Origin: Clostridia bacterium
GTDB taxonomy: Bacteria > Bacillota > DSM-521 > Neomoorellales > SLTJ01
DNA length: 64,000 bases
Direction: 5' to 3'
Assembly (NCBI GenBank): GCA_024653205.1
Contig: JANLFO010000001.1
Span: forward strand, 1 to 64,000
Within the stretch, counting starts at the first letter, position 1; each line of letters begins with the position of its first letter. A program made the translations under genes and the position numbers. This document shows, one piece after another, positions 1 through 64,000 of the stretch. The notes under the pieces were generated by a model. That model was given only the letters and a program-made list of their open reading frames with translations, had not been told where the DNA came from and searched no databases.

Positions 1-480
1 CGAACGAAGGAATGATGGGGCCTAGACCCCGGGAGACATGATAGGGTAGCCGAGGGCCAAAAAGGTGAGGGTGCCACCCAAAACTGGACCAAGTATTAAT
101 CCACACCTGAAAGGGGGAAACGATGAAGGTTAACCCGGCAGGTTTCCCAGGGCGGCTGTGGGTATGACGCGGTTATGGACTCTGGGGCCAACCCCATGGT
201 GGTGGCAGTTTAATTCGGAGCTTTAATCCTGAGTTGCCCACAGGGATCCACAACCGCTTGGCAGCGCCACGGGTGAGAGAACAGACTGCTGCCGGTACCA
301 ACGAGCCAAACCATTTTCAAACTGGCACGCCCTATTCGATGGGGGTGCTGCCCACATATCCACAGCCGCGCCTGCTCCTGCTGGGCCGGCAAAACCAAAA
401 AGCCCCCAAATTCCCCAGCAAGACCCCAAGATTCTATGAGCGCGGGAGTTTGGAGGAGTTGAAAGCTAAATCATTGAGAT
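1..480. other. Leading region without a supported gene
   Basis: I see no convincing coding region here. An 82-codon frame on the plus strand (234-482) has low-complexity, proline-rich translation and no clear family, and the minus-strand frames are no better. The stretch around 115-180 has a strong ribosome-binding-like run followed by an ATG that opens only a 14-codon frame. The region may be the edge of a decayed mobile element, but I recognise no transposase or intron motif. Confidence 0.4.
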
Positions 481-494
481 AGGAGGTTCGTATC

Positions 495-815
495 ATGAAG
501 GAGATAGTTCTGTATAACCTCAAGGATGAGGTTACCGAAGAGCAGTACGAAGCCTACTTCCGTAACAAGAAGGGGCCGGCCTTTGCCGCCTTTCCCTCCT
601 GCCGGAGCGTAACCCTCAACAAGGTGGTGGACTCCAAGACCGGTTCCATCCCCTACCGGTACGTGGCGGTGGTTGAGATCGCCGACCCGGCGGGCTGGGA
701 GAAGGACACCGCCTCCGAGGTGTTCCAGGAGATCCTGCGGGAGTGGGGGGAAATGGTGAAGGAAGGGGCCCATATTCTCTTTGCCGAAGAAGTGGGAAGG
801 TGGGAGAAAGAGTAA
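495..815 (+). CDS. Small HapK/REDY-like protein
   Basis: A 106-residue soluble protein beginning MKEIVLYNLKDEVTEEQYEA. The N-terminal strand, the EEQYEAYFRNKKGPAF helix and the later YVAVVEI strand resemble the small HapK/REDY-like dimeric alpha-beta barrel family, whose members bind or process small organic molecules. That assignment is from pattern memory only. The ATG follows a strong AGGAGG at 481-486. No signal peptide, membrane segment or cysteine motif is seen. The gene stands alone and is followed by a large GC-rich hairpin that separates it from the convergent toxin-antitoxin pair. Function is unknown. Confidence 0.7.
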   Translation: MKEIVLYNLKDEVTEEQYEAYFRNKKGPAFAAFPSCRSVTLNKVVDSKTGSIPYRYVAVVEIADPAGWEKDTASEVFQEILREWGEMVKEGAHILFAEEVGRWEKE

Positions 816-829
816 GGGGCTTCTTTTCG

Positions 830-860
830 CCGGGGGCCGGTAGCGAAACCGGTCCCCCGG
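830..860. terminator. GC-rich hairpin between convergent genes
   Basis: CCGGGGGCCGGT (830-841), loop AGCGAA, then ACCGGTCCCCCGG (848-860). This is a 12-bp stem with one bulge, placed between the HapK-like gene and the convergent vapC-like gene. There is no T-tract on either side, so intrinsic termination is unproven. Confidence 0.4.
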
Positions 861-915
861 CCATCGGTTCGGGGGCAGGGCATTTTCTTGCCATTACCTG
901 GGATCATAAGGTTGA

Positions 916-1338
916 TCAGGACTTTGCCAGCGTAAGCTGTCTTATTTCGGGCGGAAGACGGCCGAATTCTGGGTCGCGGTGAACAAGGGTAGCGCCTGTG
1001 GCGGCGGCCAGGCCGGCGATAAAGGCATCGGCGACACTCATTCCTCCTCGGGCCTTTAGTGCCGCTGCCTGCCACAGCAGCGTCTCGTCAGGCCATGCTT
1101 CCTGTAAGTCTAACTCCCGGATCTGGAGGATGAGCTTAACCGCCTCCTCGGCCCCTTCGGTGGCGATGGCAAGATAGGCGATTTCGAAAATGGTCATGAA
1201 GGACAGATACACAATGGCCTCGCCGCGAGCCGCCTCCGCCAGGATTCGCCCTACCTCTTCCGCCCCCTCCTCGTCTTGATAGTAGGCCAGTAGGGCGCTG
1301 GTATCCAGTACGTAACTTGCGGACCCGTTAGTGTCCAT
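916..1338 (-). CDS. PIN-domain toxin (VapC-like)
   Basis: A 140-residue PIN-domain protein, the expected ribonuclease toxin of a type II pair. The N-terminal YVLDTSALLAYY gives the first acidic residue. A mid-protein FEIAYLA glutamate, SVADAFIAGLAA and a C-terminal LVHRDPEFG supply the other acidic positions of the metal site. The start ATG lies 3 nt beyond the stop of the upstream antitoxin gene, so the two are co-transcribed and probably translationally linked. The family cleaves RNA, often tRNA; the target here cannot be read from sequence. All expected motifs are present, so it looks intact. Confidence 0.88.
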   Translation of the reverse strand: MDTNGSASYVLDTSALLAYYQDEEGAEEVGRILAEAARGEAIVYLSFMTIFEIAYLAIATEGAEEAVKLILQIRELDLQEAWPDETLLWQAAALKARGGMSVADAFIAGLAAATGATLVHRDPEFGRLPPEIRQLTLAKS

Positions 1339-1340
1339 GC

Positions 1341-1580
1341 TTATTGCTCCCGCTCCCCGGCCCGGTAAGACAACAGGGCCTGCAGGAGGCGTTTCCCCCG
1401 GCCACTTCCCCTAAAGTCCTGGTGAGCCTCCGGGAGGGGAACTACCTCGATCTTGTCTCCCTTGGGAATCCAGGCCAGGCGGCTTCCTTCGCGGATATGG
1501 TATTGCTCCCGGATGGCCGCGGGAATCACGGTTTGATAGCGTTGACTTACGGTACTCTTGCTGATCCTTTGCGAGGTCAT
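1341..1580 (-). CDS. AbrB/MazE-type antitoxin
   Basis: A 79-residue swapped-hairpin (AbrB/SpoVT/MazE) DNA-binding protein. The diagnostic segment is STVSQRYQTVIPAAIREQYH followed by GSRLAWIPKGDKIEVVPLP. The C-terminal 30 residues would be the toxin-binding tail. It is the first gene of the pair with the PIN toxin and has a strong ribosome-binding site (GAGGAGG, 1589-1595) and its own promoter. By family precedent it neutralises the toxin and represses its own promoter. Confidence 0.88.
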   Translation of the reverse strand: MTSQRISKSTVSQRYQTVIPAAIREQYHIREGSRLAWIPKGDKIEVVPLPEAHQDFRGSGRGKRLLQALLSYRAGEREQ

Positions 1581-1603
1581 AGAGGCAACCTCCTCGTTGA
1601 AAT

Positions 1604-1631
1604 TCTATAGGATGTTTCTCCTGATTGTCAA
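1604..1631 (-). promoter_or_regulatory. Promoter of the AbrB/PIN toxin-antitoxin operon
   Basis: On the minus strand TTGACA (1626-1631), a 16-bp spacer and TATAGA (1604-1609). This is close to the sigma-A consensus and gives a very short leader before the antitoxin ribosome-binding site. Confidence 0.75.
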
Positions 1632-1803
1632 GCAGTCTAGTCTCACGCCTTGTGGTGGCCGAGGATGTCTTGCGATACACTTGTTCTTCAGTATCTAGGT
1701 TCAGGCGCTGTTGAGGCAGCCTGCTTTCACGGGACGGTCATGAAAATCGCCCGGGTTCGCTCTTGGGTGGCTGCAGGATGCTAGGGCCGTCAGAGGGTTC
1801 GGA

Positions 1804-1912
1804 ATCGCTCTTCTTCGCTCCCGATTTGGGGTTGCCAGGCGGGCGAGCCGGAGCCCAGTACTCCGGTGAACTGGGTCAGGAATTGATCAACGCTCTGCGC
1901 TCGGTCAAGTAA
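1804..1912 (+). pseudogene. Possible C-terminal remnant of a TRAP solute-binding protein (DctP)
   Basis: A plus-strand frame ending in TAA at 1910-1912 reads AQYSGELGQELINALRSVK at its end. This resembles the last helix of DctP-type binding proteins, and it lies just upstream of a recognisable DctQ remnant, the usual dctP-dctQ order. No start or upstream DctP body is present. The call rests on position and about 20 residues, so it is tentative. Confidence 0.35.
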
Positions 1913-1990
1913 GGCTTTCAGCCGGTCAGCCCTAGCCGTCCCGGGCCGGTTTCCCGTCCCGGGCGGCTCTTTATTGAAGGGGGGAACACC

Positions 1991-2362
1991 TTGCGTCGAC
2001 TTAACGCTTGGCTGGGCGTTGCTGCCGGTTAGCTGATACTGGTGATGGGCTGTTTGGGCTTCCTGGAGGTGGTGGCTCGGTCGGCCTTCCACCGTCCCAC
2101 CCCGTGGTCCCTGCCCATTTCCCAGTACCTCTTGCTGACGGTCGCCTTTATCGGTACCGGTTACTGCCTGCAGGCCGACGGCCACATAAACATCGAACTC
2201 CTCGTAGATCGGCTTCGGGGAAGTACCAGGAAGGGCGTCGTTTTGTTGGGTTACGCCTTATCGATAGTATACGTGGCCGTAGCCCTGTATTACACCCTGA
2301 AGGCACCCGGCGGTTTCTTTGGGAGCGCAGTCCCGAATCGCCCACCCGCCTACGGAGTTTGA
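1991..2362 (+). pseudogene. Broken TRAP transporter small permease (DctQ)
   Basis: A TTG start at 1991 with a good ribosome-binding run opens a frame interrupted by TAG at 2030-2032 (codon 14). It then continues as a DctQ-like protein with two hydrophobic helices and the typical segment QADGHINIELLVDRLR. The frame runs to a stop at 2360-2362 but loses DctQ similarity after about 2310, where the sequence joins a UbiD-like fragment in another frame. With an early stop and a missing C-terminal third it should be non-functional. DctQ normally pairs with DctM to import organic acids; no dctM is seen. Confidence 0.65.
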
Positions 2363-2588
2363 CGTTATCGGCGGTTTGCTGGGCGAGAGTTTGGAGATGG
2401 TGCGCTGCGAAACCAGCGACCTTTTGGTGCCGGCGCGGGCGGAAATGGTCATCGAAGAAAAGGCTCTGGGATCGGCGGAAATAGAGCGTATGGTGGGCTT
2501 GGTATTGTCCGATGTTTGTACCACCCGGTCGCCTCGGATTCCGTTGCCCGCAGAGGTAGAATCTCTGTTGCGGACCGTGCACCACTAG
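2338..2588 (+). pseudogene. Chimeric remnant: UbiD decarboxylase fragment joined to Fe-alcohol dehydrogenase tail
   Basis: One short frame contains two unrelated pieces. The first, PPTEFDVIGGLLGESLEMVR followed by CETSDLLVPARAEMVIE, matches the central core of UbiD-family (prenyl-FMN) decarboxylases. From about 2460 it changes to AEIERMVGLVLSDVCTTRSP plus a short helix, which resembles the C-terminal end of iron-containing alcohol dehydrogenases (pattern D-x-C-x3-P-R-P). Neither piece has its active-site regions. Together with the upstream DctQ remnant this marks a stretch of repeated deletions. The UbiD part is clear; the dehydrogenase part is weaker. Confidence 0.6.
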
Positions 2589-2616
2589 AGCCGCCACCAT
2601 CCTCCCACGTCTTTAT

Positions 2617-2657
2617 GGGCCCGGCCCGGTCCGCCAGAACTGGATTGGGCCGGGCCC
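2617..2657. repeat. Perfect 11-bp inverted repeat
   Basis: GGGCCCGGCCC (2617-2627) and its exact reverse complement GGGCCGGGCCC (2647-2657) are separated by 19 nt. It lies between the pseudogene block and the convergent RelE-type toxin. It could be a transcription terminator stem, but no T-run follows. Confidence 0.5.
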
Positions 2658-2709
2658 GCCGGATTTCCCTACGCTTGGATTTGCGCCTTCACGGGCATAA
2701 TCCACTTAC

Positions 2710-2964
2710 TCAGTAAACGTCTCCCCTTGGCCCTATAGTGGTGATAACCAACCGCTTTTGTTTCTTGTCCACCATAATCAGCACCCTCCGACCTCCTACC
2801 CGGAGGCTCCATTCCGGCCGACCCTTGAGAGGCTTAACCAGTACCTGCCGGGGGTCTTCCTGGAGCTTCTGGAGAGCATTCAATATCCGCTTTTGCTCCT
2901 TTCGGGGCAGCCGCTCTAGGTAGCGCCGGGCCGGTTGAAGGATGATTACCTGCCACTCAGTCAC
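2710..2964 (-). CDS. RelE/ParE-family toxin
   Basis: An 84-residue protein (GTG start at 2964) of the RelE/ParE superfamily: VTEWQVIILQPARRYLERLP, a basic helix KEQKRILNALQKL, then PLKGRPEWSLRVGGRRVLIM. It lacks obvious extra domains. A longer frame reaches 3009, but GTG 2964 overlaps the stop of the upstream HTH gene by 8 nt (GTGACTGA), typical of coupled antitoxin-toxin genes. Whether it cleaves mRNA (RelE) or poisons gyrase (ParE) cannot be decided from the sequence. Confidence 0.82.
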   Translation of the reverse strand: MTEWQVIILQPARRYLERLPRKEQKRILNALQKLQEDPRQVLVKPLKGRPEWSLRVGGRRVLIMVDKKQKRLVITTIGPRGDVY

Positions 2965-3295
2965 GTTCAGCCTCCAGGAGTTCCCCTCTGACTTTCTCCA
3001 GAGACTCACCCTTGTCCAGGCCGGCCAGGTAGGCCTGCCAGGCTGTTTCGCTTGCCGTAGCTTCCTCAGGGGTTAGAGGCTCATCATAGTCCGCTCCACG
3101 GCGTCCGCTGCCCGCAAGCGGGTTTCCGGCCTCTGAAGCGCTGAAGCGGAACCAGTCCAGGAGTTCTTCTTTAGAGAAACGCCACTGGCCGCCAATTTTG
3201 CGGGCGGGTACCGCTCCTCTTCTGGCGTATCTTCTTAAGGTATACTCGCTGATCTTGAGCATCTTGGCTGCCTCTTCCAGCGTGAGAATCTCCAC
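2957..3295 (-). CDS. Excisionase-type HTH protein, probable antitoxin
   Basis: A 112-residue protein with an N-terminal MerR/excisionase-like helix-turn-helix: LTLEEAAKMLKISEYTLRRY, then GAVPARKIGGQWRFSKEEL. After about residue 55 comes an acidic, probably disordered tail (DEPLTPEEATASETAWQAYL) suited to wrapping a basic toxin. It overlaps the RelE-type gene downstream. This HTH_17-like fold is an unusual antitoxin partner for RelE, which more commonly pairs with RelB, Phd or HigA types. A plain excisionase is the alternative, but there is no integrase nearby. Confidence 0.78.
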   Translation of the reverse strand: MEILTLEEAAKMLKISEYTLRRYARRGAVPARKIGGQWRFSKEELLDWFRFSASEAGNPLAGSGRRGADYDEPLTPEEATASETAWQAYLAGLDKGESLEKVRGELLEAERD

Positions 3296-3427
3296 GGAGA
3301 CATCACCTCTAGCAACAGGTTAGCACAGAGCGCTCAAATCTGCAATATAGTAGACAATCGCGTCGTCCTCGCAGGTTCGGTCCCCGGCGAGTTGCACGTC
3401 TGCTTTGGCGAGCGGTCGCTTCGGACC

Positions 3428-3456
3428 TTGCGGGGTTTTCCAGTAGGGTATATAAT
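3428..3456 (+). promoter_or_regulatory. nadD promoter
   Basis: TTGCGG (3428-3433), a 17-bp spacer and a perfect TATAAT (3451-3456), about 45 nt upstream of the nadD start. It would drive nadD-rsfS-leuS-comEA. Confidence 0.7.
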
Positions 3457-3500
3457 AGCCAGGTGGGAAACCCCAAGGGGAGGTGCCAGGGCGCGGGAAA

Positions 3501-4136
3501 GTGTCTAGGCTGGGCATCATGGGCGGAACCTTCGATCCCATCCATTACGGCCACCTGGTAACGGCCGAGGCGGCCCGTACGGACTTTGGCCTGGAGGCCG
3601 TAATTTTTGTGCCCTCGGGGTCCCCGCCGCACAAGGCGGGTCAGGCGTTGACCCCTGCCCACCACCGCCACCAGATGGTGGTGCTGGCCGTGGCCAGCAA
3701 TCCCTGGTTCAGGGTTTCCCGGGTGGAGATCGACCGGCCGGGTTATTCCTACACCGTGGATACGGTGAGGGAATTCCAGCATCAATACGGCGGAGATGCC
3801 GAGTTTTATTTTATTACCGGCGCGGACGCCATACAGGAGATCCTGGCCTGGCACCGGGTAGACGAGCTACTGGCCCGGTGCCAGTTTATTGCCGCCACCC
3901 GCCCCGGATACCACCTCCAGAGTCTGGGGCAGGTGCTGGGCAAACTGTCGCCGGAGCAGCGCCTGCGCATCCACCTGCTGGAGGTGCCGGCCCTGGCCAT
4001 TTCGTCTACCGACGTGCGCCAGAGGGTGCGCTCGGGTCGGTCCATAAAATACCTGGTTCCGGAGGCGGTGGAGCAATACATTTTCGACCACGGGTTGTAC
4101 CGAGGGCGGGAAGAAAAGGAGGCGGCCGGCCGCTGA
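3501..4136 (+). CDS. nadD: Nicotinate-nucleotide adenylyltransferase
   Basis: Adenylates nicotinate mononucleotide to deamido-NAD with ATP in NAD biosynthesis. The nucleotidyltransferase signature GIMGGTFDPIHYGHL is at the N-terminus, followed by the phosphate-contacting SPPHKAG stretch and a C-terminal AISSTDVRQRVRSGRS. Length (211 residues) is normal. I prefer GTG 3501 because the family starts just before GIMGGTF. An alternative GTG at 3483 sits inside the GGGGAGG ribosome-binding run. The usual Bacillota neighbour yqeK is missing between nadD and rsfS. Confidence 0.95.
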   Translation: MSRLGIMGGTFDPIHYGHLVTAEAARTDFGLEAVIFVPSGSPPHKAGQALTPAHHRHQMVVLAVASNPWFRVSRVEIDRPGYSYTVDTVREFQHQYGGDAEFYFITGADAIQEILAWHRVDELLARCQFIAATRPGYHLQSLGQVLGKLSPEQRLRIHLLEVPALAISSTDVRQRVRSGRSIKYLVPEAVEQYIFDHGLYRGREEKEAAGR

Positions 4137-4177
4137 TGCCCCCGCACAGGGCCGTTCCTCCTGCAGACCAGGGGAGG

Positions 4178-4528
4178 ATGGTGGGTGAGGAGGCAGCCTG
4201 GGAAATGGCCCGGGTGGCCATGAATGCGGCGCTGGACCGCAAGGCCAGGGACGTGCTGGCCTTAGACTTGCGCCGTGTATCCCTGGTGGCGGACTACTTC
4301 GTTCTGGCCAGCGGCACCTCTACCACGCAGACCCGGGCCATAGCCGATCGGGTCACGGAAAAAATGCGGGAGGCCGGCTACACGCTGCTTCACACCGAGG
4401 GTTATAACTCCGCCCTGTGGATTCTTTTGGACTACGGGGCGGTCGTGGTGCACATCTTTCGCGAGGAAGAGCGGCGCTTTTACGACCTGGAGAGACTCTG
4501 GGGCGACGCCGAGGTGCGAACCGTTTAG
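4178..4528 (+). CDS. rsfS: Ribosome silencing factor RsfS
   Basis: Binds ribosomal protein L14 on the 50S subunit and blocks subunit joining, slowing translation on starvation. The 116-residue product carries the family core: RKARDVLALDLRRVSLVADY, FVLASGTSTTQTRAIADRV, TEGYNSALWILLDYGAVVVH and the terminal FYDLERLWGDA. ATG 4178 abuts GGGGAGG. ATG 4205, 11 nt after GAGGAGG, is an alternative that trims nine residues. It sits between nadD and leuS, as in many Bacillota. Confidence 0.93.
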   Translation: MVGEEAAWEMARVAMNAALDRKARDVLALDLRRVSLVADYFVLASGTSTTQTRAIADRVTEKMREAGYTLLHTEGYNSALWILLDYGAVVVHIFREEERRFYDLERLWGDAEVRTV

Positions 4529-4537
4529 GAGGAGACC

Positions 4538-7015
4538 ATGGAAGACCGTTACGATTTCCGGCGCCTGGAGAACAAGTGGCAGAAGGCTTGGGAGGAGCAG
4601 GATCTCTACCGGGTGGAGGAAGGCGGAGAACGGCCCAAGTACTACCTCCTGGAGATGTTTCCCTACCCCTCGGGCAACCTGCATATGGGTCACGTCCGCA
4701 ACTATTCCATCGGCGACGTGGTGGCCCGCTACAAGGTGATGCGGGGGTATAACGTGCTCCACCCCATGGGCTGGGACGCCTTCGGACTTCCGGCGGAGAA
4801 CGCCGCCATCCAGCACGGCATTCATCCGGCGGTGTGGACGCAGAACAACATCGAGAACATGCGGCGCCAGCTCAAGGCCCTGGGCTTCAGTTACGACTGG
4901 GAGCGGGAGATCACCACCTGTCTGCCGGAGTACTACCGCTGGACGCAGTGGCTGTTTCTCCAACTGTACAAGCACGGCCTGGCCTACCGCAGGAAGGCGG
5001 CGGTCAACTGGTGTCCCTCCTGTCAGACCGTGCTGGCCAACGAGCAGGTGGTGGGCGGGCGGTGCGAACGCTGTGAGACCCCGGTAGAGAAGCGCGATCT
5101 GGAGCAGTGGTTCTTCCGCATCACCGCCTATGCCGAACGGCTGCTCGAGGGGCTGGACCGGCTTCCCGGCTGGCCGGAAAAGGTAAAGGTGATGCAGGAG
5201 AACTGGATCGGCAAGAGCTACGGGGTGGAGGTAAAGTTTACCGGCCCCGAGGGCGAGGATCTGACGGTTTTCACCACCCGGCCGGATACCCTCTACGGCG
5301 TTACCTACCTGGTTCTGGCCCCGGAGCACCCCCTGGTGGAGAAGCTGGTGGCCGGGAGGCCGGAGGAACAAGCGGTACGGGACTTTGCCTGGCGGGTGCG
5401 GCAGATGAGCGCCGTGGACCGCACCGCGGCCGACCTGGTCAAGGAGGGGCTGTTTACCGGCGCCTGCGCCCGCCATCCCCTTACCGGTGAGGCCGTGCCC
5501 ATTTGGGTGGCCAACTACGTGCTTCCCGAGTACGGCACCGGTGCGGTGATGGGTGTGCCGGCCCACGACCAGCGGGACTTCGAGTTCGCCCGGGCCTACG
5601 GCCTGCCGGTAAAGCCGGTCATCAGGCCCGCCGAGGGCGGCCCGGAGGAAGGCGGGCTGGCCCAGGCCTACGAGGGTGACGGCGTCATGGTTAACTCGGG
5701 TCCCTTCAGCGGCCTGCCCAACCGGGAGGGGATCGAGCGTCTGGCCGACTACCTGGAGCAATCCGGCCTGGGCTGCCGCACGGTCAACTACCGGTTGCGG
5801 GACTGGCTCATCTCCCGCCAGCGCTACTGGGGGGCTCCCATTCCCATTATCTACTGCGACCGCTGCGGCATCGTGCCGGTTCCCGAGGAGGACCTGCCGG
5901 TGCTGCTCCCCCATGAGGTGCAGTTCAAGCCTACGGGGGAGTCGCCGCTGACCACCTGCCGCGAGTTCCTGGATACCACCTGCCCGCAGTGCGGAGGCCG
6001 GGCACGGCGGGAAAGCGATACCATGGATACTTTCGTGTGCTCCTCCTGGTACTTCCTGCGCTACGCCAGCCCCAACAGCCGTACCCGGGCCTTCCTGCCC
6101 GATAAGGTCAACTACTGGATGCCGGTGGATCAGTACATCGGAGGGGTGGAGCACGCCATCCTGCACCTGATGTACGCCCGCTTCTTTACCAAGGTGCTTT
6201 ACGACCTGGGCCTGGTGGGAGTGGACGAGCCCTTTACCAATCTTCTCACCCAGGGGATGGTACTGAAAGACGGCAGCAAGATGTCCAAGTCCAAGGGCAA
6301 CGTGGTCAGCCCGGAGGATATTATCGCCCGGTACGGCGCCGATACCGCCCGTCTCTTTATCCTTTTTGCTGCGCCGCCGGAAAGGGACCTGGAATGGAGC
6401 GACGCGGGGGTGGAGGGCTGCCACCGCTTCCTCAACCGGGTGTGGCGGCTGGTAAACTCCTTGCTTCCGGCCCTGGGTCCCGCCGGCAGAGCTGCGGCCC
6501 CAGAAAACCCTGCCGATCGGGAGCTGTGGCGGCTGGTGCACGGGACGGTCAAGCGGGTAACGGAGGACATCGAGGAACGGTTCAACTTCAACACCGCCAT
6601 CAGCGCCGTCATGGAGCTGGTCAACGGGCTTTACCGTTACCGGGACGACGTGGCGCCGGCAGAACAGGACCCGGCCCTGCTCCGTGTGGCGGCCGAAACC
6701 CTGGTGCTTCTGCTGGCTCCCTTCGCCCCCCACCTGGCCGAGGAACTGTGGCACCGGCTGGGCCACGTTCAAAGCGTGCACCGCCAGCCCTGGCCGGAGT
6801 ACGACCCCCGGGCGCTGGTGGCGGAAGAGGTGGAAGTGGTGGTGCAGATCAACGGCAAGGTCCGGGACCGCCTGCGCCTGCCCGCCGGCCTGGACGGGGA
6901 AAAGGCCCGCGAGTTCGCCCTGGCGCAGGGCAAGGTGCAGCAGTGGCTGGCGGGTAAGCAGGTCCTCAAAGTGGTGTGGGTTCCGGATAAACTCATAAAC
7001 CTGGTGGTGCGGTAG
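4538..7015 (+). CDS. leuS: Leucyl-tRNA synthetase
   Basis: Charges tRNA-Leu. The class I HIGH motif is HMGH at residues 49-52 and KMSKS is at 581-585 ([10 protein letters not shown]). A connective editing (CP1) domain lies between, with [19 protein letters not shown] and [19 protein letters not shown] typical of post-transfer editing. Zinc-type cysteine pairs occur near [12 protein letters not shown] and CERCETP. The anticodon-binding domain and the C-terminal extension ending [11 protein letters not shown] are present. Length, 825 residues, is normal. ATG follows TAGGAGGAG at good spacing, 9 nt after rsfS. Confidence 0.98.
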
Positions 7016-7025
7016 GGAAACAACC

Positions 7026-7628
7026 GTGGTTTGGGATCGTCGCCTACTGGTGGTGCTGGCGCTTCTGGCCGGTGCCCTGGCCTTTGCCGCCGGGGTCAAG
7101 TACGGGCGCCTGCGGAGCGAGCCGCCCCCGGTCCTGGTTCCGGCGGCGGAAACGGTTTCCGCGACCGAAACCACTTCGGAACAAGAGCCCAAGGCGGTCC
7201 GGGTGCACGTGGCCGGGGCGGTGGCCCGTCCCGGGGTGTACGAGCTGGCCGAAGGGGCCAGAGTCATGGAGGCGGTGCAACAGGCCGGTCCCCTTCCCGA
7301 AGCGGACGTCCACGCCCTTAACCTGGCCGCTCCGCTGGCGGACGGGCAGAAGATCACGGTTCCCCGGCAGGGAGAGTCCCCGGCTGCGGCCGGAGGCCCG
7401 GCGGCGTTCGCACCCGGCGCGGGTGGGGCGGGCGGGCCCATCAACATCAACGTTGCCAGCGCCCAGGAGCTGGAGGCCCTTCCCGGCATAGGGCCCACGC
7501 TGGCCCAGCGGATAGTGGCCTACCGGGAGGAGCACGGGCCTTTTCGTACGGTTGAAGACATAAAGAACGTCTCCGGGATAGGCGAGGGGCGCTACGCCCA
7601 GATCAAGGAGCTGATAACGGTATATTGA
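7026..7628 (+). CDS. comEA: ComEA-type DNA-binding protein
   Basis: A membrane-anchored DNA receptor for transformation. A GTG start gives a short cytoplasmic end, one transmembrane helix (residues about 7-26), a linker, an SLBB domain (VRVHVAGAVARPGVYELAEG to DGQKITVP), a Gly/Ala-rich linker, then two helix-hairpin-helix motifs (INVASAQELEALPGIGPTLA and ISGIGEGRYAQIKEL-like). The 200-residue size fits the Bacillota form. The DNA channel gene comEC, normally next, is absent here, so competence would depend on genes elsewhere. Confidence 0.92.
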   Translation: MVWDRRLLVVLALLAGALAFAAGVKYGRLRSEPPPVLVPAAETVSATETTSEQEPKAVRVHVAGAVARPGVYELAEGARVMEAVQQAGPLPEADVHALNLAAPLADGQKITVPRQGESPAAAGGPAAFAPGAGGAGGPININVASAQELEALPGIGPTLAQRIVAYREEHGPFRTVEDIKNVSGIGEGRYAQIKELITVY

Positions 7629-7657
7629 GAAAAGGAAGCGATGGATCCTCACCTTTC

Positions 7658-7694
7658 GCCGGCAGTCCTGTCCGGAGGAACCGGCACTGCCGGC
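7658..7694. repeat. 9-bp inverted repeat in comEA-crotonase gap
   Basis: GCCGGCAGT (7658-7666) and ACTGCCGGC (7686-7694) form a perfect stem with an inner CCGG pair. It may be a terminator remnant. The GCAGTCC word recalls the arms of the dispersed palindromic elements elsewhere in the window. Confidence 0.4.
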
Positions 7695-7735
7695 AGGGAA
7701 AAGTGAAGATGAGACAGTAAAAGGAGGGGTTTTCC

Positions 7736-8512
7736 TTGGGCGAAAAAGTGACCCTGGAAGTGGCAGAGGCTATTGCCCTGGTGACCGTCAACAACCCGCC
7801 GGTCAACGCCCTTTCCGCTCAGGTATTCGATGAGCTGGAGGCGGCGCTGGACGAGCTCTACCGGCGCCGGGACGTGGGCGCGGTCATCATCACCGGAGCC
7901 GGGGAGCGGGCCTTCGTGGCCGGGGCGGACGTGACCCAGTTTCCCAGCCTGGACGGGGTTTCCGGCGCGGATTTTTCCCGGCGGGGCCAGGGGGTGTTCG
8001 ACAAGATAGAGGAGCTGCCGGTGGTCTCCATTGCCGCGGTGAACGGTGCCGCCCTGGGCGGAGGCTGCGAGCTGGCCCTGGTCTGCGATCTGCGGGTGGC
8101 GGCGGAGAACGCCGTTTTCGGACAGCCCGAAGTCAACCTGGGGGTAATGCCCGGTTACGGGGGCACCCAGCGGCTGCCCCGGCTGATCGGTGCCGGCCTG
8201 GCCAAGGAACTGATCTTCACCGGGGATCCCGTTTCCGCCCAGGAAGCCTACCGGATAGGCCTGGTGAACCGGGTGGCACCCCGGGGCCAGGCGGTGGAGG
8301 AAGCCCGCAACCTGGCGCGCAAGATCCTGAGCCGTGCGCCCATAGGCGTGCGCGTGGCCAAGCAGTGCATCAACCGTGGACTCCAGACTTCCCTCCGAGA
8401 AGGACTGGCCCTGGAGGCCGCCGCTTTTGGGGGACTTTTCGAAACCGAGGACGCCAAGGAAGGAGTAAAGGCCTTCCTGGAGAAACGGGCTCCGGTTTTC
8501 CGGGGTCGATAG
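7736..8512 (+). CDS. Enoyl-CoA hydratase/isomerase (crotonase family)
   Basis: A 258-residue crotonase-fold enzyme that probably hydrates a short-chain enoyl-CoA. The oxyanion-hole segments are RAFVAGADVTQF and NGAALGGGCELALVCDLRVA. Both catalytic glutamates of the hydratase type are in place: Glu112 in GGCEL and Glu132 in QPEVNLGVMPGYGGTQRL. TTG start with AAAGGAGGGG upstream. No thiolase, acyl-CoA dehydrogenase or 3-hydroxyacyl-CoA dehydrogenase is adjacent, so the exact pathway is open. The next gene is a regulator 13 nt downstream. Confidence 0.9.
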   Translation: MGEKVTLEVAEAIALVTVNNPPVNALSAQVFDELEAALDELYRRRDVGAVIITGAGERAFVAGADVTQFPSLDGVSGADFSRRGQGVFDKIEELPVVSIAAVNGAALGGGCELALVCDLRVAAENAVFGQPEVNLGVMPGYGGTQRLPRLIGAGLAKELIFTGDPVSAQEAYRIGLVNRVAPRGQAVEEARNLARKILSRAPIGVRVAKQCINRGLQTSLREGLALEAAAFGGLFETEDAKEGVKAFLEKRAPVFRGR

Positions 8513-8525
8513 AGGTGGAAAGGGA

Positions 8526-9194
8526 TTGCTGAACCAGAAAGGCGCGGGAGGCCGCCGCGAAGGCGAGCTGGCCCGCTACGAGGAAATCGCCCTGATGCTG
8601 GCGGCGGACATCGCCCGCGGCCGCTACCGCGAGGGCGAGCGCATCTACGGCCGTTCGGTCCTGGCCGGCCAGTACAGCGTTTCCCCGGAAACCATCCGCA
8701 AGGCCGTGGCCCTGCTGCAGGCCCGGGAAGTGGTGGAAACGGTGGCCGGCAGCGGGATCATCGTGCTCTCGCGGCGGGCGGCCCAGAAGTTCGTGGAGGA
8801 CTTCGAGGAATTCTCCGCTCTGGAGAAGATGGAGAAGCGCCTGGACGAACTGCTGGAGCAGCGCAACCGCCTGAACGCGGAAATCGAGCACCTGACCCGC
8901 GAAATCGTGCACTATAAGGAAGCCCTCTTGAAGCAGATGCTGTACAACACCGAGGAGATCAAGGTGGGCAGCGGTTCGCCCCTGGTGGGGCAGAGCGTGC
9001 AGTCGGCCAACATCCGCGCCCTCACCGGGGTGACCGTGACCGCGGTGCGGCGGCGGGGGGTGCTTTTCGACTCTCCCGGGGAAGAGGTTACCCTGCAGCC
9101 GGGCGACGTACTGCTGGTGGTGGGGGATAAGGGGGGCAAGGAGAAACTGAGGGGTCTGGCCGCAGGGGCGGCCGAGGAGGCCGGAGAGATTTGA
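8526..9194 (+). CDS. GntR-RCK_C transcription regulator, BusR-like
   Basis: A 222-residue regulator: an N-terminal GntR-type winged helix (residues about 15-75, with YSVSPETIRKAVALLQAREV), a coiled coil (about 93-137, EKRLDELLEQRNRLNAEIEH) and a C-terminal TrkA_C/RCK_C domain (about 140-212, GQSVQSANIRALTGVTVTAV and VTLQPGDVLLVVGD). This layout is that of BusR of lactic bacteria, which binds c-di-AMP through RCK_C and represses an osmolyte transporter. Ligand binding here is inferred; no transporter is adjacent. TTG start after GAGGTGGAAAGGG. The stop overlaps the holA start (TTGA). Confidence 0.82.
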   Translation: MLNQKGAGGRREGELARYEEIALMLAADIARGRYREGERIYGRSVLAGQYSVSPETIRKAVALLQAREVVETVAGSGIIVLSRRAAQKFVEDFEEFSALEKMEKRLDELLEQRNRLNAEIEHLTREIVHYKEALLKQMLYNTEEIKVGSGSPLVGQSVQSANIRALTGVTVTAVRRRGVLFDSPGEEVTLQPGDVLLVVGDKGGKEKLRGLAAGAAEEAGEI

Positions 9195-10237
9195 AGTCTC
9201 AGGGGCTTACTCCGGGGAAGGTTCTGGCCCGGGCCCGCGAGGGCCGGCCGGAGCCTTTTTACCTTTTCTACGGTCCCGAGCGTTACCTTGTTCGCTTGGT
9301 GCTGGAGCGCCTGGCCGGCTGCCTGCCCGAGGAGGTGCGGGCCTTCAATTGCCTCTTTGCCGAAGGCGGGCAGCGGCCGGTAGCGGAACTGTTGGGCTGG
9401 ATCTCCACCTTTCCGGTGGGCGCTCCCTGGCGGCTTTTGGTGGTGCGGGACGAGGAGCTGCTCACCGGGAGATCCAGGCGCGAAGACGAGGAGGCCTACC
9501 TGAATTACCTCGCCCGGCCCGCACCGGCCGGCTGCCTGGTGCTGGTGGCCGGAGCGGAAGTAGATACGGCCGGGCGGCTCTACCGGGCCGCTGCCGCCGC
9601 CGGCCGCACGGTGGCCTTTGAGGCGCTGGAAGCCGGGGAAATGCGGCGCTGGGCCCGGGAGGAAGCCTCTGCCTACGGCAAGAGCCTGCGGCCGGATGCC
9701 CTGGCCTATCTGGTATCGGTTGCCGAAGGGGATCTGAGCTTCCTGCTGGGATCGGTGGCCAAGGCCTGCCTCTATGCGGGCGAGGCCAATGAGGTCGACC
9801 TGGCCGCCGTGCGCGAAGTGGTCTCGGCCACTCCTCAGGGCACCATCTTCAACCTGGTGGACGCGGCGGGTGAGGGAGATGCCGCCCGCGCCCTGGTCCT
9901 GCTGCGGCGGCTGCTGGACGGAGGCGAGGCACCCCTGCGGCTTTCCTACCTTCTGACCCGGCAGGTACGGCTGTTGCTGTGGGCGCGGCTGCTGGTGGCG
10001 GAGGGCAGGTCTTCGGCCGAGGTCGGCCGGCAGCTGGGGTTACCGGGTTTTGTGGCGGAAAGGCTCCTCCGGCAGATGCAGCGCTTCGATACGGACCGGC
10101 TGGAAGAAGCCCTGGAGGAACTCCTGGCCGTGGACGTGAGGCTGAAAAGCACCGGTCGGGATCCCCGGGCGGTGCTGGAAGAGGCAATCTGGTTTCTATG
10201 TAGGCCTGCTAGGGGGCTAGCAGGCCACCGCGGCTAG
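9191..10237 (+). CDS. holA: DNA polymerase III delta subunit
   Basis: Clamp-loader subunit that opens the sliding clamp. A 348-residue protein starting at TTG 9191, overlapping the previous stop by four bases. N-terminal PFYLFYGPERYLVRLVLERL is the family opening, with the degenerate AAA+ domain and the C-terminal collar (LRLSYLLTRQVRLLLWARLL) following. It is followed by convergent genes, with rpsT beyond, the classic holA-rpsT order. The last codons contain a perfect hairpin (10203-10226). Confidence 0.94.
   Translation: MKSQGLTPGKVLARAREGRPEPFYLFYGPERYLVRLVLERLAGCLPEEVRAFNCLFAEGGQRPVAELLGWISTFPVGAPWRLLVVRDEELLTGRSRREDEEAYLNYLARPAPAGCLVLVAGAEVDTAGRLYRAAAAAGRTVAFEALEAGEMRRWAREEASAYGKSLRPDALAYLVSVAEGDLSFLLGSVAKACLYAGEANEVDLAAVREVVSATPQGTIFNLVDAAGEGDAARALVLLRRLLDGGEAPLRLSYLLTRQVRLLLWARLLVAEGRSSAEVGRQLGLPGFVAERLLRQMQRFDTDRLEEALEELLAVDVRLKSTGRDPRAVLEEAIWFLCRPARGLAGHRG
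10203..10226. repeat. Perfect 10-bp hairpin at the 3' end of holA
   Basis: GGCCTGCTAG, loop GGGG, CTAGCAGGCC. It lies within the last codons of holA and just past the end of the convergent small gene, so it may act as a bidirectional transcription barrier. No T-tract follows on either strand. Confidence 0.55.
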
Positions 10238-10533
10238 CGGTCCTGGCGGGCCATCTGCTGTTCCCGCTGGATTTCCGCCTGGGTTTTGGAGGATCCGGGC
10301 TCGTCCTTGGCAGCGTTCTGCCAGGCCTGTTGGTTGCGGCGCTGCCGCTCCTGAGTGACTTGGGCGTTGTACTGCTCTTCCCGCCGGCTTTCGGCCGGGG
10401 TTTTGGCCGATCCCGGGCCGAGATCGGCGGCGGTTTCCCAGGCCTGGCGATTGCGCTGCTGCCGGGCCTGCTCGCGCTGCTGCTCGCGATTGATCTCGGC
10501 CTGCGTCTTCACCGAGCCCGCCTTGGGTGCCAA
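10234..10533 (-). CDS. Gln/Arg-rich repeat protein, possibly a gamma-type SASP-like spore protein
   Basis: A 99-residue hydrophilic protein built from repeats. Unit 1 starts KTQAEINREQQREQARQQRN, unit 2 starts KTPAESRREEQYNAQVTQER, and a final partial unit starts KTQAEIQREQQMARQDR. Linkers are AWETAADLGPGSA and AWQNAAKDEPGSS. There are almost no hydrophobic residues and no cysteine. Size, Q/N richness and repeats recall gamma-type small acid-soluble spore proteins, but their TEFASET motif is absent and arginine is unusually high. I prefer TTG 10533, nine nt after AAGGGGG; TTG 10542 is the alternative. Its stop shares CTAG with the convergent holA stop. Confidence 0.65.
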   Translation of the reverse strand: MAPKAGSVKTQAEINREQQREQARQQRNRQAWETAADLGPGSAKTPAESRREEQYNAQVTQERQRRNQQAWQNAAKDEPGSSKTQAEIQREQQMARQDR

Positions 10534-10621
10534 GCGGCTCAACCCCCTTCCCGGTATAGAGGTCTGAACTCCGGTTATAGTATGTGGTGGCGAGAAACAA
10601 AAAAACCGGTCGCCGTCTACC

Positions 10622-10666
10622 CAAGAAATGCAAAGCCGCAAGGACGTTTGCTCGCCTCCTTGCGGC
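10622..10666 (-). terminator. Rho-independent terminator of rpsT
   Basis: On the minus strand the stem GCCGCAAGGA / TCCTTGCGGC (10635-10644 with 10657-10666, 12-nt loop) is followed by TTTGCATTTCTT. It begins about 50 nt past the rpsT stop. Confidence 0.8.
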
Positions 10667-10712
10667 AGAAGACCCACGACCTGTGGCCCCGGCGCCGCGG
10701 GCTTTGGGCGGA

Positions 10713-10988
10713 CTAGGTTTGAGCGGTTTTCTTGTTAAAAAGCCTGTATAACAGCGACTTGCGGCGCGCGGCCGTATTCTTGTGCAGCACGCCCCGGGTA
10801 ACCGCCCTATCGATGACCCGAACCGCCTCGCGCAGCCGTTCCGACAGCAGTTGCCGGTCGTTCTGCTCCATGGCTTCACGGAAGCGCCGGATGGCGGTCC
10901 GGGTCCGGGACTTTACCGCCCGGTTGCGAAGGGCCCGGCGTTCCGCCTGCGCGGCCCGCTTGAGCGCCGACTTGTTCTTCTTGGCCAA
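10713..10988 (-). CDS. rpsT: 30S ribosomal protein S20
   Basis: Primary 16S rRNA-binding protein of the small subunit. The 91-residue product begins MAKKNKSALKRAAQAERRAL and ends with the LHKNTAARRKSLLYRLFNK motif. The start is TTG 10988: AGGAGGT lies at proper distance, and S20 proteins begin at this AKKNKSALKR block. A GTG four codons upstream would lie inside the ribosome-binding site. It has its own promoter and terminator. Confidence 0.97.
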   Translation of the reverse strand: MAKKNKSALKRAAQAERRALRNRAVKSRTRTAIRRFREAMEQNDRQLLSERLREAVRVIDRAVTRGVLHKNTAARRKSLLYRLFNKKTAQT

Positions 10989-11017
10989 GTGCGGTGTCAC
11001 CTCCTATTCGCCCTACC

Positions 11018-11046
11018 ATTTTAGCATCCCGGAACCCTTCTGGCAA
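11018..11046 (-). promoter_or_regulatory. rpsT promoter
   Basis: Minus strand TTGCCA (11041-11046), 17-bp spacer, TAAAAT (11018-11023), about 30 nt upstream of the S20 start. Confidence 0.7.
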
Positions 11047-11134
11047 CACCACCCGCCGCCGACTTGTCCAGAGTTTACCTCGGCCGGCGAGGCGGCCGGC
11101 GGGAACGGGAATTCCCCCGGCCGGGCCGGGGTCG

Positions 11135-12652
11135 TCAGGGCAGGGGAACGATCAGGTATCCTTCCCCGGCGTTTCCCAGGGCCTCGTAGCGGCCGGCCAG
11201 GTAGAAGTAGCCCACCAGGGCGGCGGTGAGCGCGTCCAATTGGTGGTGGCTCGGCCGCCGGCCTCGGGCCGGCAGGCGCACCCCGGCGTCTACCAGCGCC
11301 CGGTGTAGTCCCTCCAGGTCCGCCCGCTTGCGCGGCCAGCCCAGGATGTCCTGGGCGGCTCCCGGGTAGCACTCGATGACCTCCTTTCCTTCCCGGCGCA
11401 GCCGCTCGGCCAGGCGCATGCCCCGGAGGGTGAGCCCGCGCATCTTTTCGATCAGGCAGGGATACACTCTGATGCCCCGGCGGACGAGGACCCGCTCGCA
11501 TTCACGGGTGAGACCGTGAACGCGGCACGGGCAGGAGTCGCTGGTGCAGCAGCGCCCGGCCGGCAGGCTCAGGGGAGCATCGATGGACACCAGTTCGGCC
11601 CCGGCGGCCCGGACCAGTCGCATTATTTCCTCGTCGGTCGCGGCCCGCGCGAGGTCGGCCTCCTCGCCTCTCAGCAGGCAGAAGCCCGTCTCCCGGGCTT
11701 CGGTGGCCGCCAGGTCTATCCCTACCGCCGCCGGAACCCGCCCGCGGGCCTCGATTTGCCGGATCAGCCCGGGAACCAGCAGGGGGTGCCGGCCGGAGGC
11801 ACAGGCTGCGGCCGGACCGGGTTCTCCGGGCAGCGGCCGCCCGAAGGCATCGGGCAGGTACGGGAGGGCGTCGGGGGCCGGGCCGGAAGAGAAAGCCGGG
11901 TCGGGCGAAAAGCCGGCCTCGCGGGCCTTGAGGGCATAGACCAGGTCCATGAGCCGGGCCAGGTTGACCGTATCGCAGCGGTTGTAGAGCAGCAGCCGGT
12001 CAAGGGCATCCCGGTCCCCGTCCTGGAAACGCCGCCACAGCACCACCGCCTGGTGGCCGTCTATATCCCGTACCGTCTCCGGCCGGGAAATGCCGAGCCT
12101 GGCCTCGATGCGTTTGAGCGGCCCGCCCAGGCCCAGACCTTTCAGCAGGTAGCGCAGGTCGAGGTGAATGGGGGGAAGGAGTATTCCCGGGAACTCCCGG
12201 CGCAGGAAGCTCAGGTCGAAGAGGGTGCCGTTAAAGGTCACCAGGATTGCGAAGCCCCGCAGGTAGTCGGCCGCAGCCTCCAGATCCGCTCCCCTGACGA
12301 AGGCCCGGGCTCCGCCGGCGTCGCAGCAGCCGATCACCGTTACCCGGTCGTAGTAGGGCGACAGACCGGTGGTCTCCAGGTCAAGGAACACCGTCCGGGC
12401 CCTAAACTCGGCGTAGGCGCGCCAGTGTTCCCGGCGGGGCAGGTGGCGGGCGAAGAACGCCGCCTGCTGCCGGGCCAACGCCTCTTCCGCCCGCGAAAGG
12501 TATTCCCGGGCCGCCGCCTGCTGGCGGCGGTTGAGCCCTGCCGCGCCCAGCCCGGACCGCAGATCGTTCCAGGTGAGGATCCGGCGCTGCCAGAGCCGGT
12601 TTTCCGTGTGCCGGCCTATGCCGGGGATGAAGATGAAAGAGTGCCGCAGCAT
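11135..12652 (-). CDS. Ribonuclease H-like (YprB-type) exonuclease fused to a DUF429 domain
   Basis: A 505-residue two-domain protein. Residues about 85-245 are a DEDD-type RNase H-like domain of the YprB family: TVFLDLETTG with Asp91 and Glu93, ILVTFNGTLFDLSFL with Asp146, and LLYNRCDTVNLARL with Asp227. A Pro/Ala-rich linker follows (about 248-305). From about residue 309 a DUF429 domain starts (AVGIDLAATEARETGFCLL, then VSIDAPLSLP, EVIECYPGAAQDILGWPRKR, SHHQLDALTAALVGYFY). DUF429 is itself RNase H-fold-like with unknown substrate. A cysteine cluster (CCTSDSCPC) lies between. Both halves keep their key residues, so this looks like a real fusion rather than an assembly error. Confidence 0.85.
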   Translation of the reverse strand: MLRHSFIFIPGIGRHTENRLWQRRILTWNDLRSGLGAAGLNRRQQAAAREYLSRAEEALARQQAAFFARHLPRREHWRAYAEFRARTVFLDLETTGLSPYYDRVTVIGCCDAGGARAFVRGADLEAAADYLRGFAILVTFNGTLFDLSFLRREFPGILLPPIHLDLRYLLKGLGLGGPLKRIEARLGISRPETVRDIDGHQAVVLWRRFQDGDRDALDRLLLYNRCDTVNLARLMDLVYALKAREAGFSPDPAFSSGPAPDALPYLPDAFGRPLPGEPGPAAACASGRHPLLVPGLIRQIEARGRVPAAVGIDLAATEARETGFCLLRGEEADLARAATDEEIMRLVRAAGAELVSIDAPLSLPAGRCCTSDSCPCRVHGLTRECERVLVRRGIRVYPCLIEKMRGLTLRGMRLAERLRREGKEVIECYPGAAQDILGWPRKRADLEGLHRALVDAGVRLPARGRRPSHHQLDALTAALVGYFYLAGRYEALGNAGEGYLIVPLP

Positions 12653-12730
12653 GGTCTACCTCTCGGCCTGAATAATACGCCTGTGCACGGCGTGCGGCAA
12701 CCCTGGCCCGAACGGTGATTCCTCCGGCTC

Positions 12731-12939
12731 CACCCGGCGGTCCTGGTTCCCCCGAGCACCTAAAGCGTGCCGGGCACCGAACTCGGCGAGGGCGGAGGCG
12801 GGCCGGAGGCCAAGGATGGCCGAAGCCGCGCCGGCGCCACGGACGGCGCCTAAGCGGCGTGCCCGCCGGAGGGCGAAGCCCGAGCCCTAGTTCGGTCGGC
12901 AAAGCGACCGGTACAAGGGGGAACCCGGACCGCCGGGTG
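12731..12939. repeat. Dispersed palindromic element, copy A
   Basis: A full 209-bp copy. The arms 12731-12753 and 12917-12939 are 23-bp inverted repeats with one mismatch. Inside are the shared blocks seen in the other copies: TACCTAAAGC-type left block (here GCACCTAAAGCG), CCGAACTCGGCGAGG, GGCGGGCCGGAGGCC, GGCGCC pairs, and the right hairpin GGTCGGCAAAGCGACC. It lies between the divergent RNase H-DUF429 and holin-like genes. Confidence 0.85.
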
Positions 12940-13066
12940 GAGTAACGCTGAACGGCCGCCGGTTTTGGCTGTTGAGCACGGTACTGCCGGTCGTTCGAGG
13001 CTCCCAGTTGATGGTATAATTCCGTCCCTTGCCGGTCAAGCTAATAGCGGGAAGGAGGTGTAGCCT

Positions 13067-13405
13067 GTGGGCAAAGTGCTGGCGGTAGTAATCCGCTTCC
13101 TGGTGTCGGCGCTGGTCCTGCTGCTTATCGGGTGGTTCCTGCCCGGGATACGGGTGGCGGGCTTCACCGGAGCGCTCATAGCGGCGGTGGTGATCGCCGC
13201 TCTGGGATACCTGGTGGAGACCGTGCTGGGGCCTAAGATTTCCCCCCGCAGCCGGGGCCTCGTGGGGTTCATCACCGCCGCCGTGGTCATCTACGTGGCC
13301 CAGTTCATAGTGCCGGCCTACTTGTCGGTGAACATTCTCGGCGCGCTGCTCGCAGCCCTGGTGATCGGCGTCGTGGATACCTTTGTACCCACCGCTCTAC
13401 GCTAG
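13067..13405 (+). CDS. Phage holin family 4 (YvlD-like) membrane protein
   Basis: A 112-residue membrane protein with four hydrophobic helices: FLVSALVLLLIGWFL, ALIAAVVIAALGYLV, LVGFITAAVVIYVAQFIVP and ILGALLAALVIGVVDTFV. It matches the YvlD/'phage holin family' group of Bacillota, which despite its name is mostly chromosomal and not tied to phage; function is unknown. GTG start after GAAGGAGGTG. Its position between rpsT and spoIIP is where gpr normally lies. It is bracketed by copies A and B of the palindromic element. Confidence 0.82.
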   Translation: MGKVLAVVIRFLVSALVLLLIGWFLPGIRVAGFTGALIAAVVIAALGYLVETVLGPKISPRSRGLVGFITAAVVIYVAQFIVPAYLSVNILGALLAALVIGVVDTFVPTALR

Positions 13406-13479
13406 TCGCAGGTGGAGGCGGATGAAACGCAGGACGCGGCCCTTAACCGGGCCGCATTCCTTATGACTCGTGCTTTTTG

Positions 13480-13691
13480 CCCCGGCAGTCCTGGTTTCTC
13501 CGGGTACCTAAAGCGTGCCGGGCACCGAACTCGGCGAGGGCGAGGGTGGAGGCGGGCCGGAGGCCACGGACGGCCGCAGCGGCGGGGCGCCACGGACGGC
13601 GCCTCCGCCGGTAGCCCGCCGGAGCCCGAAGGTCGAGCCCTAGTTCGGTCGGCTAAGCGACCGGTACAAGGGGAAACCAGGACTGCCGGGG
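13480..13691. repeat. Dispersed palindromic element, copy B
   Basis: A full 212-bp copy. The arms CCCCGGCAGTCCTGGTTTC (13480-13498) and its exact complement (13673-13691) give a perfect 19-bp terminal stem. Internal blocks match copy A, including CGTGCCGGGCACCGAACTCG and the right hairpin GGTCGGCTAAGCGACC. It lies between the holin-like gene and spoIIP. Confidence 0.88.
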
Positions 13692-13781
13692 ACAGTGGGG
13701 CAACCGGGCCGAGGCCCACCTGACGGTACTATAACCGGCAGGCGGCGCATAGACTGGGGTAGGAGAAACGGGGGGACAAGA

Positions 13782-14768
13782 GTGCGCCTCTACCTGGTCT
13801 TGCGCCGCCGTCGCCTCTTCGCGGCGGCCCTGCTACTGCTGATCGGGTCCCTACTTCTCTTCGGCGTTCCCCGCCTTTCCTGGCCGCGCACGGATCTCCC
13901 GGTTAGCTGGGGCAAACGCATTTTGACCTCGGTGCTCCCGCTCCCGGGTTCGGAGCCCGTGCTCGCCTCCTGGTCTTCCGGTTGGAGCGGCGTGGACCTG
14001 AGGACCCCGCAGGGGTGGCTTCAGGTGCAGATGCCCGCGCTTTCTACCGGCCGGGGAGAGGCCCTGCCGGCCGCGGGGCGCTATAACCCGGAGGAGGAGG
14101 AAGAAGAAGAGGTCTCGCCCCGCCCCGGTATACCCCTGGAGCCGGTGAATCCGGTGCTTCCTCCTACCGGACAAGCCGAGGAGGTAGAGCTGTTCATCTA
14201 TACTACCCATAACGCGGAAAGCTACCTGCCTGACTACGGGGTGGCCAGGGTTTCTCCGGGGACTTCGGGCGGGGTGACCCGGGCGGCGGCCGCCCTGGCG
14301 TCGGCCCTGGAGAGAGAAGGGGTGCGGGTGGTGCTTTCTCCGGCCATCCACGATTACCCCGAGCTTACCGGCGCCTACGCCCGCTCTGAGGTCACCGTCA
14401 AGGCGGCTCTGGCCGCCTACCCGAATCTGGCGGCAGTCATCGACGTGCACCGGGACGCCGGCGATCGTCCGGTGACCGCGACGATAGAGGGGCGGGAGGT
14501 GGCGCAGGTGCTCCTGGTGGTGGGCTCCAACCTGCGCTTGTCCCATCCCACCTGGGAAGAAAACCTGGCCTTCGCCCGCCGGGTGGAGACCAGGATGGAG
14601 CAGCTCTATCCGGGCCTCTGCCGGGGGGTGAGGGTTCAGAGCGGGCGCTACAACCAGCACCTGCACCCGCAGGCCCTGCTGGTGGAGATCGGCAACCAGC
14701 ACAATACTCTGGAGCAGGTGGAGGCGGCGGCCGGACTGCTCGCCCGGGTATTAAAAGAAGTAATCTGA
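13782..14768 (+). CDS. spoIIP: Stage II sporulation protein P
   Basis: Peptidoglycan amidase/endopeptidase that works with SpoIID and SpoIIM during engulfment of the forespore. The 328-residue product has an N-terminal membrane anchor (RLFAAALLLLIGSLLLFGVP), an acidic low-complexity stretch of glutamates, and the catalytic domain with FIYTTHNAESYLPDYG, VIDVHRDAGDRP and LLVEIGNQHNTLEQV, which supply the metal-binding His and Glu residues. I chose GTG 13782 because a longer upstream frame has no family similarity; a GGGGG run gives the ribosome site. Confidence 0.94.
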   Translation: MRLYLVLRRRRLFAAALLLLIGSLLLFGVPRLSWPRTDLPVSWGKRILTSVLPLPGSEPVLASWSSGWSGVDLRTPQGWLQVQMPALSTGRGEALPAAGRYNPEEEEEEEVSPRPGIPLEPVNPVLPPTGQAEEVELFIYTTHNAESYLPDYGVARVSPGTSGGVTRAAAALASALEREGVRVVLSPAIHDYPELTGAYARSEVTVKAALAAYPNLAAVIDVHRDAGDRPVTATIEGREVAQVLLVVGSNLRLSHPTWEENLAFARRVETRMEQLYPGLCRGVRVQSGRYNQHLHPQALLVEIGNQHNTLEQVEAAAGLLARVLKEVI

Positions 14769-14812
14769 TGGTATAATTAGGGGCGTGATCGGAGCAAGGG
14801 AGACGGGTCTGG

Positions 14813-16375
14813 GTGAGAGGTAGCCAGGGAACGGCGGGCGCCGCGGGACTGTTGACGGCCGCCATGGTCGCCTCTCGCCTATTGGGCTACGTGCGCGAGG
14901 TCCTTCTCTATGCCCGCTTCGGGCAGAACAACCTTACCGATGCCTATCAGGCGGCCTTTTCCATCCCCGATTTTCTCTACCTGCTGCTGGTGGGGGGAGC
15001 CCTGAGCTCGGCCTTCATACCCGTATTTGCGGGATATTTGGCCACCGACCGGGAAGAGGAGGCCTGGAAGGTGGCCAGCACCGTCTTCAACTTCGTCATT
15101 CTCATGATGCTGGTGGGCATCGGTCTGGGGCTGATCTACACCCCGCAGCTGGTGCGGCTTCTGGTGCCGGGCTTTGACGCCGAAACCATGCGGCTGACGG
15201 TAAAGCTCACCCGCATCATGTTTGCCCAGGCTTTCTTCATGGCCTTAAGCGGCGTGGCCATGGGCGTGCTCTATTCGTACCGGTATTTCACCGCCACCGC
15301 CCTTTCCGCGGTGCTCTACAACCTGGGGATTATCCTGGTGGGCTGGTTCCTCTCCCCCTATCTGGGCATTACCGCTTTTTCTCTGGGAGTGGTAGTGGGC
15401 GCGGTGGCGGGATTTGCCGTGCAGGTGCCGCCTCTGTTGCGCTACGGGGTGCGCTACCATTTCAGCCTTAACCTCGGCCATCCCGGGGTACGGAAGATCT
15501 GGCGTTTGATGGTGCCGGTCCTGATAAGCCTGTCCGTCACCCAGCTCAACCTGTTCGTGAACCAGAACCTGGCCTCCCACCTGGCCGAAGGACTGGTGGC
15601 CGCGCTGCGCACCGCCCAGCGGCTGATGCAGCTCCCCATCGGCACGCTGGGCGTGGCCCTGGCGGTGGCCAGCTTCCCCAACCTTACCATCCAGGCGGCC
15701 CAGGGCCGGTACGACGACTACCGCCGCACCCTCTCCCTGGGCCTGCGCTCCCTGGTCTTCCTCCTGGTCCCGGCCAGCCTGGGCCTGATCGCCCTGCGGG
15801 TACCCATAGTGCGCCTGCTCTTCGAGCAGGGGAAGTTCACCCCGGAGGATACCCTGGCCACCGCCCAGGCCCTGCTCTTCTACTCCCTGGGCATCGTGGC
15901 CTACGGGTGCATCCAGGTGCTGAACCGCTCCTTCTACGCCCTTCAGGACACCACCACCCCCATGGTGGCCGGGGTGGCGGCCATCGGCCTCAATATCTGG
16001 CTGAACGTGAGCCTGGTGGGACCCCTCGGTCACGGCGGCCTCGCCCTGGCCTACTCCCTGGCCGGCGGGTTCAACTTCGTGCTGCTTCTGCTCCTCTTGC
16101 GGCGACGCTTGGGCCGAATAGGCGGGCGGGCCCTGGCCACCTCGGGGCTCAAGAGCCTCCTGGCCGGCACGGTGGCGGTGCTGGGCGCCTGGGTGGTCGC
16201 CGGGCACCTGGAGCCGTACGCCCTGCTCGCGGGCAAGCTGGGTCAGGCACAGCAGGTGGGTGCGGCTATAGGCCTGGCCCTGCTGGTATTCGTGCTGGCC
16301 GCGGTGGCGATGCGCATGGAGGAAGTGGGCCAGGTCTGGGAGGTAGTGAAGCGCCGCCTGGGCCGCCAGCCCTAG
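14813..16375 (+). CDS. murJ: Lipid II flippase MurJ
   Basis: A 520-residue MATE-like polytopic protein, about 14 helices, that moves lipid II across the membrane for peptidoglycan synthesis. Opening AAGLLTAAMVASRLLGYVRE and the RFGQNNLTDAYQAAFSIPDF segment are characteristic, and VRLLFEQGKFTPEDT appears in the second half. GTG start. A TATAAT lies at 14772-14777 upstream with no good -35. It separates spoIIP from lepA, which is not the most common arrangement; a role in spore cortex synthesis is possible but inferred. Confidence 0.93.
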   Translation: MRGSQGTAGAAGLLTAAMVASRLLGYVREVLLYARFGQNNLTDAYQAAFSIPDFLYLLLVGGALSSAFIPVFAGYLATDREEEAWKVASTVFNFVILMMLVGIGLGLIYTPQLVRLLVPGFDAETMRLTVKLTRIMFAQAFFMALSGVAMGVLYSYRYFTATALSAVLYNLGIILVGWFLSPYLGITAFSLGVVVGAVAGFAVQVPPLLRYGVRYHFSLNLGHPGVRKIWRLMVPVLISLSVTQLNLFVNQNLASHLAEGLVAALRTAQRLMQLPIGTLGVALAVASFPNLTIQAAQGRYDDYRRTLSLGLRSLVFLLVPASLGLIALRVPIVRLLFEQGKFTPEDTLATAQALLFYSLGIVAYGCIQVLNRSFYALQDTTTPMVAGVAAIGLNIWLNVSLVGPLGHGGLALAYSLAGGFNFVLLLLLLRRRLGRIGGRALATSGLKSLLAGTVAVLGAWVVAGHLEPYALLAGKLGQAQQVGAAIGLALLVFVLAAVAMRMEEVGQVWEVVKRRLGRQP

Positions 16376-16412
16376 AGACGCCTTGGCGATCCGGCGGTTG
16401 GGCTGCCTCAGG

Positions 16413-16624
16413 GTCGGCGGTCCTGGTTTCTCCGAGTACCTAAAGCCTCGCCGGGCACCGAACTCGGCGAGGGCGAGCGTGGAGGCGGGCCGGAGGCCAC
16501 GGAAGGCCGAAGCCGCGCCGGCGCCATGGATGGCGCCTAAGCGGGGAGCCCGCCGGAGCCCGAAGCACGAGCCCTAGTTCGGTCGGCGAAGCGACCGGTA
16601 CGAGGGGGAACCAGGACCGCCGGC
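16413..16624. repeat. Dispersed palindromic element, copy C
   Basis: A full 212-bp copy. The perfect core of the terminal stem is CGGCGGTCCTGGTT (16415-16428) with AACCAGGACCGCCG (16609-16622). Internal hairpin 1 is perfect: CCTCGCCG (16446-16453) with CGGCGAGG (16465-16472). Hairpin 3 is GGTCG-GCGAAG-CGACC (16581-16596). It ends 36 nt before the lepA promoter. Confidence 0.88.
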
Positions 16625-16659
16625 ACGATAGCCCGGGGAGATGCCAAAGACCGGCCTCC

Positions 16660-16688
16660 TTGTTGCCCCCCGGGGCCAATGTTATAAT
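16660..16688 (+). promoter_or_regulatory. lepA promoter
   Basis: TTGTTG (16660-16665), 17-bp spacer, perfect TATAAT (16683-16688), about 30 nt upstream of the lepA start and directly after palindromic element C. Confidence 0.75.
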
Positions 16689-16717
16689 GGTCCACGGAAA
16701 ACGAGGGGGACGGAGGC

Positions 16718-18517
16718 TTGGATCCGCGCTTCATTCGTAATTTCTGCATCATCGCCCACATCGATCACGGTAAGTCCACCCTGGCGGACCGCCTGCTGGA
16801 GTTTACCGGAGCGATCGAGCCGCGCGAGATGACCGAGCAGATCCTGGACCAGATGGATCTGGAGCGGGAGCGGGGCATTACCATCAAGATGAAGGCGGTG
16901 CGGCTGGAGTACAGGGCTTCGGACGGCCACACCTATTACCTCAATCTCATCGATACCCCCGGCCACGTGGATTTCAGCTACGAGGTGTCCCGGAGTCTCG
17001 CGGCCTGCGAGGGCGCGCTTCTGGTGGTGGACGCCACCCAGGGCGTGCAGGCCCAGACCCTGGCCAACGCCTACCTGGCCATCGACCAGAATCTGGAGAT
17101 CATCCCGGTGATCAACAAGATCGATTTGCCCAGTGCGGACGTGGAGCGGGCGAAGCGGGAGATAGAGGAAACGGTGGGGCTGGACGCCTCGGAGGCCATC
17201 CTGGTTTCCGCCAAGATGGGCTGGGGAACGCAGGAGGTGCTGGAGGCGGTGGTGCGCCGCATTCCGCCGCCGGGGGGACGGGCCGAAGCGCCGTTGCGGG
17301 CCCTCATCTTCGATTCCCTCTTTGATAATTACCGGGGGGCGGTTCCCTACATCCGGGTGATGGACGGCCGGGTGCGCGCCGGCGATCGCATCCGCCTGAT
17401 GTCCAGCGGCCTGGAATTCGAGGTGGACGAGGTGGGCATCTTCACGCCCCAGCGCCGGCCGGTGGAGGAACTCTCGGCCGGTCAGGTGGGCTACCTCACC
17501 GCCGGCATCCGCCAGATCGAGGACACCCGGGTAGGGGATACCATCACCGGTGCGGACCGGCCGGCGGACGAGCCCCTTCCCGGGTACCGGCCGGTAAAGC
17601 CCATGGTCTTCTGCGGGCTCTACCCCACCGACAACCGGGCCTACGAGAATCTCCGGGACGCCCTGGCCAAGCTAAAGCTCAACGACGCCGCCCTGGTTTA
17701 CGAGCCGGAGACCTCCCAGGCCCTGGGTTTCGGCTTTCGCTGCGGTTTTCTGGGCCTGCTGCACATGGAAATCGTGCAGGAGCGGCTGGAACGGGAGTAC
17801 GGGCTGGAGCTGGTGAGTTCCGCGCCCAGCGTGGCCTACCGGGTGGTGAAGACCGACGGCGAGGTCCTGACCGTCGACAATCCCAGCCGCCTGCCGCCGC
17901 CGGAGAAGATCGACCGCATGGAGGAGCCGGTGGTCAAGGCCACCGTCCTGGTGCCCTCGGCGCACGTGGGGCCGGTAATGGAACTGGCACAGGAGCGCCG
18001 GGGCCAGTTCCTAGGCATGGACTACCTGAGCGGCGACCGGGTGATGCTCACCTACCGCCTGCCCCTGGCGGAAATCATTTACGACTTCTTCGGCCAGCTG
18101 AAGGCCCGCAGCCGGGGCTACGCCTCGCTGGATTACGAGTTCGACGGCTACCAGGAGGCGGACCTGGTGCGGCTGGACATCCTCATAAACGGGGAAATGG
18201 TGGACGCCCTTTCCTGCATCGTGCACCGGGAACGGGCCTACCAGAAGGGGCGGGAGCTCACGGTCAGGCTCAAGGAACTGATCCCCCGCCAGCTTTTCGA
18301 GGTGCCGGTACAGGCGGCGGTGGGCAGGAAGATCATCGCCCGGGAGACGGTGAAGCCCCTGCGCAAGGACGTGCTGGCCAAGTGCTACGGCGGGGACGTC
18401 ACCCGCAAGAAGAAACTTCTGGAGAAGCAAAAAGAAGGCAAGAAGCGTATGAAGCAGATAGGCAGCGTAGAGATCCCGCAGGAGGCCTTCATGGCCGTCC
18501 TGCGGCTGGAGGAATAG
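16718..18517 (+). CDS. lepA: Elongation factor 4 (LepA)
   Basis: A ribosome-associated GTPase related to EF-G, implicated in 30S biogenesis and back-translocation. The 599-residue product has G1 [15 protein letters not shown]2/G3 [15 protein letters not shown] and [20 protein letters not shown], and G4 [16 protein letters not shown]. The C-terminal LepA-specific domain ends with [23 protein letters not shown] start with GGACGGAGG upstream. hemW follows after 5 nt, the usual lepA-hemW pair. Confidence 0.98.
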
Positions 18518-18522
18518 CCGGC

Positions 18523-19659
18523 ATGGATCTGTCGCTGTACCTGCACGTCCCTTTCTGCCTCCGGAAGTGCCCGTACTGCGACTTCGTTTCCTACCCGGGC
18601 CGGGGGCCGGAGGAGACGGCCGCCTACGTAGCCGGCCTGGCCCGGGAGCTGGAGCTCTGGGCCCGGCGCCTGAACCCGGCCCCGGAAATCACCACGGTTT
18701 ACGTGGGCGGGGGCACACCCAGCCTGCTGCCGGTATCCCTGTGGCGGCAGCTGGGGGCGGCCCTGCGGTGCTGTTTTCGCCTTTCTCCCCGGGTCGAGTT
18801 TTCCGTGGAGGCCAATCCCGGGACGCTCACCCCGGAACTCCTCGAGACCCTGCGGGAGATCGGCGTCAACCGGCTGTCCTTGGGAGTACAGTCCTTTGAC
18901 CCGCGCTTCCTGCGCCTTGCCGGCCGGCCCTACCACCGGGAGGACATCCTGCGGTCCGCAGCCGAGGCGCGCCGGGCGGGGTTCGACAACCTCAATCTTG
19001 ACCTCATCTTCGGCTTTCCCGGCCAAAGCCCGGACGACTGGCGGCAGGACCTGGAGGCCGCCCTGGAGCTCGCCCCCACCCACCTGTCCTGCTACGAACT
19101 CCAGCTGGACCCGCAAACCCCCTGGGGCCGGGCGGCGGCGGAAGGGGAACTCGTCCTGCCGGAGGAAGAGGAACGGGCGGCCATGTACGAATACGCGGAG
19201 GAAAGGCTGGAGAAGGCCGGGTTCGAGCAGTACGAGCTTTCCAATTTTGCCCTGCCCGGGCATGCCTGCCGTCACAACCTGGCCTACTGGCTGCGGAGGC
19301 CCTACCTGGGGGTAGGGGCGGCTGCGGCCTCCTTCATGGAGGAGCGGCGCTGGATCAACCTGCCGGCTTTGGAGGAATACCTGGAAAGGGTGAACTCGGG
19401 CCGGCTGCCGGTGGCCGAGCAGGAAGAGCTGGAGCCGGAGGCGGCCATGGCCGAAACCATGATGCTGGGGCTGCGCCTGACGCGGGGCGTGGAGGCCGGG
19501 GCCTTCCGGAGGCGCTTCGGCCGGGAGGTGACGGAAGTCTTCGGTCCGCGGCTGAAGTACCTGGGCCGCCTGGGCTTGATAGAGGAAGGGGCGGGCTATT
19601 ACCGCCTTACTCCTCGCGGCCGCCTCTTGGGCAACCTGGTCTTCCGGGAGTTCGTGTAA
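18523..19659 (+). CDS. hemW: Radical SAM heme chaperone HemW
   Basis: A 378-residue protein of the former 'coproporphyrinogen III oxidase-like' group, now known as a heme chaperone. The [4Fe-4S] motif is CLRKCPYC (Cys12, Cys16, Cys19). VYVGGGTPSLL and SVEANPGTLTPELLETLREI support SAM binding, and the HemN C-terminal domain is present (GLRLTRGVEAGAFRRRFG). A much longer open frame extends upstream into lepA, but ATG 18523 matches the family start and lies after GGAGGAATAG. Confidence 0.94.
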   Translation: MDLSLYLHVPFCLRKCPYCDFVSYPGRGPEETAAYVAGLARELELWARRLNPAPEITTVYVGGGTPSLLPVSLWRQLGAALRCCFRLSPRVEFSVEANPGTLTPELLETLREIGVNRLSLGVQSFDPRFLRLAGRPYHREDILRSAAEARRAGFDNLNLDLIFGFPGQSPDDWRQDLEAALELAPTHLSCYELQLDPQTPWGRAAAEGELVLPEEEERAAMYEYAEERLEKAGFEQYELSNFALPGHACRHNLAYWLRRPYLGVGAAAASFMEERRWINLPALEEYLERVNSGRLPVAEQEELEPEAAMAETMMLGLRLTRGVEAGAFRRRFGREVTEVFGPRLKYLGRLGLIEEGAGYYRLTPRGRLLGNLVFREFV

Positions 19660-19685
19660 AGTGCCCGGTGCCCGGCCGGCCCTGG

Positions 19686-19766
19686 CGGCAGCCCTGGTTC
19701 CCCCTGGTAGCGGTCGCTTAGGCGACCGAACTAGGGTTCGAGCTTCGCGTTGCGGCGGGCTCCGAG
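19686..19766. repeat. Dispersed palindromic element, copy D (half element, inverted)
   Basis: About 80 bp of the right half of the element in reverse orientation: GGCAGCCCTGGTTCCCCC, then GGTCGCTTAGGCGACC and CGAACTAGGGTTCGAGC. The other arm is missing, so this copy is truncated. It lies between hemW and the UbiA-type gene. Confidence 0.75.
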
Positions 19767-19813
19767 CCGGAGATGACTCGGCCACGAGACAACTTGACGG
19801 GGAGGAGAAACGC

Positions 19814-20716
19814 ATGAAGGAAACCGCCCGGGCCCTGACCGCTGGATGGTACTGGCCCTCGCTCGTAGCCTACGTGGAGGTGACCAAGCCGCGCTCGGTG
19901 GCTCTGCTGAGTTTTACCGCTTTGGGCACGATGGTGCTGGCCGGGGCTCACTACCCGGTATCGGCCGGGGTGCTGCTGCTGGCCCTGGCGGCCGTAACCC
20001 TGGCCTGCGCCGGGGCCAACGCCGCCAGTTGCTACTTCGACCGGGACCTGGACGCCGTAATGTCCCGGACCCGCTACCGTCCGGTCCCTTCCGGCCGTAT
20101 TCACCCCGCCCGGCGGGCCCTTTACTGGGGGATGTTCCTCTTCGGCCTGTCCCTGGTTCTGGCCTGGAACCTTAACCTCTGGGCCTGGTGGCTGCTCTGG
20201 GCGGGCATGCTGGGTTACGTGGGGGTCTACAGCCTGTGGCTCAAGCGCCGCAGCCCGTGGAACATCGTCCTGGGCGGCATCAGCGGCGGCATGCCGGCCC
20301 TCTTCGGCTGGGCGGCGGTGGCCGGAAGGCTGGAGCTGCTGCCGGTCCTGGTGGCCGCGCTGGTGATCCTGTGGATCCCCAACCATATCTGGAGCCTGGC
20401 CCTCTTTCACCGGGAAGATTACGCCCGCGCCCGCATCCCCATGCTTCCGGTGGTTACCGCACCGGAGCGGGCCCTGCGCTGGATACTTCTCAGCGTGGTG
20501 CTCATGGTGGCCCTGTCCCTGGTGATCGTTTGGGTGGGCCGGTGGGGTGCGGTGTACCCGGCGGTGGCGGCGGGCCTGGGTGTGGCGGCCCTGGCCTTGA
20601 GCCTGCACGTTTACCGCCGTCCCCGGCGGGAAAAAGCCTGGGTCCTGTTCAAGTTCTCCAGCCCTTATTTGGCCGTGCTCTTCCTGGGGATGATGCTGGA
20701 TGTCTGGCTCCGTTGA
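19814..20716 (+). CDS. Protoheme IX farnesyltransferase-like (heme O synthase, UbiA family)
   Basis: A 300-residue polytopic prenyltransferase with about eight to nine helices. The first Asp-rich motif is NAASCYFDRDLDAVMSRTRY followed by RPVPSGRI, a signature of heme O synthases. The second is in WIPNHIWSLALFHREDYARA. It would farnesylate heme b for a heme-copper oxidase; no cox or ctaA gene is in the window. ATG follows GGGGAGGAGAAACGC. Adjacency to hemW suggests a heme-related role. Another UbiA substrate cannot be excluded. Confidence 0.85.
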   Translation: MKETARALTAGWYWPSLVAYVEVTKPRSVALLSFTALGTMVLAGAHYPVSAGVLLLALAAVTLACAGANAASCYFDRDLDAVMSRTRYRPVPSGRIHPARRALYWGMFLFGLSLVLAWNLNLWAWWLLWAGMLGYVGVYSLWLKRRSPWNIVLGGISGGMPALFGWAAVAGRLELLPVLVAALVILWIPNHIWSLALFHREDYARARIPMLPVVTAPERALRWILLSVVLMVALSLVIVWVGRWGAVYPAVAAGLGVAALALSLHVYRRPRREKAWVLFKFSSPYLAVLFLGMMLDVWLR

Positions 20717-20772
20717 GACGTGAAGCGGGCCGCCCCAAGCCAACGGCGGAGGCGACGGAAAGCCGGGGTGCC

Positions 20773-20839
20773 TTGACAAATGAGGGCCGGGGGTGATATT
20801 TTGAAGTTAGGCTTAGCACTCTGGCATCGAGAGTGCTAA
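20773..20839 (+). promoter_or_regulatory. hrcA promoter and CIRCE operator
   Basis: TTGACA (20773-20778) with a T/A-rich -10 around 20796-20802 is followed by a perfect CIRCE element: TTAGCACTC (20813-20821), nine bases, GAGTGCTAA (20831-20839). HrcA binds CIRCE, so the hrcA-grpE-dnaK operon is predicted to be autoregulated and heat-inducible. Confidence 0.95.
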
Positions 20840-20854
20840 CAGGGGGAGAAGCCT

Positions 20855-21889
20855 ATGTACCTGGACACGCGGAAGAGGAGAATACTCGAGGTAGTAGTCC
20901 AGGAGTACATCGCCACCGCCGAGCCGGTGGGCTCCCGCACCCTGGCCCGCAAGTACAATCTGGGCGTGAGCCCGGCTACCATCCGTAACGAGATGGCCGA
21001 CCTTGAGGAAATGGGCTTCCTGGAGCAGCCGCATACCTCGGCCGGTCGCATCCCCAGCGACCTGGGTTACCGCTACTACGTGGATTACCTCATGGAGAAG
21101 CAGCCGCTCACTCCCGAGGAGCAGGAGTTCATTGCCCAGAGCCTGATCACCAAGCTGGAGGCGGTGGAAGAGCTGATTGCCCGCACCAGCGAGGTGCTTT
21201 CGGCCATGACCAACCTTACCGGTCTGGCCCTGGGGCCCCAGTGGGCCAAGAGCGTGATCCTGCACGTGGAACTGCTGTCCCTGGCGCCCAGGAGGGCGCT
21301 GCTCCTGGTGGTGACCAACGTGGGCACCATCCAGCACCGGTTTCTGGATCTGCCCGAGGAGATCACTCCCGGGGACCTGACGGTGATCAGCCGGGTGCTG
21401 ACCCGTCACCTCCGGGGCTCTACCCTGGATATCCTGCGCCGCGTCGCCCTGCAGGAAATGCAGGCTGAACTGGCATCCTACCGCCGCGTGGTGAGGACGG
21501 TGCTGGAGGCGGTGGAGGATGCGGTCTCCGGGAGCCGGGCAGAGCGCATCTACCTGGGCGGCACGCTGAACATCCTCAACCAACCGGAGTTCCGGCGGGA
21601 CCTGGAGAAGGTTAAGGGAGTACTGAACCTCCTGGAGACCGAGCCTCTCCTGCGGCAGCTGCTGCTGCAGGAGACGGAGGCCGAACTGGCGGTGCGCATC
21701 GGTGGAGAGAACAAGGCCTTCAACATGCCTTACTGCAGCCTGGTTACCGCCACCTACCGGGTAGGAGACGAGGTGGTGGGGGCCATCGGGCTTTTGGGCC
21801 CCACCCGAATGGAATACGCCCGCGCGGTGGCCATGGTTGAATATATCAGCTCGCTGCTTTCCGAAATCATGGCCCGTTTCTACCGCTGA
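20855..21889 (+). CDS. hrcA: Heat-inducible transcription repressor HrcA
   Basis: Represses class I heat-shock genes by binding CIRCE; its activity depends on GroEL in known species. The 344-residue product has an N-terminal winged helix (ILEVVVQEYIATAEPVGSRT and LGVSPATIRNEMADLEEMGF), GAF-like dimer core and C-terminal family block (AIGLLGPTRMEYARAVAMVE). ATG comes 15 nt after the CIRCE sequence that controls it. Confidence 0.97.
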   Translation: MYLDTRKRRILEVVVQEYIATAEPVGSRTLARKYNLGVSPATIRNEMADLEEMGFLEQPHTSAGRIPSDLGYRYYVDYLMEKQPLTPEEQEFIAQSLITKLEAVEELIARTSEVLSAMTNLTGLALGPQWAKSVILHVELLSLAPRRALLLVVTNVGTIQHRFLDLPEEITPGDLTVISRVLTRHLRGSTLDILRRVALQEMQAELASYRRVVRTVLEAVEDAVSGSRAERIYLGGTLNILNQPEFRRDLEKVKGVLNLLETEPLLRQLLLQETEAELAVRIGGENKAFNMPYCSLVTATYRVGDEVVGAIGLLGPTRMEYARAVAMVEYISSLLSEIMARFYR

Positions 21890-21918
21890 AGCCGGGCCGA
21901 AACGGGGTGAGAGCGTAA

Positions 21919-22629
21919 ATGACTGCCGAGGATAGGGAGAGGGAAAACGGAGCCTGCCCGCGCCCGGGGCCGGAGCCAAACCAGGAACCGGAAACCCGGG
22001 CGCAAGACGTGCCGGGGCCCGGGAGCCTGGCCGCACCGGAAGAGCCGGGGGAAGAGCCCGCCGCCGAGCCGGCGGCCGAAGAAGCGCCTCAGCTGCGGGA
22101 AAGGCTAGAGACCCTGGAGGAAGAACTGGCGGCCAAGACCCGGGAAATCGAGGACTACGTGCAGCACCTGCAGCGCCTGCAGGCGGACTTTGCCAATTAC
22201 CGCAGGCGAGTACTGCGGGAGCAGGAAGAGGCGGGGGAACGGGCACTGGAGGAGTTTTTGCGCCAGCTGCTGCCGGTCGTAGATAATCTGGAACGGGCGG
22301 TAGCCGCCGCCGGTCAGGACGGCGCCAGCTTGGAGAGCCTGCGCACCGGAGTGGGCATGGTTTGCCGGCAGCTGGGGGAGTTGCTCTTCAAGCAAGGGGC
22401 TACTCCTATGAACAGCGTCGGTCAGGGATTTGACCCGACCAAGCACCACGCGGTAGCTACGGTGGAGAGTGAGGACTACGAGGACAATACCGTGGTAGAC
22501 GAGCTGCAGAAAGGCTACTTCTTTCGCGGTCGGGTGCTGCGTCCGGCCCTGGTAAGGGTGGCCAGGAAGCCGGAGAAGGAGGAAAAGGTGATACCCCTTA
22601 GGCCTGAGGAGGGTGAGAGCGATGGGTAA
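21919..22629 (+). CDS. grpE: Nucleotide exchange factor GrpE
   Basis: Releases ADP from DnaK. A 236-residue protein with a long, Pro/Glu-rich, presumably disordered N-terminus (first about 60 residues), a coiled coil ([20 protein letters not shown] and [20 protein letters not shown]) and the beta-wing domain ([20 protein letters not shown], then [20 protein letters not shown]). The stop overlaps the dnaK start by 8 nt, implying coupled translation. Confidence 0.96.
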
Positions 22630-24457
22630 GGTTATCGGCATCGATTTGGGCACTACCAACTCCTGCGTCGCCGTACTGGAAGGCGGCGAAGCGGTGGTCA
22701 TTCCTAATGTCGAAGGGGGGCGCACTACCCCCTCGGTGGTGGCCTTCACCAAAGAAGGAGAGCGTCTGGTCGGTCAGGTGGCCAAGCGCCAGGCCATTAC
22801 CAACCCCGAGCGCACGGTGATGTCCATAAAGAGGCACATGGGCACGGATCACAGGGTAAAGATCGACGACAAGGAGTACACGCCGCAGGAAATCTCGGCC
22901 ATGATCCTGCAGAAACTCAAGGCCGATGCCGAGTCCTACCTGGGGGAGAAAGTCACCCAGGCGGTCATCACCGTGCCCGCCTATTTCACCGACAGCCAGC
23001 GCCAGGCCACCAAGGACGCCGGGCGGATCGCCGGGTTGGAGGTGCTGCGCATCATCAACGAGCCCACGGCCGCAGCCCTGGCCTACGGTCTGGACAAGGG
23101 CGAGGATCAGACCATCCTGGTATACGACCTGGGCGGCGGCACCTTCGACGTGTCCATCCTGGAGCTGGGCGAGGGCGTGTTCGAGGTCAAGGCCACGGCG
23201 GGTAACAACCGCCTGGGCGGGGACGACTTCGACGAGCGCATCATGAACTGGCTGGCGGACGAGTTCAAGAAGCAGTACGGCGTGGACCTCAGGTCGGACC
23301 GTATGGCCATGCAGCGGCTCAAGGAGGCGGCCGAGAAGGCCAAGTGCGAGCTCTCTACCATGAGCTCCACCAACATCAACCTGCCGTTCATCTCCGTAGG
23401 GCCGTCGGGTCCGCTGCACCTGGACGTAACCCTCACCCGGGCCAAGCTGGAGGAACTGATCCGGGACCTGGTGGAGAAGACCGTGGGGCCCATGCAGCAG
23501 GCCATGAGCGACGCCGGTCTCACCCCGGACAAGATCGACAAGGTGATCCTGGTGGGCGGCTCCACCCGCATACCCCTGGTACAGGAGACGGTACGGCGCA
23601 TAACCGGCAAGGAGCCGCACAAGGGCATCAACCCTGACGAGTGCGTGGCCCTGGGCGCGGCCATCCAGGCCGGAGTGCTGGCTGGCGAGGTCAAGGACAT
23701 CCTCCTCCTTGACGTGACGCCGCTCTCCCTGGGCATCGAGACCCTGGGCGGGGTCTTCACCAGGATCATCGAACGCAATACCACCATTCCCACTTCCAAG
23801 AGCCAGATCTTCACCACCGCCGCCGATAACCAGACCACGGTGGAGATCCACGTGCTGCAGGGCGAGCGGCCCATGGCCGCGGACAACAAGAGCCTGGGCC
23901 GGTTCCAGCTTACCGGCATCCCGCCCGCACCCAGGGGGGTCCCGCAGATCGAGGTCAAGTTCGACATCGACGCCAACGGCATCGTGCACGTTTCCGCCCG
24001 TGATCTGGCCACGGGCAAGGAGCAGGCCATAACCATCAGGTCTTCCGGCGGTCTCAGCGAGGCCGAGATTCAGCGCATGGTCAGGGACGCCGAAACCTAC
24101 GCCGAGCAGGACAAGAAGCGCAAGGAGGAGGCCGAGCTCCGCAACCAGGCAGACTCCATGGTCTACCAGGCCGAGCGCACCCTGAAGGACCTGGGCGACA
24201 AGGCCGACGCGGCCGACCGGGAGAAGGTGGAGAAGGCCAGGAAGGAACTCCAGGACGCCCTGGCGGGCAAGGACGTGGAGGAGATCCGGCGCAAGTCCGA
24301 AGCCCTGTCCGAGGCCCTGTTCGCCCTGACTTCCAAGGTGTACCAGCAGCAGGCCGGCCAGGCCCGGCAGCAGCAGGCCACCGGAACCGAGGGTGGCGGC
24401 GGCAAGCGGGACAACGTGGTTGACGCCGACTACCGCGTCATGGATGATAATAAGTAG
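22622..24457 (+). CDS. dnaK: Chaperone DnaK (Hsp70)
   Basis: ATP-driven Hsp70. The 611-residue product begins [20 protein letters not shown]. Nucleotide-domain phosphate loops are [17 protein letters not shown] and [13 protein letters not shown], and the substrate domain begins after [20 protein letters not shown]. The C-terminal tail is short and Gly/Gln-rich with a final [14 protein letters not shown] 22622 lies inside the end of grpE. A 394-nt gap containing palindromic element E separates it from dnaJ. Confidence 0.98.
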
Positions 24458-24489
24458 CGGCAAAGCGTCAGGTGGGTGTCGGCGCTGGC

Positions 24490-24797
24490 GGCGGGCGTGG
24501 CTCCCGGTACGCTGACGGATCCCCACTTTTTCGAGGGGAGTGCTGGTTTTGCCCGAGTACCTAAAGCGTGCCGGGTACCGAACTAGGTGAGAGCGAGCGC
24601 GGAGGCCGGTCGGAGGCCAAGGATGGCCGGAGCCGCGCCGGCGCCATGGACGGGTTCTTGCGCGGGGAGCCGGCCGAAGCGCGAAGGTCGAACCCTAGTT
24701 CGGTCGGCTAAGCGACCGGTACGAGGGGCAAACCAGCACTCCCCCGAGACAAATTGGGGATAACTCAGTCCCGGTACGAGCGGGAGCCACACCCGCC
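24490..24797. repeat. Outer inverted repeat around palindromic element E
   Basis: Outside copy E the gap carries another inverted repeat: GGCGGGCGTGGCTCCCGGTA near 24490-24510 pairs imperfectly with the complement of GAGCGGGAGCCACACCCGCC (24778-24797). CTGACGGATC (24512-24521) also has an exact complement at 24810-24819. The order of the two pairs is not nested, so they cannot all pair at once. Confidence 0.5.
24535..24744. repeat. Dispersed palindromic element, copy E
   Basis: A full 210-bp copy in the dnaK-dnaJ gap. The perfect terminal stem is GGGGAGTGCTGGTTT (24535-24549) with AAACCAGCACTCCCC (24730-24744). The C-to-G change in the left arm relative to copies A-C is matched by a G-to-C change in the right arm. 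Internal blocks and the right hairpin GGTCGGCTAAGCGACC are conserved. Confidence 0.87.
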
Positions 24798-24851
24798 AAG
24801 GCAAGGCGCGATCCGTCAGAGGTCAGGAACGCGTACGGAAGGTGAAAGCCC

Positions 24852-25991
24852 TTGGCCGCCAAAAAGGACTATTACGAGATCCTGGGGGTGGACCGTAACG
24901 CTTCCCAGGAAGAGATAAAGAAGGCCTACCGGCGCCTGGCGCGCCAGTACCACCCGGACGTGAATCCGGGCAACAAGGAAGCGGAAGAGAAGTTCAAGGA
25001 GATTCACGAGGCCTACGAAGTCCTCAGCGACCCGGAGAAACGGGCCCGCTACGACCAGTTCGGTCACCTGGGCGAGGCGGCCGGCGGAGGGTTCGAGGGC
25101 TTCGGCGACTTCGGCGATCTGGGACGGGAGTTCGGCGGCCTGGGCGATCTCTTCGACATGTTCTTCGGCGGCGGCCTGGGAGGGCGCAGCCGGCAGGCAG
25201 GACCGCAAAAGGGTGCGGATCTGCAGCTGGACCTCGACATCGAGTTCGAGGAAGCCGCCTTCGGGTGCGAGAAAGAGGTAGAGGTATCACGGGAGGAGGT
25301 CTGTACCACCTGTCAGGGCAGCGGGGCGGAACCCGGCACCCGGCCCCTGACCTGTCCCGCCTGCCACGGCACCGGGCAGGTGCGTTTCGCCCAGGCCACG
25401 GCCTTCGGCCGCTTTGAGACCATCCGGCCCTGCAGCCAGTGCCGGGGCACGGGCAAGATAATTGCCAACCCCTGCTCCGCCTGCCGGGGTAGGGGGCGGG
25501 TCCGGCGGACGCGCAAGCTGCACGTGCGCATACCGGCGGGCGTGGATACCGGCTGGCGGCTGCGCATGCCCGGGGAGGGCGAGCCGGGCACGAGGGGCGG
25601 GCCGCCGGGAGACCTTTACGTGGCCATTCACGTGCGGCCGCACCCGCTCTTCCGGCGGGACGGCCACCATCTCCTCCTGGAGATGCCGGTTTCGGTGGTG
25701 CAGGCCGCCCTGGGAGACGAGATCGAGGTGCCCACCCTGGAAGGCAGGGCCAAGCTGCGCTTACCCGAGGGGACCCAGACCGGCACGGCTTTTCGGCTGC
25801 GCGGGCAGGGCATTCCCAGGCTTCACGGCCACGGCCGGGGTGACCTGCACGTCATAGTGCGGGTGGAGACCCCCACCCACCTCACCGACCGGCAAAGGGA
25901 ACTGTTGCGCGAGTTTGCCCGTCTGGAGGAGCAGAAGCACCAGGGTAAGGATAAGGGCTTCTTCGAACGGGTAAAGGACGCCTTCGTGTAG
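24852..25991 (+). CDS. dnaJ: Chaperone DnaJ (Hsp40)
   Basis: DnaK co-chaperone. The J domain has HPD at residues 34-36 (YHPDVNPG). A Gly/Phe-rich region follows ([18 protein letters not shown]). The four zinc repeats [24 protein letters not shown] and CSACRGRG are intact, and the C-terminal substrate domains follow. 379 residues, a type I DnaJ. TTG start. Because the palindromic element interrupts the operon upstream, expression may partly uncouple from CIRCE control. Confidence 0.97.
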
Positions 25992-26005
25992 GGTGGAGAG
26001 GGTAC

Positions 26006-26779
26006 ATGCGGCGGGTGGTGCTTCCCCCCGAGGCCTTCCAGGCCGGGGGGATAATTTGTATCCGGGGTTCGGCCTACCGGCACCTAATCCGGGCGCTGCG
26101 GCTGAGGCCCGGCGACCTCCTGAGCGCCTCGGACGGTCGCGGCAGGGAGTACCTGGCGCGACTGGTAACGGTGGGGGCAGGAGAGGCGAGGGCCCGGGTG
26201 GTGGCCGAACGCGAACCGCTACCCGAGCCGCCGGTAGAAGTCACGCTTCTTCCGGCGCTTTCCAAGGGGGATAAGATCGACCTGGTAATCCAGAAAGCTA
26301 CCGAGCTGGGAGTGCGCCGGGTGGCACCGGTGGTTGCCCGCCGCAGCGTGGCGCGGCTTTCCCCCGAGCGCCGGGCGGAACGGCGCCGCCACTGGCAGGC
26401 GGTGGCGGCCGCGGCGGCCGAGCAATGCGGCCGGAGCGTGGCCCCGGTAGTGGAGGAAATCGTGGACCTGGAAGAGGCGCTGGAAAGGCTGGTCCCGGGT
26501 ACCAGGGTGCTCATGCCCTGGGAGGGGGAGCGAAAGACGAGTCTGCGGGAGGCCCTGGCCGGTACGAACGGCGAGGGCCCGCGGCGCGTGGCCCTTCTGG
26601 TAGGCCCGGAGGGAGGCTGGGAGCCGGGAGAGGTGAACGCGGCCGTTTCCCGGGGCGCGATCACCGTTACCCTGGGCCCGAGGATCCTGCGCTGCGAAAC
26701 TGCGGCGCTGGTGGCCGTGGCCCTGGTGCTGTACGAATGGGGAGACCTGGGCGCGGTGCGGGAGGAGCTTCCCTCATGA
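26006..26779 (+). CDS. rsmE: 16S rRNA (uracil-1498-N3)-methyltransferase
   Basis: A SPOUT methyltransferase that methylates U1498 of 16S rRNA. The 257-residue product has an N-terminal PUA-like domain (AYRHLIRALRLRPGDLLSAS) and the SPOUT knot (LLPALSKGDKIDLVIQKATE then LGVRRVAPVVARRSV and ALLVGPEGGWEPGEV, LGPRILRCETAALVA). The usual prmA between dnaJ and rsmE is missing. The stop overlaps the mtaB start as ATGA. Confidence 0.95.
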   Translation: MRRVVLPPEAFQAGGIICIRGSAYRHLIRALRLRPGDLLSASDGRGREYLARLVTVGAGEARARVVAEREPLPEPPVEVTLLPALSKGDKIDLVIQKATELGVRRVAPVVARRSVARLSPERRAERRRHWQAVAAAAAEQCGRSVAPVVEEIVDLEEALERLVPGTRVLMPWEGERKTSLREALAGTNGEGPRRVALLVGPEGGWEPGEVNAAVSRGAITVTLGPRILRCETAALVAVALVLYEWGDLGAVREELPS

Positions 26780-28104
26780 GAGACCTCCGGAAAAGTGGAG
26801 ACGAGCGGCCCCGGGTAGCCTTTGCCACTCTGGGCTGCAAGGTGAACCAGAGCGAGGTTGAAGCCTTCCGGGAGCAGTTCCGGCGGCACGGCTACCGGGT
26901 GGTGCCCTTTGAGGAACCGGCAGAAGTGTACGTCGTCCACACCTGCACCGTGACCCACCTCGGCGACCGCAAGTGCCGGCAGGCGATCCGCCGGGCGGTG
27001 CGGCAGAACCCCGAGGCCACGGTGGTGGTGAGCGGCTGCTACGCCCAGGTGGCGCCCGAGGAAGTGCTGGCCATTCCCGGAGTGCGGGTGGTAGTGGGCA
27101 GCAAGGGCCGCCGGGACCTGGTGGAGGCGGTGGAGAGGGCCAGAGCCAGCCGGGAACCCCTGTGCCTGGTCCGGCCCTGGGAAGAAGGGGAGAGCTTCGA
27201 GGAGCTGCCGGTAGAGGGCGCGGAACGGGCCCGGGCCCTGGTGCGGGTGCAGGAAGGGTGCGACCACGCCTGCACCTACTGCCTGGTCCCGCGGGCCCGC
27301 GGCCCGGCGCGGAGCCGGTCCCCCGAGGCGGCCCGGGAGGAAGTGAAACGCCTGGTGCGCGCGGGCTTCCGGGAGATAGTGCTGACCGGGGTAAACCTGG
27401 GGGCCTACGGCCGGGACCTGGGCACCTCCCTGGCCGCCCTCCTGCGGGAACTGGTGCGCGTGCCCGGGCTGGGCCGGCTGCGGTTAAGCTCGGTGGAGCC
27501 GCAGTATTTCGGCCCGGAACTGGTGGGCGTGGTCGCGGCCGAGGAGAAGATCTGCCCCCACTGGCACATTCCCCTGCAGAGCGGCGACGGGGCCGTCCTG
27601 CGCCGCATGGGCCGGGGCTACACTCCGGAGGATTACCGCGCCCTGGTGGAGCGGCTCCGCCGGGGCCGGCCGGACGGGGCGGTTACCACCGACGTCATCG
27701 TGGGTTTCCCCGGGGAGGAAGAGGCGGCCTTCGGGCGCACGCTGGCCCTGGTGGAGGACGTGGGCTTCAGCCGGCTGCACGTATTCGCCTATTCTCCCCG
27801 GCGGGGCACTCCGGCGGCCGAGTTGCCCGGTCAAGTGCCGGCCGAGGTCAAGGCGGAGCGCAGCCGGCGGCTGCGGGCCCTGGGGCACCGGCTCGCCTGT
27901 GCCTATGCCGAGCGGTTCGTTGGCGGGGCGCTTACCGTACTGGTGGAAAGGGAGGCCGGGGATCGTCCGGGCCGGGTAGAGGGCCACAGCGAGAACTACA
28001 TCCGGGTGCGCCTTCCCGGCGGGCGGGAGCGGATCGGCGAGCTCGTCCCGGTGCGCATCGTCCGCCGCCGGGGGGAGGAACTGGAGGGCGAACCGGCGCT
28101 CTAG
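26776..28104 (+). CDS. mtaB: tRNA t6A37 methylthiotransferase
   Basis: Radical SAM enzyme that adds a methylthio group to t6A37 of tRNA (ms2t6A). The N-terminal cluster-binding cysteines are in TLGCKVNQ, HTCTVT and SGCYAQ. The radical SAM motif is CDHACTYC followed by LVPRARG. A C-terminal TRAM domain follows (VEGHSENYIRVRL). 442 residues. ATG 26776 overlaps the rsmE stop. A larger upstream frame belongs to another reading of rsmE. Confidence 0.95.
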   Translation: MRDLRKSGDERPRVAFATLGCKVNQSEVEAFREQFRRHGYRVVPFEEPAEVYVVHTCTVTHLGDRKCRQAIRRAVRQNPEATVVVSGCYAQVAPEEVLAIPGVRVVVGSKGRRDLVEAVERARASREPLCLVRPWEEGESFEELPVEGAERARALVRVQEGCDHACTYCLVPRARGPARSRSPEAAREEVKRLVRAGFREIVLTGVNLGAYGRDLGTSLAALLRELVRVPGLGRLRLSSVEPQYFGPELVGVVAAEEKICPHWHIPLQSGDGAVLRRMGRGYTPEDYRALVERLRRGRPDGAVTTDVIVGFPGEEEAAFGRTLALVEDVGFSRLHVFAYSPRRGTPAAELPGQVPAEVKAERSRRLRALGHRLACAYAERFVGGALTVLVEREAGDRPGRVEGHSENYIRVRLPGGRERIGELVPVRIVRRRGEELEGEPAL

Positions 28105-28215
28105 GCCGCTTGCCTCCGGGAACGGGCGGCAGGTAAAATGAGGGTGGGAGCGGCAGCCGCCTCCGCCGGGGGACGGCTCCCGGGCGCCCAGAAGTTGACA
28201 AACGGAGGGAAGAAA

Positions 28216-28557
28216 GTGGCCGACTGCATATTCTGCCGGATCGTTGCCGGAGAGATACCTTCGGAAAAGGTCTACCAGGACGACCTGGTGGTTGCCTTCC
28301 GGGACATACACCCGGTGGCGCCGGTGCACATCCTCATAGTGCCGCGCAAGCACGTGAGGCGCCTGACCGAGGTGACGGAGGCCGACCGGGACTGGCTGGT
28401 CCGAATCCAGGAAGTGGCGGCGGAACTGGCGCGCCGGGAAGGCGTGGCCGAGACCGGCTTCCGGGTGGTGGCCAATTTCGGGCCCGACGGGGGCCAGGAG
28501 GTGGAGCACGCCCATTACCACCTGGTGGGCGGCCGTCCCCTGGGCGGAATCGGGTAG
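28216..28557 (+). CDS. HIT-family hydrolase
   Basis: A 113-residue histidine-triad protein of the HINT type, which hydrolyses purine nucleoside phosphoramidates. The triad is HAHYHLVGG near the C-terminus, and the N-terminal [20 protein letters not shown] is typical. GTG 28216 follows AACGGAGGG; the longer frame upstream is unlikely. The physiological substrate is unknown for most bacterial members. Confidence 0.92.
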
Positions 28558-28590
28558 GCAGCACCGGGGCGGTAACTGTATATCCTTGTC

Positions 28591-28748
28591 CTGGCAGCCC
28601 TGGTTCCCCCTAGTACCGGTCGCTTCGCCGACTAAACTAGGGATCGAGCTGCGGCCTCCGGCGGGCCGCCCGCGCAAGAACCCGTTCATGGCGCCGGCGC
28701 GGCTTCGGCCGTCCAGAGGCCTAGCGCCCGCCTCTACCCTTCTGCCAG
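28591..28748. repeat. Dispersed palindromic element, copy F (inverted, shortened)
   Basis: A reverse-orientation copy of about 158 bp closed by a short stem: CTGGCAG (28591-28597) and CTGCCAG (28742-28748). It holds CCTGGTTCCCCCTAGTACCG, GGTCGCTTCGCCGACT, CTAAACTAGGGATCGAGC and ATGGCGCCGGCGCGGCTTCG. The left-half hairpin is deleted. It ends 33 nt before the rpsU promoter. Confidence 0.8.
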
Positions 28749-28781
28749 AGAGCGATGTGGACAGCCCCGGGACGGCGGTAA

Positions 28782-28810
28782 TTGACGATACTTCGTTCCT
28801 GGGGTATAAT
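28782..28810 (+). promoter_or_regulatory. rpsU promoter
   Basis: TTGACG (28782-28787), 17-bp spacer, perfect TATAAT (28805-28810). Predicted transcription starts near 28817 and gives a leader of about 60 nt with a small hairpin (GCCTGGTACACAGGC). Confidence 0.85.
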
Positions 28811-28879
28811 CTTGGAGGCAAGAAGCCTGGTACACAGGCCGTGGCTGGCGTAAGCCGGGGTAAGGGGGGAGGGAAGCTT

Positions 28880-29056
28880 CTGATCGAGGTACGCGTAGGT
28901 AAAGGCGAAACCCTGGACAGCGCCCTCAAGCGCTTTAAGCGAACCCTGCAAAAGGACGGGGTTCTGGCCGAAGTCCGCAAGCGCGAACACTACCTGCCGC
29001 CGAGCGTGAAAAGGAAGAAAAAGTCGGCAGCCGCCCGCAGACGGCGGGGCCGGTAA
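28880..29056 (+). CDS. rpsU: 30S ribosomal protein S21
   Basis: Small-subunit protein. The product reads [20 protein letters not shown], then [20 protein letters not shown], about 58 residues and highly basic. The homologous block begins at the EVRVGK segment, but no ATG, GTG or TTG is there. The strong GGGGGGAGGG at 28864-28873 points to CTG 28880 (6 nt away) or ATC 28883. An in-frame GTG at 28841 has no ribosome-binding site and would add 13 residues. A terminator follows about 80 nt downstream. Confidence 0.93.
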
Positions 29057-29133
29057 GCCGCAGAGCGTAAGGTCCTCCCCTCAATCGTCAATCTACCTGC
29101 AGCCGGCCGCGGTGAGAGTGGCGGTGCCAAAAC

Positions 29134-29167
29134 GGTCCGGTGTAAACGCCGGACCTTATCTTTTTCT
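29134..29167 (+). terminator. Rho-independent terminator after rpsU
   Basis: GGTCCGG (29134-29140), 8-nt loop, CCGGACC (29149-29155), then TTATCTTTTTCTT. Confidence 0.85.
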
Positions 29168-29267
29168 TGCTCCCCGACCCGGCCCCGGCGGTGCGGGCTT
29201 CCGGCTGCTGGTAATTGTCGCCAGGGCCGGCGCATAACCTTCATAGTGGGTTCGGGAGGGGAGAGCT

Positions 29268-29561
29268 TTGGCCGGAAGAGAGAATTCCGGCTTCGGCCGG
29301 AGGTGGCGTAATCGGTTGGCCGGGGTGCTGGATCTGCCGCGGGACGTGCTGATCGACCTGCCCAAGGTGACGCTGGTCGGAACCGTACAGGTCACCGTGG
29401 AAAACCACCGGGGCCTCATAGAGTTTACCCCGCAGCGCGTGCGGATCGCGGCCAAGGAGGGGGCGGTGGAAGTAGAGGGAGAGCGGCTCACCCTGCGCCT
29501 GGTCCTGCCGGAAGAGATCATTCTTGAGGGGCAGGTGCGCACGGTGAGTTTCTTCTCCTGA
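29268..29561 (+). CDS. yqfC: Sporulation protein YqfC
   Basis: A 97-residue YabP/YqfC-family protein. The segment LDLPRDVLIDLPKVTLVGTV and IEFTPQRVRIAAKEGAVEVE fits the beta-rich family. Expressed in the mother cell and needed for late sporulation in Bacillus; molecular role unknown. TTG start after GGGAGAGC. It lies 13 nt from yqfD, as expected. Confidence 0.9.
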   Translation: MAGRENSGFGRRWRNRLAGVLDLPRDVLIDLPKVTLVGTVQVTVENHRGLIEFTPQRVRIAAKEGAVEVEGERLTLRLVLPEEIILEGQVRTVSFFS

Positions 29562-29574
29562 GGAGGTGGGGCGC

Positions 29575-30837
29575 TTGCGCAGCTGGCAGGCCTTCTTGGG
29601 CGGCTACATAACGGTACGGGTCACGGGGTCCAACCCGGAGCGGTTGCTGAACCTGGCCCTATCCAGGGGCGTGGCCCTCTGGGATGTGCGGCGCACGGGC
29701 ACGGACCAGCTGCACCTTAAGGCGCGGGCGGCGCATTTTTTCCTCTTGCGCCACCTGGCCCGGCAGGCCCGGTGCCGCGTCCGGATCACGGGCAAGCGCG
29801 GCCTGCCCTTTCTTCTGGGCCGCCTCCGGCGCCGGCCGGGTTTTGCGGCCGGCCTGCTCTTTTTCGTTCTGGCCCTCTACCTGGCCGGATCGCTGATCTG
29901 GGAGGTCCGGGTGCGGTTTCCCGAACCGGTACGCTATAACCGCGAGGAGACGGTCTTGGCCGAGGCCCGGGCGCTGGGCCTGCGGCCGGGCGCCTGGAGG
30001 GCGGCCGTGGACACGCAGCACCTGGCCCACCAGCTTGCCCGCCGGCTGCCCCAGGCGGCCTACGTGGGCGTGCGCCTTGAGGGCGTTCGGGCCACGATAG
30101 AGGTGGTGGAAAGGGTTCTTCCTCCTTCTTCGGCCGAAGCGGCCCACATTGTGGCCGCCAAAGCCGGACTGGTAGAGGAGGTGCTGGTGGTGTGCGGTGA
30201 GCCCCGGGTCCGGCCCGGCGACGTGGTTCGGCCCGGCCAGGTACTCATATCCGGAATTATCCGCACTCCTTCGGGAGGGTCGGTGGTACGCGCCGAAGGC
30301 CGGGTTCAGGCCCGGGTTTGGTACCGGGTTCGGGCGGCGGTTCCCCTGGTGGAGACAAGGGAGGTGGCCACCGGCCGCGTCAGCGTGTCTTACCGGTTGG
30401 GGCTGGCGGGCCGAGAAGTACGCCTGTGGGGTCCGCAGGCGCCGCCCTACCCGCTTTGCCGCGTGGAGAAGGCCGGTACCGGGCCCGTAGCTCTGGGGAA
30501 CTACCGGCTGCCTTTTTCCCTCTCGCGGGTAAGCTATCACGAGTTGCGGCGGGAGGAGACATACCGTACCGCCAGGGAAGCGGAAGAACTGGCGCGATCC
30601 GAGGCGCGCCGGCTCCTGGCCGAACGCGTGCCGGCCTCGGCGCGGGTGCTGAATGTCAAGCTGGAACCGGCGCAGGCCGTGGGCCGTACGGTGGTGGTGC
30701 AGGGACTGGCAGAGACCACAGAAGACATCGGTCGACTCTATCCCCTGGCCGGGGATTCCGGTACCCCCTCCGCCCGTTCGTTCCCCGCTGCGCGGGTGCC
30801 GGGTCAACAGCATGCGGTTAGTTGCCCCGCCACCTGA
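29575..30837 (+). CDS. yqfD: Sporulation protein YqfD
   Basis: A 420-residue membrane-associated sporulation protein. Opening SWQAFLGGYITVRVTGSNPE, one strong transmembrane segment (FAAGLLFFVLALYLAGSLIW, about residues 95-115), then a large beta-rich extracytoplasmic part including GDVVRPGQVLISGII. TTG 29575 is placed 8 nt after AGGAGG. The C-terminal 40 residues after LAETTEDIG are Pro/Ala/Arg-rich and look like an extension unlike the family. The end overlaps the convergent Gre-like gene by 20 nt. phoH, the usual next gene, lies 19 kb away. Confidence 0.9.
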   Translation: MRSWQAFLGGYITVRVTGSNPERLLNLALSRGVALWDVRRTGTDQLHLKARAAHFFLLRHLARQARCRVRITGKRGLPFLLGRLRRRPGFAAGLLFFVLALYLAGSLIWEVRVRFPEPVRYNREETVLAEARALGLRPGAWRAAVDTQHLAHQLARRLPQAAYVGVRLEGVRATIEVVERVLPPSSAEAAHIVAAKAGLVEEVLVVCGEPRVRPGDVVRPGQVLISGIIRTPSGGSVVRAEGRVQARVWYRVRAAVPLVETREVATGRVSVSYRLGLAGREVRLWGPQAPPYPLCRVEKAGTGPVALGNYRLPFSLSRVSYHELRREETYRTAREAEELARSEARRLLAERVPASARVLNVKLEPAQAVGRTVVVQGLAETTEDIGRLYPLAGDSGTPSARSFPAARVPGQQHAVSCPAT

Positions 30838-31267
30838 TGGACCTCACCCGGTAGCGGAAGACTCCCCCCGGCGCGTGAACCGTCACTTCGTCGCCCAACC
30901 GCCTCAGCAGCAGGGCCTTTCCTACCGGCGATATATAGGAGATGTCACCACCCCTTACGTCGCCCGAGAAAGGAGCCACCAGGCGAAAGCGGTGAACCTC
31001 CTGCGTCGACAGATCCTCTACTTCGACCTCGCTGCCGATGGTCACAAAGGGCAGGGCATCACCCCCCGTGCCTTCTTTGCCCATTTCCCTTACCAGGGCC
31101 TCGACCTGCCGGATGTATAGCTCGACGAGCCGTTTCAGCTCCTCGCGCTCCCTCGAGGACTCCTGAAAGTAGGTTTCAAGCAGTTTTGCCTTCTGCTCCT
31201 CCACCTCTGCCAGATGCTTTACCAGGCTTTCGAACAGGGTCGGTGACCCCTTGAGCTTCCGTGCCAT
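30818..31267 (-). CDS. GreA/GreB C-terminal-domain protein
   Basis: A 149-residue protein with a predicted N-terminal coiled coil (FESLVKHLAEVEEQKAKLLE and ELKRLVELYIRQVEALVREM) and a Gre-type C-terminal domain (FVTIGSEVEVEDLSTQEVHR, ISYISPVGKALLLRRLGDEV). Gre factors insert their coiled coil into the RNA polymerase secondary channel. This one is shorter in the coiled coil than GreA, so it may be an RNA polymerase-binding regulator of another type. ATG 31267 follows GGGGGGAGCAGG. It converges on yqfD, with its own promoter. Confidence 0.82.
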   Translation of the reverse strand: MARKLKGSPTLFESLVKHLAEVEEQKAKLLETYFQESSREREELKRLVELYIRQVEALVREMGKEGTGGDALPFVTIGSEVEVEDLSTQEVHRFRLVAPFSGDVRGGDISYISPVGKALLLRRLGDEVTVHAPGGVFRYRVRSIRWRGN

Positions 31268-31357
31268 TTCCTGCTCCCCCCGCGAGCCATTAAATGGAAA
31301 GGCGGTCAATAAAGCAAAGGGGCGCCTCGTCGCCCAACGAGACACCCGGTTGCCAGC

Positions 31358-31386
31358 ATCGTACCACAGATTACAGCCGTTGTCAA
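31358..31386 (-). promoter_or_regulatory. Promoter of the Gre-like gene
   Basis: Minus strand TTGACA (31381-31386), 17-bp spacer, TACGAT (31358-31363). The leader of roughly 85 nt contains a GC-rich inverted repeat (CTCGTCGCCCAACGAG at 31326-31341). Confidence 0.75.
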
Positions 31387-31522
31387 CGGTGGTCAGATCT
31401 GCCTATTTAATGGAGGCAGATGAATTTTTTAGGACGGCCGAGGGCTGGATGGAGGCGTGCAGTCCCGTGGCTTGCTGCCGTTTTGGCGCCGTGTTAAGAT
31501 GAAGGCGTAAGGATGATCAAGC

Positions 31523-31918
31523 ATGTCCAAGCAATCGGTAGTGGGACTGGCCAAGAGCATACTGGAGCCGGTGGAGCAGGTAAAGATGGCCTTCCTATTT
31601 GGCTCGAGGGCCACGGCCAGGGCGAGGTCGGACTCTGATGTGGACATAGCGGTGTACTGGGAGCCAAGACCGAGCAGGAGACAGCGAGAACGTGTGTGGG
31701 AAGGTTTGGAGAAGGCCTTAGGCACCGAGGTGGACCTGGTCGACCTTAACGATTGCCCGGCGACCCTAGCCTGGGAAGCCCTTCAGGGCATCCCCCTTAT
31801 CAAGAGGGATGAGCGTTTCCATCTGGAGTACATGCTCGAGGTTTCCCGCGAAGCGGAAGACTGGCAGGAATACCTCTTCGACTTGTGGCGGTGGCGCCGG
31901 CGCCTGGCAAGACAGTAA
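31523..31918 (+). CDS. MNT-type nucleotidyltransferase, partner not seen
   Basis: A 131-residue minimal nucleotidyltransferase (MntA-type). The active-site motif is LFGSRATARARSDSDVDIAV, i.e. GS followed by D-x-D, with a later ELE-like acidic strand (EVDLVDLND). Such proteins are usually antitoxins for an adjacent HEPN ribonuclease and can AMPylate it. No HEPN gene with an RX4-6H motif is adjacent on either strand, so this copy is an orphan or has lost its partner. ATG 31523; the ribosome-binding site is weak. Confidence 0.85.
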   Translation: MSKQSVVGLAKSILEPVEQVKMAFLFGSRATARARSDSDVDIAVYWEPRPSRRQRERVWEGLEKALGTEVDLVDLNDCPATLAWEALQGIPLIKRDERFHLEYMLEVSREAEDWQEYLFDLWRWRRRLARQ

Positions 31919-32067
31919 GACCTGAAGGGGGAGGGGGTAATGAGTCCGCTTCCTCCGCTACGGACCGCAGCTTCTGACTAAGTTCATGGAGATCGTAGAG
32001 AAGAAGTTGGAGGAGAGCGCAGAAGAAGCCTAGAGAAGCTTAGAGAAGCCGAGGAGGCGACAGGCTA

Positions 32068-32274
32068 TTGTTTGGTAAAAGGGAGCCGGAACCGGCACAA
32101 GTCCTGGGAAAGAACCTGGCCTGCCACGTGTGCGGGCACGACAAGTTCTGGCGCCGCGAGGCCCAGTTGAATACGGCGGTGGCCACTTTCTTTAACCTCG
32201 ACTGGACCAACCCCTCGGCCACCTGTCTGATCTGCGCCCGCTGCGGGTACATTCACTGGTTCCTACCGGAGTAG
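32068..32274 (+). CDS. Small zinc-ribbon protein
   Basis: A 68-residue protein with two cysteine knuckles, CHVCGHDKFWRR and CLICARCGYIHWF. TAVATFFNLDWTNPSATC lies between them. The pattern predicts one zinc site. I recall similar unnamed small proteins in Bacillota, but no function. TTG start after GAGGAGG. Upstream lies a short A/G-rich direct repeat (AGAGAAGC, twice within 32018-32050). Confidence 0.8.
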   Translation: MFGKREPEPAQVLGKNLACHVCGHDKFWRREAQLNTAVATFFNLDWTNPSATCLICARCGYIHWFLPE

Positions 32275-32395
32275 GGCGAGCGTAGGCGTTACCCGACAAG
32301 ACCGCTTCTCCCTCCAACGCAAAGCTTATACGTCCTCGTAGTGGTCGGCGCCTTATGGTAAGGCAGCGACGCGGAGCTTCGGAGGGGTCAGACCA

Positions 32396-32992
32396 GTGTC
32401 ACAAGAACCCTGCCCGGCGGTGTTATACCAGTGGAAGGGGCGAGGACGGTTGGGCGAAGGCAGGCCGGAAACGGTGAGGCGGACGCAGGAGTTCGAGGAG
32501 CTGTACCGCCGCTACTATTCCCAGGTAGTGCGCCACCTCACGTTCCTGGTGGGCGAGCGGGCGGCGGCCGAGGAACTCGCTCAGGAAGCTTTTCTCAAGC
32601 TCTACGCCACGCCCCCGCCGCGGGAAGAGAACCTCCTGGGCTGGCTCTACCTGGTGGGAGGTCGCCTGGCCCTGAATGCCTTGCGGGGCGAGAAACGGCG
32701 GCGCCGGCGCGAGGAGCAATGGGTAAGGCAACATTGCCCCGAGGTTGTCCCCCTGGAGGAGGCGGCCCTGCGCCGGGCCGCGGTTCAGCGGGTGCGGCGG
32801 ATTCTGGAAGGCCTCAGGCCGCGCGAGCGCCTGGCCCTCCTCCTGCGCCATGCGGGCTTTACCTACCGCGAGATCGGCGAAGTACTGGGCGTAGAGCCGG
32901 GCTCGGTGGGCACCATTCTCGCCCGCGCCCAGAAGAGTTTTCTCGCCCGCTACCGCCAAGAGAAAGGAGGCGACGGGGATGATCTGTTTTGA
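32396..32992 (+). CDS. ECF-type RNA polymerase sigma factor
   Basis: A 198-residue group 4 sigma factor. Region 2 has FEELYRRYYSQVVRHLTFLV and AAEELAQEAFLKLY, and the region 4 helix-turn-helix is YREIGEVLGVEPGSVGTILA. GTG 32396 follows GGAGGGG. Its 3' end overlaps the zinc-finger anti-sigma gene by 14 nt. It heads a co-directional cluster running to 49969 and presumably controls it. A possible ECF-like AAC (32316-32318) and CGTA (32337-32340) pair lies upstream. Confidence 0.92.
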   Translation: MSQEPCPAVLYQWKGRGRLGEGRPETVRRTQEFEELYRRYYSQVVRHLTFLVGERAAAEELAQEAFLKLYATPPPREENLLGWLYLVGGRLALNALRGEKRRRRREEQWVRQHCPEVVPLEEAALRRAAVQRVRRILEGLRPRERLALLLRHAGFTYREIGEVLGVEPGSVGTILARAQKSFLARYRQEKGGDGDDLF

Positions 32993-34118
32993 CGAGGGCC
33001 GGCTCCTGGCCTACCTGGACGGGCAGCTTTCCCCGCGGGAGAGCAGGGAAGTAGGCGCGCACCTTGCGGCCTGCCCGCGCTGCCGGGAGGTTCTGGCCGG
33101 CTTGGCCGCGGCCAGAGAACAGGTTGGCCGTCTCCTTTCTCCCTACCATTTGGCCGCCCTGAACCTGCCGGTGCCGCAACCGCCGGCTTGGCCAAAGTCG
33201 CCCCGTGCCGACGCCCCCAAAACCGGGAAAGGAGTTGTGTCCTGGATGCGCCGCCATTACCAGTGGATTGCCGCCGCGGCGGTAGTAGCCCTCTTTTTCG
33301 GCTACGCGCCCGCCCGCAGCCTGGCCTCGCAGTTCTTAAGCATCTTCCGGGTGGAAAGGGTCCAGCTTCTACACTTTGATCCGGCCGACGTGGCCGAATT
33401 GAACGAGGCCCTTCGCGCCGCAGGAGATCTGAGCGTCGACAATTTCGGCCGGGTCCAGACCCGGTCGCTGCCCGCCGGTCCCGAGTTGGGCGAAGGGCAA
33501 CTGCCCGGAGCCCTGGGCGGCTATACCTTGCAGAAGACCGGCACCGACTCCGGCACGCTGGTTATGATCACGCCGGACGTGGAGGGCATCAACGCCTTCC
33601 TGGCCGGGCTGGGCAGCGGCGTCCTGATGCCGGCCGAGCTTGACGGCCGCACCTTCAAGCTCACCATGCCGCCCGCCCTGTATGCCTGTTACAGAGACGA
33701 GAAGACCGGCAAGGAGCTAAACCTCAGCCGCTCGCCGGCACCGACGCTGGAAGTGCCTCCGGGCGTAGACATGGCGGCGGTGCGCCAAGCGCTCCTGGCT
33801 CTGCCCATCCTGCCTCGCGATCTCAAGCGGGCTCTGGAAGGGATAGAGGACTGGACCCGCACCCTGCCGGTGCCTGATTTCGGCGGCCGCGCCGAGGAGA
33901 TTGCCCTGGACGGGGCGCCCGGGATCTTCGTGCCGGGCCGGGAGAGGCCGGCCGACCGCAAGACCTCCGGGGAGATGCCGGAAGGAGAGTACTACGGCCC
34001 GACGATCATGCTCTGGTATCGCCACGGGATCTGGACGGTCCTGGCAGGCGACTCTGAGCTGAGCAAGGAAGAAGCCTTTGCCCTTGCCCGGCAACTGGAG
34101 GCGGCTTATGGTCGTTGA
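32979..34118 (+). CDS. Zinc-finger (ZAS) transmembrane anti-sigma factor
   Basis: A 379-residue anti-sigma protein. The N-terminal zf-HC2/ZAS motif is HLAACPRCREVLAGL with an upstream cysteine in MICFDEG. One transmembrane helix (WIAAAAVVALFFGYAPA, about residues 91-107) follows a short cytoplasmic linker. The rest, about 270 residues, is a predicted extracytoplasmic sensor with no domain I recognise. ATG lies within the end of the sigma gene. By family logic it sequesters the sigma factor until an envelope signal arrives. Confidence 0.87.
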   Translation: MICFDEGRLLAYLDGQLSPRESREVGAHLAACPRCREVLAGLAAAREQVGRLLSPYHLAALNLPVPQPPAWPKSPRADAPKTGKGVVSWMRRHYQWIAAAAVVALFFGYAPARSLASQFLSIFRVERVQLLHFDPADVAELNEALRAAGDLSVDNFGRVQTRSLPAGPELGEGQLPGALGGYTLQKTGTDSGTLVMITPDVEGINAFLAGLGSGVLMPAELDGRTFKLTMPPALYACYRDEKTGKELNLSRSPAPTLEVPPGVDMAAVRQALLALPILPRDLKRALEGIEDWTRTLPVPDFGGRAEEIALDGAPGIFVPGRERPADRKTSGEMPEGEYYGPTIMLWYRHGIWTVLAGDSELSKEEAFALARQLEAAYGR

Positions 34119-35015
34119 GACCCACGGTCTTACCAAGGTATATCCCGGCGGCGGCGGCTGCCGGGATATTACTCTTAGCGTGGGTGAGGGCGAGGTGTTC
34201 GGTCTTCTGGGGCCCAACGGCGCGGGCAAGAGCACTTTTGTCAAGGTCCTGGTGGGGCTCTTGTCGCCCACGTCGGGGCAGGCCTGCCTTTTCGGCCGGC
34301 CTCCGCGTGACCCGGCGGCCCGCCGGCAGATAGGTTTCCTCCCCGAGAATTTCCGCTACCCCGACTGGCTCACGGTAAGGGAACTCCTCGCCGTTCACGG
34401 GGGCCTCGCCGGCCTGGCACCGGCGGAAATCAAGGAGGCCGTTCCCAGGGTGCTGGAGCTGGTGCGCCTGTCCGGGTTGGAGCGGAAAAAGGTGGGCACC
34501 TTCAGCAAGGGCATGCAGCAGCGCCTGGGTCTGGCCGCGGCCCTCCTGGGCCGCCCCAGGTTGCTCTTCCTGGACGAGCCCACTTCGGCCCTGGACCCCG
34601 TCGGCCGTCAGGAGGTGCGCCGCCTTAGGACCTGAAAGAAGCCGGGGTCACCGTTTTCCTGAACAGCCATCTGCTGGGCGAGGTGGAGCGGGTCTGCAGC
34701 CGCGTGGGCATCCTGAAGGACGGCCGCCTGGTGGCCGCCGGCGAACTCCAGTCCCTGCTGCAAACCGCCCTGGAGGTCGAGATCGAGATCGACCGGGTGG
34801 ACGAGGGCCTGCTGGCCGCCCTGCGCCCCCTGGTTCGGGATTTGCGCCGGGAGGGCACAAGTATCATCGCCCGAGTCGCAGAACGGGAGGACCTTCCCCG
34901 CCTGGCCCGGGCCGTGGTGGAGCGGGGTCTGGCCCTGTACGCCCTGCGGCCCCGCAGCAATTCGCTGGAGGACGTCTTTCTGGATCTGGTGGCCGGAGGC
35001 GAGGACCATGGCTAG
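34108..35015 (+). pseudogene. ABC transporter ATPase with an apparent frameshift
   Basis: A CcmA-type ABC ATPase. Walker A is GPNGAGKST, the signature is FSKGMQQRLGLA and Walker B is LLFLDEPTSALDP. The first frame stops at 34633-34635. The remaining protein, beginning DLKEAGVTVFLNSHLLGEVE with the H-loop histidine, continues in another frame from 34629 to 35015. A single-base deletion near 34627-34629 would explain it. No slippery heptamer is seen, so I favour a mutation or sequencing error over programmed shifting. If real, the H-loop is lost and the ATPase is inactive. ATG lies inside the end of the anti-sigma gene. Confidence 0.85.
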
Positions 35016-35856
35016 ACAGCTCTGCCTCCTCGCGCGCCTGGGCTTGCTGGAGATCCTGCACAAGCGCATTCTGGTGGCCGTCCTCCTCCTTACCCTCGCC
35101 TATCTCTTCCTTTTCGGCCTCGCGCTTCATTATCTTACCCAGGATCAGGGCCCCTTTGACCTTCTGGGATCCGTGCAGCTCTTCACCATGGCCCTTTATC
35201 TGGCCACCTTCCTTACCAGCCTCCTTTCCGTGCTGGTGAGCGTGGGCGCGATCGCCGGCGAAATCGAGGGCGGTACGGCCTACGCCCTCCTGGCCAGACC
35301 CGTATCCCGCATGACTGTTCTCCTGGGCAAGTATTGCGGATACGCCGCGTTCCTGGGCTTATATGCCGCCCTGTTCTTCCTCGGGTTGTGGGCCGTGGTG
35401 GCCTGGCAGGGCGGGGTGCTCCTGGCCGGCATCGGGGAGGCCCTGGCCTTGTTTATCCTCCAGCCCCTGGTGCTCTTGAGCCTGACCTTCCTGGCCAGCA
35501 CCGCCTTTTCCGCCATGGGGGCCGGGGCGGTGGTTTTCCTCCTCTACGGGCTAAGCCTGGTCGCCGGCATGGTGGAGCAGGTAGGGGCGCTGCTGGCCCA
35601 GGCCGGCCAAAGCGGGGCGGCGGCGCTGGTTAATCTGGGGATTCTTGCCAGCCTTCTCCTGCCGGTTGATGCCCTCTACCGCCGGGCCGCCTTCAGCCTC
35701 CTGGAGAACACGGAAAACCTGTGGCAGGGCCTGGGAGCCATGGGGCCTTTTGGCGTCGCCTCGGTTCCCAGCGTCTGGATGGTCGTCTACGCCGGCGGCT
35801 ACCTGGCCGTGACCCTGTACCTGGCGGTGCGGCGTTTTCAGGCTCGGGACATTTAG
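35008..35856 (+). CDS. ABC-2 type permease
   Basis: A 282-residue membrane protein with about six helices, e.g. ILVAVLLLTLAYLFLFGLAL, YLATFLTSLLSVLVSVGAIA and FLGLYAALFFLGLWAVVAW. The motif AGEIEGGTAYALLARPVSRM is typical of NatB/ABC-2 exporter subunits. It overlaps the end of the frameshifted ATPase by 8 nt and presumably formed an exporter with it. Substrate unknown. Confidence 0.85.
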   Translation: MARQLCLLARLGLLEILHKRILVAVLLLTLAYLFLFGLALHYLTQDQGPFDLLGSVQLFTMALYLATFLTSLLSVLVSVGAIAGEIEGGTAYALLARPVSRMTVLLGKYCGYAAFLGLYAALFFLGLWAVVAWQGGVLLAGIGEALALFILQPLVLLSLTFLASTAFSAMGAGAVVFLLYGLSLVAGMVEQVGALLAQAGQSGAAALVNLGILASLLLPVDALYRRAAFSLLENTENLWQGLGAMGPFGVASVPSVWMVVYAGGYLAVTLYLAVRRFQARDI

Positions 35857-36023
35857 TCGATTCGGGGCGACCACCTGGAACGCACTGGCACCGAGTCGGC
35901 GTCTTAATACGGGGAAGCCGGGAAGGGATGGCCCCCGGCGTGGCGAAATATAGACCGCCGGTATCGGAATGGGGTGGGGCCCCGCCCGGCGGGCACAAAA
36001 TCTTTTGGGAGGCAGGGGAAGCG

Positions 36024-38711
36024 ATGGTGTCTGGAATGGCCCGGGGGAAAGGAGGCTTCCGGGTGCGCGGCCGCGATGCCCGGAGCGGAGTCGTCGCCAT
36101 ACTGCTGGTGCTGCTCCTGCTGGGCCCGGTGGCCGGGCCGGCCTGGGGCCAGGAAGCTACGGTCGCTGAAGGGGTTGGGTTGGCGGTACAGGTGGGCTGG
36201 GACGGCAAGGCCATGCCCGGCCAAACCACGCCCGCGGTGGTTACCCTGGAGAACAGGACCTCCCGGGATCTGGCGGGAGTAGCGGAAGTGGTGAGCTACT
36301 ATAAAGAAGTGCCGCCGCCCCCGCCGGGCTCGCCCCCGGGCACCAAGCCCGGGCCGGCCCGCTACCGGCCCGCGTCGGTCTACGGGGAGCGGGTGAGCCT
36401 CCCGGCCGGAAGCCGGAAGGAGGTCGTCCTCTGGTTCCGGCTGGAGTCCCCGGACAAAATGCTCTTCCGCTTTCGCTCGGGCGAGGAGGTTCTGGCCGGC
36501 CATGAAACCTCGCTCCCCGGGGCCGGCCTGCTGAGCGGCGGGCCGCTCCCCCAGGCGGTGGGGGTCCTGGGACCGATCCCCCCGGCCCTGGAAAAGACGC
36601 GTATCTTGGCGCCCGACGGGGTGCCCCGGGTGCCCCTGATCATTCCGCTCACCGCCGGGCTTTTCCCGGAGGCCGGGGAAGATCTGGACGCCTTCCGCAC
36701 CATCCTGGTGGCCGGCGGTGAGGCCGCAAACCTGAGCCGGCGGCAGCGCCAGGCCCTGGCGGAGTGGGTGGAGCAGGGCGGCCACCTGGTCCTGGCCGGG
36801 GGCCTGGCCCTGGCCGCATCCCTGGAGGCCTTGCCGGAAGGAACGGCGGAGGTCGAGGGCCAGGGCCTCGTGACCCGCCGCGACTGGCAGGCCGCGGCCG
36901 CCTGGCTGGGCGTGGCCCCACCGCCGCCGGGGGCGGCCGTGGTGGCGCGGCTGGCCGGGGCGGGCAGCGACTGGGGCCCTAACCCGGCCCCCCTGGCGCG
37001 AAAGATCAAATTAGGACTGGGTGAAGTCACAGTCCTGGCCTTTGACCCCAACGGCCCGCCCTGGGACGCCGGTGATCTGGGCCAGGCCCTGTGGAAGCGG
37101 CTGCTGGTCCCCGCCTCCGATCCTTCCCAGGTCTGGGGGCCGCCGCCGGGCGCCTTCCTGCCGGCCAACCTGGCGGGGTACACCGGGCACTTGCCGGAGG
37201 ACGCCTTTCCGGACTGGCGGGTAGCCGGGGTTTACCTCCTGGTTTTCCTGGCCCTGGCCGGGCCGGCCACGTATTTCCTCCTGCGCCGGCGCCGGCGGCC
37301 GGAGTATGCCTGGATCGCGGTTCCGGCCCTGGCCGTGGCCTTTGCCGGAGCCGTCTACCTGTACATGCTGCAGGCCGGCCGGAATGTGCTGATCAACGCC
37401 GTGCAGACCGTGCAAGTGGGCCCCGGCGCCCGGCCGCAGGTCTACACCGGCTTGGGCTTTTTTGCCCCTACGCAGCCCCGGTTCACCGCCGTTCTGGCCG
37501 ACCCCGGCCACCCGGTGCAGGTGCAGTTGGGCGGCTATGACGGGGCGCTGCCCGGGAGCCAGGAGCAGAACCCGCCCTACAGCCTCATCCGGGGCGGCGA
37601 TCTGGAAATCACCTTTAGCCGGGCCTCCCAGTGGGCCATGCGCAGCCTGGCCTTTCGCCAGGAGGCCGGGCCGGAACTGGCCGGACTTACGGCCGAACTG
37701 CGGGCGGAAGGGGCGCGGGTTAAAGCCCGGGTAGTAAACGGCAGCCGCCTGCACCTGGATCACGTCACCCTGCTCTTCGGCCGGGACTACGCCGTCCTGG
37801 GCGAACTGGCGCCGGGAGAAGAAGGTGCGGTGGAGCTGGAGATCACTCCGCCGCCCAACCCCAACCAGCCCAGCTACGGACCGCCGTACCCGGAAAGCTG
37901 GCGGATTTTTCTTTGGCCCGGCGGGACCGCCGCGGCGCCGGCCGGGGCGGCTTCGGCTGCCCGGATGGGGGCCGGGCAGACCCAGCAGGCGCAACCGGGA
38001 GCCATACCTGCGGCGTCCCCGCCCGACTCCTACCAGGGCCCGTCCCGGCCTCTCACCGTGGAAGAGCACCGCCGGGCCACCATGCTCGACAACTGGAGGA
38101 ACCAGCAGCAGCGGGGCCCCATGATGGAAATGATGGGCTGGCCTCTGGCCGTGGTGGCCTGGAGCCGGGACCCGGCGGCCCCGGTGGGCGTGAAGGGCCT
38201 GCGCGCCGACCCCCACTACCTTACCATGGTGGTGCTGCGGCCGCAATTGGTCCCTTCCTCCGGCCCCTTTAACCTGCCGGAGGGCCTGGTGAGTCCAGAA
38301 GTGGTGCAGGCCTACGTCAAGAGCATGTTCGGTTGGAATAACCTCCAGGGCCTGGACGGCGGCTCCGTCACCTTTGCCTTCCGGCCCCAGTTGGCGGCGG
38401 GAGCCGAGGTAGAGGAAATAACCGTGCACCTGCCCTATTACCCGAAGCAGGCGCCGCCCGGAGTCCCCCAAGGGTCGAGCTGGCCGCCGTCGTCCAACCC
38501 GGCGCCGGTGGAGCCGGGGGCGCTGGAGATCTATAATCCGGTTAGCGGGGCGTGGGAACAGCTGGCCGGCCGGGAACGCTTTACCCTGCCCGGTAGCTAC
38601 GCCACGGCCGGGGGCGAGGTGCAGTTGCGGGTGAACGGCTTTGAGGAGAACAGCGGCCGCCAGTTCTACTTCCTGCCGCCGCGGGTCGGCTACCGGGGGG
38701 TGGTAAAGTAA
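36024..38711 (+). CDS. Large exported membrane-anchored protein of the MoxR/ABC cluster
   Basis: An 895-residue protein with a signal peptide or N-terminal anchor (VVAILLVLLLLGPVAGPAWG). A beta-rich region follows, then a segment resembling a glutamine-amidotransferase-like fold (FRTILVAGGEAANLSRRQRQ, ALAEWVEQGGHLVLAGGLAL) and two adjacent helices near the middle (VAGVYLLVFLALAGPATYFL; YAWIAVPALAVAFAGAVYLY). A long Pro/Ala-rich C-terminal half ends the protein. I recognise no catalytic motif. A longer open frame upstream lacks a ribosome site; ATG 36024 follows AGGGGAAGC. The stop overlaps the next ATG as TAATG. Probably extracytoplasmic, paired with the ABC exporter. Confidence 0.75.
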   Translation: MVSGMARGKGGFRVRGRDARSGVVAILLVLLLLGPVAGPAWGQEATVAEGVGLAVQVGWDGKAMPGQTTPAVVTLENRTSRDLAGVAEVVSYYKEVPPPPPGSPPGTKPGPARYRPASVYGERVSLPAGSRKEVVLWFRLESPDKMLFRFRSGEEVLAGHETSLPGAGLLSGGPLPQAVGVLGPIPPALEKTRILAPDGVPRVPLIIPLTAGLFPEAGEDLDAFRTILVAGGEAANLSRRQRQALAEWVEQGGHLVLAGGLALAASLEALPEGTAEVEGQGLVTRRDWQAAAAWLGVAPPPPGAAVVARLAGAGSDWGPNPAPLARKIKLGLGEVTVLAFDPNGPPWDAGDLGQALWKRLLVPASDPSQVWGPPPGAFLPANLAGYTGHLPEDAFPDWRVAGVYLLVFLALAGPATYFLLRRRRRPEYAWIAVPALAVAFAGAVYLYMLQAGRNVLINAVQTVQVGPGARPQVYTGLGFFAPTQPRFTAVLADPGHPVQVQLGGYDGALPGSQEQNPPYSLIRGGDLEITFSRASQWAMRSLAFRQEAGPELAGLTAELRAEGARVKARVVNGSRLHLDHVTLLFGRDYAVLGELAPGEEGAVELEITPPPNPNQPSYGPPYPESWRIFLWPGGTAAAPAGAASAARMGAGQTQQAQPGAIPAASPPDSYQGPSRPLTVEEHRRATMLDNWRNQQQRGPMMEMMGWPLAVVAWSRDPAAPVGVKGLRADPHYLTMVVLRPQLVPSSGPFNLPEGLVSPEVVQAYVKSMFGWNNLQGLDGGSVTFAFRPQLAAGAEVEEITVHLPYYPKQAPPGVPQGSSWPPSSNPAPVEPGALEIYNPVSGAWEQLAGRERFTLPGSYATAGGEVQLRVNGFEENSGRQFYFLPPRVGYRGVVK

Positions 38712-39634
38712 TGATCACCACGCGGGGACTGGTGAAGCGCTACGGCCGGGTGCAGGCCCTGCGGGGCCTGGACCTGGAAGTTCCTCCCCGGTCGGTCTAC
38801 GGCCTGATCGGCCAGAACGGCGCCGGCAAGACCACCACCCTGCGCATCCTGGCCGGGCTGCTTCTGCCCGAGGCCGGGACGGCCGAGGTGGCCGGCTGGG
38901 ACGTGGTGCGCCACCCCCGGGAGCTGCGCCGGGCGGTGGGCTACATGCCGGACTTCTTCGGCGTATATAACGACCTGCGGGTGGGGGAGTACCTGGAGTT
39001 TTACGCCGCCGCCTACGGCCTGCGCGGCCCGGCCGTGGCCCGGCTGCGGGACGAGCTGCTGGAGCTGGTGGATCTGGCGGTCAAGAAGGAAGAATTCGTG
39101 GACACCCTCTCCCGGGGCATGCAGCAGCGCCTGTGCCTGGCCCGGGCCCTGATCCACGACCCGGAGGTGCTGCTCTTGGACGAGCCTGCCAGCGGCCTGG
39201 ACCCCCTGGCCCGGGTGGAGATGCGCGAGATCCTCAAGGAACTCTGCCGCCTGGGCAAGACCATTGTCATCAGCAGCCACATCCTCTCGGAGCTGGCCGA
39301 CCTCTGCACCCACATCGGCATGGTGGTGGACGGCCGGGTGGTGCGCCAGGGGACCCTGGCGGAGATGCTGGCCGGGGCCCAGGTGCGGAACATCATTTTG
39401 CGCTGTCACGGGCCGGCGGCGCCGGCGCAAAAAGTTTTGGCCGGGTGGCCGGGAGCGGAGATAATCCGGGCCGGCGAGGAGCAGGTGGAGTTCCGCCTGA
39501 GCGGCGGGCCGGAGGAAGTGGCCGCCCTGCTGGCAGAGATTGTGGCCGCCGGGGTCCGGGTGGTGCATTTCGCCGAGACGGAGAGCAGCCTGGAGGATAC
39601 CTTTGTTCGACTGGTGCGGGAGGCGAGGGCATGA
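38711..39634 (+). CDS. ABC transporter ATPase
   Basis: A 307-residue intact CcmA/NatA-type ATPase: Walker A GQNGAGKTTTLRILAG, signature LSRGMQQRLCLARAL, Walker B VLLLDEPASGLDP and H-loop VISSHILSELADLC. A 75-residue C-terminal extension with beta strands (EEQVEFRLSGGPEEVAALLA) resembles that of gliding/exporter ATPases. Start and stop overlap both neighbours, so it is tightly coupled to the next permease. It probably forms the intact exporter of the cluster. Confidence 0.93.
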   Translation: MITTRGLVKRYGRVQALRGLDLEVPPRSVYGLIGQNGAGKTTTLRILAGLLLPEAGTAEVAGWDVVRHPRELRRAVGYMPDFFGVYNDLRVGEYLEFYAAAYGLRGPAVARLRDELLELVDLAVKKEEFVDTLSRGMQQRLCLARALIHDPEVLLLDEPASGLDPLARVEMREILKELCRLGKTIVISSHILSELADLCTHIGMVVDGRVVRQGTLAEMLAGAQVRNIILRCHGPAAPAQKVLAGWPGAEIIRAGEEQVEFRLSGGPEEVAALLAEIVAAGVRVVHFAETESSLEDTFVRLVREARA

Positions 39635-40722
39635 AAAACCTGTGGCGGCGCTGGCCGGCCGGGTGGCGGTCCTTCGGCCGGGGCCTGGTTAACGGCGTCT
39701 CACCGATGGTGGGCAAGGAGATGCGGGGCCGCACCCGGGGCTGGCGCCCGGCGTTCTTGCTAACGGTTTACCTGGGGGTACTGGCCGCCGGGATCACCGG
39801 CTACCTGTGGCTTACTCTGGACCATGCCGGCTTTGTCTATCCCCAGGTGGGGCTCAACCTCTACAGCTTCTTCGTGCTGGGCCTGGTGACGCTGCTGGCC
39901 TTCATCGCCCCGGCCACCTCGGCCTCGGCCATCAGCGGGGAAAAGGAGCGGCGGACCTACGACCTCCTGCTGGTCACCAATGCCTCGCCGACCGGCATTG
40001 TCCTGGGCAAGTGGCTGGCCTCGACGATTTATTTCGTTTACCTGGCGGTAGCCGCCCTGCCGGTTATGGCCCTGGTCTTCCTCTACGGCGGCGTGCCCCT
40101 GGCGAACCTAGGCCTGGCCCTGCTGGTGGCCCTGCTCACCGCCCTGGGCTACGGCGCCCTGGGCCTGGCCCTTTCGGCCATGCTCCGGCGTACCCAGGCC
40201 GCCACCATCAGCGCCGTGGTGGCGGTCTTCTTCCTCCTGTTCGTTACCCTGGTTATGGCTGTTATCGCCGCCTCTACCGCTCAGGCCCGGGTGGGGGCGG
40301 TTTCGCCCCTGGAGCCCTACCGTTCTTTGGGCGCACCCTGGTACGTCTACCTTAGCCCTCTGACTGCCTTGGGCGGCGTGCTGCCCGCCGGAGGCTTGGG
40401 GGAGGTGGGCGGCGTTCCCCTGTTGGGCTCGCTTCTGAACGAACTCCTGCGGCAAATCCAGGGCGGGGCCTATGCGGTGGAGTACGCTTACAAGATAGGG
40501 TATGCTTACGGCTATCCGGGCCCGTATCCCGCGGTTCCCGGGGCGCCGCAGATTGCCGGCCTGGCCGCCTGGCCTCCCTGGGCCAGATTTGCTTTGTCCC
40601 AGGCGGCCCTTACCGCCCTCTGCCTGGCCGTGGCCGTGCTGGGCATCACGCCGGTTAAGCCCTGGACGGCCTGGCGGGTCAGGCGCAGGGCGCTGGTTAG
40701 AAGCAAACAGGCCCCAGGGTAG
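39631..40722 (+). CDS. ABC-2 type permease with NatB-like core
   Basis: A 363-residue membrane protein with about six helices. PMVGKEMRGRTRGWRPAFLL opens the core, and APATSASAISGEKERRTYDL followed by LLVTNASPTGIVLGKWLAS is the typical ABC-2 inner motif. A Tyr/Gly/Pro-rich loop (AYKIGYAYGYPGPYPAVPG) lies before the last helix. ATG 39631 overlaps the previous gene by 4 nt. Substrate unknown. Confidence 0.85.
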   Translation: MKNLWRRWPAGWRSFGRGLVNGVSPMVGKEMRGRTRGWRPAFLLTVYLGVLAAGITGYLWLTLDHAGFVYPQVGLNLYSFFVLGLVTLLAFIAPATSASAISGEKERRTYDLLLVTNASPTGIVLGKWLASTIYFVYLAVAALPVMALVFLYGGVPLANLGLALLVALLTALGYGALGLALSAMLRRTQAATISAVVAVFFLLFVTLVMAVIAASTAQARVGAVSPLEPYRSLGAPWYVYLSPLTALGGVLPAGGLGEVGGVPLLGSLLNELLRQIQGGAYAVEYAYKIGYAYGYPGPYPAVPGAPQIAGLAAWPPWARFALSQAALTALCLAVAVLGITPVKPWTAWRVRRRALVRSKQAPG

Positions 40723-40730
40723 AGAAAACG

Positions 40731-42617
40731 GTGAGGAAGGGGTACCCCGTGAGGCATAACCTCCCAACGAAGGCAGGAAATTGCAGGGGCGGGAGCAAAC
40801 CCAGGCCTAAGCCCTCTATCTCCTCGCCGCGCCGGCGCCGTCCCCAGGGGTGGCCGGAGACCCGCCTGGCCGCGGCTCTGGGACCCCTGACGCGCCGGGT
40901 AAAGGCCCGTTTTGCCCTGGAAACCGTGCGCTTGAGCCTCTTCTGGGGCCTGGCCGCAGCGGGGGCCCTGCTGGTTTTCCTCTATCTTGCCGCCCTGTCT
41001 GATCCGGTGGCCTGGGCCGGCCTGGCCGGTCTGGTAGCGGCGGGGCTGGTAACCGGCTGGCGTATCGGCAGGCGGCCGGATGCCCTGGATGTGGTTCGGA
41101 TTGCCGACGGCCTGGGGGCGGGCGGCCGGGCCGTTACCGCCTTCCGCCTTCTGAACCGGCCCTTCCGCGATCCCTGGGCCGAAGTAGCGGTGGCCGAGGG
41201 CCTGGAAGCCTGCGCGGCCCTGGAGCCGGAGAATTCCTATCCGGTGTTGCCTTCCTGGCGTCCCTGGTGCTCGGTGGTCGTGCTGGGGACCGTCCTTATC
41301 CTGCTGGCCTTTCTACCCAACCCGCTTTCCTCCGCCTGGCTGGGGCGCCGCGAGGCCCGGGAAGCCCTGGCCGAGGCCGCGCGCCGGGCAGGGGCGGTAG
41401 TCGCGCAGGCAGAGAAGCTCCGGGTGGGAGAAAAGGAATTGCTGACCCCCGTAGAAAAGGAAGAACTGCGCTCCCTGGTGGAAGAGCTGCGCCGGTCCGC
41501 GACCCGGGAGGAAGCGGCAGCCGCGCTCAAAGCCGCGGCCGCGATTCTGGAGGAAGCCAGCACGCGAGCCGGGCCTCGAGCCGGGGAGGACCTGCCGTAC
41601 CTGGCGGCGGCCCTGCGAGATATACCGGGTGAGGGCTGGCGGGAACTGGGAGAGGCCCTGAGCCGGGGCGACGCCCGGCGCCTGGAGGAAGCGGCGCAGG
41701 CTCTGGCCGACGGCCTCCAGACAGGCGGTAAAGAAGCCCGGGAGGAGGCGGCCATGGCCCTGTTGCGGCAGGCCGAGGCGACAGGGGACCTCGGCCTGCG
41801 GCGCGCCTTGCGAGAGGCGGCCCGGAGTTTGATGCCTACCGGTGCTCCCGGAGCCGAAGAGGGGGCGGCCGGGCAGGCCATGGAGGTTCTTTCCGCCTCT
41901 CTCTCCTCCCTGGCCGTGCAGGCGAAAGCCACCGACGTGCTGGCCCGGGGAGCGGCTACCCTGGGGGCCATGGCCCGGGCCCTGTCCGGAGGGGGGAACG
42001 CCATGGCCGTGGCCGCGGCCGCCGGGGCCGCCGGCAATCCTGCAGGCATGGCGGGAGCGGGGGGCAGCCCGGCGGCTGCCGGCGCTACTGCCGGCGGGAA
42101 TCCCGGCGGGCAGGGTAACGGCGCCGGCCAGGGAAGCACCGGCGGTTCCGGAAGCGGCGGCGCCGCAGGCGGTGCGGCCGGCAGCGGTACCGCGGGCAAT
42201 ACCGGGAGCAGTGGCGGTTCCGGGTCCGGCGGCGGGAACGGTGAGGGCAGCGCCGGCGGTAGCGGCGAGGGGGACGGGGGCGGAAAGGGTACGGGCGGCC
42301 CGGGCAGCGGCGGCCACGGGGCCGGTACCGGCGGCGGCGGTCTCCAGATGGTCTATGCCCCTTCCCTGCTCGGCGGTACCGGCGAGCAGGTGCGGGTTTC
42401 CGGCGAGATCAGAGAAGGAGAGGCCGGGAGCGAGGTGACCCTGGAGGACTCCCCGCTAACCCTAGGCGAGGTTCGCCCCTATACCGAGGTCTATCCCCGT
42501 TACCGCCGGGAGGCCCAGGAGTCCCTGGTGCAGGCCCCTCTGCCGCCGGCCCTGGAAGACCTGGTGTGGAAGTATTTTACCTCCCTGGAGCCGGGCCAAC
42601 CGGAGGGTGCGCCTTGA
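40731..42617 (+). CDS. Membrane protein with Gly/Ser/Ala-rich linker, MoxR cluster
   Basis: A 628-residue protein. Two hydrophobic segments occur near residues 65-105 (LFWGLAAAGALLVFLYLAAL and WAGLAGLVAAGLVTGWRIG), and another near 180. A long helical, probably coiled-coil region follows (about 200-400), then a roughly 110-residue Gly/Ser/Ala/Asn repeat region (about 425-535) with units like GGSGSGG. A conserved end closes it (VYPRYRREAQESLVQAPLPP, LVWKYFTSLEP). The C-terminal segment recalls unnamed proteins in other MoxR/vWA operons. Start is uncertain: GTG 40731 or GTG 40749. Function unknown. Confidence 0.75.
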   Translation: MRKGYPVRHNLPTKAGNCRGGSKPRPKPSISSPRRRRPQGWPETRLAAALGPLTRRVKARFALETVRLSLFWGLAAAGALLVFLYLAALSDPVAWAGLAGLVAAGLVTGWRIGRRPDALDVVRIADGLGAGGRAVTAFRLLNRPFRDPWAEVAVAEGLEACAALEPENSYPVLPSWRPWCSVVVLGTVLILLAFLPNPLSSAWLGRREAREALAEAARRAGAVVAQAEKLRVGEKELLTPVEKEELRSLVEELRRSATREEAAAALKAAAAILEEASTRAGPRAGEDLPYLAAALRDIPGEGWRELGEALSRGDARRLEEAAQALADGLQTGGKEAREEAAMALLRQAEATGDLGLRRALREAARSLMPTGAPGAEEGAAGQAMEVLSASLSSLAVQAKATDVLARGAATLGAMARALSGGGNAMAVAAAAGAAGNPAGMAGAGGSPAAAGATAGGNPGGQGNGAGQGSTGGSGSGGAAGGAAGSGTAGNTGSSGGSGSGGGNGEGSAGGSGEGDGGGKGTGGPGSGGHGAGTGGGGLQMVYAPSLLGGTGEQVRVSGEIREGEAGSEVTLEDSPLTLGEVRPYTEVYPRYRREAQESLVQAPLPPALEDLVWKYFTSLEPGQPEGAP

Positions 42618-42731
42618 CCGTCCGCTTTATTCAGGGTATTACCTGCCGGCGGCATCCGGGGTGGTTTCCCCATGCGGCGTTCCGGTTACAAGGCAACCTG
42701 GGGACGCGCCGGATAAGGAGGGCCTGACTGC

Positions 42732-43745
42732 GTGAGCGATAACCATTCTGTGGTAGCCGGCAGCGCCGGGGAGGTAAAGGAGGCCCTGGCCGCGGTTTCC
42801 GCCCGCCTGGACCAGGTGGAGCAAGCCATCGGGCGGGTCATCGTGGGCCAGGAAGAGGTGGTGCACCAGGTAATCCTGGCCCTGCTGGCCGGCGGGCACG
42901 TACTCCTGGAAGGGGTGCCGGGGCTGGGCAAGACGGCCCTGGTGCGCACGGTGGCCGGGGTGACCGGCCTCACCTTTCGCCGGCTGCAGTTCACCCCGGA
43001 CCTGATGCCCGCGGACATCACCGGAACCGAGGTGTATGAAGAGCGGGGCGGGCAGGGGGGCTTTCGCTTCTCCCCGGGCCCCATCTTCGCCCACCTGGTG
43101 CTGGCCGACGAGATCAACCGGGCCACGCCCAAGACCCAGAGCGCCCTGCTGGAAGCCATGCAGGAGCGTACCGTTACCGTGGCCGGGACCACCTACCCCC
43201 TGCCGGAGCCGTTTTTCGTCCTGGCCACCCAGAACCCCCTGGAAATGGAGGGTACCTATCCCCTGCCGGAGGCCCAACTGGACCGGTTCCTTTTCAAGAT
43301 CCACGTGCCCTTCCCCTCGGCCGACGAGTTGGCCCTCATTGCGGACCGCACCACCGGCGCCGAGGTCCCGGAACCGGAGACGGTGGTTAAGCCAGGGGAA
43401 ATCCGGTACTGGCAGGAACTGGTGCGCCGGGTAATCGTAGTGGAGGACGTGATGGATTACGCCGTGCGCCTGGTGCTGGCCACCCACCCGGACCGGCCCG
43501 AGGCCCCGGAGCGGGTCAGGCACCTGGTGCGCTACGGTGCCAGCCCGCGCGGCCTGCAGGCCCTGATCCTGGGGGCCAGGGCCGAAGCCCTGCGGGCCGG
43601 CCGCTCCCAGGCCGGCTACGACGACGTCCGCCGGGTGGCCCTGCCGGCCTTACGCCACCGCCTGTTCCTGGGCTACGAGGCGGCCGCCGCCGGGGTTACC
43701 GGGGACGAACTTATCGCCGAGGTTCTGGCGGTCACGGCGCCATGA
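42732..43745 (+). CDS. MoxR-family AAA+ ATPase
   Basis: A 337-residue MoxR ATPase. Walker A is EGVPGLGKTALVR, Walker B is LVLADEINRATPKTQSALLE and sensor 1 is FFVLATQNPLEMEGTYPLPE. The lid domain follows (YGASPRGLQALILGARAEAL). MoxR proteins act as chaperones that mature or insert metal into partners, usually with the DUF58 and vWA proteins encoded next door, as here. GTG start. A degenerate palindromic element lies between it and the DUF58 gene. Confidence 0.93.
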   Translation: MSDNHSVVAGSAGEVKEALAAVSARLDQVEQAIGRVIVGQEEVVHQVILALLAGGHVLLEGVPGLGKTALVRTVAGVTGLTFRRLQFTPDLMPADITGTEVYEERGGQGGFRFSPGPIFAHLVLADEINRATPKTQSALLEAMQERTVTVAGTTYPLPEPFFVLATQNPLEMEGTYPLPEAQLDRFLFKIHVPFPSADELALIADRTTGAEVPEPETVVKPGEIRYWQELVRRVIVVEDVMDYAVRLVLATHPDRPEAPERVRHLVRYGASPRGLQALILGARAEALRAGRSQAGYDDVRRVALPALRHRLFLGYEAAAAGVTGDELIAEVLAVTAP

Positions 43746-43760
43746 ATCTTGAGTTATCGC

Positions 43761-43815
43761 CGCCCTTGCTGGTCCCGGCGAGTACCTTTAGAGCTCGGCC
43801 GGGGGCCGGACTTAG
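43761..43815. repeat. Probable degenerate palindromic element, copy G
   Basis: CTTGCTGGTCCCGGCGAGTACC, shortened here to its core GCTGGTCCCGGCGAGTACC, is followed by TTTAGAGCTCGGCCGGGGGC. The order matches the left arm and first hairpin of the element, with many changes and no right half. Confidence 0.4.
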
Positions 43816-43863
43816 GCGCGGGCGCCAGGCCATACACCCCATAGGCCCTGAGAGGTGGTCGTT

Positions 43864-44781
43864 TTGCCCATCCCGGTAACGGCTATGAACTGGCCCGACC
43901 CTGCCCTCCTGGCCCGGCTGGAGAACTACCGGCTGGTCCACCGGCGCCCGGTTTTCGGCCAGGCCAGCGGCAGGTGGCGCTCGCGCCTCAAGGGAGGGGG
44001 GGTGGAGTTCGCCGACTACCGGGAATACACGCCGGGCGACGAGCCCCGCCGCATAGACTGGAAGGCCTATGCCCGCCTGCGGCGGCTGTACGTGCGGGAG
44101 TTCCTCGACGACCGGCGGGATACCAGCCTGCTGGTGCTGGACCTAAGCGCCTCCATGGATTGGGGCGAGGTGGCCCATAAGGGTCGATACGCCTTGGGCT
44201 TGGCCCTGGGGCTGGGCGTTTGCGCCCAGGCCGGCCACGGCTCCGTGGCGGCGGTGATCACCCCCCCATCCGGAAGCCGGGCCGGGGCGTTCTTCCCGCC
44301 CGCCGGCGGCCGCCAGGGCCTAGCCCGGTTGCGGCGCTTCCTGGAGCAATGCCGCCCGGGAGGCAGGGCAGACCCGGCCGGGGCCCTGGAGGCGGTGGGT
44401 CCCACTCGGGCCAGGATACACAGCCTTTACCTCATATCTGACCTTTGGGACCTGTCAGGGCTGGAGGATTTCCTGCGGCGGGCCGCGGCCTGGGCCCGGG
44501 AAGTTACCGTGCTCCACGTCCTGGCTCCCGGGGAAAGGGAGCCCCAGGGGGAAGGAGAGTGGACCCTGGTGGACGCGGAAACCGGGGAAAAGATGCAGGT
44601 ATCGCTGACACCGGCTGCTCTGGCTGCCTATCGGCAGCGTCTGACGGAGCACCTGGGGGAGGTGCGCGCCTGCTGCGGCCGGTGGGGCGCGCGGTACGTG
44701 GAGCTGGACAGCGGCACGAGCCTGGAGGACACCATGCTGTCCGTCCTGCCCCGGGCGGGGGTAATCAGGCCGGGCACCTAG
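43864..44781 (+). CDS. DUF58 protein
   Basis: A 305-residue DUF58 protein. The family signature is VEFADYREYTPGDEPRRIDW followed by KAYARLRRLYVREFLDD. A vWA-like strand LLVLDLSASMDWGEVA follows, with the DxSxS of a metal-dependent adhesion site. These proteins are partners of MoxR ATPases. I chose TTG 43864 (six nt after GAGAGGTGG), because a GTG nine nt upstream lies in the ribosome-binding site. Confidence 0.9.
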   Translation: MPIPVTAMNWPDPALLARLENYRLVHRRPVFGQASGRWRSRLKGGGVEFADYREYTPGDEPRRIDWKAYARLRRLYVREFLDDRRDTSLLVLDLSASMDWGEVAHKGRYALGLALGLGVCAQAGHGSVAAVITPPSGSRAGAFFPPAGGRQGLARLRRFLEQCRPGGRADPAGALEAVGPTRARIHSLYLISDLWDLSGLEDFLRRAAAWAREVTVLHVLAPGEREPQGEGEWTLVDAETGEKMQVSLTPAALAAYRQRLTEHLGEVRACCGRWGARYVELDSGTSLEDTMLSVLPRAGVIRPGT

Positions 44782-44894
44782 AATATCGTCTGGCACTAGG
44801 CTCGGCCTTGGGCGGCACCGGGTCTCCCCTGAGACGCCCATGCCACCCAGGTGGCACCACCAGAGGATGAGAATAGCACTACTCGGCCTATTTT

Positions 44895-45075
44895 CAGGGC
44901 AGTACATTGGCACCTCGCCGGGTACCGACCTTGGCGAGGGCGAGCCCGGAGGCGGGCCGGAGGCCACGGACGGCGCCTCCGCCGGAAGTCCGCCGGAGCG
45001 CGAGGCGTGCGTGTTACGCCGGTCCACCGGCTCGCAGTCGCGGGAGCAATCCCGTGCCCGCCCCAGAAAACGGAA
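44895..45075. repeat. Divergent palindromic element, copy H
   Basis: In the 400-nt gap between the DUF58 and BatA-like genes the left half of the element is clear: CACCTCGCCGGGTACCGACC, TTGGCGAGGGCGAG and GGAGGCGGGCCGGAGGCCAC. CCTCGCC/GGCGAGG is a perfect 7-bp hairpin. The right half has been replaced by unrelated sequence, but TTTTCAGGG on the left and CCCCAGAAAA on the right still form an imperfect closing stem. No gene is seen in the gap. Confidence 0.6.
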
Positions 45076-45183
45076 AGAGAAGCGAAGCAAAAGCAGAGGC
45101 GTATAGGGAAATTCCAGCGAAAGGTCAAATATCTGACCTCTGACCTCCTGCCTCCGACCTCCATTTTAGGCAGGTGAGGGGTT

Positions 45184-47055
45184 CTGGACTTACTGTATCC
45201 CCAGGCCCTGTGGCTGGGCCTAAGCGTTCCGGCCATTCTGGCCATGTACTTCCTCCGGCCCCGGCGCCGGGAGCGGGTGGTGCCCAGCACCCTTCTCTGG
45301 CGTCCGGCCCAGGTGAACCTTTCCGCCAGCCGCCCATGGCAGAGGCTGGAAAAGCAGTGGCTGCTCTGGCTGCAACTCGCGGCCGCCGCCCTCCTGGCCC
45401 TGGGAGCTGCCGGGCCGGTAGCCTATCTGGGCCGGCCCTCGCCCAGCCTGATCGTCCTCCTGGACGCCTCGGCCAGCATGCAGGCCACGGACGTAGCCCC
45501 CGGCCGCTTCGAGCGGGCCAAAGACGAGGTGCTTTCCCTGGCCCGGGGTCTGGACCGGGGGGCCACCCTGACCCTGATCACCTTTGCCCGGCAGCCGCAG
45601 GTGGTGGTGCAGCAGGCCGGGGATCTGGGAAAGGTGGAGCAGGCCCTGCGCGAACTTAAACCCACACCCTTCCGGGGAAATGTCGCCCCTGCCTTTTCCC
45701 TGGCCCGCGCCCTGGCCGAGGGCCAGGGCCAAGCCCGCCTGGTGCTGGTGGGCGACGGCGGCTACGCCGCGGAAATTCCCGGCGAGGTCGAGTTCATCCC
45801 GGTCGGGGGCCAGGGGGGCAACGTGGCCCTGGCGGGCATCACCCTGCGGCCGGTGGGGAACAAACTCGCCGTGCAGGTGGCGGTGGTGAACCACGGGCCG
45901 GCGCGGGCGGAAGGCAGGGTGGAGCCGGAGGCCGGGCCGCAGCCCCTCCCGCCACAGACCTGGCGCCTGGAACCGGGGGAGAGCACCCACCTGCTCTGGC
46001 CGGAGGTGGCGCCCGCGCCCTGGGTGACCGCCCGCCTGGTGGTGGAGACCCCTGGGGCCAATGCCCTGGCCCTGGATGATGTGGCCTGGGCCGTGCCGGA
46101 AGAGACCAGGGAGGCCAGGGTCCTGCTGGTCGGCCGGGGCAATCTTTTCCTGGAGCGGGCCCTGGAGCTGGCCCCCGGCCTGGCGGTCTACCGGGTGTCC
46201 CCGGCGCAGTACCCATCCCTCTTAAGGAGTCCCTACGGCTACGAGCTGACCGTCATTGACGGCCCGGCCGGTCCCCTGCCACCCGGAGCCGTCCTGCTGG
46301 TAAACCCGCCGGCGGGCGAAATTATGCCGGGGCTCAGGGTGGGGGAAGAGTTCCGGCCGGCGTCCCTCCAGGCAGAAGCTACCCCTGTAATGCAGCACGT
46401 GGACCTGATGCGGGTACAGGTGGCGACCGCGAAGGAACTGCAGGTGGACAGTACGTGGACGGTGGATATCACCGCCGGCGGCAAGGTCCTGGCCGCCCAC
46501 GGTCTGGTCGGCGGCCGGCCGGTAGCGGTGCTGGGATTCGACCTGGCCCTGTCCGACCTGCCCCTGCGGCCCGCCTTCCCGGTTCTGGTGCACAACCTAA
46601 TAAGCTGGCTCCGGCCCCCCGACCTGGGCCTGCCGGCGGCGGTGGCGCCGGGAGAAGAGGTGACGGTTGTCCCCCTGCCCCAGGCCGAAACCGTGGCCGT
46701 GCGGCAGGAGGCACCGCAACGGGAACCGGCCGGGGCCGGGCAGGTGTTAGCTCCTCCCTTCCCGCCCGTCCCTTGGGTGGCCGGCGAACCCGGGATATAC
46801 CGGGTGGAGCAGAAGCTGACAGGGCCGGGCGAGGGGGAAACGCGCGCTTCCCGGCTGGTGGCGGTCAACGGCTACGACCCGCAGGAGGCAGACCTGGCCG
46901 TGCGGCCTCCCCCGGAAACCGGGGGAGAAGGGAAGACTGCCGGGGCTACTTCTCGGGGGCCCGGGCCGCGTTCCTGGCCTCTGGCCGTTCCCCTGGCGGC
47001 CGCCGTCCTGGCCCTCAGCCTGGTGGAATGGGGGGTGGCCGGCCGTGGGCGTTAG
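45184..47055 (+). CDS. BatA-like vWA membrane protein
   Basis: A 623-residue protein with N-terminal membrane segments and a vWA domain. The N-terminal LYPQALWLGLSVPAILAMYF is the typical BatA anchor, but the only ATG (45244) would cut it. The nearest in-frame start-like codon upstream is CTG 45184, six nt after AGGTGAG, with an in-frame TAG at 45166, so CTG initiation is likely. LIVLLDASASMQATDV gives the DxSxS site. A second helix (WPLAVPLAAAVLALSLVEWG) lies at the C-terminus. It follows MoxR and DUF58, as in Bat/aerotolerance-like operons. Its stop overlaps the next GTG. Confidence 0.85.
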   Translation: MDLLYPQALWLGLSVPAILAMYFLRPRRRERVVPSTLLWRPAQVNLSASRPWQRLEKQWLLWLQLAAAALLALGAAGPVAYLGRPSPSLIVLLDASASMQATDVAPGRFERAKDEVLSLARGLDRGATLTLITFARQPQVVVQQAGDLGKVEQALRELKPTPFRGNVAPAFSLARALAEGQGQARLVLVGDGGYAAEIPGEVEFIPVGGQGGNVALAGITLRPVGNKLAVQVAVVNHGPARAEGRVEPEAGPQPLPPQTWRLEPGESTHLLWPEVAPAPWVTARLVVETPGANALALDDVAWAVPEETREARVLLVGRGNLFLERALELAPGLAVYRVSPAQYPSLLRSPYGYELTVIDGPAGPLPPGAVLLVNPPAGEIMPGLRVGEEFRPASLQAEATPVMQHVDLMRVQVATAKELQVDSTWTVDITAGGKVLAAHGLVGGRPVAVLGFDLALSDLPLRPAFPVLVHNLISWLRPPDLGLPAAVAPGEEVTVVPLPQAETVAVRQEAPQREPAGAGQVLAPPFPPVPWVAGEPGIYRVEQKLTGPGEGETRASRLVAVNGYDPQEADLAVRPPPETGGEGKTAGATSRGPGPRSWPLAVPLAAAVLALSLVEWGVAGRGR

Positions 47056-49969
47056 CTTTAACCATCCCTGGTGGTGGCTGGCCTGGCCCCTGGTGGCCCT
47101 GGCCGTATATCACCTGCGGCAGCCCTGGCTGGCAGCCGCCCGCCGGGCCGGGCCGGAAAGCCTGCGGCGGGAAAGGTGGCGCCTGGGGTTACGCCTGCTC
47201 CTGGTCACCTTGCTTCTGGCCGTCTTGAGCGGACCGCACCTGGTAACCACCGTGGACCGCCAGGCGGTGATTTTTGCCCTGGATGCCTCGGCCAGCGTCG
47301 GCTCCGAGCGCAGTTCGGCGGAGGAATGGGTCCGGCAGGCCCTGGAAACCAAGCCCAGGGATGCCCTGGCCGGGGTGGTGGCCTTCGGCCGTCAGGCCCT
47401 GGTGGAAGAACCGGTGGGAACCGGGCCTTCCTTCCGCCGGGTCCAGACCGATCCCGGCGCCGCCGCCACCTCCCTGGGCGAGGCCATGGAGCTCGCCCGG
47501 GCCCTCCTGCCCCTCGAGGCGCGCCGGCGGGTGATTCTCCTCACCGACGGGCGGGATACGGGAGGCGACGCCCCTCAGGTGGCCCGGGAACTGAACCGGC
47601 AGGGCATCAGAGTGGACGTGGTGCCGGTAGGCCGCGAGGGCCGGGATGACATCCGCCTGGAAGCCTTTACCCTCCCGGCCCGAGCCCGTACCGGGGAAAC
47701 CACTACGGTACAGGTGTGCCTTTCCTCCCGGCAGGCCGGCAGCGTCACCCTCTATCTCTCGCGGGACGGCGAGCCGGTCGGCTCCTGGGAGGTGCGCCTG
47801 GAGCCCGGGGAAAACAATCTTGCCTTCCCAGTGGCCGTCGGTCCGGCGGGGCTGCGCCGTTACCGGGTTTCCCTGGCCGCGCCTCCCGGGCAGGATGCCT
47901 TCGCTGCCAATAACGAACTGGGGGCCGTGCAGCAGGTAGTCGGCCCGCCCCGGGTGCTGGTGGTGGCCCCGAACCCGGGTGAGGCCAGACCGCTGGTAGC
48001 GGCCCTGGAGGCTACCGGAGAAGTGGAAATCCAGGTGGTGGGGGCGGACGGCGTTCCGCAGGACGCGCTGGGGCTGGCGGGGTACCAGGCCGTGTTCCTG
48101 GTCAACGTGCCCGCCTACGCCCTGGGCGAGAGAACCATGGCGGCGATAGAAACTTACGTCCGGGACGGCGGCGGGGGCCTGGTGATGGTGGGCGGCCCCG
48201 ATTCCTTCGGCCCCGGCGGCTACGCCGGTACGCCGGTGGAGCGCGCCCTGCCGGTCCAGATGCAGATTTCCGGCCGGGGCGAGATGCCGTCCCTGGGCCT
48301 GATGCTGGTCATTGACAAATCAGGCAGCATGGCCGAGGTGGCCGGGGGCGGGGAGAAGATCGGCCTGGCCAAGGAGGCCGCGGCCCGGGCGGTGGAAATG
48401 CTGACCGACCGGGACCAGGCCGGGGTGCTGGCCTTTGACAGCCAGCCCTGGTGGCTGGTGCCTCTGGCGCCGGTAACGGAGAAGGCAAGCCTCAAGGAAC
48501 AGATAGGCCGGCTCTACGCCGACGGGGGCACGGAGATCTACCCGGCCCTGGCCGGAGCTTTCGAAGCCCTGCGCCGGGCCAAGGTGCAGGTTAAGCACGT
48601 CATCCTTCTGACGGACGGGATCTCCGCCAGCGGCGGCCCTTATCTGGACCTGATGGCGGCGATGAGGGCGGACGGCATCACCCTGTCCACGGTGGCCGTG
48701 GGCGCGGGAGCCGATGCCGGGATGCTCCAGGCCCTGGCCGAACTGGGCCGCGGCCGCTTCTACGCCACCGCCGACGCGGCCAGCATTCCCTCCATCTTCA
48801 CTAAGGAGACGGTAATGGCCACCCGGGCCTACGCCGTCAACGAGGAATTCTACCCGCGGGTGGCGGCCGCGAGCGAGCTCGTCCAGGGGCTCGGGGAGGT
48901 GCCGCCCCTGGAGGGATACATCACCGTTTCTCCCAAGGATTTGGCCCGGACGGTGCTGGTTTCCCACCGGGGCGACCCGGTGCTGGCCGCCTGGCAGTAC
49001 GGCCTGGGCCGGGCCGTGGCCTGGACCCCGGACGCCGGCGGCCGCTGGAGCACCACTTGGGCCAACAGTCAGGCCTTCCCCCGGCTGTGGGGCCGGGTTC
49101 TGTCCTGGATCCTGCCGGCGGTGGACGCGAGTCCCCTCCGGGTGCAGGCCGAAGTGACCGAGGCCGCCTCCGGCGAGGCGGCCCTGCGGATCGAGGTGGA
49201 CGATCCCGGCCGCTGGCAGGAGGTGCGGCGCCTGGAGGCGGTGGTAACCGGGCCGGAAGGTAGCAGCCGTAGAATCCACCTGGCTCCGGCCGGTCCCGGC
49301 CGGTACGCGGCGCTGGTGGAGGTGCAGCCGGGGGCCTATACCGTGACCGTGACCGGCGCGCAGGAGCCGGGGGTGCTGGCCCAGACCGGGGTGGTGGTGT
49401 CCTATCCGGAGGAGTACCGCCGGACGGGTCCGGACCCGGATGCCCTGGCGGCGCTGGCCCGGGCCGGGGGTGGGGAAATCCTCACCGACCCGGCGGCGGC
49501 CTTTGCCCCCAATCTGGCACCGGTCCGGGCGCGGCGCGACCTTTCCCTCCTGCTGCTGGCCCTGGCCTGCCTGGTCTGGGTCCTGGACGTAGCCGGCCGC
49601 CGCCTGACGCTGGGCCGGGAGGAACTGGAGCTGGCCCGGCGGGCGGTCGGCCGGGCTTGCGGTACCCTCTTTGCCCGGCGGGTCGGGTCGAGGGAAACCG
49701 GCCCGGTCCCGGCCTGGACGCGGCAGCCCCGGCTGGCGGTGGAGCGAATGCGGTCCCGGGTGCGCGCCCAGGGCCAGGGCCCCGCCGCTGCGGGAAAGCC
49801 TTCTCTGGCCGGCGACCTCCCCGCGAGGGAGCGGCCCCGGCCCGCGGCTCCGTCCAAACCCGCCACCGGGCCGTCTGGCCGAACCGGGGCGGGGACCGGT
49901 GCCGCCGAAGATGCTCCCGGCCATGCCGTCTCGGCGGTGCTGGCCCGGCGGAGGCGGGATAAAGCCTAA
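47045..49969 (+). CDS. Large double-vWA and glutamine-amidotransferase-like membrane protein
   Basis: A 974-residue protein, last of the cluster. Two N-terminal helices (WWLAWPLVALAVYHL, LGLRLLLVTLLLAVLSG) precede a first vWA domain (VIFALDASASVGSERSSAEE). A Gly-rich segment (RDGGGGLVMVGGPDSFGPGG) fits the class I amidotransferase-like fold seen in this family. A second vWA domain has a canonical MIDAS (LMLVIDKSGSMAEVAGG, then LLTDGISASGG). A further helix (LSLLLLALACLVWVLDVAGR) and a basic Pro/Ala-rich tail end it. Starts inside the BatA-like stop. Probably surface-exposed binding modules. Confidence 0.88.
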   Translation: MGVSFNHPWWWLAWPLVALAVYHLRQPWLAAARRAGPESLRRERWRLGLRLLLVTLLLAVLSGPHLVTTVDRQAVIFALDASASVGSERSSAEEWVRQALETKPRDALAGVVAFGRQALVEEPVGTGPSFRRVQTDPGAAATSLGEAMELARALLPLEARRRVILLTDGRDTGGDAPQVARELNRQGIRVDVVPVGREGRDDIRLEAFTLPARARTGETTTVQVCLSSRQAGSVTLYLSRDGEPVGSWEVRLEPGENNLAFPVAVGPAGLRRYRVSLAAPPGQDAFAANNELGAVQQVVGPPRVLVVAPNPGEARPLVAALEATGEVEIQVVGADGVPQDALGLAGYQAVFLVNVPAYALGERTMAAIETYVRDGGGGLVMVGGPDSFGPGGYAGTPVERALPVQMQISGRGEMPSLGLMLVIDKSGSMAEVAGGGEKIGLAKEAAARAVEMLTDRDQAGVLAFDSQPWWLVPLAPVTEKASLKEQIGRLYADGGTEIYPALAGAFEALRRAKVQVKHVILLTDGISASGGPYLDLMAAMRADGITLSTVAVGAGADAGMLQALAELGRGRFYATADAASIPSIFTKETVMATRAYAVNEEFYPRVAAASELVQGLGEVPPLEGYITVSPKDLARTVLVSHRGDPVLAAWQYGLGRAVAWTPDAGGRWSTTWANSQAFPRLWGRVLSWILPAVDASPLRVQAEVTEAASGEAALRIEVDDPGRWQEVRRLEAVVTGPEGSSRRIHLAPAGPGRYAALVEVQPGAYTVTVTGAQEPGVLAQTGVVVSYPEEYRRTGPDPDALAALARAGGGEILTDPAAAFAPNLAPVRARRDLSLLLLALACLVWVLDVAGRRLTLGREELELARRAVGRACGTLFARRVGSRETGPVPAWTRQPRLAVERMRSRVRAQGQGPAAAGKPSLAGDLPARERPRPAAPSKPATGPSGRTGAGTGAAEDAPGHAVSAVLARRRRDKA

Positions 49970-50053
49970 ATACGAATACCGGCAATCCCGGCCGATGCCG
50001 CCCGACAGCGTCTCGGACATGCGGCCAGGACGGCCGAGGACAGGGGCTTTCGG

Positions 50054-50082
50054 TTGCAGAGGCCCGGGTGCGGGTGTATAAT
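50054..50082 (+). promoter_or_regulatory. phoH promoter
   Basis: TTGCAG (50054-50059), 17-bp spacer, perfect TATAAT (50077-50082), about 40 nt before the phoH start. Confidence 0.75.
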
Positions 50083-50121
50083 GGTGCTGAACCTAAGGAG
50101 ACGGGGGGTATTGGCTAAGCT

Positions 50122-51087
50122 TTGGCTGCTCAAGCCACGCGGCGCTTAACGGTGGGGAGTAACGGGGAAGCGGTGTTGCTTTTCGGCAGCCAGGACGCCA
50201 ACCTGCGCTACCTGGCGGAGCGGTGCCCGGCCAAGATCGTGGCCCGGGGCAACGAGGTGACCATTACCGGGGAACCCGAAGCGGTGGCCCGCACCGAGCG
50301 GGTGCTGCAGCACCTGTCGGCCCTGGCCCGGCAGGGGACGATCATCAATCCGGCCACCATCGATTCCGCGCTGACCGTCGCTGAAGAGCTCGAGGCGCCG
50401 GAGGAGTTGGCAGAAATTTTGGGCCAACCGGTGTACGTTACCGCCCGGGGCAGGGCGGTGCGGCCCAAGACCCTGGGCCAGTATCGCTACCTGGAGGCCA
50501 TCAGGTCCCACGACGTGGTATTTGCCATCGGCCCGGCCGGAACGGGCAAGACCTACCTGGCGGTGACCATGGCGGTGGCGGCGCTGCGGGACCGCCGGGT
50601 GGAGCGGATAGTCCTGGCCCGGCCGGCGGTAGAGGCGGGAGAGAAGCTGGGTTTCCTGCCCGGGGACCTACAGGAAAAGGTAAACCCTTACCTGCGCCCC
50701 CTCTACGACGCCCTCTTCGACCTCCTGAGCCCGGACACCGCCCAGAGATATATGGAACGCAACCTCATAGAGATAGCCCCTCTGGCCTACATGCGGGGCC
50801 GTACGCTGGACGACGCCTTTATCATCCTGGACGAGGCGCAGAATACTACCGGCGAACAGATGAAGATGTTCCTCACCCGTCTGGGCGTGGGATCGAAGGC
50901 GGTCATCACCGGCGACATCACCCAGATCGATCTGCCCCCGGGACGTCCTTCCGGGCTGGTAGAAGCCCAGGACATCCTGCGGGAGGTGGAGGGCATCGCC
51001 TTCGTCTACCTCACGGCGGCGGACGTGGTGCGGCACCGCCTGGTACAGAAGATCATCGACGCCTACGCGCAGCGCTCCCCGAGCTAG
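50122..51087 (+). CDS. phoH: PhoH-family ATPase
   Basis: A 321-residue PhoH-like protein, a predicted RNA-linked P-loop ATPase. A KH-like N-terminal part (NEVTITGEPEAVARTERVLQ) precedes Walker A (FAIGPAGTGKTYLAVTMAV) and Walker B (DDAFIILDEAQNTTGEQMKM). ITGDITQIDLPPGRPSGLVE is characteristic. TTG 50122 is the likely start, with a GGGGGG run 13 nt upstream. It restarts the sporulation/RNA backbone interrupted after yqfD; pgpH follows 13 nt downstream. Confidence 0.95.
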   Translation: MAAQATRRLTVGSNGEAVLLFGSQDANLRYLAERCPAKIVARGNEVTITGEPEAVARTERVLQHLSALARQGTIINPATIDSALTVAEELEAPEELAEILGQPVYVTARGRAVRPKTLGQYRYLEAIRSHDVVFAIGPAGTGKTYLAVTMAVAALRDRRVERIVLARPAVEAGEKLGFLPGDLQEKVNPYLRPLYDALFDLLSPDTAQRYMERNLIEIAPLAYMRGRTLDDAFIILDEAQNTTGEQMKMFLTRLGVGSKAVITGDITQIDLPPGRPSGLVEAQDILREVEGIAFVYLTAADVVRHRLVQKIIDAYAQRSPS

Positions 51088-51100
51088 GGAGGGGAAAGAC

Positions 51101-53257
51101 TTGATTAAGTGGCTCGGCAACGGGCCCAAATACCTGCGGACGGCCTGGCAGCGCCTGTCCGCCAGCCTTACGGTCAGATGTCTTATTTGGGGTCTGGTCT
51201 TTTTTGTCATTTCCTCCCTGCTGGTGGGCTGGCACACTCTGCCGCCGGACCAGAGCCTGGAAGTGGGCCAGCCCAGCCCCCAGGACTTCTTGGCCCGCCA
51301 GACCCTGACCTACGAGAGCCAGGTGCTGACCGCCCAGGCCCGGGAGGAGGCGGCCCGCCAGGTTGCGCCCCTGTACCGGCTTGACACCCAGGCTCTCCGG
51401 ATCATGGAACAGGACCTGGACCAGATGCTGGACGAAATCGAGCGGGCCCAAGGGTCGGAGCAGGGAACGCTCCGGGTGCAGCAGCTCCTGGCCGACCAGC
51501 TTACCGCGGCAGAGGCCCGGGCGGCACTGAGGGCTTCGGAGGCGGACCGCCGGGCTCTGGGAGAGAAGCTCAAGGAACTCCTGCGCCTGACCCTGGGTCT
51601 CGGGGTTAACGAGCAGGGGCTCAACGCCATTCGCTCGGTGCTCGTGCAGCAGGCCGGAGAACTGGAGGTGGCGCCGGAGCTGAAACCCCTGGCCCGGGCC
51701 CTCCTGGCGCGGCTGGAACTGCGCCCCACCCTGGCCTACGACCTGGAGGGTACCCGGCTCAGGATAGAGGAGGCCCAGGCCCGGGTGGTCCCGGTCAAGG
51801 TGACGGTCCGGTCGGGCGAGAAGATCGTGGGCAAGGGAGAGCTGGTAACCGAGCGACAAATTGAAGCCCTGCAGCATCTCGGTCTCTTGCGATCACCTTC
51901 TGCCTTCTCTTCCTTCTTCGGCATACTGCTGCTGGTAGGGGTGCTGTACGTCTTGCTGGCCCTCTACCTTTGGGCGTACCAGCGGGAGATCTTCCGCCAT
52001 GAGGCGCGTCTGGTTCTGCTGGGAATCCTGCTGGTCATGGGCGTGGGCCTGGGCCGGGGCATTATGGCCATCGACCTGGGAGGCGATCCCCAGACCGCGT
52101 CCCTGGTGGGATACATGATCCCCACTGCCGCCAGCTCCATGCTCATTGCCCTGCTGCTCGACAGCTGGCTGGCCGTGTTCTGCACCCTCATGCTGAGCCT
52201 TATGGTGGGGCTCTTGAACGGCGCCAGCCTGGCTCCGGCGGCCGTGGCGGTGGTGGGGGGCCTTACCGGCATTTACGCCGTTGCCCACCTCAGCCAGCGC
52301 ACGGACCTGGTCAAGGCCAGCCTCTACATCATCCTGGCCAACCTGGTGACCGTTTGCGCCCTGGGCCTGCTACGGGGCGATTCCGGTTCGGCGGTGGCCA
52401 TCGGTTCCCTGCTGGGCCTGGCCAACGGCGTGCTGTCAACGGTTCTCACCATCGGCTCCCTGCCCTTCTTCGAGGGCGCCTTCGGCCTCACCACTCCGGT
52501 GAAGCTCCTGGAGCTGGCCAATCCCAACCAGCCGCTCTTGCGGCGTCTCCTGCTGGAGGCGCCGGGGACTTATCACCACAGTCTTATGGTGGCCAACCTG
52601 GCGGAGGTAGCGGCCGACGCCTTGGGCGCCGATGCCCTCCTGGCCCGCGTGGCCGGCTACTATCACGATATCGGCAAGCTGCGCCGGCCTTACTTCTTCA
52701 TCGAGAATCAATTCGGCAACGAAAACCCTCACGACAAGCTCACTCCTCACCTCAGCACCCTGATAATTACCGCCCACATCAAGGACGGATTGGAAATGGC
52801 GCGGGAGGCGAGGCTCCCGGCGGCCATAACCGAGGTAATCGCCCAGCACCACGGCTCCAGCCTGGTGACCTACTTCTATCACAAGGCGACCCAGAACGGC
52901 CGCCAGGACCCGCCGGGCGAGCAGGCGTTCCGCTACGACTCGCCCAAGCCGCGCAGCAAGGAAGCGGCCATCATCATGCTGGCCGACAGCGTGGAGGCCG
53001 GCGCCCGCAGCCTGCAGAAGCCCTCGCCCAATCGGCTGGAGGGACTGGTGCGCAAGGTGATTAAGGAGAAACTGGAGGACGGCCAGCTGGACGAGTGCCC
53101 GCTTACCTTCCAGGAGCTGGATTTGATCGCCCAGGCTTTCACCCGGGCTCTGAGCGGGATCTTCCATTCCCGCATCGAGTACCCCGAATCCGTGCTGAAA
53201 GAGATGGAAAGGAGAAAGCCCCGCGATGCCGCTTTACGTAAGCAATCAACAGGATGA
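51101..53257 (+). CDS. pgpH: 7TM-HD cyclic-di-AMP phosphodiesterase PgpH
   Basis: A 718-residue membrane phosphodiesterase of the YqfF/PgpH family. A helix (CLIWGLVFFVISSLLVGW) is followed by an extracytoplasmic 7TMR-HDED domain (about residues 50-265), then seven helices (FFGILLLVGVLYVLLALYLW onward), then a cytosolic HD domain: PGTYHHSLMVANLAEVAADA and GYYHDIGKLRRPYFFIENQ. In Listeria PgpH hydrolyses c-di-AMP. TTG start after AGGGGAAAG. It overlaps the ybeY/cdd gene by 32 nt. Confidence 0.95.
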   Translation: MIKWLGNGPKYLRTAWQRLSASLTVRCLIWGLVFFVISSLLVGWHTLPPDQSLEVGQPSPQDFLARQTLTYESQVLTAQAREEAARQVAPLYRLDTQALRIMEQDLDQMLDEIERAQGSEQGTLRVQQLLADQLTAAEARAALRASEADRRALGEKLKELLRLTLGLGVNEQGLNAIRSVLVQQAGELEVAPELKPLARALLARLELRPTLAYDLEGTRLRIEEAQARVVPVKVTVRSGEKIVGKGELVTERQIEALQHLGLLRSPSAFSSFFGILLLVGVLYVLLALYLWAYQREIFRHEARLVLLGILLVMGVGLGRGIMAIDLGGDPQTASLVGYMIPTAASSMLIALLLDSWLAVFCTLMLSLMVGLLNGASLAPAAVAVVGGLTGIYAVAHLSQRTDLVKASLYIILANLVTVCALGLLRGDSGSAVAIGSLLGLANGVLSTVLTIGSLPFFEGAFGLTTPVKLLELANPNQPLLRRLLLEAPGTYHHSLMVANLAEVAADALGADALLARVAGYYHDIGKLRRPYFFIENQFGNENPHDKLTPHLSTLIITAHIKDGLEMAREARLPAAITEVIAQHHGSSLVTYFYHKATQNGRQDPPGEQAFRYDSPKPRSKEAAIIMLADSVEAGARSLQKPSPNRLEGLVRKVIKEKLEDGQLDECPLTFQELDLIAQAFTRALSGIFHSRIEYPESVLKEMERRKPRDAALRKQSTG

Positions 53258-54173
53258 AATCGCCGTGGGTCGGGAGTTGGAGCGGTGGCTGGCCCGCGCC
53301 GGGGAGCGGGCGCTGGAAGCGCTGGGTCTGCCGGCGGAAGCGCAGGTGGGGGTGGCGCTGGTAGACGACGGGCGGATAAAAGAGATGAACCGCTCCTACC
53401 GGGGAATCGACGAAGCCACGGACGTGCTGGCCTTCGCCCTGGAGGAGCGGGGCAGGGAGGACCCCTGGCCGGAGGGCAGGGCGGAGGGCCTCTACCTGGG
53501 CGACGTGGCGGTCTCGCTTTCCACCGCCAGGAGGCAGGCGGACGAGCAGGGCCGGCCGCTGGAAGAGGAGGCCGCCTGGCTGCTGGTCCACGGTATCCTC
53601 CACCTGGCGGGCTACGACCACGACCGGGAGCAGGGGGCGCTGCTGATGCGGGCCAAGGAGCGGGAGGTGCTTTCCGGGCTGGGATCGGCACGCAGGCGGG
53701 GCAGGAGATCCGGATCGGCCGGCCGCCGGGGCGAAGAAGCCCGGGCCTTTCTGGCCGCCCAGGGCATTGAGGCCGCGCCGCTGCTGGAGGCCGCCTGGGA
53801 GGCCCGCAGGTACGCCTACGCCCCCTATTCGGGATACAGCGTCGGCGCGGCGGTGCTGGGTCGCACGGGCGCCGTCTACCGGGGCTGCAACCTGGAGAAC
53901 GCCTCTTACGGCCTCAGCCTCTGTGCCGAGCGCAGCGCCCTGGCCCAGGCGGTTCTGGCCGGAGAGGTGGGAGTGGCGGCGGTAGCGGTGGTGGCCGTCG
54001 GCCGCGAGGCTCCCGTTCCCTGCGGGGCCTGCCGGCAGGCCCTGGCCGAATTCGGTCCCCGCCAGGCGGTGATCGTGCAGAACGACCGCGAGGGCGAGCC
54101 GGTGGTGTACTCACTGGAAGAACTCCTTCCCCTTCCCTTCGGCCGGCACCATACCACCGGGGAGCCGGTATGA
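53226..54173 (+). CDS. Fused endoribonuclease YbeY and cytidine deaminase
   Basis: One 315-residue frame encodes two enzymes. Residues 1-155 are YbeY (rRNA processing): MNRSYRGIDEATDVLAFALE and the zinc site HGILHLAGYDHD (His122, His126, His132). After a basic linker (about 155-185, RRRGRRSGSAGRR) comes a complete cytidine deaminase: APYSGYSVGAAVLG, CNLENASYGLSLCAERSA with Cys233 and Glu235, and PCGACRQALAEF with Cys266 and Cys269. In relatives ybeY, dgkA and cdd are separate adjacent genes; here dgkA is gone and the outer two are joined in frame. Both catalytic sets are intact. era, normally next, is absent. Confidence 0.93.
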   Translation: MPLYVSNQQDEIAVGRELERWLARAGERALEALGLPAEAQVGVALVDDGRIKEMNRSYRGIDEATDVLAFALEERGREDPWPEGRAEGLYLGDVAVSLSTARRQADEQGRPLEEEAAWLLVHGILHLAGYDHDREQGALLMRAKEREVLSGLGSARRRGRRSGSAGRRGEEARAFLAAQGIEAAPLLEAAWEARRYAYAPYSGYSVGAAVLGRTGAVYRGCNLENASYGLSLCAERSALAQAVLAGEVGVAAVAVVAVGREAPVPCGACRQALAEFGPRQAVIVQNDREGEPVVYSLEELLPLPFGRHHTTGEPV

Positions 54174-54382
54174 AGACCGGGTTTTGCGGCTACGCTAGCA
54201 GTGGGGTATCTTCCGGGGAAAGGGTGGCGCTGGTGAATTGCCGGGAGGCCGCGTGGAAGCTTTTCGTCGCTACGGGTCAGGTCAACTTCTACCTTCTATA
54301 CAAGGAGCTGGAGAAGACGGACCGCGGTGAGAGCACCGGAGTAGAGGCGGTCGGAGGCCTGGAGATGGGACGGGAGGAGTGA
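54170..54382 (+). CDS. YqzL-like small protein
   Basis: A 70-residue protein whose segment AAWKLFVATGQVNFYLLYKE matches the core of YqzL, a small unnamed protein between era and recO in Bacillota. The extra N- and C-terminal residues make it longer than usual (about 45). ATG overlaps the preceding stop (ATGA), and recO starts immediately after the stop. Function unknown. Confidence 0.8.
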   Translation: MKTGFCGYASSGVSSGERVALVNCREAAWKLFVATGQVNFYLLYKELEKTDRGESTGVEAVGGLEMGREE

Positions 54383-55114
54383 ATGGGCCTCTACAAGACT
54401 TCGGCCGTAGTTCTGCACAGCGCCCCTTACCGAGAGGCCGACGCGCTTCTGGTTCTGTTTTCTCCCCATCGCGGCCGGGTCAGGGCTCTGGCCAAGGGCG
54501 TACGCCGGCCCAAGAGCCGGCTGCGGGGTGGAGTACAGCCCCTCACCCGGGCGCGTTTCCTGCTCTACGCCGGCCGGGCTCTGGACACGGTCATTCAGAG
54601 CGAACTGGAGGAAGCCTATCCCCGCCTGCACGCGGAGCTTCTGCGCTGGGCGCACGCCAACTACCTGGCGGAACTGGTGATGGCCACAACACCGGAGGGG
54701 ACGGAAAGCCGCGACGCCTACGCGCTGTTCCTGGCCGCCCTGGCCCTCCTGGAAGCCCGGCGGCCCGAAGCCGCGGCCCGGTTCTTCGAGCTCCGCCTGC
54801 TCGGCCTGTTGGGCTGTCTCCCGGAACTCACGACCTGCCGCTCCTGCGGTCGGCGGCCGGAGGGGTCCCGGCTGCGGATAGGATCGGAGGGCGTGTTCTG
54901 CGAGCGGTGCGGGTCCGGCGTGCCGGGTCCGGAAGTGGATCGGCGCACCCTGGGCGCGCTGCAGTTTCTGTTCCGGGCCCGTCCCCAGGCCGTGGGACGC
55001 CTGGAGCTTGAGCCCCAGACCTGGAGCGAGATGTCCCTGGTGCTGCGCTACTGGCTTGAGCGGCATTTGGATCGGCCTTTGAAGTCCGTGGCCTTTCTGG
55101 AGGGATTGAATTAG
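54383..55114 (+). CDS. recO: DNA repair protein RecO
   Basis: Recombination mediator that loads RecA with RecR. A 243-residue protein: OB-fold N-terminus (LYKTSAVVLHSAPYREADAL, LVLFSPHRGRVRALAKGVRR) and C-terminal zinc-binding domain (CRSCGRRPEGSRLRIGSEGV, then CERCG). ATG directly follows the yqzL-like stop, with GGGAGGAG as ribosome site inside that gene. Confidence 0.95.
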   Translation: MGLYKTSAVVLHSAPYREADALLVLFSPHRGRVRALAKGVRRPKSRLRGGVQPLTRARFLLYAGRALDTVIQSELEEAYPRLHAELLRWAHANYLAELVMATTPEGTESRDAYALFLAALALLEARRPEAAARFFELRLLGLLGCLPELTTCRSCGRRPEGSRLRIGSEGVFCERCGSGVPGPEVDRRTLGALQFLFRARPQAVGRLELEPQTWSEMSLVLRYWLERHLDRPLKSVAFLEGLN

Positions 55115-55125
55115 GGGGTGACGTC

Positions 55126-55518
55126 ATGGAGGAGCTCGAGAAGATCGAGGTGCTCCGCAGTCGTCTGGGCGTGAGCTACCGGGAGGCCAAGCAGGCCCTG
55201 GACGCCCATAACGGCGACCTGGTGGCCGCTCTGGTCGACCTGGAGGAGAAGCAGGGCCGCCTGTCGGTCCGGCTTGAAGCCTGCGGCCGGGAGATGCTGG
55301 AGAGGGCCCGGGGCTGGCTGTCTCACGGGAACCTCACCCGGGTGAAGCTCAAAAAGGGCGACGAGACGGTGCTGGAGTTTCCGGCCACGGTGGGTATGGC
55401 CGGGCTGGCCGCCATGCTCTTCAGCGCCCCCCTGGCCGTGGCCGGCGCCCTGGGAGCGGTAGCGGCCCTGGCCAACGACTACCGGCTGGAAGTGGAGCGC
55501 CCGCCCCGCTCCGACTAG
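55126..55518 (+). CDS. DUF4342 protein with UBA-like N-terminus
   Basis: A 130-residue protein. The first 45 residues form a UBA/TS-N-like helical domain (IEVLRSRLGVSYREAKQALD), as in EF-Ts. A DUF4342 domain follows (SHGNLTRVKLKKGDETVLEF), with a hydrophobic hairpin (LAAMLFSAPLAVAGALGAVA) that may be membrane-inserted. Function unknown. It is the last gene of the recO stretch and ends before a terminator. Confidence 0.85.
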   Translation: MEELEKIEVLRSRLGVSYREAKQALDAHNGDLVAALVDLEEKQGRLSVRLEACGREMLERARGWLSHGNLTRVKLKKGDETVLEFPATVGMAGLAAMLFSAPLAVAGALGAVAALANDYRLEVERPPRSD

Positions 55519-55559
55519 CGCCTCGCGAGCCCGCGGTCTTGGGTACTTTGGTTGCTTAG

Positions 55560-55593
55560 GCCCTCCAGCAACAGGAGGGCAATTTCTTTTTCT
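55560..55593 (+). terminator. Rho-independent terminator
   Basis: GCCCTCC (55560-55566), 7-nt loop, GGAGGGC (55574-55580), then AATTTCTTTTTCT. Confidence 0.85.
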
Positions 55594-55637
55594 CTAGGAG
55601 TTTTTCCATGAAAGGGCCCCCGGTGTCCGCCGGCGGC

Positions 55638-55805
55638 CTAGTAACTCTCCCCCTGCTCCAGCACCTGCACGTATTCCGCGACCGCGCCGGGCTCCGGCAC
55701 CGGCAGGCCGTCCTCTATAAGGCCCCGGACGTGCATAGCTATGGCTTCCTCCATGCGCTGTCTGGCCTCCTCAGGCGTCCTCCCCGTGGCCACGCAGCCG
55801 GGCAC
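55638..55805 (-). pseudogene. Truncated HicB-family antitoxin
   Basis: A minus-strand frame of 55 residues starting GTG: VPGCVATGRTPEEARQRMEE, then LIEDGLPVPEPGAVAEYVQV. It matches the HicB core but lacks the first 20 or so residues (the strand before the P-G-C-V-A turn). A GGAGG lies upstream, so it could be translated. No hicA gene is present, so it is most likely a remnant. Confidence 0.7.
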
Positions 55806-55929
55806 CTTACCTAACCTCCTCGGACCCTAACCGTACTCACCCTCTCGCGTCCATGGGCAACCTCACTTCTAGAGACTAGACTAAGTCAGACCCGGGGGCA
55901 ACACGCGAACGGCCCGTCACCTTGTACGG

Positions 55930-55958
55930 TTTACCCAAGTTCCCCATTATGCTAATAT
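55930..55958 (+). promoter_or_regulatory. Promoter of the Phd/PIN toxin-antitoxin pair
   Basis: TTTACC (55930-55935), 17-bp spacer, TAATAT (55953-55958), in an A/T-rich patch unlike the surrounding sequence. Confidence 0.55.
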
Positions 55959-56000
55959 ATACTTAGTTGGTCTACTACCCAAGAAAGGGAGGGCTAGGAG

Positions 56001-56291
56001 TTGAAAGAAGTGCTTAGCCCCATCGAAGTTAGAGACCGGCTGGGGCAGATTATCGAAGAAGCCTACTACACCGGCAAGGAGTTCATCATTGCTCGGCGCG
56101 GCAGACCGATGGCCGCCATCGTTCCGGTCAGCGAATATGAGAAGTGGGAACGGGAACGCGAGGAGTTTTTCAAGCTAGTCGAGAAAGTATGGGAGGCCAA
56201 CCGGCAGGTTGACCCGGAGGAGGTTACGCGCGACGTTGCCGAGGCGGTCCGAGAGGTCAGGAAGTGCGGGCAAACTCAGGGCGGTGTTTGA
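56001..56291 (+). CDS. Phd/YefM-family antitoxin
   Basis: A 96-residue Phd/YefM protein: LSPIEVRDRLGQIIEEAYYT, then FIIARRGRPMAAIVPVSEYE. The N-terminal part is the DNA-binding fold and the acidic C-terminal helix ([20 protein letters not shown]) would bind the toxin. TTG start after GGGAGGGCTAGGAG. It overlaps the PIN toxin gene. Confidence 0.88.
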   Translation: MKEVLSPIEVRDRLGQIIEEAYYTGKEFIIARRGRPMAAIVPVSEYEKWEREREEFFKLVEKVWEANRQVDPEEVTRDVAEAVREVRKCGQTQGGV

Positions 56292-56709
56292 TACCAACGT
56301 TTTGGTGTCCGGCCTGATCAGCCCCTCCGGGCCGCCGGGCCTTCTGATTACGGCCTGGCGCCGCAAGGAGTTCGAGCTGGTCGTTTCCCCGGCCATTCTG
56401 GCTGAGGCTGCCGAGGTTCTTCGGAGGGACAAAATAAGGCGCTATTACGAGCAGGCAGACAGGGAGGCGGCAGAAAAATACCTTGTGGGCCTGAGGCGTT
56501 TCGCCACGCTGGTGTCCGGCGGCCTCGACGTTAGTGGGGCATGCGCCGACCCCGAAGACGAAAAGTTTTTGGCCGCGGCTCTGGAGGCCAGGGCGGCGTA
56601 TGTTGTGAGCGGCGACGAGCACTTGCTAGAGCTGAGGCATTATCGCGGTGTAGACATAGTGCGGCCGGCCGAGTTCTTGTCGCAGCTCAGAAGAACTTTC
56701 CCCCGGTAG
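56209..56709 (+). CDS. PIN-domain toxin (PIN_3 type)
   Basis: A PIN-family ribonuclease: [20 protein letters not shown] gives the first Asp. Later acidic residues are in [30 protein letters not shown] and [15 protein letters not shown]. The start is uncertain. TTG 56209 gives 166 residues with a basic N-terminus and no family similarity for about 25 residues. GTG 56284 gives [10 protein letters not shown], closer to the usual start. Either way it overlaps the antitoxin end, so the pair is coupled. Confidence 0.87.
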
Positions 56710-56843
56710 CAAGCAGGGTAGCAACAAACACCACGGCCTTGCTGAGGCCAGCCGGGGCTCTCAGCTCGAAGGTGCCGCAGGCCGAACGCAAGTTTTGGGG
56801 AGCGCCCAGGGCAAACTGGGGAAACGTCCGGCCGGGCCGAATC

Positions 56844-56872
56844 TTGACCCATCCGCCGGCAAGTGCTACTAT
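56844..56872 (+). promoter_or_regulatory. glyQ promoter
   Basis: TTGACC (56844-56849), 17-bp spacer, TACTAT (56867-56872). The leader before the glyQ start is only about 15 nt, which leaves no room for a T-box riboswitch. Confidence 0.75.
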
Positions 56873-56893
56873 AGCGCCGTGGAGGGGGACAGC

Positions 56894-57826
<933 letters not shown>

Positions 57827-57831
57827 CGGGG

Positions 57832-59901
57832 TTGAGTCGCGACTTTCTCTTGGAGATAGGCACGGAGGAGATGCCCGCCGGCAGCATGGAAGAGGCCCGG
57901 ACGGAGCTGGTGCGGGCGCTGGAGACCCGTCTCGCCGAGGAACGGCTCCGCTTCGAGCGGATCCGGGGTTACGTGGCGCCCCGGCGCCTGGCCGCCCTGG
58001 TGGAGGGCCTGGCCGAGCGGCAGGAAGACCTGGTACAGCAGGTGCGGGGGCCTTCGGCGGCGGTGGCGTTCGACGCCTCGGGAGCGCCCACCAGGGCGGC
58101 GCTGGGCTTCGCCCGCTCCCAGGGGGTGGAAGTGGCGGAGCTGGTCGTCCGCGAGGGCTACGTCTACGCCGTCAGGCGGGTGGCGGGGCGCCCGGCCGCG
58201 GAAGTGCTGGCCGAGGTTCTGCCCCGGTTGCTCGCCGAGCTTCACTTCCCCAAGACCATGCGCTGGGGCGGGCAGAGCCTGAGGTTCATCCGTCCCATCC
58301 GCTGGCTGGTGGCCCTTTACGGAGAGGACGCGGTTTCTTTCTCCCTGGCCGGGGTGGCCAGCGGTCGGTGCTCTCGGGGACACCGGTTTCTTTGCCCGGG
58401 CCCGGTGGAAATCCCCGAGGCGGCCCGCTACCGGGAAGTGCTGTCCGGCGCCGGGGTAATCGTGGACCAGGAGGAGCGGCGCGGGCGGGTGGCGCGGGGC
58501 GTGCAGGAAGCGGCGGCCGCGGTGAACGGGACCGCCATGCTCTCGGAGCGGCTGCTGGAGGAAGTGACCCACCTGGTCGAGCACCCCACCGCCGTCCTGG
58601 GCTCCTTTGACCGGCAGCACCTGGAACTGCCCGAAGAAGTGCTCACCACGGTCATGGCCGAGCACCAGCGCTTCTTCCCCGTGCGGGGGCCGGACGGCCG
58701 GCTCCTGCCCCACTTCGTGGGGGTGCGCGACGGCGGCACCAAGGGAGAGGAGGCGGTGCGGGCGGGCTACGAGCGGGTGCTGCAGGCCCGCCTGGTGGAC
58801 GCCACCTTCTTTTACAATGAAGACTTGAAGACGCCGCTGGCCGCGCGTACCGAGCGGCTCAAGGAGATAATCTTCCAGGAAAAGCTGGGCAGCATGTACG
58901 ACAAGACCCTGCGGCTGCAGTACCTGGCGGGGTGGCTGGCCGAACGGCTGGGGCTGGAGGAGGACCTGCGCCGGGCGGCGGTGCGGGCCGCCTACCTGGC
59001 CAAGGCCGACCTCACCACCAACCTGGTGTACGAGTTCCCCGAACTGGCCGGCACCATGGGCGGTCACTACGCCGAGCGCCAGGGCGAGCCCGCGGCGGTG
59101 GCCGCCGCCATAAGGGAGCACCACCTGCCGCGCTTTGCCGGCGACCGCCTGCCGGAAAGCCCCGTGGGGCTGCTGCTCAGCCTGGCCGACCGGCTGGACA
59201 CCCTGGTAGGGTACTGGAGCCTGGGCATCACCCCTACCGGCTCGCAGGACCCCTACGGGCTGCGCCGGCAGGCCTACGGCCTCTGCCTGCTGCTGGTGGA
59301 CCGGGGGCTGAGGCTTTCCTGGCGGGAGCTGGTCCTCCAGGCCTACGGCCAGTACCAGGCGGCGGGCCGGGCCGAGCACCCGCTGGACGAGGTGGAGGCC
59401 GGGCTCACGGGCTTTTGCCGGCAGCGGCTGGCGAATATCCTGGAAGAGCGGGGCATACGCTATGATGTGGTCAACGCCGTGCTGGGAGCGGGCTGGGACT
59501 GGCCGGCCGGGGCGGCGCGCCGGGCGCAGGCCCTGCAGGAACTGGTCGGCCAGCCGGCCCTGGAGGCTCTCGTCACCACCTACACCCGGGCGCGCAACCT
59601 TTCCAAGAACGGTATCGGCGGGCAGGTGAGGCCGGAGCTCTTCCGCCAGCCGGCGGAGGCCGGGCTCTTTGCCGCCCTGGAGCGGGTCCGGGAAGAGGTG
59701 GCCCGGCATCTTTCCGCCGAGGACTACCGGTCGGCGCTGACCGCCCTTTCCCGCCTGGAGAAGCCGCTGGCTGCCTTCTTCGACCAGGTGCTGGTCATGG
59801 CCGAGGAGCCGGACCTGCGGGCCAACCGGCTGGCGCTGCTGCAGGAAATAGTGGCCTGCGTGGGTCAAATCGCCGACCTGTCCCAGGTTCAGGCGCCCTA
59901 G
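57832..59901 (+). CDS. glyS: Glycyl-tRNA synthetase beta subunit
   Basis: tRNA-binding subunit, 689 residues. The start SRDFLLEIGTEEMPAGSMEE is characteristic. An HD-like domain (EFPELAGTMGGHYAERQGEP) and the C-terminal anticodon-binding domain (FFDQVLVMAEEPDLRANRLA) follow. TTG 57832 is preceded by GGGGAGGTAACG. Adjacent to glyQ, as in most Bacillota with the two-subunit enzyme. Confidence 0.97.
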   Translation: MSRDFLLEIGTEEMPAGSMEEARTELVRALETRLAEERLRFERIRGYVAPRRLAALVEGLAERQEDLVQQVRGPSAAVAFDASGAPTRAALGFARSQGVEVAELVVREGYVYAVRRVAGRPAAEVLAEVLPRLLAELHFPKTMRWGGQSLRFIRPIRWLVALYGEDAVSFSLAGVASGRCSRGHRFLCPGPVEIPEAARYREVLSGAGVIVDQEERRGRVARGVQEAAAAVNGTAMLSERLLEEVTHLVEHPTAVLGSFDRQHLELPEEVLTTVMAEHQRFFPVRGPDGRLLPHFVGVRDGGTKGEEAVRAGYERVLQARLVDATFFYNEDLKTPLAARTERLKEIIFQEKLGSMYDKTLRLQYLAGWLAERLGLEEDLRRAAVRAAYLAKADLTTNLVYEFPELAGTMGGHYAERQGEPAAVAAAIREHHLPRFAGDRLPESPVGLLLSLADRLDTLVGYWSLGITPTGSQDPYGLRRQAYGLCLLLVDRGLRLSWRELVLQAYGQYQAAGRAEHPLDEVEAGLTGFCRQRLANILEERGIRYDVVNAVLGAGWDWPAGAARRAQALQELVGQPALEALVTTYTRARNLSKNGIGGQVRPELFRQPAEAGLFAALERVREEVARHLSAEDYRSALTALSRLEKPLAAFFDQVLVMAEEPDLRANRLALLQEIVACVGQIADLSQVQAP

Positions 59902-59941
59902 CCCGCGGCTTGAGAGTTTGGGAACGGGGTGGTGAGCGGCC

Positions 59942-60574
59942 ATTCAGCTCAGTCAGCGCCAGGCCAAGATCGTGGAGCTGGTCCGGATCTCCGGGCCCAT
60001 GACCAGTGAGGAGATCGCCCGCGAACTCCGGGTGACCCGCGCCGCCCTGCGGCCGGACCTGGCCGTGCTCACCATGGCGGGAATCCTGGGCGCCCGGCCC
60101 AAGGTCGGCTATTACTACAGCGGCCGCTCCCTGCTGGCGGACGCGCTCCGGCGCTACCGCGTGGGCGACATCAAGTCCGTGCCGGTGGTGGTTACGGAGG
60201 AGACCAGCGTTTACGACGCGGCGGTGACCATGTTCCTGGAGGACGTGGGCACGCTTTTCGTGGTAGGCTCCGGGGGCCTGCTGGAGGGGGTGGTGAGCCG
60301 CAAGGACCTGCTGCGCGCCACCCTGGGAGGCTCGGACGTGCAGCGCCTGCCGGTCAGCGTGCTCATGACCCGCCGCCCCCACCTGATTACCACCACGCCC
60401 GAAGAAAGCGTATGCGCGGCGGCCAAGAAGATGGTAGAGCACGAGGTGGACGCGCTGCCCGTGGTCAGGCCCCTGCTCGGTCCCGAGGGGCAGGAACTGG
60501 GGCTGGAAGTGGTCGGCCGCATCACCAAGACCAGCATCACCCGTCTCTTTGTGGAATTGGGAGAGGAGGTGTAG
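59942..60574 (+). CDS. CcpN-like repressor with HTH and two CBS domains
   Basis: A 210-residue regulator. The winged helix [20 protein letters not shown] followed by [20 protein letters not shown] matches CcpN/YqzB, which represses gluconeogenic genes and binds nucleotides through CBS domains. CBS 1 covers [20 protein letters not shown], and CBS 2 covers [20 protein letters not shown]. The homologous N-terminus ([14 protein letters not shown]) precedes the first GTG (59972). ATT 59942, about six nt after GGGGTGGTGAG, is the likely start. Adjacency to ppsR and ppdK fits control of pyruvate-PEP conversion. Confidence 0.92.
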
Positions 60575-60576
60575 CC

Positions 60577-61401
60577 CTGGGACGGTTGCCGACCGTTTTT
60601 GTGGTGTCCGATTCCCTGGGAGAAACGGCCGAGTACGTGGCCCGGGCGGCGGCCAGCCAGTTCGATTCCGGCCGGGTGGAGATCCGGCGCATACCCTACG
60701 TGGCCGAAGAAGGGCAGCTGGAAGCGGTGGTGTCCGAGGCGGCGCGGGCCCGGCCCAGCATCATCGCCTATACCCTGGTGGTGGAAAGGCTCAAGCGGCG
60801 GCTGGTGGAGCTGGCCGAGGAGCGGGGAATCCCGGCGGTAGACGTGCTGGGGCCGGTCATCGAGGCCCTGGCCCGGGCCGCGGGCCTCAATCCCCGGCTG
60901 GAGCCGGGCCTGCTGCGGAGGCTGGACGAGGAATACTTCGGCAAAATGGAGGCCATCGAATTCGCCGTGCGCTACGACGACGGCAAGGACCCTCGGGGCC
61001 TGCTCTTTGCCGACGTGGTGTTGATAGGCGTTTCCCGCACTTCAAAAACTCCGGTGTGCATGTACCTGGCCCACAAGCGCCTCAAGGCGGCCAACCTCCC
61101 GCTGGTTCCGGAAGTCACCCCCTGCGAGGAGCTGTGGGCCTTGCCCCGCCACCGGATCGTGGGCCTCACCATCGATCCCTACCAGCTCTATCAAATCCGC
61201 CAGGAGCGGCTCAAGAGCCTGGGCCTGGGGGCGGACGCCGGCTACGCCAGCCTGGACCGCATCCGCCGGGAACTGGACTACGCCCACGGCCTTATGGAGC
61301 GCCTGGGTTGCCCGGTAATCGACGTCACCAACCGGGCGGTGGAGGAAACCGCCGGCCGGATCATGGAAATCTATCGTAGGGGGCAGAGGCATGTCGGCTA
61401 A
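60577..61401 (+). CDS. ppsR: PPDK regulatory protein (kinase/pyrophosphorylase)
   Basis: Bifunctional enzyme that inactivates PPDK by ADP-dependent phosphorylation of a threonine next to the catalytic histidine and reverses it with phosphate. The 274-residue product has [20 protein letters not shown], the P-loop-like [19 protein letters not shown] and [17 protein letters not shown]. The best ribosome site (GAGAGGAGGTG) places CTG 60577 at 7 nt; TTG 60586 would be 16 nt away. It overlaps ppdK by 11 nt. Confidence 0.95.
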
Positions 61402-64000
61402 ATACGTGTACCTGTTCCACGAAGGCGACGCCCGCATGCGCGATCTACTGGGGGGAAAGGGAGCCAACCTGGCGGAGATGACCAAGATCGGTCTGCCCGT
61501 ACCCCCGGGGCTGGTCATCACCACCGAGGCCTGCCGGGAATACGTGCGCCGGGGGCAGGAACTCCCGCCCGGACTCATGGACCAGGTGCGGGATAAGCTG
61601 GCCGAGGTGGAAGCGGCCGCAGGCAAGAAGTTCGGCGATCCCGCCAACCCGCTCCTGCTGTCCGTGCGTTCCGGAGCCCCGGTCTCCATGCCCGGCATGA
61701 TGGACACCATCCTCAACCTGGGTCTGAACGACGCCACGGTAGAGGGCCTGGTAAAGGCCACCGGCGACGAGCGCTTTGCCCTGGACTGCTACCGCCGCTT
61801 CCTGCAGATGTTCGGAGACGTGGTCATGGGGGTGGAGCACGCCGCCTTCGAGCGGGAGCTGGAGCGGGTCAAGGAGGAAGAGGGGGTGAAGTTCGACCAC
61901 GAGCTTACCCCGCCGGCGCTGCGCCGGGTCATCACCGCCTACCAGCAGCTGATCCGCACCCGGGCCGGCCGCGACTTCCCCCAGGACCCCACCCGGCAGC
62001 TGGAGCTGGCCATCGAGGCGGTGTTCAACTCTTGGAACAACCAGCGGGCCGTGGTCTACCGCCGGCTCAACAAGATTCCCGACGATCTGGGCACGGCGGT
62101 GAACGTGCAGACCATGGTCTTCGGCAACCTGGGGCCGGACTCCGGCACCGGCGTGGCCTTCAGCCGCGACCCCTCCACCGGGGAAAAGAAGATATACGGC
62201 GAGTACCTGATCAACGCCCAGGGCGAGGACGTGGTGGCCGGCATCCGCACCCCCAAGCCCCTGGCCGAACTGGAGAAGGACATGCCGGAAATCTACCGGC
62301 AGTTCCTGGACATAAGCGGGCGGCTGGAGCAGCACTACCGGGAAATGCAGGACATGGAGTTCACCGTGGAAAGAGGCAAGCTCTACATGCTCCAGACCCG
62401 CACCGGCAAGCGCACCGCCCGGGCGGCGGTCAAGATTGCCGTGGACATGGTGAAGGAAGGCCTCATCACCAGGGAAGAGGCCCTGCTGCGGGTGGAGCCG
62501 GAGCAGCTCACGCAGTTGCTGCACCGCCGCATCGACCCCAAGGCCGAGGTAAAGGCCATCGCCACCGGGCTTCCCGCCTCGCCGGGAGCGGCCTCCGGCA
62601 GGGTGGTGTTCGACGCCGACGAGGCCGAGCGGCTGGGGAAGGAGGGCCACAAGGTCATCCTGGTGCGCACCGAGACCACGCCGGACGACATCCACGGCAT
62701 CGTGCCCGCCCAGGGCGTGCTCACCAGCCGGGGCGGCATGACCAGCCACGCCGCGGTGGTGGCCCGGGGCATGGGCAAGCCCTGCGTGTGCGGCTGCGAG
62801 GCCCTCAAGATCGACTACGAGGCCAAAGAGTTCCGGGTGGACGGCCTGGTGGTGAAGGAGGGCGACGTGATTTCCATCGACGGCGCCACCGGCCGGGTGA
62901 TGCTGGGCGAGGTGCCGGTGGTGGAGCCCGAACTGGGCGACGAGTTCGCCACCCTCCTGACCTGGGCGGACGAGGTGAAGCGCCTGGGAGTCCGGGCCAA
63001 CGCCGACACGCCCGAAGACGCGGCGCGGGCCCGGGCCTTCGGCGCCGCCGGGGTGGGCCTCTGCCGGACGGAGCACATGTTCATGGCCCAGGACCGCCTG
63101 CCCATCGTGCAGCAGATGATACTGGCGGCCACGCCGGAAGCGCGCAAGCTGGCGCTGGACAAGCTTTTGCCCATGCAGCAGGGCGACTTCTACGGCATTC
63201 TCAAGGCCATGGCCGGCTACCCGGTCACCATCCGCCTGCTCGACCCGCCCCTGCACGAGTTCCTGCCTAACGCCGGAGAACTGGCCATAGAAATCACGCG
63301 GCTGAAGCTCACCGGCGGCAGTCCGGAGGAGATCCGGGCCAAGGAAGGACTCCTGAAGCAGGTGCAGGCCCTGGCCGAATTCAACCCCATGCTGGGTCAC
63401 CGCGGCTGCCGGCTGGGCATCACCTTCCCGGACGTGTACGCCATGCAGGTGCGGGCCATCTTCGGCGCGGTGGTGCAGCTGGTCAAGGAGGGCTATAAGG
63501 TCTACCCGGAGGTGGAGATCCCGCTGGTGGGCTTTGTGGAGGAGCTGGCCCGGCTGCGCCGGCTGGTGGACGAGATTGCCGCCGAGGTCAAGGCCCAGAG
63601 CGGGGTGGAGTTCGAGTACAGCGTGGGCACCATGATCGAGGTGCCGCGGGCCTGCGCCACCGCGGACGCCATCGCCCGGGAGGCGGCCTTCTTCTCCTTC
63701 GGCACCAACGACCTCACCCAGACCACCCTGGGCTTCAGCCGCGACGATGCCGAGGGCAAGTTCCTTCCCAAGTACCTGGAAGAGAAAATCCTGCCCGCCA
63801 ACCCGTTTGCGGTGCTGGACCGCCAGGGCGTGGGCAAGCTGATGCAGATGGCGGTAGAGCAGGGCCGCCGCACCCGGCCGGACCTGTTGATCGGCATCTG
63901 CGGCGAGCACGGGGGCGAACCCAGCTCCATCGAGTTCTGCCACCTGCTGGGGCTGGACTACGTGAGCTGCTCGCCCTTCCGGGTGCCGATTGCGCGCCTG
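61391..64000 (+). CDS. ppdK: Pyruvate, phosphate dikinase (runs off the window)
   Basis: Interconverts pyruvate, ATP and phosphate with PEP, AMP and pyrophosphate. 870 codons are present without a stop; the usual length is about 870-890, so only the last few residues may be missing. The N-terminal ATP-grasp domain has [20 protein letters not shown]. The central swivelling domain has [20 protein letters not shown], with the phosphorylated His and the Thr targeted by PpsR. The C-terminal PEP domain has [40 protein letters not shown] and [23 protein letters not shown] 61391 lies inside the ppsR end. Confidence 0.97.

Follow-up and report, generated by a model that had tools for sequence, protein, structure and literature searches.

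A DEDDy exonuclease joined to a RuvC-like DUF429 domain in a Clostridia bacterium, and a candidate nucleotide-based antiphage cassette in two other carriers of the fusion

MrfB of Bacillus subtilis is presumably the protein formerly called YprB, and the MZB domain is taken here as the marker of its partner, the helicase MrfA. MrfB has been described as an exonuclease that degrades DNA 3'-5' in a Mg-dependent manner and has a histidine at position 258 and a C-terminal TPR domain (PMC11194089). DUF429 was placed in 2014 in the RNase H-like superfamily, in the same clade as RuvC, by a study that also names DUF429 fusions with Nudix and RelA/SpoT domains (PMC3985635); with phosphomethylpyrimidine kinase added, such fusions to nucleotide enzymes are named across this source and a further one (PMC3153485, PMC3985635). 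Two reports credit M. smegmatis MSMEG_5849 (RelZ) with RNase HII activity in its DUF429 domain (PMC4429107; PMC7591505), and the second describes the RNase domain as active solely within the full-length protein. In PMC12884076, the PurZ group of synthetases is marked at the Asp13 place by Ser (147 phage sequences) or by Ser or Gly (four archaeal sequences). Among the matches listed for DUF429, PurZ/PurA and antiphage-nucleotide topics, no title or abstract opening described the fusion or the cassette reported here, and DUF429 together with diadenylate cyclase gave no literature match; the search string "DUF429" also catches papers on DUF4297.

The window, the whole stretch of 64,000 nucleotides analysed here, contains a gene in which an MrfB-like exonuclease and a DUF429 domain form a single protein. 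Its features are as follows.

11135-12652, minus strand: complete fusion ORF, 505 aa, ATG start; helix-hairpin-helix-like (HhH-like) part, DEDDy exonuclease, linker and DUF429 (predicted RuvC-like)
12659-12664, minus strand: Shine-Dalgarno-like GAGAGG, 7-12 nt upstream of the ATG, read from the sequence
12473-12652, minus strand: putative N-terminal HhH-like region, residues 1-60, IPGIGxxTExRLW; weak evidence
11939-12391, minus strand: RNase_H_2 exonuclease domain, residues 88-238, with D91/E93, D146 and Y223/D227
11768-11917, minus strand: linker, residues 246-295, poorly conserved
11180-11722, minus strand: DUF429 domain with predicted RuvC-like fold, residues 311-491, with D313, D358, E427 and D473
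11525-11551, minus strand: cysteine cluster, C368, C369, C374 and C376

Both domains scored above their Pfam cut-offs: RNase_H_2 (PF13482) at residues 88-238 (107.5 bits, E 8.7e-31, cut-off 22) and DUF429 (PF04250) at residues 311-491 (30.5 bits, E 3.8e-7, cut-off 23). No further Pfam domain was found at E 0.001, and no NCBIfam model matched the protein. When 101 relatives were searched, seven gave any match, and the sole additional full-length match was in G002, a Clostridia MAG of the same family (contig SLTJ01000007.1). A two-fusion profile matched 95 of 247 genomes in the phylum to which the uncultured Desulfobulbaceae MAG G406 belongs, and a single one of these, G833, was matched across both halves (705 bits); in that of the euryarchaeal MAG G404, the source of locus L036, 96 of 292 genomes matched, each within one half. 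Identity over aligned residues is 55.7% between the window and G002, 46.2% between the window and G833, and 57.1% between G002 and G833.

These relatives decide whether the join is real. Split by codon position, the G+C content comes to 0.71/0.47/0.86 for the exonuclease part and 0.77/0.52/0.85 for the DUF429 part, like adjacent genes in both cases. The linker has values of 0.82/0.70/0.80, and the remaining two minus-strand frames are open there too, so that composition is nearly uninformative there and the evidence for the join is the relatives. The window linker differs from those of G002 and G833 (residues 246-295 are 17% and 6% identical to the two). That a sequencing or assembly artefact fused two genes is extremely improbable: nothing was found in its favour, and the identical architecture recurs in two further assemblies at 46-56% identity. 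An error at the linker is ruled out by G002 and G833, which align with the window protein through both halves, and this removes the refuting case proposed in the earlier note, namely absence of the fusion from relatives together with a linker error. That note had read the gene as a YprB-type DEDD domain and a DUF429 domain in one 505-residue protein, both with intact acidic motifs, and it was right on each count, given the two Pfam matches, the two relatives that share the fusion and the invariant acids described below. The fusion is a real, conserved architecture and not a frameshift artefact; it is a novel combination of already known domain kinds.

In the N-terminal half, D91-x-E93, D146 and Y223-xxx-D227 are invariant in all six aligned sequences (two fusions and four standalone proteins), which also have N141 in common, and the acid set is thus of the DEDDy type. 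With a profile above the cut-off and the DEDD acids in place, this half belongs to the PF13482 RNase_H_2 exonucleases. Its profile found MrfB (8un9, E 9.7e-8) as the best solved match in the PDB; a search with the window sequence alone did not recover MrfB at E 1 and gave weak matches to a diDNase ancestor (E 0.0035) and nanoRNase C (E 0.024). While the fusion shares the DEDD exonuclease core with MrfB, it is different in three respects. First, its last motif, Y223-N-x-x-D227, has an invariant Tyr where MrfB has His258, so that it is not a DEDDh protein. Second, the TPR domain of MrfB is unmatched in the fusion (Pfam, E 0.001). Third, the fusion adds an N-terminal HhH-like part and the C-terminal DUF429 domain. 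The HhH-like part matched weakly: the profile of six N halves aligned with the matching region of DNA polymerase mu at E 0.02-0.06, and the homologue L037 scored 21.2 bits against DNA_pol_lambd_f, under the cut-off of 29.8.

One possibility, which we rate as less probable although still substantial, is that the fusion is a solitary enzyme of house-keeping DNA repair or R-loop clearance, comparable to MrfB or RelZ. The position of the gene would suit this: rpsT (S20; 10713-11000, same strand) lies downstream, and a holin-family gene followed by spoIIP lies on the other side, on the opposite strand. So would the spread of unfused N-half homologues running from the model start to about position 235 or beyond; counted by hand, 62 genomes out of 292 from one archaeal phylum have one, as do 47 out of 247 from the G406 phylum. 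However, the MZB domain that marks MrfA, which both G004 and the B. subtilis control contain, was not found in the draft genomes G000 (the window genome), G001, G002 and G833, and an MrfB-MrfA repair pair was rejected because it is missing from the three that carry the fusion. The distribution of the DUF429 subfamily also argues against a house-keeping role. Its profile matched six of 398 genomes of the window's phylum, with 393 bits in G000, 400 in G002 and less than 30 in the others, and a gene strongly matched in just two of 398 genomes is unlike a house-keeping gene. The Pfam DUF429 model matches 24 of the same 398 genomes, yet misses G002, whose copy scores 22.9 against the cut-off of 23.

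For the DUF429 half, a 33-sequence alignment of this half only (A8) was used. It takes in 18 of the 20 DUF429 sequences of one retrieved set and leaves out L141 (which has an internal stop), L154, the Dyadobacter protein discussed below and the DUF429 loci L008-L034. An alignment of the fusions with single-domain relatives (A7) was dropped after DUF429-only rows had been aligned onto the exonuclease half, and a full-length fusion model from two sequences (pLDDT 40) was not used. The AlphaFold model of the DUF429 half has a mean pLDDT of 96.3 and a pTM of 0.92, and its comparison with RuvC and RNase H folds, which the earlier note had proposed, put T. thermophilus RuvC at the top of the VIA-align list (Z 12.5, 141 residues aligned, 2.9-3.0 A). 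Foldseek ranked MOC1, RuvC and Ydc2 at the top, with one match at E <= 0.001. The sequence profile of this half found no solved relative in the PDB (best E 0.86). D313, D358, E427 and D473 are invariant in all 33 aligned sequences; in the model, strand 1 ends at D313, strand 4 is closely followed by D358, and E427 and D473 lie within strand 5 and the last long helix, respectively. We take RuvC D7, E66, D138 and D141 to fall in the matching elements. By its predicted fold and acidic set, the DUF429 half belongs to the RuvC-like branch of the RNase H-like superfamily, which agrees with the position beside RuvC given to the family in PMC3985635.

Compared with the DUF429 family (PF04250; COG2410/COG4328/COG4923; RNase H-like clade D), the window protein is above the cut-off, has identical acids at the four positions and has a predicted RuvC-like fold, but adds an exonuclease and a CCxxDSCxC stretch. 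Both it and RelZ (MS_RHII-RSD of M. smegmatis) consist of a DUF429 domain joined to another enzyme, which in RelZ is a (p)ppGpp synthetase, with no exonuclease described, whereas the fusion has no RelA/SpoT Pfam match. With the Holliday junction resolvases RuvC and MOC1 it shares a predicted fold (Z 9.8-12.5) and acids in corresponding elements, but identity is 12-20%, and the likeness is one of predicted fold. The statement in the earlier note that DUF429 has no established function needs amending in view of the 2014 superfamily placement and the RNase HII activity cited for RelZ; its suggestion of a nucleic-acid role gains from the RuvC-like fold of one half and the profile match of the other to MrfB.

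The same VIA-align list contains non-nucleases with a RuvC-like fold (Spt6, Tex, MutS and sugar kinases, Z 8-9). Such proteins, together with the other fusions of DUF429 with nucleotide enzymes named above and an HD-like one recognized by eye in L013, would be compatible with a DUF429 half that has no catalysis of its own and regulates the exonuclease by binding nucleotides or nucleic acid. This is quite unlikely, as four acids invariant in 33 of 33 sequences are not needed for binding alone and disfavour a pure binding domain. In L013 (1444-2706, minus strand), a single ORF joins DUF429 to the N-terminal HD-hydrolase-like region.

The CCTSDSCPC stretch that had been noted inside the DUF429 half was located at residues 368-376, and the pattern CCxxDSCxC is kept in all three fusions. 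A related pattern, CCxxDDCxC, occurs in four standalone DUF429 proteins (L114-L117, phylum of G406), so that 7 of the 33 aligned rows have the cluster altogether. It is absent from the closest standalone relative found, a Dyadobacter plasmid protein that is 47% identical over the DUF429 half. Based on these two results the cluster is an accessory feature, and a part in the active site was rejected given its occurrence in 7 of 33 sequences. From its sequence, a metal site at the cluster is plausible.

That both halves are nuclease-like is well supported, and a single chain with two such domains, drawn from widely separated branches of the RNase H-like superfamily, makes the barely tested DUF429 family directly testable. 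The reading that we consider probable is that the fusion combines an HhH-aided DEDDy exonuclease with a RuvC-fold nicking half that feeds it ends. The N-terminal HhH-like part would grip DNA, and the DEDDy domain would remove nucleotides in the 3'-to-5' direction using two metal ions. What the DUF429 half, as a metal-dependent nuclease, would nick is probably a structured or RNA-containing substrate (junction, flap or R-loop); these nicks would supply ends to the exonuclease. We infer, going beyond the data, that both sites are active, what substrate is nicked and that the halves are coupled. RelZ, whose DUF429 domain is reported to cut RNA:DNA hybrids and R-loops (PMC4429107; PMC7591505), sets a precedent that supports the nuclease reading; the RuvC-like folds of non-nucleases and the reported need of the RelZ RNase for the full-length protein (PMC7591505) weigh against it. 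Further points against it are the single-sequence search that missed MrfB, the lack of a solved DUF429 relative by sequence, the dissimilar window linker and the absence of a PurZ-type partner from the window's genome.

The three fusions cluster in the tree of the N half (SH-aLRT 99, quick tree) and in that of the DUF429 half (bootstrap 90, SH-aLRT 95; not starred), in which the Dyadobacter standalone DUF429 protein is their sister (99/97). In these trees, rows with less than 80% (N half) or 75% (DUF429 half) model coverage were dropped, and duplicate G002 and G833 loci were kept as identical rows. As the fusions group together in both halves, a single fusion event with later transfer is the simplest reading, and from the sequences the fusion probably arose once and moved between phyla. 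Among viral contig candidates, neither the DUF429 subfamily nor the fusion had a relative, and one distant DCD match was obtained; the DUF429 half had no match in phages at E 0.01, and nowhere in 72,556 plasmid records did a match cover 80% of the fusion protein. Standalone DUF429 genes have few neighbours in common at the eight loci compared (L111-L122 without L115, L116, L121 and L122): with DUF429 itself and frames overlapping it excluded, these were only those of L114/L117 (37%, 288 aa) and L118/L120 (26%, 209 aa).

Two of the three known carriers, G002 and G833, have the fusion at the head of a cassette, where it is followed by a short PurZ-type synthetase gene, a dCTP-deaminase-like (DCD-like) gene and a dNK kinase.

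L035, 5860-10203: G002 cassette, with the genes behind the fusion at 7593-10203
L110, 1247-5349: G833 cassette, with the genes behind the fusion at 2841-5349

As called, the first three genes overlap, and a gap of 24-28 nt separates them from the kinase (73 nt in G002 if the aligned Met is its start). Between the two genomes, identity is 57% for the fusion, 67% for the PurZ-type protein, 39% for the DCD-like protein and 64% for the kinase, the last being also the basis on which the G833 kinase was assigned. This cassette is the most interesting lead. It ties the fusion to cellular PurZ-type enzymes and, judged from sequence, may be an undescribed nucleotide-based antiphage system; Kongming, a dITP-based system, is an analogue.

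The fusion itself could then be part of such a system, with the window copy as its orphan, although we regard this as doubtful. Under this explanation, the exonuclease-RuvC protein would degrade phage or damaged DNA and free dNMPs, the PurZ-type enzyme and kinase would convert dGMP to an unusual nucleotide, and the DCD-like domain would bind this nucleotide, whereupon its two transmembrane helices would open the membrane. The shared four-gene order is in its favour, and so are the synthetases. In both PurZ-type proteins Gly stands in for Asp13 and an RVGGNSG stretch is present; in a 21-row tree, which does not include the short archaeal PurA type, they join phage and rhizobial PurZ-type proteins with PurA opposite (branch support 100/99), so that both cassettes have the replaced Asp13 and tree position of the PurZ group. 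Unlike phage PurZ of the 2-aminoadenine pathway, the cassette gene belongs to cellular genomes and has genes for a DCD-like predicted membrane protein and a kinase as neighbours. Against this, the whole-sequence PDB matches are best for the adenylosuccinate synthetases 5k7x (an archaeal PurA) and 2d7u, at about 239 bits, with phage PurA-like 7vf6 (163 bits) and PurZ 7odx (92 bits) further down, and the G002 protein scores 224.6 bits with NCBIfam PurZ (NF038379, cut-off 300) and more, 327.9 bits, with the adenylosuccinate synthetase model PRK04293 (cut-off 368), under the cut-off in both cases.

Both DCD-like proteins have two hydrophobic C-terminal stretches, predicted as transmembrane helices with a Kyte-Doolittle script, and carry APL or CPI at what we take to be the place of the catalytic-Glu motif of E. 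coli Dcd. One G833 helix barely passes the threshold (1.64 against 1.6), and the DCD-like protein of S. medicae has no predicted helix with the same script. Matches to PADLOC models were obtained for the G833 DCD-like protein (PycTM, E 2.3e-6) and for the cassette kinases (VakA, E 4.3e-7 and 5e-6), but not, at E 0.01, for the G002 DCD-like protein or either PurZ-type protein. The DUF429 halves of the three fusions and the Dyadobacter protein match part of PADLOC PDC-S44 (29-37 bits). The surroundings are also suggestive of defence: in G002, IetA (237.5 bits) and a short IetS-like gene (a fragment) end 1.3 kb upstream of the cassette, and in G833 a nucleotidyltransferase/HepT (toxin-antitoxin) pair starts 1.5 kb downstream. 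The sister standalone DUF429 gene is preceded by a diadenylate cyclase, which scores 435 bits with an NCBI antiphage model, under the cut-off of 630. On the Dyadobacter plasmid (L039, 4435-6597), the DUF429 gene lies directly after this cyclase, which has DACNG/DACNH domains.

The cassette was seen in just two genomes, and its context lies outside the window's genome, which is 98.8% complete and contains one canonical PurA and no PurZ-type gene. The window copy, from its sequence context, stands apart from a PurZ-type partner and so must act without one, or is a leftover. A PurZ-type profile at E <= 1e-70 matched none of 259 genomes in a phylum sample that evidently does not include G002, and without a known positive this empty result says little. 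It is unlikely that the fusion, PurZ-type enzyme, two-TM DCD-like sensor and deoxynucleoside kinase form an undescribed mobile antiphage system in which a 2-aminoadenine-type purine deoxynucleotide would be made from degraded DNA and sensed to open the membrane. If true, this would be an immune pathway based on base-modified deoxynucleotides, a chemistry also found in the DNA of some phages.

Rhizobial plasmids carry PurZ-type genes (L132, 6401-8014; L133, 6404-8005; L131, 6251-9012) that either have a weakly DCD-like neighbour (21.7 bits, cut-off 27) or are joined to a kinase-like domain. Two arrangements were observed: a kinase-like/PurZ fusion followed by DUF7002, and a PurZ-type and DCD-like pair with a divergent YfbR-like gene. 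These loci are possible relatives of the cassette; the PurZ-type genes and neighbours tested had no PADLOC match.

Near the fusion gene in the window, a 147-aa ORF at 10234-10677 (minus strand) has internal repeats (KTQAEINREQQ...) and matches no Pfam or NCBIfam model; it resembles, we assume, a gamma-type spore protein. A dispersed, G+C-rich MITE-like repeat of about 205 bp with inverted-repeat ends occurs at 12736-12939, 13484-13690, 16416-16623 and 24552-24734, with partial copies at 19686-19760, 28590-28740 and 44917-45006. Its three copies within 10000-17000 match no Rfam family. The larger copies are 82-89% identical, the DNA fold has a z of -5.5, and one copy ends 84 bp upstream of the start of the fusion gene.
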